In this document: positions 1-32,166 of the stretch, one piece after another
Layout of the letters: each line of letters opens with the position of its first letter
How positions within the stretch are numbered: the first letter of the stretch is position 1
Source: Candidatus Hydrogenedentota bacterium
Lineage (GTDB): Bacteria; Hydrogenedentota; Hydrogenedentia; Hydrogenedentales; JAJRTN01
Direction of reading: 5' to 3'
Length of the DNA: 32,166 nt
Assembly (NCBI GenBank): GCA_024278275.1
Contig: JAJRTN010000105.1
Span: 1-32,166 of the forward strand
Notes under the pieces: generated by a model
Told to the model about the DNA's origin: nothing
Databases searched by the model: none
The model's input: only the letters and a program-made list of their open reading frames with translations
Program-made: the position numbers and the translations under genes

Positions 1-1028
<1,028 letters not shown>

Positions 1029-1164
1029 AGCCATCATAGGCTGAGAAAAGCCAGTAATATCCCAAGTGGATTATCGTTACCAGGTTTTAATGTCTTGAAG
1101 CCCCTTGCATTCACTGTCAAAAAAATTTAATGCTTCCCGTGCGTAAGCGCGACGGCAAAAGTTT

Positions 1165-1282
1165 TGCCGGTGGCTATGGCGGTGGGGCCACACCCGTTCC
1201 CATTCCGAACACGGCAGTTAAGCCCACCTGCGCCCATGGTACTGCGGGGGAAACCCTGTGGGAGAGTAGGACGTCGCCGGCG
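1165..1282 (+). rRNA. 5S ribosomal RNA
   Basis: This is a complete 5S rRNA. The terminal helix I pairs tgccggtg (from 1165) with cgccggcg (ending 1282), including one G-U pair. The loop B/C core cccattccgaacacggcagttaag and the helix IV/V segment gggagagtagg are typical of bacterial 5S. It follows the 23S gene after a spacer of about 136 nt with no tRNA, in the usual 23S-5S order. The spacer just upstream holds a short palindrome (ggcaaaagttttgcc, 1154-1168) that overlaps the 5S start and may take part in processing. The ends are estimated from helix I and may be off by one or two bases. Confidence 0.95.
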
Positions 1283-1290
1283 CTTTCTTC

Positions 1291-1324
1291 AGACGCCCCG
1301 AATTCTTCGGAATTCGGGGCGTCT
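1291..1324 (+). terminator. Rho-independent terminator of the rRNA operon
   Basis: A perfect 15-bp stem (1291-1305 with 1310-1324) is closed by a C(UUCG)G tetraloop, an exceptionally stable loop, and followed by tccttctg. It begins 9 nt after the 5S gene. The U-tract is poor, but the stem is very strong. It also lies just beyond the stop codon of the convergent glycosidase gene, so it may stop transcription from both sides. Confidence 0.88.
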
Positions 1325-1347
1325 TCCTTCTGCCCCTTCCGGCCCGC

Positions 1348-2439
1348 TTAGGGTTTCAGGATCGGTTGCAGCCACCCGGCGGGATCATCGCCCGACAGGA
1401 CCGGCATGCGCAGGGGAATGAGCCAGGGATGGCGCATGGGATCGTGACGGCCGTCCGTTGCCCGGGGATGGGCGTGGATAACCAGGCAATCCCGGCCCGC
1501 CACCCGCACGAGGTTCGCCAGACCGGGTCCGTCCAAGAGGTTACCCGCGAAGTTCGGCCATGCCCGGTACTGGGTCTGAAGGAGATACCGGACTTCTTTT
1601 CCGGGTCTGTCGTTACCCCAAAGGTTATCCGGATCGGCCTGCAGAATCTTGCGATAGGTTTCGCCCGGCCCGGGAATGAGCGTGTCCGACCAGGCCAGGC
1701 CCACCTTGTAATTTCCCAGCATGTAATCGCCCACGCTGTAGAGCAGGAAAAAACGCCCGTTTCGGCGAAAGAGGTTGGCCCCCTCCATGATTTGTACGCC
1801 CCCCGGATTGCGGTCCTCACTGCGCAGCCCGGCAGGGCTCAGGAGAGGCCGGGCCGGGGAATCGGGGTCGAGGGTTGCCGGATCCAGCATGCGGCGCGCC
1901 ATGATATGAATATCCACCCCCACCTTTTCCTCGGGATACCCGGCGCTGTATACAAGATAAAGCGCACCGTCCTTGTCGCGGACAACCTTTGACTCATAGG
2001 CAAAGCGTTCCTCCGCGCGGCTGCCCACGAGTACTCGGTTGAAACGCCACCGCGTAATGGGCTTTTCCGGGGTCCAACACGCCCCGTCTTGCGGGAGAAA
2101 GTGGGCCACCACGGTACGGAACCAACCGAAATGAAGCGTGCCGTAACCGTGATAAGTCCCGTTCTCGGCGCGATAGGGCGTAAATCCCCACACCCCGGCG
2201 ACGGCTTGACGCAGCGGCCCCAAGTCGAGATCCAGGTCGAACCATTGGAGGTCGCGGGGCGCGAAGGTCTTGGTCCGGAAAAAACACGGGGGCTGCCCGT
2301 CCTCCACGGTGCCGAAGACATAATAATACGTCCCCTCCTGGAAAACATAGGGATCGGCGAAATAGCGGTCCGTGATCCGCCCGGCGGTCGGCGTGGCGCA
2401 AAGCATGGCAAGCAGGATTCCCGAGAAAAAAGGCATCAT
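1348..2439 (-). CDS. Secreted GH43-like five-bladed beta-propeller glycosidase
   Basis: The 363-residue protein is probably a glycoside hydrolase of the GH43/GH117-type five-bladed propeller fold, acting on plant or algal polysaccharide side chains outside the cytoplasm. The first blade has the family-typical ADPYVFQEGTYYYVFGT, with D29 as candidate catalytic base. E149 lies in YESKVVRDKDGALYLVYSA and E219 in MEGANLFRRNGRFFLLYS; E219 fits the general-acid Glu before an aromatic-rich strand. The N-terminus has a hydrophobic stretch (about residues 4-19) ending in small residues, which suggests a Sec signal, although the n-region has no positive charge. The start ATG at 2439 has a GGAG six bases upstream, and a second ATG follows directly. 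The gene converges on the rRNA operon and stands alone on its strand. The exact substrate cannot be told from sequence. Confidence 0.8.
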   Translation of the reverse strand: MMPFFSGILLAMLCATPTAGRITDRYFADPYVFQEGTYYYVFGTVEDGQPPCFFRTKTFAPRDLQWFDLDLDLGPLRQAVAGVWGFTPYRAENGTYHGYGTLHFGWFRTVVAHFLPQDGACWTPEKPITRWRFNRVLVGSRAEERFAYESKVVRDKDGALYLVYSAGYPEEKVGVDIHIMARRMLDPATLDPDSPARPLLSPAGLRSEDRNPGGVQIMEGANLFRRNGRFFLLYSVGDYMLGNYKVGLAWSDTLIPGPGETYRKILQADPDNLWGNDRPGKEVRYLLQTQYRAWPNFAGNLLDGPGLANLVRVAGRDCLVIHAHPRATDGRHDPMRHPWLIPLRMPVLSGDDPAGWLQPILKP

Positions 2440-2467
2440 AGAATGGCTCCAGGCTTGTTACGCCACA

Positions 2468-2497
2468 GATATAGCGGAGCGGACCTGCCCCGCGCAA
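2468..2497 (-). promoter_or_regulatory. Candidate sigma-70-type promoter for the GH43-like gene
   Basis: On the minus strand, TTGCGC (2497-2492) and TATATC (2473-2468) are separated by 18 nt. This places a start near 2461, giving a leader of about 22 nt that contains the Shine-Dalgarno before the ATG at 2439. The -35 matches 4 of 6 consensus positions. Position supports it; no experimental evidence is available. Confidence 0.4.
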
Positions 2498-2574
2498 GGT
2501 TTCGGATGCCAGGTCCTGCCTGCGCACCAACGTCTGGGATAACAAGAAAGCGGTCCGCAGGGGCGCAGTTCCAG

Positions 2575-2596
2575 GAGGGGAAGCCCCTCATGAGGG
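2575..2596. repeat. Overlapping hairpin and palindrome upstream of the sigma-factor gene
   Basis: GAGGGG-AAG-CCCCTC (2575-2589) forms a 6-bp stem and overlaps the perfect 12-bp palindrome CCCTCATGAGGG (2585-2596). It lies in the roughly 290-nt spacer between the divergent glycosidase and sigma-factor genes. It may be an operator or a structured leader; nothing shows which. Confidence 0.3.
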
Positions 2597-2662
2597 AAAT
2601 CAAGCGAAGTCGTGGTGTGCCCGCCATCGTGAAATCCCCCGCGAGGCGAGGAAAAAACCATG

Positions 2663-2674
2663 TTGTGTACACAA
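2663..2674. promoter_or_regulatory. 12-bp perfect palindrome TTGTGTACACAA, possible operator
   Basis: This is a perfect dyad with 6-bp half sites, 53 bp before the likely start of the ECF sigma gene. It sits in the divergent intergenic region where a regulator of either gene would bind. A dimeric repressor or activator site is the natural reading, but no regulator is identified. Confidence 0.3.
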
Positions 2675-2726
2675 AACCGGCGTGCTTGTCGTCTTGTAGG
2701 TGTTGGCTCAACCGGGAGAATCCGCC

Positions 2727-3254
2727 GTGCAGCACGGCCACGACGATTATGAACGCTTTATCGCCCCGCTGGAAGAGCACATGATGCGCGCCGTATGGAG
2801 CGTGTGCCGGTCGGCGGATGACGCGGAAGAGGCGATGCAGGAAGCCCTGTGTACCATCTGGGGAAAATGGAACCGCATTCGGTGTCACGAGAACCCGAAA
2901 GCACTCGTGCTGCGGATCTGTTTGAACGCGGGCTACGATGTGCTGCGGCGCAAGATCCGCGAGCGCGAGCGGGCGTCCCGTTTACCCGCCGCACCGGCTG
3001 TCTTTCCGTCACCATCGGAGCAGATGGTTCGGAAGGAGCGGGAATCGTTTATCCTCCATGCCATGGCCCAGCTTTCACGGAATCAATCCGCCGCGGTGGT
3101 CATGCGCCTGGTGCAGAACGCGACCTACGATGAGATCGCGGCGATTCTGGGCTGTCGCGTCGCGACGGCGCGCAAACATGTCGAACGCGGCCGCGAACAC
3201 CTTCGCACGCGGCTGACGCCACAGCTTTCGTGGCTTCGGGGAGAGACCGTCTGA
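2727..3254 (+). CDS. ECF-type RNA polymerase sigma factor
   Basis: A sigma-70 family factor of the extracytoplasmic-function type, about 175 residues. Region 2 runs from DYERFIAPLEEHMMRAV through DDAEEAMQEALCTIWGKW to the PKALVLRICLNAGYDVLRR segment. Region 4 is the C-terminal helix-turn-helix MRLVQNATYDEIAAILGC followed by RVATARKHVERGREHLR. I chose the GTG at 2727 because GGGAGA (2714-2719) lies 7 nt upstream; the in-frame GTG at 2700 adds nine residues but has no good ribosome site. Its stop codon overlaps the next start (TGATG), so the two genes are translationally coupled, as is usual for an ECF sigma and its cognate regulator. The region 2 sequence is somewhat divergent, so the subgroup cannot be named. 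Confidence 0.85.
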   Translation: MQHGHDDYERFIAPLEEHMMRAVWSVCRSADDAEEAMQEALCTIWGKWNRIRCHENPKALVLRICLNAGYDVLRRKIRERERASRLPAAPAVFPSPSEQMVRKERESFILHAMAQLSRNQSAAVVMRLVQNATYDEIAAILGCRVATARKHVERGREHLRTRLTPQLSWLRGETV

Positions 3255-4147
3255 TGGATAAGAAAAACAGGGATGATGCGGTGGATGTCATGGTTAAGTC
3301 CACGTTGGGCGGCGACCTTCCCGACGAGGTCCGAGCGCGGCTTGGCGCCCGGCTGGCGGCCTTTCGCCAGCAGCTTCCCTACCGGGGCAGGAAGCGGGCC
3401 GGCTGGTCCCGTCTCGTCCTGCGGAGCGCTGGAGCCATGGCCGCCGCGGTCCTGGTTATTATCGCCTGGGCCACGGTCACGGGAGAAGGCGCGGAACCGA
3501 CCTGGGCGCAGGTGGCCGAGCGGTTTGCGAGCGTCCGCTTCCTCAGTACCACGATCTACGTCAAGTCCGGCGCCTCCGCGAGCCCCGTGCAGTTGGACCT
3601 GTGGATGGGCCGGGGCGGGCGCCTTCGGCTGCTGGCCGGCAACGAGGTTTTTTTCGGCCGGCGGGGGAAAGTGACCGGCCGGGTGCCCTTCGCCACGCCG
3701 CCGGGCAACGAGTCCGACGTTCGGGAGGCCCGGGAAATGGTGTACGGCGTGATTGCGGCCCTGGGCGAGGCGGAGACCTTTTCCCTGGAAACCCTGGTCG
3801 AGGCGCTTCCCCTGCAAACCATCATTTCCACGCCCCTGGCCAACCAGGACGCCCGCATCGCCAACGACCTGGTCGTCTTCGACATGGCCGACGAGACGAG
3901 CCCGGCCTGGCTGCGAATCTGGGCCCTGCGCGACAGCCGCCTTCCCGTGCGCATGCGGTATTGGGACCCCCGCACGGGCGAAAGCGTGGATGTCGTCCTG
4001 AGCTATGCACACGAGCAGCCCGCGAGGTTTTTCGACGCGGAGGCCTACAAGGCGGCGCTGGCCGAGGAAGACGAGGATGCGCCGGGCCGGGCCTATGCGC
4101 TTCTCAAGGATCCCGGCGGCCGCCCCGTCACGCCCGCCGATTTGTAA
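3254..4147 (+). CDS. Single-span membrane protein, putative anti-sigma or sigma-coupled regulator
   Basis: A 297-residue protein beginning at the ATG that overlaps the sigma-factor stop (TGATG), with GGGGAG eight bases upstream. The first ~45 residues are charged and probably cytoplasmic. One hydrophobic segment follows (about residues 58-73, RSAGAMAAAVLVIIAWATV). The remaining ~220 residues would be extracytoplasmic. That part has alternating strands such as VRFLSTTIYVKSG, LRLLAGNEVFF and RIWALRDSRLPVRMRYWDP, reminiscent of LolA/MucB-type periplasmic sheets that bind lipid or peptide. The topology and coupling support an anti-sigma role, but no zinc-finger (HxxxCxxC) anti-sigma motif is visible, so the function is inferred from context. 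It could instead be a lipoprotein-sorting-like protein that happens to be co-transcribed. Confidence 0.6.
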   Translation: MDKKNRDDAVDVMVKSTLGGDLPDEVRARLGARLAAFRQQLPYRGRKRAGWSRLVLRSAGAMAAAVLVIIAWATVTGEGAEPTWAQVAERFASVRFLSTTIYVKSGASASPVQLDLWMGRGGRLRLLAGNEVFFGRRGKVTGRVPFATPPGNESDVREAREMVYGVIAALGEAETFSLETLVEALPLQTIISTPLANQDARIANDLVVFDMADETSPAWLRIWALRDSRLPVRMRYWDPRTGESVDVVLSYAHEQPARFFDAEAYKAALAEEDEDAPGRAYALLKDPGGRPVTPADL

Positions 4148-4180
4148 AGACCACAACCCTCACACAGACAGGAAAGTACC

Positions 4181-5047
4181 ATGCGAAAGAACCGTGGATT
4201 CACCTTGATCGAACTGCTGGTCGTGATCGCCATCATCGGCATACTCGCGGCCATCCTCCTTCCCGCCCTCGCCCGGGCGCGGGAAGCGGCCCGCCGGGCG
4301 TCCTGCGCCAACAACCTCAAGCAAATGGGACTGGTGTACAAGATGTACGCCGGGGAAAACCGCGGTTATTTCCCGCCCAAGGTCCGCCTTTGCGACTTCA
4401 ACCCCGACGCCATCGGCCGGAACTACGTGTGGATGCCCGACCCGCTGAGCATCTACCCGGAATACCTGGCCGACGTGACGGTGCTGGTGTGTCCCTCCGA
4501 TTCCGAGGGCCGGCGAATGCTTGAGCCCGGCTCGGAACGGTCCTGGCGTAATGCGGACGGACGCCTCGATCTGGATCCCCGGACCGGCTGCGGCCGCTTC
4601 GCCCTCTTTGGCGACGCCTCTTACGGCTACATGGGTTACGCCGTGCCCGAGGACAACCGCTTCCTGCTGGATTGGCCCGGCTTTGATCCCACGGATCAGA
4701 GCAACATTGACGACGTGGTCTTCGCCGTGCAGCCCCTGTTTCTCAACCCCTTCGTGGACCACCGGCTGAACCATCCCAAGCTCGGCGTGGTGCCTTTGGC
4801 GCGTTTACGGGAAGGGATCGAACGCTTCTTCATCACCGACATCAACAACCCCGCGGCCTCCAGCATGGCCCAGTCCACCCTGGCCACCATGTGGGACCAC
4901 CTGAGCACCAACACCAATGACTTCAATCACCTCCCCGGCGGCGCCAACGTACTCTACATGGACGGCCACGTCTCCTTCGTAAAATACCCCGGCGATCAGT
5001 TCCCCGTGAACCCCTACATGGCCTTCATCACGAACGCCGCGAGCTGA
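4181..5047 (+). CDS. Prepilin-like protein with type IV pilin N-terminus and C-terminal DGHV motif
   Basis: A 288-residue protein with a class-III (prepilin peptidase) leader: [22 protein letters not shown], with cleavage expected after G6, F7 to be N-methylated and E11 conserved. The motif [19 protein letters not shown] follows. The C-terminus has [18 protein letters not shown], the H-x(9-10)-DG motif of the DUF1559-type pseudopilin family abundant in Planctomycetota, Lentisphaerota and Hydrogenedentota; here the spacing between His and Asp is ten. YGYMGY near residue 149 matches the family's usual NYG-type motif. The function of this family is unsettled; it is taken to be a secreted or surface pseudopilin. 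GGAAAG lies 5 nt before the ATG. It follows the sigma regulator by 33 nt on the same strand, so it may be co-transcribed or a target of the sigma factor. Confidence 0.85.
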
Positions 5048-5253
5048 GCAGGACCTTGACGGAGCGGGGCGAACGACAGCGTGTAGATACCCATCGAGTT
5101 CACCGAACGAGACAAGTCCCTGGGATAGCCCGATTATGCGTGTGCAGCAGGAGGCTGGCGGATTATCCGGGTACCTCTATGGCGTAACCGGAACCAGAAT
5201 CGCAACCGCCGTCCAGGTCACGCCCCACCGCCATCCCCGCGAACGGTTATTAA

Positions 5254-5622
5254 TTATTCTTCCAGGGGCTCGTAGTCCGCTTCGTCGATGTCGGGGATGC
5301 CGATGACCAGTACGCGCATGCGGCCCCGCGCGGCGTGGACCACCCCCGGCGGGATCTGCACGATGGACCCTTTGCGAACGGGATGCTCCTTGCCGTCCAA
5401 AACCACGGCACCTTCGCCTTCCAAGACGTAGTAGAGTTCCGTGCCGCGCCGGTGGTAATGGGGCTTCGCGCCGTCCACATCCACCGCGTGGACCCACGCC
5501 ACGGGGTTCAGGGCCTGGTCCTCCCGGCTGATGAGGCGGTCGCGCCAACCGCAGGCGCTTCGTTCGCGGGCGGTTCTGCCTTCGTGGCGCACGATGATTC
5601 CGTGTTTTTTTTCTTGGTCCAT
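5254..5622 (-). CDS. Small single-domain cupin protein
   Basis: A 122-residue single cupin. Motif 1 is readable as GAKPHYHRRGTELYYVLEGEG, giving metal ligands H55, H57 and E62. Motif 2 is GSIVQIPPGVVH, with H96 the fourth ligand. All four metal-binding residues are kept, so it can bind a divalent metal. Such proteins may be sugar isomerases, dioxygenases or sensors; the substrate cannot be inferred. It starts 7 nt after the stop of the YfhO-like gene on the same strand and is the last gene of the mannitol-dehydrogenase operon, which suggests a carbohydrate-related role. No clear Shine-Dalgarno precedes the ATG, consistent with translational coupling to the upstream gene. Confidence 0.8.
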   Translation of the reverse strand: MDQEKKHGIIVRHEGRTARERSACGWRDRLISREDQALNPVAWVHAVDVDGAKPHYHRRGTELYYVLEGEGAVVLDGKEHPVRKGSIVQIPPGVVHAARGRMRVLVIGIPDIDEADYEPLEE

Positions 5623-5629
5623 GGGCGGT

Positions 5630-7894
5630 CTATGGGTTTACGTGGGTGGAGCGTCCGTTTCTTTTTCGCCCTTTGGCGGCGGGCAGCAGGTTAAAGCCCA
5701 CGACGAGCAGGGCGGCCAGCGAGATCAGTTCGCCCAGGCGCAACGACATCGGATTGTAGCGGAAAATCACCTCATGGGTGCCCATGCCCACCTCGACGCC
5801 GCGAAAGATACCGTCTACCGCGTGGATGGGCGCGGGTATGCCGTCCACCTCGGCTTTCCAGCCCGGGTAGAAGGCATCGGCCAGCACGAGCATGCCGGGC
5901 CGGGTTTCCGCCACGTGTACCACGATGCGCCCCCCGTGGGTGTCTTCGGTGATGGCCGCCTCGGCCACCGGGCCGTCATCCTTTTCCGGCAGGGTGCCGC
6001 CTTCCAGGAGGGGCGGGCTGTCGGGACTTAACAGGCGGGGATCGAATTGTGTCACGGCGCGGGCCGCATGGATCATGCGGGCACGCGGTTGGGTCACCGG
6101 AGCTTCCAGGAGTGCCGCACCCGAGGTGAAAACTTCCCGAACATGGAGCGTGTCGCGGATTTGGGCGAAGGCCCCGCGCATGGAATCGCTCGTGAGCAGG
6201 AGCGCCTGCGCGCCGGTTCGTTGGAGCAGCAGCGGGCTGCGCTCGGCCGTGCGCAGGAAATCCTCGTGGCGGTCCAGGTACGCGCCGCCGGTGGCGTAGA
6301 CCTGGCGGATGCCCTGGCACGAGAGGGGCCAGTGGCGCAGGTCCCGGGGGCCGGCGATCCGGGTGTGGAGGTCGCGGACCGTGCGCACGAAAGCGGTTTC
6401 AGGGAAAACCTGTTGTTGGGGCGTTTGGGGCGCGGCGGGTTGGAGACTCCACCAGAGGCCCAGTCCCGCCACCAGGGCCAGCCCGTAGCCCAGCAGGGCG
6501 GCGGTGGGTCGCAGGAGGGTGAAGGCCAGGAGAACCAGGATCACCGCTGCCGTGGCCACCGGGAGAGCGAAGATATCCGCGGCGGATTGGATATGGAAGC
6601 GCGCCATGCCGCGGGTGAGGCCGAGGAAGTAGAGTCCCCAGAGGAGCGGCGCGGCCAGCAGGAAGCGCCGCAGGGTTGTCTTGCACGGATCCGGGTCGAG
6701 GCGCACCCATTCTTCCAGCGCTCCCGCGGCGAGAAAGGCGAAGGCCAGTCCGAGAAAGGGGAGAAAATGTTGCGGGCCGAGCATCTCCAGGAAAGGCAGG
6801 CGGGAAAGCGCCTCTCCCGCCGGCAGCGGGATCGCCGCCAGGCCCATGGCCGCGAAGGCGAAAGATTCCATTTGTCGCCGGTGGCTGGACTCCACGAATG
6901 GACGCAGGGCCAACCACAGGGGGAGGAGTAAAACCGGCACGAAACCCACGTGGTAAAGGCGTGCCAGGGTCGATGTGCCCGTGTCGCCGGCGATGGTGAA
7001 TCCCGGGGACAGGAGGGCAAAGAGGCTTGCCAGGGGCATTCCTGGCGCGGTCTTCGTGCCCCGCCAGCCGCCCTGCGTAAGGAACTCGATATAGGGTATC
7101 CACTGCAACGCCGCCAGGCCAACGCCCAGGAGGACGGCCACCATCCATCCTTTCATGGCCTCGCCCAGGCGAACCCGGCCCCGGTCGGACACGCGCCGCA
7201 CCAGCAGGTAGATCGTGCCAAAGAGCAGCGACACGGCGAGGAATTCAGGGCTTCCCCCCAAGGCGATCAGGCCCAGGACCAGCGCCGCCCGCGGCCAGGC
7301 CCGCAGGTCACCCAGGGCCAGCCGTTCGAGGCGGAGCAACAGGAGGGGCAGCCAGGGCAGCCCATCGGCCAGGGGCGCCGCGGGCAGCAGGGTGAGCGGT
7401 GCGCCAAGCTGGTAGGAGACGGCCACCAGGAGCGCCAGGGGTGGGGGAAAGGCGAAGCGGCGGGCGGCATAGTAGGCGCACCAGCCTGCCAGGATCAGCT
7501 TGGCCAGCACCGACACGCCCAGGGCCATGCCCAAGGGAAAGAAATAGAAGGGGAGGGAGAAAGGCGACAATACGCGGGTTCGCCACATCGCCAGGAAAGG
7601 CATGCCCAGGCCTTCTTCGTCATTCCACAGGAGCGACCGGCCTTCCCGGGCCGCCTTGCCCAGGTAGGCATAGGCCGGGTAATAACGCTCCGCGTCGAGT
7701 TCCGTCAGGAAACTGCCCGCGTCCTTCATGCCGGCCGGGCGCGCCTCCTGCCACGGGGGCGCGAAAAGAATGTCTTGCAGGTCCAAAGGGAGGGCGCGGC
7801 CCGAGAGCACCGGCAAGAGCGTCAGCACCGGCACCGCGGCCAGCAGTGCCAGGCAAAAGCCATGCGTTAATAGGGTTCGCTTGCGTGGAAGCAC
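5630..7894 (-). CDS. YfhO-like polytopic membrane protein
   Basis: A 754-residue protein with many hydrophobic helices across roughly the first 500 residues and a soluble C-terminal part. The N-terminal region has a signal-anchor (about residues 10-30) followed by an extracytoplasmic loop with DLQDILFAPPWQE and a SLLWNDEEGLGMPFLA segment, typical of YfhO/GT-C-like proteins. Near the C-terminus, LADAFYPGWKAEVDG, then PAPIHAVDGIFRGV and HEVIFRYNP, match the signature of the YfhO family beta-domain, followed by a last helix (ISLAALLVVGFNLLP). YfhO members are linked to glycosylation of cell-envelope polymers in Firmicutes; that role is only an analogy here. I chose the GTG at 7894 because GGAAGGA lies 8 nt upstream and the mtlD stop is 5 nt away. 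Longer reading would run inside mtlD and gives arginine-rich sequence typical of an off-frame. Confidence 0.75.
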   Translation of the reverse strand: MLPRKRTLLTHGFCLALLAAVPVLTLLPVLSGRALPLDLQDILFAPPWQEARPAGMKDAGSFLTELDAERYYPAYAYLGKAAREGRSLLWNDEEGLGMPFLAMWRTRVLSPFSLPFYFFPLGMALGVSVLAKLILAGWCAYYAARRFAFPPPLALLVAVSYQLGAPLTLLPAAPLADGLPWLPLLLLRLERLALGDLRAWPRAALVLGLIALGGSPEFLAVSLLFGTIYLLVRRVSDRGRVRLGEAMKGWMVAVLLGVGLAALQWIPYIEFLTQGGWRGTKTAPGMPLASLFALLSPGFTIAGDTGTSTLARLYHVGFVPVLLLPLWLALRPFVESSHRRQMESFAFAAMGLAAIPLPAGEALSRLPFLEMLGPQHFLPFLGLAFAFLAAGALEEWVRLDPDPCKTTLRRFLLAAPLLWGLYFLGLTRGMARFHIQSAADIFALPVATAAVILVLLAFTLLRPTAALLGYGLALVAGLGLWWSLQPAAPQTPQQQVFPETAFVRTVRDLHTRIAGPRDLRHWPLSCQGIRQVYATGGAYLDRHEDFLRTAERSPLLLQRTGAQALLLTSDSMRGAFAQIRDTLHVREVFTSGAALLEAPVTQPRARMIHAARAVTQFDPRLLSPDSPPLLEGGTLPEKDDGPVAEAAITEDTHGGRIVVHVAETRPGMLVLADAFYPGWKAEVDGIPAPIHAVDGIFRGVEVGMGTHEVIFRYNPMSLRLGELISLAALLVVGFNLLPAAKGRKRNGRSTHVNP

Positions 7895-7899
7895 ACCCG

Positions 7900-9102
7900 C
7901 TATCCTTCCCCGGACACGTTCTGCGTGTTTTGTCCCCACGGGGGAGACGCCAACAACGGCATGGCGGCCCGTACCTGGCGCGCCTCGGGACTGTCCGGGG
8001 CGAGGCCGCAGACCTCCCGCAACACACCCTCGACACCGGTGGCCGCACGCATGCGCTGCAGCTCCACCGCGCCGGCGTCCTCCGGCGCCCTGTATTCTAG
8101 CGCGGCGGCGATGGCCAATGCGATGTGGGGGGCTTCGACATGTTGTTCGACGCAACACCGCAGCGCCCCCGTGAGCCGGTCCTTCGGGCCGAGCTTCCGC
8201 AGGGGATCGCCGCCCACCCGGCTCACCGGATCGCCCAGGGCGCGGTTGCGGTACCGCCGCATGAGATCCCGGTAATGGGCGCGGAGTTCCTCCAGGTCGC
8301 GGCCATGCTTGGCCGCGAGGGCCCGGCAGCTTTCCTCCGCGGCGCCCGCCACCACCTCCGCCACGGCCGGATCCTCGATGGCCTGCCAGATATACGCATG
8401 TCCTCGCAGGTGGCCCAGGTAGGCCGTCGCCGCGTGGCTCATGTTGTGGACAAAGAGCTTTTGCTCCACGTAGGAATCAAAGTTCGTGATGGCCTTCATG
8501 TGGGCGATCTCCGGAATGGCGCCCCGGAACGCCTCGCCATTCACCGGCAGTTCGCAATAGGGTTCGACACACACCAGCAGCGGGTCTTCGTTCTCAGAGA
8601 CCAGGTCCGGCACCATCCGCCCGATGGAGGCGTCCACGAAGCCCACCCGCGTCTCCAGGAGATCCTGCTGCTTCCCGGGCAGGTGCTCCGCTACCATCGC
8701 ACGGAACTGCCCCGCCGCGCCCACCAGGTTCTCGCAGACGATGATGTTGAGCGGCAACGCGTTGGCCTGCTCGAAGCGCCGGACGATGCCCCCCGCCACC
8801 GGCCGCGCCAGGTGGGGAAGGGCGCGCACGCCCACCGCGGTGGAGGCGATATCCGCCCCCGCCAGCGCTTCCGCCACGGCGTCCCCGTCGCGACCGTCCA
8901 CCGCCGAAACATTGGTGACGGTCAATTCCTTCACCTGTTCATCGACCAGCCGCACCGGGTACGCGCCCCGCGCATTCAGCGCCTCCACGACCTCCGCCAT
9001 CACGTCCACGAACGTAATGGCATACCCGCTCTCATGATAAAGCTGCCCGAGGAAACCGCGTCCAATCTTCCCCGCTCCGAAATGTACGGCGACCTTGGCC
9101 AA
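7900..9102 (-). CDS. mtlD: Mannitol-1-phosphate 5-dehydrogenase
   Basis: A 400-residue NAD-dependent polyol dehydrogenase that interconverts mannitol 1-phosphate and fructose 6-phosphate in the cytoplasm. The N-terminal Rossmann motif is VAVHFGAGKIGRGFLG. The catalytic signature of long-chain polyol dehydrogenases is QKLFVHNMSHA, giving K215, N220 and H223. The length (family about 380-400) and the VCENLVGAAGQFR segment agree. The start is TTG at 9102, with a near-perfect AAAGGAGG ribosome site about 10 nt upstream; a rare start codon with a strong site suggests tuned translation. It is the first gene of a three-gene operon with the YfhO-like and cupin genes. No mannitol PTS genes are visible, so the enzyme may work in the reverse direction to make mannitol 1-phosphate as a compatible solute or envelope precursor; that is inference. 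Confidence 0.9.
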   Translation of the reverse strand: MAKVAVHFGAGKIGRGFLGQLYHESGYAITFVDVMAEVVEALNARGAYPVRLVDEQVKELTVTNVSAVDGRDGDAVAEALAGADIASTAVGVRALPHLARPVAGGIVRRFEQANALPLNIIVCENLVGAAGQFRAMVAEHLPGKQQDLLETRVGFVDASIGRMVPDLVSENEDPLLVCVEPYCELPVNGEAFRGAIPEIAHMKAITNFDSYVEQKLFVHNMSHAATAYLGHLRGHAYIWQAIEDPAVAEVVAGAAEESCRALAAKHGRDLEELRAHYRDLMRRYRNRALGDPVSRVGGDPLRKLGPKDRLTGALRCCVEQHVEAPHIALAIAAALEYRAPEDAGAVELQRMRAATGVEGVLREVCGLAPDSPEARQVRAAMPLLASPPWGQNTQNVSGEG

Positions 9103-9146
9103 GGATACCGATCCTCCTTTCGTAAAATACGATTGTCGAAAAGGGA

Positions 9147-9176
9147 AGTATAGCAGCCGGCGCCCCGCCGGGTCGC
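9147..9176 (-). promoter_or_regulatory. Candidate promoter for the mtlD operon
   Basis: On the minus strand a good -10 hexamer, TATACT, occupies 9152-9147. The best -35 at 18 nt spacing, GCGACC, matches only 3 of 6 positions. A start near 9140 would give a leader of about 38 nt containing the AAAGGAGG site. The weak -35 suggests an activator or another sigma factor, if this is the promoter at all. Confidence 0.3.
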
Positions 9177-9658
9177 GTATTTTTCGGCGCCTGTCCCGGC
9201 CATTGGCGGGAAGACGATTTTCAGTGCGATCACCCCATTCAGGGAACAGGGACCGAACGCGGACCGACGGAGGGCACGTGCTAAGATTCTCGCTTTCGCC
9301 AACGGTGATCCTCCACGGGCCTTCCCCATCCGTGATTGCGAGAACGCGGCGCGGAACAAGCCGTTACGTGATAGGGAAAGTACGTTTTTGCGAAAGCGCA
9401 GTAACGTGGCAGCCTGGTGTAAGAGCGTGGGCCTGGGGGGCGATAACCCGCAGGGGGACACCTCGGCCCATGGCGCTCGCGGGAACGGGTAAGCCGGGGT
9501 GGGAGATTGGCGATCATTCATATTTATTCAATCTTGAACAACTAATGTATGACCTGTCGAAATATTATTATTCAATTCTGACAATACACTAACGATTAAA
9601 AGGGCGATACGGAAGCAATTTACGGAAATAATCTCTTAAAATCGGTTTATTTCCATTT
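9160..9658. other. Long intergenic region with inverted repeats and an AT-rich island
   Basis: No gene is recognisable here. The part 9160-9510 is GC-rich and contains inverted repeats: TTCTCGC (9287-9293) with GCGAGAA (9338-9344), and CGTTAC (9362-9367) with GTAACG (9401-9406), the latter enclosing a small TGCG-AAAG-CGCA hairpin. The part 9515-9655 is sharply AT-rich against the genome. It holds the palindrome TTCAA-TC-TTGAA (9527-9538) and an imperfect TGTCGAA...TTCTGACA dyad (9555-9583), just upstream of a sigma-54 promoter candidate. It may contain activator or bending-protein sites, or a small structured RNA; I recognise no known riboswitch. Confidence 0.5.
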
Positions 9659-9674
9659 TGGTATGAGCTTTGCT
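9659..9674 (+). promoter_or_regulatory. Candidate sigma-54 (-24/-12) promoter for the PEP-CTERM gene
   Basis: TGGTATG-AGCT-TTGCT matches the sigma-54 consensus TGGCACG-N4-TTGCW at all key positions: the -24 GG, the -12 GC and the full TTGCW box, with two C-to-T changes in the -24 element. The expected transcription start is near 9685, leaving a leader of about 115 nt before the start codon at 9801. PEP-CTERM genes in other bacteria are known to be controlled by sigma-54-dependent response regulators (PrsK/PrsR type), and an NtrC-type activator is encoded at 25816-27213. Confidence 0.55.
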
Positions 9675-9800
9675 CTTAGTGGAGCGAAGCAAATGGGGGG
9701 CACGGCGTGAATGGCTGTGTCCGGGTAGAATCAGTTCGGGGCCGTGCCCCATCGGCGGCCGGGCGAGGGAAATACGGGAAACAGAGGAGATGCAAAACCC

Positions 9801-10664
9801 ATGAAACACTTTTTATTGCTGACTGTCATGGCCGTGGTCCTGGCGGGTGCACAGGCGAGCGCCCTCACGTATGCGGTCGAAGCCGAATACCTGGTAAACG
9901 GCGGGGTCGTCGATTCTGATTCCATGACAGGGCCGCCGCTGCCCATTGACGCCGAGGTGCTTTCGCCCATGCCGACGCACGACACGGGGCCGGACCCCGG
10001 CTTTGCGCAGGCATCGGTTGACGGCCTGGGCTTTTCGTCGGCCGCGGTGGACGGGATTTTCTGGAATGTGGAGCCGAGCAACACGTTGACGGCCACGGCG
10101 ACGACTTCGGAAACCGTGACAAACACCTCCGGCAACCTCATGAACTACGACTATGATTTCTGGGTGGCGGCACCCGAGTTGATTATCTCGGACTTTGCCG
10201 GTGCCGCCGCGGGCGACCCGGGCGCGCCGGTCATCAGCTACGTGCTGGATATCCGGTTGGATGGCGTGAGTATTTGGGGTTCTTCGGCCGTGTTGAACGG
10301 AGGCCTTGTGTCGCACACCCTCACGAAGACGGGGGAAGACCTCGGTGGAACCTTTTTCTCAGACCCGGGCTGGAGCGGTAATATTTTTGGATACCAATTC
10401 GATGCCTTCGCGGGGAATCTCGACCTGGGAAGTCTCAGTAACGGAGAGAGTCTTGTCCTGGAGACGTTTCTGACGGTAAGCGTCAACGCCGGTGGCTACG
10501 AGTTGGGCGGTGCGGCCAGCATACTGGATCCCGGTTCAACCGAAGGCGCCTTTGGTGGCATCGTGAACGGGAGCGGTGGCCCCGTCGTTCCGGAACCGGC
10601 CAGTTTGACGCTTCTGGGCCTGGGTTTGATCGGCATGACGGCGCGCCGTTTTCGCGGACGGTAG
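9801..10664 (+). CDS. PEP-CTERM domain exported protein
   Basis: A 287-residue secreted protein. A Sec signal peptide (MKHFLLLTVMAVVLAGAQASA) is followed by a beta-rich, Thr/Ser-rich body of unknown function. It ends with a textbook PEP-CTERM sorting signal: VPEP (263-266), a hydrophobic stretch (SLTLLGLGLIGMTA) and the basic tail RRFRGR. In known systems this signal is recognised by an exosortase, and the proteins often travel with exopolysaccharide or floc formation. Neither an exosortase gene nor an EPS cluster lies in the window. The ATG at 9801 was chosen because the signal peptide starts there and AGGAG lies 11 nt upstream; 19 further in-frame codons upstream are not signal-like. It is a single-gene unit ended by the terminator at 10703. 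Confidence 0.9.
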   Translation: MKHFLLLTVMAVVLAGAQASALTYAVEAEYLVNGGVVDSDSMTGPPLPIDAEVLSPMPTHDTGPDPGFAQASVDGLGFSSAAVDGIFWNVEPSNTLTATATTSETVTNTSGNLMNYDYDFWVAAPELIISDFAGAAAGDPGAPVISYVLDIRLDGVSIWGSSAVLNGGLVSHTLTKTGEDLGGTFFSDPGWSGNIFGYQFDAFAGNLDLGSLSNGESLVLETFLTVSVNAGGYELGGAASILDPGSTEGAFGGIVNGSGGPVVPEPASLTLLGLGLIGMTARRFRGR

Positions 10665-10702
10665 AGCCTGCGGTTCGGCACTGTAATTCTCGACGAGAAC
10701 AG

Positions 10703-10731
10703 GCCCCCGGCCATGTGCCGGGGGCTTCCTT
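10703..10731 (+). terminator. Rho-independent terminator after the PEP-CTERM gene
   Basis: GCCCCCGGC (10703-10711) pairs with GCCGGGGGC (10717-10725) around a 5-nt loop, followed by TTCCTT. It lies 38 nt past the stop codon. A 10-bp direct repeat, TTCTCGACGA, flanks it on both sides (10687-10696 and 10735-10744). Confidence 0.8.
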
Positions 10732-10744
10732 ATCTTCTCGACGA

Positions 10745-11448
10745 CCGGGCATCCGGCTTTGCCCTGCCCGTGTGCGTCCGGTGAACCTGAAAAGTGTAAG
10801 ATTATTTGAACACGGGCCTGGCCGGATGTATGAATTTCAAGCCTTTGTGTCGGTGTATTGAGGACGATATTCTTTGTTAAGCGATTTGTGTGCAAGGACT
10901 TAAATGGCCATCGGAGGCTGGGGTGCCATGCGATGGGATCCCCCGGATCCAGGCTGTTGGTTCAAATAATTGTACACACCAGGGGGGAGTTCCCGGACGT
11001 GGGTGGTCTTTTCAAGTCCTGTCCCATACGATGGCTGCGATTAGTGTGAATTATCTATCAAGAATTCTTTTCTATCTTTCCCCAGTATGGCATGCCCTTG
11101 CTCAAGGTACCTTTGACAACGATGGTGGCACGGTTTTGGCCTCCCTTGGCTTTCTTTCGAAGGTGTGCAAGGCTCATCGATGGAATGGTGGGCCATGCGA
11201 CGGTGGTTTCAGAAGGCACGCTGTCGCCTCATGGTTGAGTGCGGCGGAATGACGCGTTTGCTTTTCCCGGGTCCCCGTTTTTTCGTGGTGGAAACGACGG
11301 GTTCCGGAATGGGCGCCTTTATCATGCGTTCTTCTGCAGAAAGTTTTTTTTGATCCCTCAAATGTCTCCAATGACGTCTGTTGAAGCGCATGGGCGCGGT
11401 GGTTGTGAACAGCTTGGCGAAGGTACAGGAGGGGAAGGAGTGCAGGCA
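10745..11448. other. Roughly 700-nt intergenic region without a supported gene
   Basis: I see no credible coding region here. In-frame sequence continues upstream of 11449 to 11239, but it lacks protein-like features and has no better ribosome site. The region contains a strong sigma-54 promoter candidate at 11126. The rest is less GC-rich than the genes and carries no recognisable repeats or RNA gene. Confidence 0.5.
11126..11141 (+). promoter_or_regulatory. Candidate sigma-54 promoter for the repeat-protein genes
   Basis: TGGCACG-GTTT-TGGCC has a perfect -24 element and the invariant -12 GC, with one mismatch in the -12 box (TGGC for TTGC). The expected start is near 11152, about 300 nt before the chosen ATG at 11449. 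It is the second sigma-54-like site ahead of an exported-protein gene in this window, which makes chance less likely for both. Confidence 0.5.
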
Positions 11449-14097
11449 ATGCAGGATCCAATCGCAGGGGGATTCCGTTCAAAGGGGGGCAGGTCAGGGC
11501 ATCTCCGTTATTTCCGGCGGACGATCCGCTTGCTTGGTTTCAGCTTTTTCTTGGCGCTGGCGGCGCAACCGCCGGCGACGGGCCAGTCCCTGTCCGGGAC
11601 CATTACGGACCAGACGACCGGCCTGCCGTTGAGCGGGATCGACACGGATGTGTTCGAAGTGAGCCGCCCCAGCACCAATCTCGGCGGCGGGCCTACGGAT
11701 CTGAATGGCCAATACACGGTGGTGCTTCCGGGACCCGGGCAGTACATCATCCGGGCGGACCCGGTATTGGCGGACGGCGTGGCCGACGAGTATTACCAGA
11801 ATGCGTTCCTGAAGAGCGATGCCACGCCGCTGACCGTGGGGGCGGGGCAGGCCCTGACGGGGATAGACATGGCCCTTGCCCCCGGGGTCCCGGTTTCGGG
11901 AACCATCACCGATGCCGTCAACGGTGCGGTTCTCGGTTCCATCGACATGGACATTTACGCCTGGAACGGCGCTTTCCTGGCCAACTACAACGCGATAACC
12001 GCGGTGGATGGCACGTACGCGCTGGGGTCGCTGCCGCCGGGCACGTATTTTGTCGCGGCGGATCCGGATCCGGCGCAGAACCAATTCTACCTGCGCACCT
12101 TTTACGGGGGCGCCACGGATATTGCCCTGGCCACGCCCATCACCGTGGGAAGCACCGGGGTGACCAATATCAATATCGCCCTTTCGGCGGCGGGCTCCAT
12201 CGCAGGGGTGGTGACCGACGCTGTCACGGGCCAGCCCTTGAGCGGCATTGATATCGATCTTTTCGACTCCCTGGGAAAACGGGTGAGCGCCAACAGCATT
12301 ACGGACCTTACCGGTGCGTACGATATCGGTCCCGTGGCGACGGGCAGTTACTATGTGCGGGTGGATCCGACCATTGCCCAGGGCTATGCCCGGACCTTTT
12401 ACCCGGCCGCGGTGAATATCGCGGGCGCCACGCTGGTTTCGGTCGTGGCGGGGGGGCGCACCACGGGGGTGAACGTGGCCCTGCAGGAGGGGGGCGCCAT
12501 TTCCGGGACCCTGACGGACGTCTCGACGGGCGCGCCCCTGTCGGGCATCGATCTTGATTTGTTCAATGAACTGGGAGCGCGGATGGACGTCACCACCAAG
12601 ACCGACGCGACCGGCTTTTATGCGATTGGCCCGGTGGGTTCGGGGCTGTACACCCTGCGCGCCGACCCGACCCTCTTGCAGGGGTACGCGATGCAGTACT
12701 ACGTGAACGCCCTGGCGGAATCGATGGCCACGCTGATCAGCGTGACGGGCGGGGCCACCACCACGGGCATCGACCTGGCGCTGAGTGCGGGGGGCACCAT
12801 CAGCGGAACGGTCCGTGAGTCGGGCACCACCACGCCCTTGGACGCCATTGACCTGGATTGCTACGACAGCCTGGGCAACCGCATCGATTTCACGACCAAG
12901 ACCGGCCTGACGGGGCAGTACACCATCGGCCCGCTGCCGAGCGGTACGTATTTCCTGCGCGCCGATCCAACGCCGCTCCAGGGCTACGCGCAACAGTACT
13001 ATAACGGGAAGGCCGACATTAACCTGGCGACGCCCATCGTGGTCTCGGGCGGTTTTGATACGCCGGGGATAGATTTCTACCTGGAAGGGGCAGGTACGAT
13101 TACGGGCACCGTGCGGGACGGCGCGGGACTTCCCGTGGCGGGCATGGACCTGGATTTGTACGATGCCGCCACGGGTACGCGTTTCCGTCAGGGCGGATTG
13201 ACGGATGTCAACGGGGTGTACCAGTTCAGCCAGTTAAGCCCGGGCCTGTACAAGGTCCGCGTGGACCCCACGCTGTTGAGCGGTTACGCCATGGAATACT
13301 TCAGCAACAAGATTGCCAAGTCCGTGGCGGACACGGTGGCGGTTACGGCGAACACGGTCACGAGCGGCATTGATTTTACCGTCGAGTCGGGCGCATCCAT
13401 TTCGGGTCGGATCACCGACCTGGTTTCAGGGCTCTCCCTTTCCGGTATGGACATGGATATCCTGGTGGCGGCCACGCTGCTGCGCCTGGATCAAAGCGCG
13501 GTGACCGACGTGGGCGGAAATTATCTCATCGGCACGTTGCCGCCGGGGCAATACCTGGTTCGGGCGGACCCGCCCTCGGGCGTGTTCTACGAGTTGACCT
13601 ATTACGGGCAGGCCGCGGCCGCGGCCGATGCCACGCTGGTCGGCCTGGCCGGGGGAAACGCCGCCACGAATGTCAATATCGCTCTCCCCAACGCTTCCGC
13701 CACGCTGCGGGAACAGTTCCATGCGCTGGATACGGCGGGTAACGGGGATGGCCGCTTGAGCCTGGCCGAGGCCCGTGTCGCCCTTCCCGCCCTGACGAGT
13801 CTCAAGTTTGACTCGTGGGATGGAAACAACGATGGTTTCCTGTCCCTGGATGAGTTGATCGCGTCCAGCACCGGGTCTTCCGGGGGGCTGGCCGCGGTTT
13901 GGGTGGACGGCAGCCATATGGGGAGTGAGATGGGCACCTTCGATCTTCCCTTCAACACCCTGGAGGAAGGGGAATTGGCCCTGACGCCCGGTGGCACGCT
14001 CCACATGGTAACGGGAGCCTACGCGGAGACCTTACGCATCGCCCGGCCCATGCGTGTGCTCCGGTCCGGCGGTCCCGTGGTGGTTGGCCGCCCATGA
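11449..14097 (+). CDS. Secreted protein with seven carboxypeptidase-regulatory-like repeats, EF-hands and a beta-helix-type tail
   Basis: An 882-residue protein. After a charged start and a hydrophobic signal segment (LLGFSFFLALAAQPPATGQ) come seven tandem modules of about 95-100 residues. Each opens with a strand like ISGTVTD, then the acidic motif (G)IDxDxF/Y, a turn DxxGxYxIGPLPSG, YFLRADP and a YY motif. This is the carboxypeptidase-regulatory-like/CnaB-like beta-sandwich type. Two EF-hand loops follow (DTAGNGDGRLSL near residue 760, DGNNDGFLSLDEL near 790), then a segment like the start of a right-handed parallel beta-helix (PFNTLEEGELALTPGGTLHM). The protein stops there with no membrane anchor. 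I start at ATG 11449 (AAGGAG 8 nt upstream); an in-frame start at 11239 would add 70 implausible residues. It is paralogous to the next gene and probably lies at the cell surface or is released. Confidence 0.8.
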   Translation: MQDPIAGGFRSKGGRSGHLRYFRRTIRLLGFSFFLALAAQPPATGQSLSGTITDQTTGLPLSGIDTDVFEVSRPSTNLGGGPTDLNGQYTVVLPGPGQYIIRADPVLADGVADEYYQNAFLKSDATPLTVGAGQALTGIDMALAPGVPVSGTITDAVNGAVLGSIDMDIYAWNGAFLANYNAITAVDGTYALGSLPPGTYFVAADPDPAQNQFYLRTFYGGATDIALATPITVGSTGVTNINIALSAAGSIAGVVTDAVTGQPLSGIDIDLFDSLGKRVSANSITDLTGAYDIGPVATGSYYVRVDPTIAQGYARTFYPAAVNIAGATLVSVVAGGRTTGVNVALQEGGAISGTLTDVSTGAPLSGIDLDLFNELGARMDVTTKTDATGFYAIGPVGSGLYTLRADPTLLQGYAMQYYVNALAESMATLISVTGGATTTGIDLALSAGGTISGTVRESGTTTPLDAIDLDCYDSLGNRIDFTTKTGLTGQYTIGPLPSGTYFLRADPTPLQGYAQQYYNGKADINLATPIVVSGGFDTPGIDFYLEGAGTITGTVRDGAGLPVAGMDLDLYDAATGTRFRQGGLTDVNGVYQFSQLSPGLYKVRVDPTLLSGYAMEYFSNKIAKSVADTVAVTANTVTSGIDFTVESGASISGRITDLVSGLSLSGMDMDILVAATLLRLDQSAVTDVGGNYLIGTLPPGQYLVRADPPSGVFYELTYYGQAAAAADATLVGLAGGNAATNVNIALPNASATLREQFHALDTAGNGDGRLSLAEARVALPALTSLKFDSWDGNNDGFLSLDELIASSTGSSGGLAAVWVDGSHMGSEMGTFDLPFNTLEEGELALTPGGTLHMVTGAYAETLRIARPMRVLRSGGPVVVGRP

Positions 14098-14176
14098 TGG
14101 GAAACTACCTGGAAAGAACCAGGCCTGTGAAGGCCGGAAATGCGCGCCCGTGAGGATGGGACGCGGGGAGATGTAC

Positions 14177-17100
14177 ATGTTGTCTCACGTGGAAAAGAAT
14201 CGTCGGCTCATGCCGGGAATCCTGTTGGCCTTTACCTTGGTCGCCGTGACCCTGGCGGCCGGCGCGGCGGAAACCATTTCCGGCCGGGTGACCAACGCCG
14301 GCACGGGCAATGGCATTATCGGCATTGACCTGGATGTGTTTGACACGCTGAACCAGCCCGTGGTGGTGAGCGGCGCGCGCACGGGGACCAACGGTGCGTT
14401 TACCCTGACCCTGCCCGGCCCGGGTGTCTACAAGGTGCGCGCCGATGCCAGCCTGGGCGACGGGTTTGTCGATCTTTTCTACAACCAGTCCTTCCTGCGC
14501 AGCGAGGCGCAACTGATTACCGTCAACGCGGGACAGGCCGTAACGGGTATCAACATGGCCCTTTCCATCGGCCATGAGATTTCCGGTCGTGTCACCGCCT
14601 CTGGAACGCCGGCGGCGGGGATTGATATGGACGTGTTCGCGGCGAATGGCGAGTTCCTCAGCGGCTATCCGGCCACCACGGCCGCCGATGGCACTTTTGT
14701 TATCGGCGCGCTTCCCAGTGGCGACTATTTTGTTCGTGCCGATCCCGATCCACTCCTCAACCAGTTTTACGTGCGCACTTACTTCGGCGGCGGCAGCGAT
14801 ATACCGGGGGCCACGGCGGTTACCGTGGGGAACGGGAGTGTCTCGGGCATCAACATTGACATGGCGCCCGGCGGAACCATTGTGGGCCGCGTGACGTCGG
14901 CCGACACGGGCTTGCCGCTGGAGGGAATCGACCTGGACCTGTTTCTGAGTACGGGCGCGCGCCTCCCCCAGACCGCCCGAACCGACGCGCAGGGATTCTA
15001 CGAGATTGGTCCCGTACCTGCCGAGGCGTATATTATCCGCGCGGACCCCAGCCTCACGCAGCCGTATGTGCGCGTCTATTACCCGGCGGCGGCCCGCCCG
15101 GCCGACGCTCAACCCATCACCGTCACCGCGGGGGGGCGTTCCCTGGGGATCAACATGGCGTTGGCGCCGGGGGGGACCCTGGCCGGCCACATACGGGACG
15201 GGCGAACGGGGCTGCCCATCGACGACGTGGATCTGGATGCCTTCGACGACCAGGGGCTGCGGGTGGACCAGAACGCCCGGAGCGCGGCCGATGGGAGTTA
15301 CGCGCTGGGGCCGGTGCCCGCGGGCGTTTACGTGTTGCGTGTCGACCCGTCACTGGGCCAGGGCTATCCCCGGATCTACCATCCCAACGCCGTGCGTAGC
15401 GCCGATGCCGTGCCGCTGTCGGTGGTGGCGGGAGCCCGGACGGACGGCGTGGACTTCGATATTTTTCGCGGTGGGAGCATCGCCGGAACCGTGACCGACC
15501 TGGCCACGGGCACACCCCTGGCCGACATCGATATCGATATTTTTGATGTGCTCGGTTTTCGTGTGGATCAGACGGCGCGCACCCTGGCCGACGGCACCTA
15601 TGAGATAGGTATTCTCAATGAAGGCGACTATGTGCTGCGCGTGGATCCCACCCTCGAACAGGGGTACCCGCGCACCTATTTCCCGGGCGTGCGGCAGCAA
15701 AGCGACGGAACTCCCATCACCGTGACGGAGAATGTACAAACCTCCCAGGTGGATTTTGCCCTCTCCCCCGGCGGCACCATCAGCGGAACGGTCCGGGATG
15801 CCCGTACGGGCACACCCCTGCCGGACATCGATCTTGACTGTTTCGATGCTCTGGGCGCGCGCGTCGATGTAAACGCCACGACCGGACCGGACGGAAACTA
15901 CACCCTTGGGATACTCGCGCCGGGCAGCTATTTCGTCCGGGCCGACCCAAGCCAGGCGCAGCTTTTCGCGGAGATCTTTTACCCGGGGCGCGCGGACATC
16001 AATTTGGCCGAGCCGGTGGTGGTCACCGCATCCACGGACACGGCGGGCGTGGATTTCGATCTGCCCTTGGCGGGCACCATTACGGGCGTGGTCCGGGATG
16101 CCGGCCAGAACCCGCTGATCGGGGTTGATATGGACCTTTACGACGCCACCACGGGGCAGCGTCTGCGGAAGAGCGCGCGCACGGATGCAAGTGGCCGATA
16201 CACCATTGCATCCCTGGCGCCGGGTGATTACAAGTTGCGCTGCGACCCCGATTCCACCATGGGGTACGCCCGCCTGTATTATGACGGGCAGGCGAGTCGG
16301 GGGCGGGCGGCCACCCTCGCCGTGGCGGAGGAGACGCTCCTGTCCAATGTGGATTTTCTTTTGCCCGCGGCCGCGTCGATTGCCGGACGCCTCACCGACA
16401 GTATCGACGGGACCCCCCTGGCCGACATGGACATCGACGTGTTCGAGGCGTTGACGCAAACCCATATGGATCAGACCGCCAGGACCGATGGCAATGGCGC
16501 GTACCAGGTGAACCTGTTGCCCCCCGGCGATTATACCGTTCGGGCCAACCCGGCGCTTCCACCCTTTGTTGATACCTATTACGAAGGTTCCGCTACGATG
16601 GAAAGCGCGACCCTGGTCACGCTCGCGGCCGGCTCCCGGCTTGCGGGGCTTGACATCGCCGTGCTTCGACAGGGCGCCCAGGATGACCTGACGCCCCCGG
16701 TGATCACCTTGCAGGGCGTGGCCGACATAACGCTGGAATGTGGAAACACCTACACGGAGCCGGGCTTCTCGGCGACGGACGACGTGGACGGTGATATCAC
16801 GGACCAGGTGGTGACGGGCGGGGACGCCATCGACGGCACGGCGCCATCGGTCGGAAGCTACACGGTCACCTACGATGTTCGTGACGCCGCCGGTAACGCG
16901 GCCGTGCAGGCGACCCGAACCGTAACGGTACGGGACACAACGGCTCCGTTGATATCCCTGTTGGGCGCGACGAGTGTGACGGTTTCGTGCGGCCAGGCCT
17001 ACACGGACGCGGGCGCGACGGCGACGGACGGGTGTGAGGGGAACCTCGACGGGCGTATTGCCGTGGGCGGCGACACGGTGGACACCACGACGCCGGGCAC

Positions 17101-17695
17101 CTACACCATCACCTACGATGTTCGTGACACTGCCGGTAACGCGGCCGTGCAGGCGACCCGAACCGTGACGGTACGGGACACGACGGCTCCGGAGATATCC
17201 CTGTTGGGCGCGACGAGCGTGACGGTTTCGTGCGGCCAGGCCTACACGGACGCGGGCGCGACGGCGACGGACGGGTGTGAGGGGAACCTCGACGGGCGTA
17301 TTGCCGTGGGCGGCGACACGGTGGACACCACGACACCGGGCACCTACACCATCACCTACGATGTTCGTGACACTGCCGGCAACGTCGCGCAGCAAGTGAC
17401 CCGTACGGTGCTTGTTGCGAACGATTGTGTCGGGGGCGAAGGTGAAGGTGAAGGCGAAGGCGAGGGTGAAGGCGAAGGCGAAGGCGAGGGTGAGGGTGAG
17501 GGTGAAGGCGAAGGTGAAGGCGAAGGCGAGGGAGGGGGGCCGTCCCCGGCGTGTTACGCGGCCTCAAAGGGATCCGACGTACCGCCCAACACGGGCGATA
17601 GCCTTCTTTTGCTGATGTTATTGGGCTGGCTCCTGGTTTTGGGTCTGAAAACCGGTCACGCCCCCGGCCGTGGTTCTTCTTCGAGGGAAGAGTGA
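14177..17695 (+). CDS. Large secreted repeat protein: eight carboxypeptidase-regulatory-like modules, three DUF5011-type Ig-like domains, Gly-Glu linker and C-terminal anchor
   Basis: A 1172-residue surface protein. A Sec signal (RLMPGILLAFTLVAVTLAAGAAE) leads into eight modules of the same type as the upstream paralog, with motifs GIDLDVF, DIDIDIF, LRVDPSLGQGYPR and similar. Three Ig-like domains of about 81 residues follow (PVITLQGVADITLECG..., YTVTYDVRDAAGNA), each with paired cysteines. Then comes a Gly-Glu alternating linker of about 33 residues, and a C-terminus with C1126, PPNTGD (1136-1141), a hydrophobic helix (1142-1157) and a basic tail from K1158. The tripartite end looks like a sorting signal; PPNTGD resembles a sortase LPxTG site with Leu replaced by Pro. 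ATG 14177 is chosen because GGGGAG lies 6 nt upstream. It follows its paralog by 79 nt and probably shares its promoter. Confidence 0.82.
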   Translation: MLSHVEKNRRLMPGILLAFTLVAVTLAAGAAETISGRVTNAGTGNGIIGIDLDVFDTLNQPVVVSGARTGTNGAFTLTLPGPGVYKVRADASLGDGFVDLFYNQSFLRSEAQLITVNAGQAVTGINMALSIGHEISGRVTASGTPAAGIDMDVFAANGEFLSGYPATTAADGTFVIGALPSGDYFVRADPDPLLNQFYVRTYFGGGSDIPGATAVTVGNGSVSGINIDMAPGGTIVGRVTSADTGLPLEGIDLDLFLSTGARLPQTARTDAQGFYEIGPVPAEAYIIRADPSLTQPYVRVYYPAAARPADAQPITVTAGGRSLGINMALAPGGTLAGHIRDGRTGLPIDDVDLDAFDDQGLRVDQNARSAADGSYALGPVPAGVYVLRVDPSLGQGYPRIYHPNAVRSADAVPLSVVAGARTDGVDFDIFRGGSIAGTVTDLATGTPLADIDIDIFDVLGFRVDQTARTLADGTYEIGILNEGDYVLRVDPTLEQGYPRTYFPGVRQQSDGTPITVTENVQTSQVDFALSPGGTISGTVRDARTGTPLPDIDLDCFDALGARVDVNATTGPDGNYTLGILAPGSYFVRADPSQAQLFAEIFYPGRADINLAEPVVVTASTDTAGVDFDLPLAGTITGVVRDAGQNPLIGVDMDLYDATTGQRLRKSARTDASGRYTIASLAPGDYKLRCDPDSTMGYARLYYDGQASRGRAATLAVAEETLLSNVDFLLPAAASIAGRLTDSIDGTPLADMDIDVFEALTQTHMDQTARTDGNGAYQVNLLPPGDYTVRANPALPPFVDTYYEGSATMESATLVTLAAGSRLAGLDIAVLRQGAQDDLTPPVITLQGVADITLECGNTYTEPGFSATDDVDGDITDQVVTGGDAIDGTAPSVGSYTVTYDVRDAAGNAAVQATRTVTVRDTTAPLISLLGATSVTVSCGQAYTDAGATATDGCEGNLDGRIAVGGDTVDTTTPGTYTITYDVRDTAGNAAVQATRTVTVRDTTAPEISLLGATSVTVSCGQAYTDAGATATDGCEGNLDGRIAVGGDTVDTTTPGTYTITYDVRDTAGNVAQQVTRTVLVANDCVGGEGEGEGEGEGEGEGEGEGEGEGEGEGEGEGEGGGPSPACYAASKGSDVPPNTGDSLLLLMLLGWLLVLGLKTGHAPGRGSSSREE
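16918..17403 (+). repeat. Near-identical 243-bp tandem duplication inside the surface-protein gene
   Basis: Units 16918-17160 and 17161-17403 are almost the same at DNA level over 243 bp (81 codons) and encode the second and third Ig-like domains. Differences include taacgg/tgacgg, cgttg/cggag and a divergent last ~20 bp. The preceding unit (16675-16917) is clearly related but more diverged. The pattern points to recent unequal recombination or replication slippage, so domain number may vary between strains. Confidence 0.85.
17434..17532 (+). repeat. GGNGAR hexanucleotide repeat encoding a Gly-Glu linker
   Basis: About 16 tandem hexamers of the form ggNgaR, with the third base varying between t and c, encode alternating Gly and Glu. 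The linker is strongly acidic, flexible and placed just before the C-terminal anchor, so it probably spans the outer layers of the cell envelope. Similar linkers are, to my knowledge, common in Hydrogenedentota and Lentisphaerota surface proteins. Length variation by slippage is likely. Confidence 0.9.
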
Positions 17696-17834
17696 GTTAT
17701 TTTCAACCCAACAACGTATTGCCTTTGTCCTGGCCGAAAAAAGAAGGCGTTTCCGCGGGGTGTGCTTCAGCGCACCGCTTTCCCTGTCGCACGAACCGGG
17801 TCCCCGGAGCCCCCGAACCCTGAATTGGTGAGCA

Positions 17835-19421
17835 ATGAAGAATTTTGGCGTTAAAGAGATTGGCCTTGCGTTGGTCATCGTGGCTCTCACGGGCGGGATC
17901 ATCGGGTACAAGGTTTTCGTGCTGGATTACTCCATGACGACCATCGAGCCGGAAGACGGTTACTATGTCCGGCTCATGATGAATGTCACCGGCAACGGGA
18001 ACGCCTTCAAACTGGGGGTTACGCTTCCACTCCAATCGGATCGGCAGCGCATCAAGTCCGAGCGCGAGTCTTCGGGAGGCGTATTCCGCTTCGGCATCAC
18101 GCCCAGCCGCGTGGGCCGCTGGCGGGCCGCCGCGCTTTCGGGCGAACACTCGATTACCTACAGTTTTTTCGCCCAGACGGAAGAGCGCACCTACGCGCTC
18201 CCCGAGAACCAGCCCATTCCCGAAAGCTATTCAAAGCAGCTTCGGGAATACCTGGGCGCCACGGATCGAATACAGTCCGATTCGGCCCTGATTCGCGAGA
18301 AGGCCTTTGAGTTGGCCCCGGAGGGCGCGGACCTTCAGTCGGCCCTGACGGCCATCTACAACTTTTGTTACAGCGAAGTGAAATACCTGAAGATTCGCGG
18401 GCCGACGGACGCGGTCACGGCGCTCAAACTGGGCGAGGCGTCGTGCAACGGGAAGAACCGGCTCATGGTGGCGCTGTTGCGGGCACGGGGCATCCCGGCG
18501 CGTATGACGAACGGTCTCATCCTGGAGAACAACCGGAAGCGCACCACCCACGCCTGGACCATCGCGCGGGTGGGGGATGAATGGGTTCCTTTCTGTCCGA
18601 CCAACGGTTACTTCGCCAGGATCCCGGAACATTACCTGGAACTGGCCCGGGGGGACATCGCCGTTTTCACGCACAGCAAGCACGTTGGTTTCGACTGGCG
18701 TTTCGTCATTCAGCGCCAGTTGAGCCACCGCGAGCAGGCGGTGTTGAGCAACGCGAGCAACCCCCTCAACATTCTTCACCTGTGGACCTCGCTGAAGGAC
18801 TACCACATTCCGCTTGATCTGATCATGATCATCCTCCTCATCCCGGTGGGCGCGACCGTGGTGGCCCTGGCGCGCAACGTCATCGGCCTGTTGCCTTTCG
18901 GTACGTTCATGCCCGCCCTGGTGGCGGTATCCTTTCGCGATACGGGTTTTCTTTTCGGCGCCGTCTTTTTCCTCGTGGTCATTGTCGTGGGGTCGAGCGC
19001 CAACTACCTGCTGATGAAATTACGGCTCCTCCATATTCCGAGGTTGGTGATCATTATTACCGTGGTGGTGATGGCGCTTATGATCCTGTCCATCGTGTGC
19101 ATCCGGCTTGGTCTGACCACGGGGGCCGCGGTCAGCCTGTTTCCCATGGCCATCCTCTCCCTGACATGCGAGCGTTTCACCCAGAGCATGTTGCAGGAGG
19201 GCTGGCTGCCGGCCGCGCGGCGCATGGTGGCCACGTTCACCGTGGCCGGCGGGTGTTACGCCGTGTACAGCCTGGAGTGGTTGCAGAACATCATCGTCGC
19301 TTTCCCGGAATTGCTGCTCATCAACATCGCGATCAACCTGGTGCTGGGTTCCTGGACCGGGGTCCGCCTGATGGAGCACTACCGTTTCCGTGATCTGAAG
19401 CGTGCTTCGGAATTGGCCTGA
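17835..19421 (+). CDS. Transglutaminase-like domain fused to seven transmembrane helices
   Basis: A 528-residue membrane protein of the family described as transglutaminase fused to 7 TM helices. A first helix (about 10-30) is followed by an extracytoplasmic beta-rich domain (31-160) and a transglutaminase core (about 165-280). The remaining helices lie in roughly 325-510, including MIILLIPVGATVVALA and LVIIITVVVMALMILSIV. In the core, GEASCNGKNRLMVALLRARGIPAR gives the nucleophile-position C204 and THAW gives H239. The third triad position, usually Asp before P-T, is Cys (C254, WVPFCPTNGYF). The family is often labelled inactive, but two of three catalytic residues remain here. The next gene, 10 nt downstream, is its usual ATP-grasp partner. 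Start ATG 17835 has only a weak GGTGAG nearby; the first helix begins directly after it. Confidence 0.88.
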   Translation: MKNFGVKEIGLALVIVALTGGIIGYKVFVLDYSMTTIEPEDGYYVRLMMNVTGNGNAFKLGVTLPLQSDRQRIKSERESSGGVFRFGITPSRVGRWRAAALSGEHSITYSFFAQTEERTYALPENQPIPESYSKQLREYLGATDRIQSDSALIREKAFELAPEGADLQSALTAIYNFCYSEVKYLKIRGPTDAVTALKLGEASCNGKNRLMVALLRARGIPARMTNGLILENNRKRTTHAWTIARVGDEWVPFCPTNGYFARIPEHYLELARGDIAVFTHSKHVGFDWRFVIQRQLSHREQAVLSNASNPLNILHLWTSLKDYHIPLDLIMIILLIPVGATVVALARNVIGLLPFGTFMPALVAVSFRDTGFLFGAVFFLVVIVVGSSANYLLMKLRLLHIPRLVIIITVVVMALMILSIVCIRLGLTTGAAVSLFPMAILSLTCERFTQSMLQEGWLPAARRMVATFTVAGGCYAVYSLEWLQNIIVAFPELLLINIAINLVLGSWTGVRLMEHYRFRDLKRASELA

Positions 19422-19431
19422 CGAGGGACTC

Positions 19432-20358
19432 ATGAAGCATCATCTCCGAAGTATCTTTGGCCTGAACCACCGCAACCGTGAACTGGTGGCGCGCTACAAC
19501 ACGCCCCCGATGATCGCGCTGGCGAGTGACAAGATCGCCTGCAAAGCGCGGCTGACGGCCTCGGGCGTCGCCACCCCCGCGTGTATCGCCGAGCTGCGGA
19601 CAACGCGTGATCTTCCGGCGATTTACACCGTACTTGAGCGGCAGGTCAATGGCTTTGTCGTCAAGCCCGCCCGGGGCGCCCAGGGGAACGCGGTGGCCCT
19701 GTATACCCATGCCCTGCCGGACCGCGTGCATCCCCAGCATGGGCAACCCATAAGCCGGAAAGACTTTGCCTTTTCCCTGGCGGCCATTCTCAGCGGCGAG
19801 TTTTCCGCGGGACGGCCCTCCGATGCCGTACTCATCGAGGAGCGGATCATCCCGGATCGATCCTGGATTCTGGAAGGCGTGCCGGGGGCGCCGGACTTGC
19901 GCGTCATCGTTTTCCAGGGTACGCCGATCATGGCCATGGCCCGTATCCCCACGGTGGCCTCCGAGGGTCGCGCGAACCTGCACCGGGGCGGTATTGGGTT
20001 GGGCATCGACCTGGTCTCGGGCCGCTCCACCCACGCCGTCTGGCAGGACCGAATCGCAAGCCATCACCCCGACACGGGGGCCGAACTCGCCGGGCGCTTC
20101 GTGGATGGCCTGGACGAATGCCTGGCCCTGGCCCGGCGCTGTTTCGATGCCGTACCCTTGGGCTATATGGGGGTGGACATCATGCTCGACCGCCACCGGG
20201 GCCCCCTGGTCATCGAACTGAACGCCCGGCCCGGCCTGGCCATCCAGATCGCGAATCTCAAAGGGCTGGGCGAGGTACTTGGCGGAAATGAACATTGTCT
20301 TGGCCGGCCCATGGCCTCCCCCGCCGCGGAACCGGCCTTTCCCGGGAACAACCCATGA
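19432..20358 (+). CDS. ATP-grasp ligase, RimK-related (alpha-L-glutamate-ligase-like)
   Basis: A 308-residue cytoplasmic ATP-grasp enzyme expected to join a carboxylate to an amine through an acyl-phosphate, as in RimK and related glutamate or peptide ligases. The nucleotide-binding lysine region is VNGFVVKPARGAQGNAV (K78). VLIEERII supplies the hinge. The metal-binding C-terminal motif is GVDIMLD...LVIELNARPGLAIQIAN, with D249, E262 and N264. These match the RimK-related family that accompanies 7TM-transglutaminase proteins. Start ATG 19432 follows GAGGGA by 4 nt and lies 10 nt past the membrane-protein stop. The longer in-frame start would overlap that gene. The TPR gene begins in its stop codon (ATGA). 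The natural substrate of this family is not known to me. Confidence 0.88.
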   Translation: MKHHLRSIFGLNHRNRELVARYNTPPMIALASDKIACKARLTASGVATPACIAELRTTRDLPAIYTVLERQVNGFVVKPARGAQGNAVALYTHALPDRVHPQHGQPISRKDFAFSLAAILSGEFSAGRPSDAVLIEERIIPDRSWILEGVPGAPDLRVIVFQGTPIMAMARIPTVASEGRANLHRGGIGLGIDLVSGRSTHAVWQDRIASHHPDTGAELAGRFVDGLDECLALARRCFDAVPLGYMGVDIMLDRHRGPLVIELNARPGLAIQIANLKGLGEVLGGNEHCLGRPMASPAAEPAFPGNNP

Positions 20359-22718
20359 AACAGATTATCGCCTTGCTCATCGTTACGTTGGCCGCCGTCG
20401 GTTGTGGCGGCGGAGGCTCCCGGCCCGTGGCCTCCGGGCCCCGCGACGATGGAGAAACGCCCGCGTGGGCGGAGCCTTCGGGCGCGGATGCGCGATATGA
20501 ACAGGCCCGGCGTGAAATGAGCGCGGGGCGGTATGGCGACGCCGTTCAAACGCTCGGGGACATCCTGTCCCGTCACCCCGAGGATCCGGCGTACTGGAAC
20601 GACCTGGGGATTTGTCATATGCGCCTGGGCGCATGGGAAGAAGCGGCGAAAAGTTTCCAATCGGCCCTGGACCGGGATCCCGCTTACTATAAGGCGGCTT
20701 TCAATCTCGGGCTGCTCCACGCACGCCGGGGAAACGACGCCGAGGCGGAAAAGGCGTACCGCGCTTCGCTGAAGATTAACAGCGCTTACGGGGAGGCACG
20801 CTATAACCTGGCCCTGCTCCTGCAACGGCAGGAACGCTTCGAGGAAGCGCGGGCGGAGTACCGGAAGGCCCTGCAAACCTCCCGGGCGGCGTGGTTGTAC
20901 AAGGCGCACTTCAACCTGGGCTTGATTGCCGCCCGTGGCGGCGATTTGAAGGAAGCGGTGAAACGGTACAAGCGGGCGGTACAGCTCAACCCGGGCTTTG
21001 CCGGCGCCCACCTCAATCTCGGGGTGTCCTACCTCGCCGCGGGAGATCATGAACAGGCCCTCAAATCGCTTCGGCGGGCGGAGGCGCTGGACCCCGAAGA
21101 CTACCGGATCCCCTGGAATGAAGGATTGGCGGTGCTTGCCACGGAGGGCCGTGCCGCGGCCGAGCCGTACTTCCTGAAGACCCTGGAACGGGAACCCGGT
21201 TACGCCCCCGCCCTGTTCAACCTGGGTTTGATCGCCTGGCACGCGGACGACCTGGAGGGCGCGGCCCAATGGTCCCATAAGGCCGTCGAGGCGTCGGTCG
21301 ATTATGCGGAGGCCTACTACATGTTGGGTAAGGTGGCCGCCCGGCGGAATGACCCGGAAGGGGCGCTTTCGGCCTATGAGCGGGCCTACGCCCTGGACCC
21401 GACCTACGGGGAAGCGGGCTTCAACCTCGCCCTGACCTTATCCAGGCTGGGGCTGGAGGAAGAAGCCACGAAGGTGTACGAGGCGCTTGGAAAACTCGAC
21501 CAGCCTCACGCGGAGGGATTGAACAACCTCGGAACGCTGAAGATGGATCGGGGCGATCCGGACGGTGCGCGGGAGGCGTTTCTCCAGGCGCTGCGGGCGG
21601 ATCCCGCCTACGCGGTACCCGCCTTCAACCTGGGTATTCTGGCTTTCCGCGCCAAGCGCTTTGAAGAAGGCGAGGCCCGGTTTCGGGAGGCCCTTGAGCG
21701 CGACCCCGCGTATGCGGAAGCGGCTTACATGGCGGGCAAGTGCGCCAGCGAGCAGGGCAAGACCCGGGTGGCCCTGGAGGCCTACAGGAAAGCCTTTGAG
21801 TTGGATCCCGCGTATGCCGAGGCCGGCTACAACCTGGCCCTGTGCCTGACCCGCGAGAATCGCCGCGACGAGGCGGTGGCGGTCTATGAACGCATCGCCC
21901 GGTTGGCGAAACCGCACCCGGAATCGCTTTACAACCTGGGGATCGAACGAATGCGGGACGGCCGGTGGGCCGACGCAGCCGGTCTTTTCCGCCGCGCGGT
22001 GGCGGCCAATCCCGATTATACCGAGGCGTGGTACAACCTGGGCCTGGCGGAATTGCGGGCCGACCGCTTCGAGGAAGCGGCGGAGGCCTTCAAGCGGGCC
22101 ACCGGGCAAGCCCCGAAGTATTACGAGGCATGGTTCAACCAGGCCATCGCCCATGCCCGGCTGGGCGAATACGCCGAGGCGGAGCGGGCCATGCGGAAGG
22201 CCCATGAACTGCGGCCCGGCCGGGAGAAGGCGGCCCGTTACCTGGCGCGGTATCTCAAGAAACTGGGCCGGAAAGACGAAGTCCTGGCCGTGTACGAACG
22301 GGCCTACGCCGCCGGGGCAAGCCACGAGGACCTGTTCATCGCCCTGGCCAAGAAGGCCGTGGCGGAGAAGGACGACGCACGGGCCGTGGATTTCTACCGC
22401 AAGGCCATACGGCTGGATCCCAAGGCCGTGACCTGTTACAACCTCGGTCTCGCCCTGCGCCGCCAGAACCGGCTTGAAGAAGCGGCGGAGGCTTATGGGC
22501 AGGCGGTTGCGTTGAAGGACACCTTTGAAAAAGCCTGGCTGAACCTGGGGTACGTGCGGCTTTATCTGAAGCAATTCGAGGCCGCCCGGTCGTGTTTCGA
22601 CCGCGCCCTCGCCCTCAAGCCCGGCTACGAAAAAGCGCGCGACGGCCTGCACGATCTTGAGGAAGCGCTTGAGGAAGCGGAAAAACAGTCCGCGGAAAAC
22701 GGCCCGACCGGCCCATAG
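20355..22718 (+). CDS. Large TPR-repeat lipoprotein
   Basis: A 787-residue protein. MKQIIALLIVTLAAVGC ends in a lipobox-like site (AVGC, C17), so it is probably lipidated and attached to a membrane outside the cytoplasm. From about residue 50 to 775 it is an almost unbroken array of roughly 34-residue TPR motifs (about twenty). Typical segments are AYWNDLGICHMRLGAWEEAA, YNLGLALRRQNRLEEAAEAY and KAWLNLGYVRLYLKQFEAA. Such solenoids serve as scaffolds for protein partners. The start overlaps the ATP-grasp stop by 4 nt (ATGA), so translation is coupled, and the next gene begins 15 nt after its stop. Context makes it a likely docking platform of the ligase/transglutaminase system at the envelope. 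Confidence 0.87.
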   Translation: MKQIIALLIVTLAAVGCGGGGSRPVASGPRDDGETPAWAEPSGADARYEQARREMSAGRYGDAVQTLGDILSRHPEDPAYWNDLGICHMRLGAWEEAAKSFQSALDRDPAYYKAAFNLGLLHARRGNDAEAEKAYRASLKINSAYGEARYNLALLLQRQERFEEARAEYRKALQTSRAAWLYKAHFNLGLIAARGGDLKEAVKRYKRAVQLNPGFAGAHLNLGVSYLAAGDHEQALKSLRRAEALDPEDYRIPWNEGLAVLATEGRAAAEPYFLKTLEREPGYAPALFNLGLIAWHADDLEGAAQWSHKAVEASVDYAEAYYMLGKVAARRNDPEGALSAYERAYALDPTYGEAGFNLALTLSRLGLEEEATKVYEALGKLDQPHAEGLNNLGTLKMDRGDPDGAREAFLQALRADPAYAVPAFNLGILAFRAKRFEEGEARFREALERDPAYAEAAYMAGKCASEQGKTRVALEAYRKAFELDPAYAEAGYNLALCLTRENRRDEAVAVYERIARLAKPHPESLYNLGIERMRDGRWADAAGLFRRAVAANPDYTEAWYNLGLAELRADRFEEAAEAFKRATGQAPKYYEAWFNQAIAHARLGEYAEAERAMRKAHELRPGREKAARYLARYLKKLGRKDEVLAVYERAYAAGASHEDLFIALAKKAVAEKDDARAVDFYRKAIRLDPKAVTCYNLGLALRRQNRLEEAAEAYGQAVALKDTFEKAWLNLGYVRLYLKQFEAARSCFDRALALKPGYEKARDGLHDLEEALEEAEKQSAENGPTGP

Positions 22719-22733
22719 CAGGAGTGGAAAAAC

Positions 22734-24380
22734 ATGTACCGTCCCCGGATCTCGCGACTAGCGGCAGGCATGCCGCTTCTTATCTTGTTCATGGCCTGTC
22801 CCCCCGCGATGGGCGCGCCCGAAAAAGTCGGTCCGGCGTTGGACGCCGCCATGGTCGCCCTGGCGGTGCCGCCGACACGCCCCGGCCATCCCTATGCCGC
22901 GACCGTGAAGCGCGTGTTTCGACTGGATCCCGACGCCTCCACCTGGCGGCCCGTCTTCGATCTGCCCCCGACGGCCACCCGGATCATGGGCATCGCCGGC
23001 TACGCCCAATCCTCCAAGGTGCTCTATGTCGTGCATGAAGGTGGGGTCGCCCGGACCGGCGATGGCGGGGGCTCGTGGACCACGGCCCTGCCGCCGGGTT
23101 TTCGTTCCGACGGTATTGTGGCGATCCGGGTCAGTCCCGCGGACCGCAAACACGCGGTGTTGCTTACCCGCGACCGTGCCTGGAGAAGCCGGGATTACGG
23201 ACTCACGTGGGAAACATTCACGATTCCCGGCGCGGAGGGCGCTTTCCGGGGAGCGGCTTTCAGCCAGGGCGATACGCCCTGGCTGACGGTTCTCGCCGGC
23301 AGGGGAGTCTACCATTCCCCCGACCTGGGCGACCACTGGGTATGCTCCGCGCGGGACGTGGACGGGCCGGGTCGCCTGGCCGCGTCCCGGGGCCTGTTGG
23401 CGCTACCGGTGGCGGGCGGCACGCCGAAGGTACGGCTGTACGACCTTTCCTCCACGGTTCGGTATCGCGACCTGGACCTCGCGCTGCGGGGGGAACCCGG
23501 CGCCGTGGCCCTGGATGACGGCGACCGTGGGGCCTTGTGGTTCGCCCTCGGGGGAGCCGTCTTTCTCCTGAACCTCCAGGTGGACGGCGCCGAACCGGAA
23601 TTGCTCTTCCAGGGCGATGGGGAGCTGCGGAACCTCACGGCCTGTCCCAAACTTCCGGAAACCCTTTTATGGACGCGGGAGGGGCAATTGTGGAAACTGG
23701 ACAACGCCTTCGGGGCGCGCGCCGAAGCCCTGCTCAAGCCCTTTCCCACCGTCGGCTTCACGGTGCTTCGGGGCGCGGGCGATTCCGTGCCGGACCCGGG
23801 AAACGTGGCGGCCATGCTGGTGAAACTGCGGGCAACCGAACCCTCGCTCCGGCGGACGGTGGCCGCCGCGCTTCGCTACGCCGATTACCACCCCGGCGAG
23901 GTCCAGAAGTGGCGGCGCAACGCGCGGCGCCGCAACTTCATGCCCACCCTGTCCCTGAAAGCGGGGAACCGGGATTATCCGGTAAGCCGGTGGACCAGCG
24001 TGACGAATACGGATCGCTTCGGTATCGACAGCATCGACGATATTCACCAGAGCGACCGGATCGAGCGGCTTGACACCTTCGGTGTCGAGTTGGAGTGGAA
24101 CCTGCGGGAGCTTCTTTTCGATAAAGACCAGGTGAAGATCAGCGAGGAAGCCCGCCGCCGGGCGGAACAACGCAACCAGCTTATCCGGGAGGTTACCAAA
24201 CTTTATTACACGCGTCTGGACCTGAAGGCCGAGATGGAACTTGGCCGGGACCGGCTTGATCTGAAGGAACGGCTGAACCTGGAGCTTCGTTTGCTGGAAG
24301 CCACGGATATGCTGAACGAGATTTGTGGCAACTATGTTCATTTTGGTGAAGCGCGTGAAGAAGACGCAACACCACGGTAA
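22734..24380 (+). CDS. Exported BNR/Asp-box beta-propeller protein with a C-terminal envelope-associated domain
   Basis: A 548-residue protein with a signal peptide (RLAAGMPLLILFMACPPAMGA). The N-terminal ~330 residues carry Asp-box turns TGDGGGSW, SRDYGLTW and SPDLGDHW, pointing to a sortilin/Ycf48-like propeller. The C-terminal ~180 residues change character: TVAAALRYADYHPGEVQKWRRNARRRNFMPTL is followed by VELEWNLRELLFDKDQ and the helical stretch NQLIREVTKLYYTRLDLKAEMEL. I recall similar ends in exported proteins of Deltaproteobacteria (Myxococcota and relatives) with a WDL-x-LLF strand and an EVTRLYFERR helix, but the function is unknown. AGGAG lies 9 nt before the ATG, 15 nt after the TPR gene, so it is co-transcribed. 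It may be an outer-membrane or periplasmic partner of the TPR lipoprotein. Confidence 0.7.
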   Translation: MYRPRISRLAAGMPLLILFMACPPAMGAPEKVGPALDAAMVALAVPPTRPGHPYAATVKRVFRLDPDASTWRPVFDLPPTATRIMGIAGYAQSSKVLYVVHEGGVARTGDGGGSWTTALPPGFRSDGIVAIRVSPADRKHAVLLTRDRAWRSRDYGLTWETFTIPGAEGAFRGAAFSQGDTPWLTVLAGRGVYHSPDLGDHWVCSARDVDGPGRLAASRGLLALPVAGGTPKVRLYDLSSTVRYRDLDLALRGEPGAVALDDGDRGALWFALGGAVFLLNLQVDGAEPELLFQGDGELRNLTACPKLPETLLWTREGQLWKLDNAFGARAEALLKPFPTVGFTVLRGAGDSVPDPGNVAAMLVKLRATEPSLRRTVAAALRYADYHPGEVQKWRRNARRRNFMPTLSLKAGNRDYPVSRWTSVTNTDRFGIDSIDDIHQSDRIERLDTFGVELEWNLRELLFDKDQVKISEEARRRAEQRNQLIREVTKLYYTRLDLKAEMELGRDRLDLKERLNLELRLLEATDMLNEICGNYVHFGEAREEDATPR

Positions 24381-24385
24381 CCGTG
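24373..24385. promoter_or_regulatory. Inverted repeat CACGGT-A-ACCGTG before the kinase gene
   Basis: Two 6-bp arms around a single base overlap the stop codon of the propeller gene, 84 bp before the histidine-kinase start. It could be an operator or activator site for separate control of the two-component genes. There is no T-run, so it is not a normal terminator. Confidence 0.3.
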
Positions 24386-24468
24386 TACGAGAACCGTTGA
24401 GGTAAGGACGTATTGGCCCGTACCCCGCGTTTACCCCGTGAACCCCATAAGGACCTGAACGGCAGGCG

Positions 24469-25812
24469 ATGACGGATCAGCCTCTCAAAGCGATACCGTT
24501 CGCGGTGGACACCCCATCGCCGCTGACCGTGGGCGGCGCCCTGCTCGCTCCCATGGATTACCCTACCTTTCGCAACCAGGAGTTGAGCCTCATCGGACTC
24601 AATCTCGTGGTGCTGGGTTTCCTGTTGCTCATCGATTTGAGTTTCTGGCCCTATATGGGCGTGCCGCACGCCATGCTTCCGCCGGTGCTTTTCGCCTTAC
24701 GTTTCGCCGAGCAGTGCGTGGAATGGTGGTTGTTGCGGCGGCGGACGCGGCCCATGGGCTGGCTGCAGGTTCGCCTCTACGCGCATTTGTCGATCTGGAT
24801 CAGTTTCTGTTTCGCCGCCGCGATCAGCCTGACCTCGAACTTTTCCGATGCCCACTACGCGGTGCTCCTGGTTTTGCCGCTTATCGCCGCCGGATTCCGT
24901 TTCAACCTTGCGGGCGTGCTGCTGGCCGTGGGGACCGCGGCGGCCTTGGCCTACATCGAGATCACGGTATACTTTACGCGCAACCCGCCTTTCGACCCCG
25001 AGGAGATTTTTGAAACAACCACCATGCTGCTGGTGTTTGTCGTGGTGGGCGTAATGGTGTGGCTCGTGGCCCGGCGCATGCGTTTCGACGCGCACCAGCT
25101 TCGGAAGGCCCTCGACGAACTGAATAAGACCCAGGAGAAACTGGGGGAAGAGGAGCGCCTGGCCGCCATCGGACGCCTCGCCAGCGCCGTGGCCCATGAG
25201 ATTCGCAACCCGGTGGGCATGATCGCCAGCGCCCTCGAAACGGCCCGCCGCAAGGAAAACGACCAGGCCATACGCCGGGAGTTTTGCGACATCGCGGCCA
25301 AGGAGTCGCGCCGCCTCGAGCGCATTACCACCGATTTCCTCGCGTATGCCCGAAGCAAGCCCCTGGAAGTCGTGACCAGCAGCGTGGAAACCACCCTGCG
25401 CTACGTGGCGAGCCTGGTTTCCCCCAGTCTCGAAGCGCGGGGGCAGCGGCTGGTGCTGCGCGTGGAGGGTCCGGAAGAGGTTCCGCTGGATCCCTTTCAA
25501 ATGCACCAGGCACTGCTGAATCTCATGGTGAACGCCATCCACCACCCCCCCCCCGGAGGGCGCATCATCCTCGGCAGCAAGCCGGCCCGTGGCGGCGTGG
25601 CGTTTTATGTGAGAAATCCCGGTGAACCCGTCGGGCAGCCGGAGGCCATCTTCGAGCCCTTTTTCACCACGCGGGCGCGAGGCACCGGTTTGGGGCTTTC
25701 CATCAGCCGAAAGATAGCGCGGGCCCATGGCGGCGACCTGCGTTTGAGTGAGAACAGGGCCGGGTGTGTCCGGTTCACCTTGACGGTGCCGCTGCACGGA
25801 CGGGAAGGTTGA
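24469..25812 (+). CDS. Membrane sensor histidine kinase
   Basis: A 447-residue kinase. Residues 40-200 form about five or six transmembrane helices (LIGLNLVVLGFLLLIDLSFW through TTMLLVFVVVGVMVWLVA) with little periplasmic sequence, so it probably senses a signal in or at the membrane. A short coiled linker leads to the HisKA domain with phospho-acceptor H243 in AVAHEIRNPVGM. The ATPase domain has the N-box LLNLMVNAIHHPPPGG, a degenerate G1 (VRNPGEPV), the F-box EPFFTTRARG and the G2 box GTGLGLSISRKI. A run of ten C residues (25545-25554) encodes part of the N-box loop. It is followed after 3 nt by its NtrC-type regulator. The upstream spacer of 88 nt holds an inverted repeat. I chose ATG 24469, with a GGCAGG close upstream. 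Confidence 0.92.
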   Translation: MTDQPLKAIPFAVDTPSPLTVGGALLAPMDYPTFRNQELSLIGLNLVVLGFLLLIDLSFWPYMGVPHAMLPPVLFALRFAEQCVEWWLLRRRTRPMGWLQVRLYAHLSIWISFCFAAAISLTSNFSDAHYAVLLVLPLIAAGFRFNLAGVLLAVGTAAALAYIEITVYFTRNPPFDPEEIFETTTMLLVFVVVGVMVWLVARRMRFDAHQLRKALDELNKTQEKLGEEERLAAIGRLASAVAHEIRNPVGMIASALETARRKENDQAIRREFCDIAAKESRRLERITTDFLAYARSKPLEVVTSSVETTLRYVASLVSPSLEARGQRLVLRVEGPEEVPLDPFQMHQALLNLMVNAIHHPPPGGRIILGSKPARGGVAFYVRNPGEPVGQPEAIFEPFFTTRARGTGLGLSISRKIARAHGGDLRLSENRAGCVRFTLTVPLHGREG

Positions 25813-25815
25813 TAC

Positions 25816-27213
25816 ATGGCACGGATTCTCATCGTGGAAGACGAAGAAAGCATGCGCAGGATCCTGTCGGTTCTCCTGCAGGACGACGGGTACGAAGTGG
25901 TGGAGGCGGATTGCCTGGCCGCGGCCCGCGCCCTGCTTCAGGCCGGTGACTTCGATCTGGTCATGACCGACCAGCGCCTGACCGATGGTGAAGGGATCTG
26001 CCTGCTGGAACAATGCCAGGATAGCGAGTCCCCCGTGCCGGTTATCATGCTGACCGCGTACGCCACCGTGGACCTGGCCGTTGAAGTGATGCGCAGGGGA
26101 GCCTTTGATTTCATTTCCAAGCCCTTCGTGCCTGAAACCGTGCTGACCGGCGTGCGCCGCGCGTGCGGGCACGGCAAGTTGCTGCGGGAGAATGAGCGAT
26201 TGAAGCGCGAGGTGCAGCAGGTGGAATACGGCAGTGGCGATCTGCTGGGAAAAAGTGACGCCATGAACGAGGTGCGCGGCCTCATCAAGCGCGCGGCGCC
26301 CACCGATGCCACCGTCCTGATTACGGGCGAAACGGGCACCGGCAAGGAGTTGGTGGCGCGGCTCATTCACGCCAACAGCCGGCGCGCCCGAGAGCCCTTC
26401 ATCGCGGTCAATTGCGCCGCCATGCCGGAGTCACTGCTCGAAAGCCAGCTCTTCGGTCACGAACGGGGCGCTTTCACCGGCGCCGACCGCGCCCGGAAAG
26501 GGCTCTTCGAGGCCGCCCATGGCGGCACCCTTTTCCTCGATGAAGCGGGGGAAATGCCCGCGTCCCTGCAGGCCAAGCTGTTGCGCGTGCTGGTGGATGG
26601 GGAAGTCTTCCGCATTGGCAGCACCACCCCCGTAAAGGTGGACGTGCGCATTCTGGCGGCCACCCATCGCGATCTTCATGCGCGGATGAAAGAAGACCGG
26701 TTCCGGGAAGATTTGTACTACCGCCTCGCCGTCGTGCCCATCCACATTCCGCCGCTTCGGGAACGCCCGGAAGACCTGGCCGACCTGGCCGCTCATTTCG
26801 GCGAACTCGTGGCCTCGGCGCTTGGTGTGCCCCGCCGGGATATCAGCCCCGGGACCATCGAGGCCCTGCGCGGGTACGCTTTCCCGGGGAACGCCCGTGA
26901 ATTGCGCAATATCATCGAGCGCGCTTACATTCTCGCCCGGGGCGAAACCATTCTGCCCGGGGACCTGCCTTTGGATTTGCCATTCTCCCGCGAGACCCTG
27001 CCGGAGGGCGGAGAACCGGACATTTTCCCCGATACCTTGCCCGAAGACATGGACCTGCGCACCTTCCTGGAACAAACCGAGGCCCGCCTGCTGGCCCGTG
27101 CCCTGGAGGAAAACGGGGGCAGGCAAGCCGCCGCGGCCCGTCAACTGGGTATTTCACGCAGCGACATGGCTTACAAGGTGCGGCGTCACGGTTTGCGCGA
27201 CCTGGTTTCCTGA
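25816..27213 (+). CDS. NtrC-type sigma-54-dependent response regulator
   Basis: A 465-residue activator with the three classic parts. The receiver (1-120) has phosphorylation site D52 in [10 protein letters not shown] and conserved K102 (SKPF). The AAA+ domain (about 143-375) has Walker A GETGTGKE (171-178), the sigma-54 contact loop GAFTGA (218-223), Walker [13 protein letters not shown] and the arginine-finger region [10 protein letters not shown]. The C-terminal Fis-type helix-turn-helix is [23 protein letters not shown]. All signature residues are present, so it should activate sigma-54 promoters when phosphorylated by the kinase encoded 3 nt upstream. Likely targets in the window are the sigma-54-like sites at 9659 and 11126; that link is inferred. 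Confidence 0.95.
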
Positions 27214-27367
27214 AACCTTGGCACCGTGTTCTGGCCGGGTTCCCCCCCTTTCAAGCCCGGGATGCGCAGCATGAGCGTCGGCGGTTTTGTCGTCTTCCCG
27301 CGGTTTACGGGGCGGAATGGATGGGCCGCCCGTGCTGTTTCCTTTGCGAGGGGGGAAAGGAAGACCC

Positions 27368-29533
27368 GTGAATCGCTTGATGGTTCCATTTTTTCTGATG
27401 GTTACCCCCTTCACCCCGATCCTGGTCCATGGCGCGGAGGAGTCCCCCTTGTCTGACACCCACACGAACCGGCTTATCCATGAGACGAGCCCCTACCTGC
27501 TCCAGCACGCCCATAACCCCGTGGACTGGTTCCCTTGGGGCGGGGAAGCCTTCGAGAAGGCCCGTGCCGAGGACAAACCCATCTTCCTCTCCATCGGGTA
27601 TTCATCCTGTCACTGGTGCCACGTCATGGAGCGGGAATCCTTCGAGAACGAGGAGATCGCGGCCTTTCTCAATGAGCACTTCGTCTCCATCAAGGTGGAC
27701 CGGGAGGAACGGCCCGACCTGGACGACATCTACATGACCGCCGTGACCGCCATGACGGGCCGGGGCGGCTGGCCCATGTCGCTGTTCCTCACGCCCGAAC
27801 GAAAGCCCTTCTACGGGGGCACCTACTTTCCCCCGGGGGACGGCATGGGACGCCCCGGTTTCATGACCGTTCTGCGATCCATCGCCGACGCCTGGGAGAA
27901 CAAGCGGGACGAGGTGGAAAAGGGCGCGGCCGGTCTCGCCGATCATGTTCGGGAGCAGATGAGCGCGGCCGTGCCCGCGAGCGACGTCACGCCGGGACTC
28001 ATCGCCGGGGCCGTGGCCCATTGGCGCGACACTTTCGATGCGAAAGAGGGCGGCTGGGGCGGTGCGCCCAAGTTCCCGTCGAGCGCGACCATCGGCCTCC
28101 TGCTGCGGGAGTACCGGCGTGGTGGCGAGAAGGATCTCCTCCACATGGCCACCCTTACCCTGGACAAGATGGCCATGGGGGGCATGTACGATCACCTGGG
28201 AGGCGGCTTCCACCGCTATTCGACGGATGCCCAATGGCTGGTGCCCCACTTCGAGAAGATGCTCTACGACAACGCCCAGTTGAGCCAGGTCTACCTGGAA
28301 GCCTTTCAACTCACCGGCGCGGCCCGCTATGCCCGCGTGGCGCGGGAAACCCTCGACTACGAGTTGCGGGACATGCGCGATCCCCTCGGCGGCTTTCACT
28401 CCGCGGAGGACGCGGACAGCGAGGGCGAGGAGGGCAGGTTCTATGTCTGGACGGCCGGCGAAATTGAGCAAGTCCTCGGCCGGGAAGACGCGGCCCTTTT
28501 CAACCGCTATTACGCGGTGAAACCCGGTGGGAACTTCTCTTCCCGCGAGGCCTACCACCGGGGCCAAAACATCCTCCACCAGGAGGAAACGCCCGGGGCC
28601 GTGGCCAAGGCGCTGGGCATGACCGTATCGGCGCTGGAAGAGAAAATGGCGCCCCTCCGGGCCACGCTGCTCGAAGCGAGAAGCAAACGCACGCGGCCCG
28701 GGCTGGACGACAAGGTTCTCACCTCGTGTAACGCCCTGCTCATCTCGTCCCTCGCCCAGGCCTCGCGCATCCTGGACGCGCCCCGCTATCGCCAGGCCGC
28801 GGAGGAGGCCGGTCGTTTTATCCGCGAACGCATGATGCGCGACGGCGTGCTCCTGCGCACCCATCGCGCGGGGGAGAGCCGTCTCGAAGGCTACCTTGAC
28901 GACTATGCCTTCACGGTGAACGCCTTCGTGGATCTGTACGAAGCCACCTTCGACCCCGCCTGGCTGCGGGAGGCCGATGTCCTCGCAGGCAAGATGCGTG
29001 ACCGCTTCTGGGACGAAGATAACGGCACCTTCTTCTTCAGCGCCGCCGCGCAGGACGACCTGCTCGTCCGGGCGCGTCCCACCTACGACGGCGCCGAACC
29101 CTCCGGCAATTCCGTGGCCGCCCAGGCCTTGATTCGCCTGGGCAAACTCGTGGGAAACGAGGATTACGACGCCATGGCGCGCCGGGTGCTCGAAGCCAAC
29201 GCGGCGCTCATGGCCCGCGCGCCCCAAGGCTTCCCGCGCATGTTGTGCGCCGTGGACCTCCTGCTCCACCCGCCCAAGGAAATCGCCATCGCGGGGAAGC
29301 GGGGCGACGACGCCGTGTCGGCCTACCTCGACGCGCTCTACACGCGCTTCGTGCCGAACAAGGTGGTGGCCTTCATCGACCCCGCCGAGGGCGCCTCGGA
29401 CCTGCCCCTGCTGGAAGACAAGGCCATGCTGGGCGGCAGGACGACGGTATACATCTGCAAAGACTTCACCTGCGAACGACCCATCACGGATCTCGACCAA
29501 TTCAAGATTCGGCTGGACAAGGCCGCGCGTTGA
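27368..29533 (+). CDS. Exported thioredoxin-like/(alpha/alpha)6-barrel protein of the YyaL/SSP411 (DUF255) family
   Basis: A 721-residue protein. Family hallmarks are [21 protein letters not shown], then [18 protein letters not shown] with the CxxC cysteines C81 and C84, and [13 protein letters not shown]. The rest is an epimerase-like helical barrel with [40 protein letters not shown] and DDYAFTV. The biochemical role of this widespread family is not settled. The GTG at 27368 is chosen because AAGGA lies about 6 nt upstream and a signal-like segment follows ([19 protein letters not shown]), predicting export. Most members I know lack a signal, so location in the periplasm would be notable. 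It is 154 nt after the response regulator and probably transcribed separately. Confidence 0.87.
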
Positions 29534-29556
29534 CATGACGGCCTTCGGGGGGGGAG

Positions 29557-29576
29557 TAAACGTTAATAAACGTTAA
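29557..29576 (+). repeat. Tandem 10-bp repeat TAAACGTTAA (two copies)
   Basis: Two adjacent copies lie in the convergent intergenic region after the YyaL-family gene, in an AT-rich patch. Each contains the palindrome AACGTT. Function unknown. Confidence 0.6.
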
Positions 29577-29586
29577 CAGAATAAAT

Positions 29587-29599
29587 GGTTACTGTCCCC
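29587..29599 (-). repeat. 13-bp element related in inverted orientation to one beside the transposase
   Basis: GGTTACTGTCCCC here is the reverse complement, with one difference, of GGGGACAGCAACC at 31397-31409. The two copies face each other and flank the PQQ-repeat lipoprotein gene. Both sit in short AT-rich patches. This may be the trace of a REP-type or insertion-element end. Confidence 0.5.
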
Positions 29600-29688
29600 A
29601 GTTTTCCCAGTTTTCTAATCCACTCATCCGGAACCGTGCCTTTTGTCACGGCGAGGAGTCATGAACAATCAACTCCCTTTGGGCTACC

Positions 29689-31041
29689 CTACGCCTTGAT
29701 GCAGTAGAGAAACTTGTCCGACCGCAGCAGGATCCGGTTGTCCGTGACCACCGGGCTGGCATTGAAAAGGCTGCCGTCTCGTAGTTCGTTGACGCTCAGG
29801 ATTTCGAACTCGGGCTTGGCGGCCAGCACGAACATCCGGCCGGAACGGTTCAGGTAATACAGCCGCCCGTCCGCTAGGACTGGTGAAGCATAGAACTGCC
29901 CGCCCCGATCCAGGCGCTCCTCGTAGACCAACTCACCCGTGTCGATTCGGGCACAGTAGGCCATGCCCCGGCTGTCGTGCGTCCAGTACAAATGGCCGTC
30001 GAGGTAAACCGGCGACGTGACGTTGGAGCCGGTATTGCGCGTCCACAGACGATGTGTCGCCGTGACATCTCCCCGGCCACCCGCCCGAACGGCCAGCGCG
30101 GCGGTTCCCGACCGGCCGCCCAGGAAGTATACGACGCCATCCGCGGCCACGGCGCTGGGAACCATGTACCAGGTGATGTCCGTATTGCAGGACCAAAGGG
30201 GCTTGCCCGACTCGGGATCGAAGGCAAGCACCTTGCCGTAGGTTGCCACCACAAGTTCTTCATCGCCCGATTTCGTTGTCACGACGAGCGGCGTGTTCCA
30301 GGCTTCCGTGATCCCCCCGGCGCGCCATTTCTCCGCGCCCGTGCGCCGGTCGAGCGCCACGAGCGACTCGTTTTCCACGCTGGCGTTGATGAAAACCATG
30401 TCTTCGTGCAAAACCGGTGACGCGGCCGTTCCCCAACTGTTCGTGTTGGAACCGACATCCGCCCGCCAGAGTTGCTTGCCTTGATGATCGTAGGCAAAAA
30501 CACCGGATTTTCCATGGAACACGTAGACGCGCTCGGAATCGGCGACCGGCGTACTCGCGGCATAACCGTGGTCACGGATACGCTTTTCTTCGGGCAGCCT
30601 CGCCTTCACCGGCTTGTCCCAAAGAATCGCACCATCCTCTCGCTGCAGGCAGACCAGGTGCCTCTTCAGGTCGTCGAGACGGCCCCCCGGCTCGCCGGGA
30701 ACATAATAGCCGGTGTAGCACGTCAGGTAGATGCGGTCCCCATAAACTATCGGACTGGAAGAACCCGCGCCGGGCAGCGGCACCTTCCACGCCAAGTTCT
30801 CCCCCTCGCTCCATGTCAGGGGCAACCCGCGGGCATGGCTAACGCCCATGCCGCCCGGTCCCCGAAAACGCGGCCAGTCGCCGTTTGCATCAATGGCACC
30901 CGCTTGTGACGCCGGGCCTGGCTGTCGTGAAGTCTCGCCCCGGACGGTCTCTCCACCATCAGGCTGCGCCGAACAAGCCGTGTTGATGAACACGCTCGAC
31001 AAAATCGTGACCGTGGCAATCCATCTTCCGAATCGGGCCAT
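29689..31041 (-). CDS. PQQ-repeat beta-propeller lipoprotein
   Basis: A 450-residue protein of the PQQ-like beta-propeller type common in Planctomycetota and neighbours. The N-terminus is a lipoprotein signal (WIATVTILSSVFINTAC, C23). DWPRFRGPGGMGVS and ENLAWKVPLPGAGSSSPIV follow, the usual opening of this group. Blades repeat A-G-W-like motifs: REDGAILWDKPV, HQGKQLWRADVG, RRTGAEKWRAGG, PESGKPLWSCNTD and DTGELVYEERL. Such proteins are often assembly or sensor scaffolds; no enzyme activity can be assigned, and PQQ binding is not implied. AGGAGA lies 6 nt before the ATG. A good promoter is visible at 31150-31178. It converges with the YyaL-family gene and is flanked by inverted 13-bp elements. 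Confidence 0.87.
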   Translation of the reverse strand: MARFGRWIATVTILSSVFINTACSAQPDGGETVRGETSRQPGPASQAGAIDANGDWPRFRGPGGMGVSHARGLPLTWSEGENLAWKVPLPGAGSSSPIVYGDRIYLTCYTGYYVPGEPGGRLDDLKRHLVCLQREDGAILWDKPVKARLPEEKRIRDHGYAASTPVADSERVYVFHGKSGVFAYDHQGKQLWRADVGSNTNSWGTAASPVLHEDMVFINASVENESLVALDRRTGAEKWRAGGITEAWNTPLVVTTKSGDEELVVATYGKVLAFDPESGKPLWSCNTDITWYMVPSAVAADGVVYFLGGRSGTAALAVRAGGRGDVTATHRLWTRNTGSNVTSPVYLDGHLYWTHDSRGMAYCARIDTGELVYEERLDRGGQFYASPVLADGRLYYLNRSGRMFVLAAKPEFEILSVNELRDGSLFNASPVVTDNRILLRSDKFLYCIKA

Positions 31042-31149
31042 TGAGCGTCTCCTGGTCCATGCACAGCCGGAACGCCTTCACGTCACTGATCACTTTTTTC
31101 ACGGGGAGGCATTGTGCCGCCTCCCGTCCATGAGGCGGACTGAGATCGT

Positions 31150-31178
31150 ATGCTATCGTATATATCTATGGGGGTCAA
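31150..31178 (-). promoter_or_regulatory. Sigma-70-type promoter for the PQQ-repeat lipoprotein gene
   Basis: On the minus strand TTGACC (31178-31173) and TAGCAT (31155-31150) are exactly 17 nt apart, giving 5 of 6 and 4 of 6 matches. The spacer is AT-rich. The transcript would start near 31143, leaving a leader of about 100 nt that contains a GGAGGC...GCCTCC inverted repeat (31101-31120 region) and the strong AGGAGA site. Confidence 0.5.
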
Positions 31179-31234
31179 GACTTTTTATCTTGAATGCCCC
31201 TTGGAGGTGCCATTTGCGAAAAGGTGATTTTTCT

Positions 31235-31341
31235 CGTTCCCATGCTCCGCGTGGGATCGCTGGTCTCGACCGTCCTCGGTCGAATCGTCCCATGTGTTAC
31301 GTAGACCGCCCCCATGACGAGATGCCGCCGGGGACGGCGGC
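31235..31341. repeat. Cluster of three REP-like hairpins
   Basis: Three GC-rich hairpins with short loops lie in a row: TCCCATGC-tcc-GCGTGGGA (31238-31256, one G-T pair), TCGACCG-tcct-CGGTCGA (31266-31283) and GCCGCCG-ggga-CGGCGGC (31324-31341). The first resembles the gttcccacgctccgcgtgggaac hairpins widely seen as REP sequences. They lie just downstream of the REP-associated transposase remnant, as expected for its target sequences. They also fill the gene-free stretch between the transposase and the lipoprotein promoter. Confidence 0.6.
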
Positions 31342-31370
31342 TTTATGCATTCCCACGGGGGACCGTGAAT

Positions 31371-31400
31371 ATAATTGGGTATAATTGGGTATAATTGGGG
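31371..31400 (+). repeat. Three tandem copies of ATAATTGGGT
   Basis: The 10-mer is repeated exactly twice and a third time with a final g, then runs into GGGGACAGCAACC. It abuts the 3' end of the transposase remnant by 13 nt. It may be the element's end or a slippage product. Confidence 0.8.
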
Positions 31401-31413
31401 ACAGCAACCTATT

Positions 31414-32016
31414 TTAGTGACCCTCTTGGGCATGAGGTGTCTTGTTTGTCCGAAGTCTTCTCTTGATCTTGTCTTTGCTCCCCTTTGGGCGGCCTTTGGG
31501 TAAGGCACGGACACGTCGGCCAAGTAGCGTCTCGACTTTGCTCAGGAAGGTATCGTCTCCCAAGGGGCGCCCGGTCCTGGTGTGAAGGCGCAGGCATTCA
31601 ATTGCGCGGTCGGACTGCGCTATCGCCCGCAGCGTCGCTTTCCATTCTTCCGCGGACACGCCCGCCAACCAGTCGGTCAACACCAGCAGCCCGGATGGGT
31701 CCCCCGCCTCACCGCAATGAGCGCCCGCGCTCGACCATGCGTAGTCCCATGCGGATTTCACCATCCCCGCCCGAGCGGGATTCAGTTCCACGTAGGCTGC
31801 GGCGTTATGCGCGTGGGCCTCATCCAACGGGCACGAGTAGAATCGGTTCTGCCAGAAATGGCCCAGCCGTCCATGCAGACGATGGACATACTGGGCGTAC
31901 ATCAGATGCGTTCGTCCGAGGGCCTTCGAGAGTGACTGCTTGGTCTCAGGCGTCACGACCAGATGAACGTGATTCGTCATCAGGCAAAAGGCCGAAACCG
32001 CCAACCCGTAGCGCAC
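31414..32016 (-). pseudogene. REP-associated tyrosine transposase (Y1/IS200-like), 5'-truncated
   Basis: The reading frame encodes about 200 residues of a RAYT-type single-strand transposase. The HUH motif is present in AFCLMTNHVHLVVTP and the catalytic-tyrosine motif in AAYVELNPARAGMV, followed by WSSAG. The C-terminus has the basic GRPKGSKDKIKRR tail. The normal first ~45 residues, with the YHVxxRG strand, are missing. The frame opens only at a stop at 32053-32055, and family-like sequence ends near 32028, so the first GTG (32016) lies inside the conserved fold. The Y1 fold needs the missing strand, so activity is unlikely. The break coincides with an inverted repeat at 32029-32068, suggesting an insertion or deletion there. 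REP-like hairpins lie downstream. Confidence 0.8.
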
Positions 32017-32028
32017 CGCGCTCTGCCT

Positions 32029-32068
32029 CAGAGGGTGTTTGCAAAGTGTAGTTTAGGCTAACCCTCTG
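32029..32068. repeat. Inverted repeat at the transposase break point
   Basis: CAGAGGGT (32029-32036) and ACCCTCTG (32061-32068) are perfect inverted arms around a 24-nt spacer. The left arm starts exactly where similarity to the transposase family ends, so this may be a scar or the end of another element. Confidence 0.55.
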
Positions 32069-32096
32069 CCGCAAGAGACTGCCACCCCTTTCATCT

Positions 32097-32119
32097 GCCC
32101 GGCTTTGCCGGGCTTTCTT
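32097..32119 (+). terminator. Terminator-like hairpin on the plus strand
   Basis: GCCCGGC-TTT-GCCGGGC forms a 7-bp stem with a 3-nt loop, followed by TTTCTTCTT. No plus-strand gene precedes it nearby, so it may have come in with foreign DNA or may serve to shield the region downstream of the window. Confidence 0.55.
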
Positions 32120-32127
32120 CTTGACTT

Positions 32128-32162
32128 TTAAGTATAGCGTATATAACATATGCTATACTTAA
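32128..32162. promoter_or_regulatory. 11-bp inverted repeat in an AT-rich patch, possible operator/promoter
   Basis: TTAAGTATAGC (32128-32138) and GCTATACTTAA (32152-32162) are perfect inverted arms around a 13-nt AT-rich spacer. TATACT-like -10 sequences occur on both strands. It probably controls a gene beyond the right edge or belongs to an element end; the context is cut off. Confidence 0.4.
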
Positions 32163-32166
32163 TGCG

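Follow-up and report, generated by a model that had tools for sequence, protein, structure and literature searches.

The window, a stretch of 32,166 nt from a Candidatus Hydrogenedentota bacterium, contains six adjacent open reading frames (A to F) on the + strand, and the spacing given for them in the preliminary description matches the ORF calls exactly: A and B are separated by 10 nt, B and C overlap by 4 nt, and gaps of 15 nt, 88 nt and 3 nt follow between C and D, D and E, and E and F, respectively. Gene A (17835-19421) matches the profiles PF14402 and PF01841 and encodes a homologue of RloB, and gene B (19432-20358), which matches PF14397, encodes a homologue of RloC. Downstream lie the genes for a TPR-repeat lipoprotein (C, 20355-22718), an exported propeller protein with a C-terminal helical domain (D, 22734-24380), a membrane histidine kinase (E, 24469-25812) and a sigma-54-dependent response regulator (F, 25816-27213). 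Two further genes on the + strand adjoin A upstream and encode the secreted repeat proteins U1 (14054-17695) and U2 (11239-14097). Their start codons are uncertain, and the coordinates given are those of the ORF starts.

The conserved cassette is U-A-B-C-D. This order is kept in all three relatives found (loci L032, L033 and L034), with identities of 58-68% for A, 53-56% for B, 40-42% for C and 33-37% for D. Including the window, the known cassettes number four, each from a MAG, and B is conserved in every one. Among 68 genomes of the phylum PF14402 (A) occurs in three, and the same three are the only ones with full-length D (>800 bits, other genomes ≤37.3) and with the U family (>480 bits, other genomes ≤103.7). 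The unit A-F proposed earlier was misdrawn at both ends. Its A-D part stands, and a check of gene order and co-occurrence in the relatives found the TPR and propeller genes to be fixed partners of the ATP-grasp/7TM pair in three of three; E and F, however, are not linked to it, and the U genes, whose positions are kept like those of C and D, had been left out.

Protein A scores 161.9 bits against PF14402 (cut-off 25), 59.7 bits against Transglut_core (PF01841, cut-off 23) and 146 bits against NCBIfam RloB (NF052267), the last being below the curated cut-off of 900. An N-terminal TM helix is followed by a transglutaminase (TG)-like domain, which is presumably extracytoplasmic, and by the 7TM part. 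The best structural match to the TG part is 3isr, named a putative cysteine protease, from Cytophaga hutchinsonii. Both have a TG core, but the match is limited to the extracytoplasmic part of A (profile 85-257) and 3isr has no 7TM part. Cys204 (codon 18444-18446, + strand) and His239 (18549-18551, + strand) align with the Cys and His of 3isr and occupy the catalytic positions of TG-like enzymes. Both residues are present in all four cassettes; in the canonical set, drawn from 32 RloB genomes and two named controls, they are found in 0 of 34 sequences, a difference that the preliminary description had overlooked. RloB itself bears the name of an inactive transglutaminase and is curated as such. 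The third position of the Cys-His-Asp triad, Asp in 3isr, is Cys254 in A (18594-18596, + strand) and Cys in all four cassettes; hence full transglutaminase activity of A is not assured.

The active-site stretch of A is strongly conserved. Residues 196-262 show a mean identity of 82% within the cassette group and are the best conserved part of the protein. The TG core (165-265) is 71% identical in this group versus 63% for the 7TM part, whereas canonical pairs of similar 7TM divergence reach 21% in the TG core versus 54% in the 7TM part, and in 0 of 76 canonical pairs does TG identity exceed 7TM identity. In the AF2 model Cys204 is located at the start of a helix within a confident block and His239 in a stretch with pLDDT below 50. 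The model as a whole has a poor pLDDT of 57, and we therefore derive no active-site geometry from it.

For B, the match to PF14397 has 175.7 bits (cut-off 31.4). The profile of the alpha-L-glutamate ligase-like protein TIGR02291 is matched over most of its length with 275.3 bits, below its cut-off of 314.2. A tree of B splits the window type from the canonical and divergent pairs with a support of 98/100; it is unrooted because the RimK outgroup is too distant.

Protein C contains many TPRs (Pfam), and its N-terminus resembles a lipobox on visual inspection (LAAVGC). As a long TPR lipoprotein it resembles PrsT of the XrtA/PEP-CTERM system, but its score against PrsT (TIGR02917) is 272.3 bits, below the cut-off of 312.2, and TPR scores are generic. 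The AF2 model of D has a mean pLDDT of 68, with low values in the C-terminal part. Residues of about 30-322 form the propeller, a fold common to D and the Ycf48/BNR propellers: Ycf48 (5oj3) is the best Foldseek match, and VIA-align gives Z values of 25.8-27.1 against propellers, one of which, 1nr0, is titled seven-bladed. The C-terminal domain (355-531) consists of a helix, a beta-hairpin and a helical hairpin, an order that recalls the OEP (TolC) family. Pfam OEP (PF02321) scores 19.9 bits with whole D and 20.5 bits with its C-terminal part, both below the cut-off of 22; two of the four D family members match OEP at any level, and a search of the PDB up to E 10 found no sequence match to this domain. 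With these weak OEP scores, the missing PDB match and the low pLDDT of the C-terminal part, a TolC-type channel is no more than a possible role of D.

The U proteins are rich in repeats. U2, which matches its family with 1235.9 bits, has seven CarboxypepD_reg stretches (Pfam) and an EF-hand-like tail below cut-off. U1 has eight such stretches, three Ig-like stretches and a (Gly-Glu)16 tract, and ends with a Cys, a C-terminal TM-like stretch and a basic tail. Neither of two candidate substrate features was retained. The Gln of the repeated DP..QGY motif as TG acyl donor is not a family rule, since the motif, frequent in U1, U2, L032b and L033, occurs seldom or not at all in L034 and L032a. The (Gly-Glu) tract is not specific to U1, because the pattern is found genome-wide here, with 467 overlapping matches versus 4 in a reversed-pattern control. 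TIGR04183, the T9SS tail, exceeds its cut-off in each of the four U proteins scanned; the matches fall within the repeats instead of at the C-terminus, and we regard them as cross-matches.

The Rlo system of Pseudomonas aeruginosa is described as consisting of the retropepsin RloA, the inactive TG-7TM protein RloB and the ATP-grasp protein RloC, which genetics place in one pathway, and RloA is reported to cut glutamate-rich sequences (PMC12239564). A and B, neighbours like their homologues RloB and RloC and arranged in the same order, likewise combine a TG-like domain on a 7TM protein with an ATP-grasp protein, in agreement with the earlier assignment to a known recurrent pair. Local identities of the cassette to canonical Rlo loci are 24-36% for A and 31-39% for B. 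The cassette differs in its fixed extra partners U, C and D and in that no RloA was found. In 31 of 32 canonical genomes an RloA-type gene (PF05618) is located upstream of A, and the contig of the 32nd is cut at A. Consistent with the retropepsin-like protease noted earlier as absent, the window and loci L032, L033 and L034 contain no PF05618 gene. Genomes G000, G026 and G068 have none above cut-off. In the cassette genome G028 the single PF05618 gene, whose product shows no signal peptide on visual inspection, neighbours a RimK gene that includes the RimK N-terminal domain (L112). As the cassette MAGs are 84-96% complete (completeness of G068 not given), the missing RloA does not amount to proof of absence. 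The RimK-RimB ribosome modification system shares with the cassette the ATP-grasp ligase superfamily and in its classic form has a retropepsin-type partner, but no TG-7TM protein, and RimB is described as cytoplasmic (PMC12239564). Given the homology of A and B with RloB and RloC, the intact and conserved Cys204 and His239, and the failure to find an RloA, we place the cassette on a sister branch of the Rlo system, one that has a seemingly working TG domain and no protease.

Tentatively, with a probability of about 0.42, we regard U-A-B-C-D as a five-family envelope cassette of this RloB/RloC sister branch in which the TG-like domain of A is a working thiol enzyme. As to the substrate, the mode of catalysis and transport, and what C, D and U contribute, we infer the following steps. 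In the cytoplasm, B would use ATP to form a glutamyl-type amide or a short peptide. A would pass or present this product across the inner membrane, and its Cys204-His239 domain would process it on the outer face by cleavage or transfer, a step for which canonical loci may use a separate secreted peptidase, RloA. On the outer-membrane side, C and D would serve as a scaffold, while the U proteins, with their secreted repeats, may be clients or cargo of the pathway.

The preliminary description saw instead a regulated system of six genes, A to F, controlled by its own kinase and sigma-54 activator. E indeed carries HisKA/HATPase_c and F a receiver and a sigma-54 activator domain (Pfam), the pair lies on the same strand as D, and a -24/-12-like site with one mismatch (11126-11140), to be taken as a lead only, is located upstream of U2. 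No homologue of E or F, however, is found beside D in L032, L033 or L034, although the L032 contig stops 0.35 kb past the second U and that of L034 2.2 kb past D. Genome-wide, a search with the sensor half of E over the 68 phylum genomes (E up to 1e-5; F and G068 lie outside it) gave matches in eight, namely this genome and seven without the cassette, and none in G026 or G028 (84% complete), the two remaining phylum members with a cassette. Kinase and regulator were therefore rejected as cassette members. Sigma-54 control of the cassette was likewise discarded: the -24/-12 pattern with up to two mismatches is at shuffle level (41 found versus 35.8 expected, with 41 reached by 19 of 100 shuffles). 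Sigma-70 promoters (3 versus 2.6) and terminators (14 versus 12.3) do not exceed shuffles either. Taken together, we consider the six-gene system very improbable.

Other explanations concern the TG domain. It could be purely a hydrolase: as a cysteine peptidase it would trim or degrade what has been exported and so replace RloA within one protein, with U, C and D serving a neighbouring surface function. This is possible, if on the unlikely side. The distribution of RloA-type genes, present upstream of A in nearly all dead-TG genomes and not found in the live-TG cassettes, favours it, as does the name of 3isr. Furthermore, in the A-B pair L086, whose TG lacks the Cys, a peptidase C25-like gene overlaps A by 4 nt (26.2 bits for the whole protein, cut-off 23, with no single stretch passing). 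The fixed partnership of U, C and D, however, is left unexplained, and the divergent pairs L109 and L110 have neither the TG Cys nor an RloA-like gene nearby; hence the reciprocity of dead TG and RloA is not universal, which also weighs against the favoured reading. Among the flanking genes of L109 and L110 that were scanned with Pfam, none is a peptidase. L085 resembles the two in all these respects, but its contig is cut upstream. Somewhat less probable is a non-enzymatic retention of Cys204, His239 and Cys254, as a Cys204-Cys254 disulfide, for redox sensing or for metal binding, so that the domain would act as a sensor or binding domain, as maybe in canonical RloB. The third position being Cys in all four cassettes fits this idea, since two nearby cysteines could pair, but the sequence around Cys and His is conserved in the manner of a TG-like structure, and the Cys stands where a helix begins. 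Improbable in our view is an extracytoplasmic protein-modification pathway. B would produce a glutamyl amide or peptide for export by the 7TM protein, and the live TG domain would link this product covalently to the surface repeat proteins U, with C and D providing the platform for assembly. On this reading the dead-TG Rlo systems would be derived forms in which the transfer step was lost and RloA is required for clearance of the product.

None of the titles and abstract openings listed in the literature search mentions a live-TG branch, although subscription journals or the 2009 survey of amidoligases by Iyer and co-workers may contain an earlier mention; the passages of PMC10318531 considered contain nothing on the A-B (RloB/RloC) family. 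A Cys/His-keeping branch under strong conservation, with no RloA found, offers a handle on the function of the family. A live TG domain could be trapped and assayed, the fixed partners U, C and D suggest substrates, and a dead TG with RloA versus a live TG without RloA makes a testable rule. In Shewanella, disruption of an inactive-TG 7TM gene is reported to alter vesicle output (PMC12096838).

The locus is better described as a sister of the Rlo system, without RloA and with a putatively live transglutaminase, in which a U-A-B-C-D cassette is conserved, as judged from four MAG-derived cassettes in which the third catalytic residue is unusual (Cys254). In the Rlo system of Pseudomonas, RloA is a protease, RloB an inactive 7TM-transglutaminase (TG) protein and RloC an ATP-grasp protein. 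The six plus-strand genes and five spacings of the preliminary description are all correct, and Pfam and NCBIfam uphold their identities as 7TM-transglutaminase (A, RloB homologue), ATP-grasp (B, RloC homologue), TPR lipoprotein (C), BNR-type propeller (D), histidine kinase (E) and sigma-54 response regulator (F). They lie on one 32,166-base contig of a 5.35 Mb, 96% complete genome (G000).

A scan seeded with A over the genome_contigs collection (84,980 species), which detects close relatives only, yielded three relatives: L032 (Candidatus Hydrogenedentota, genome G026), L033 (labelled Rhodothermaeota) and L034 (labelled Verrucomicrobia, genome G068). G026 and the genome of L033, G028, belong to the window's order. 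In all three, A to D follow on one strand and in the same order behind U, a gene for a secreted protein with CarboxypepD_reg repeats. The window has two U genes ahead of A (ORFs 11239-14097, U2, and 14054-17695, U1); in L032 U and A share 4 nt, and another U is placed after D. A -24/-12-like site with one mismatch occurs at 11126-11140, upstream of U2; the pattern is not enriched overall.

Among 68 genomes of the phylum, the 7TM domain PF14402 was found in three (G000, G026 and G028), which represent three different families. Alignment searches of the same genomes gave scores above 800 bits for D and above 480 bits for U in these three, and at most 37.3 and 103.7 bits, respectively, in the other genomes among the candidates examined (per genome 20 for D, of up to 28, and 13 for U, of up to 231, so that a U-like gene elsewhere was possibly missed). 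Since both alignments include the three loci, high scores there come as no surprise, and it is the lack of comparable matches in other genomes that is informative.

Next to D, none of the three relatives has a homologue of E or F, with the contigs of L032 and L034 ending 0.35 kb past the second U and about 2.2 kb past D, respectively. The genome-wide kinase/regulator search covered E only. Its N-terminal 230 residues matched in eight of the 68 genomes (E-values up to 1e-5), namely G000 and seven genomes without the cassette, and not in G026 or G028 (G068 lies outside this set). E and F are thus best read as neighbours rather than members of the cassette. The gene set proposed in the preliminary description, correctly observed, was rightly interpreted in part: the TPR and propeller genes belong with the A-B pair, and the kinase/sigma-54 pair probably does not.

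For comparison, PF14402 was detected in 42 of 387 genomes drawn from the phylum of G068. It scored below 200 bits in three (G068, G186 and G253), and the remaining 39 look like the canonical RloB type. The canonical sample comprised 32 of these 39, i.e. the 30 short loci L055-L084 plus G096 and G312 (in L103 and L104), the remainder being G079, G311, G138, G070, G077, G308 and G305. Two named controls brought the set to 34 sequences: Aeromonas caviae (a stretch without annotated features) and Legionella adelaidensis, whose record lists a RimK/LysX family protein, an inactive transglutaminase and an alpha-L-glutamate ligase-like protein in this order.

A match to the RloA-type protease family PF05618 lies upstream of A in all 17 canonical neighbourhoods fetched, with spacings that range between an overlap of 37 nt and a gap of 653 nt. 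A model derived from this set of 17 matched in 28 of the 30 short loci, a non-independent test since 15 of the 17 model genomes are among the 30. The two misses are G303, whose PF05618 gene is 653 nt distant, and a contig that starts at A or within it. Overall, 31 of 32 canonical genomes carry the gene upstream of A. No match exceeded the cut-off in G000, G026 or G068, three of the cassette genomes (one chance-level match of 12.8 bits in G026). The single PF05618 gene of G028, which has no signal peptide by eye, sits on a separate contig next to a gene that encodes RimK and RimK N-terminal domains, and is thus RimB-like.

Cys204 and His239 of A are present in all four cassette proteins, as against none of the 34 canonical sequences (L103 has a Cys four residues downstream of the Cys204 position and no His). 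The structure best matching the AF2 model of A is the transglutaminase-like 3isr; alignment to it places Cys204 on Cys, His239 on His and Cys254 on Asp, the established catalytic positions of the fold. In the model (mean pLDDT 57), residues 151-220 mostly reach 82-91, with Cys204 at a helix start, and His239 falls in a stretch below 50. Mean identity among cassettes (six pairs) is 82% in the active-site stretch 196-262, 71% in the TG core 165-265 and 63% in the 7TM part. By contrast, 76 canonical pairs (those of 136 with 7TM identity of 50-72%) average 21% in the TG core versus 54% in the 7TM part, with TG above 7TM in none. By these identities, the active site of A is under selection in cassettes and drifts freely in canonical RloB.

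The divergent A-B pairs L085, L086, L109 and L110 all lack the Cys and retain the Asp. The His is retained in L086 and L109 and absent from L085; in L110 it is retained in one alignment and displaced one column in another. Other branches have other partners: in L086 (1546-6553), a peptidase C25-like gene shares 4 nt with the A homologue, and the ATP-grasp gene comes next. L085 breaks off upstream, and an FKBP gene lies on its downstream side. No RloA-like gene lies near the pair in L109 or L110, where the flanking genes scanned encode a PQQ-propeller, DUF1552 and one protein without match. G564 and G186 each have one PF05618 gene elsewhere in the genome. Having a peptidase partner is therefore common without being a general rule. 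L111 (7166-10725) shows a different way of pairing a 7TM with an ATP-grasp protein: one after another lie genes for gamma-glutamyltranspeptidase, a PF14402 7TM protein that has no TG domain, and an ATP-grasp of the D-Ala-D-Ala-ligase type. Because the TG domain is missing, the apparent Cys of this 7TM protein is an alignment artefact. PQQ/BamB-type propeller genes are found no more than about 10 kb from the A-B pair, both in the window (29689-31041, minus strand) and in L085 (11145-12329), L109 (3009-4592) and L110 (2288-3655). Such genes are common and this proximity may be chance.

In P. aeruginosa, losing RloB or RloC is reported to compensate for the absence of the three RloA proteases, completely as regards growth under hypoosmotic stress and partially for other traits, and RloA is reported to cleave glutamate-rich sequences (PMC12239564). 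These published genetics suggest a pathway from synthesis by RloC over a membrane step by RloB to removal by RloA. In the cassette, the TG domain of A itself may perform the removal or a transfer step. U is a plausible client, because it fills the slot directly upstream of A that RloA occupies in canonical loci; transfer to U would be a candidate step.

The U proteins are Asp-rich and poor in Lys (0.4-1.5%), with CarboxypepD_reg repeats throughout. The AF2 model of D has a mean pLDDT of 68. Its propeller (residues about 30-322) is predicted with confidence and resembles known propellers; confidence is low in the C-terminal part, which consists of helices, a beta-hairpin and a helical hairpin. 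NCBIfam CTERM models scored below cut-off on the U proteins. U1 (14054-17695) carries a (Gly-Glu)n tract near its C-terminus. Coding-type tracts of this kind occur throughout G000 (467 overlapping four-repeat pattern matches versus 4 in a reversed-pattern control). U1 and both of the complete further tract proteins read (L151, L152; a third tract reaches the end of its contig) share a C-terminal layout resembling a sorting signal, in which a Cys and a spacer precede a TM-like stretch and a basic tail. Elsewhere in the window are the 3' part of a 23S rRNA gene with a 5S rRNA gene (1-1282, contig start), a protein with a C-terminal PEP-CTERM motif (9744-10664; 27.2 bits, cut-off 20.7) and, near the contig end, an IS200-like Y1 transposase family gene (31414-32016, minus strand; 41.1 bits).
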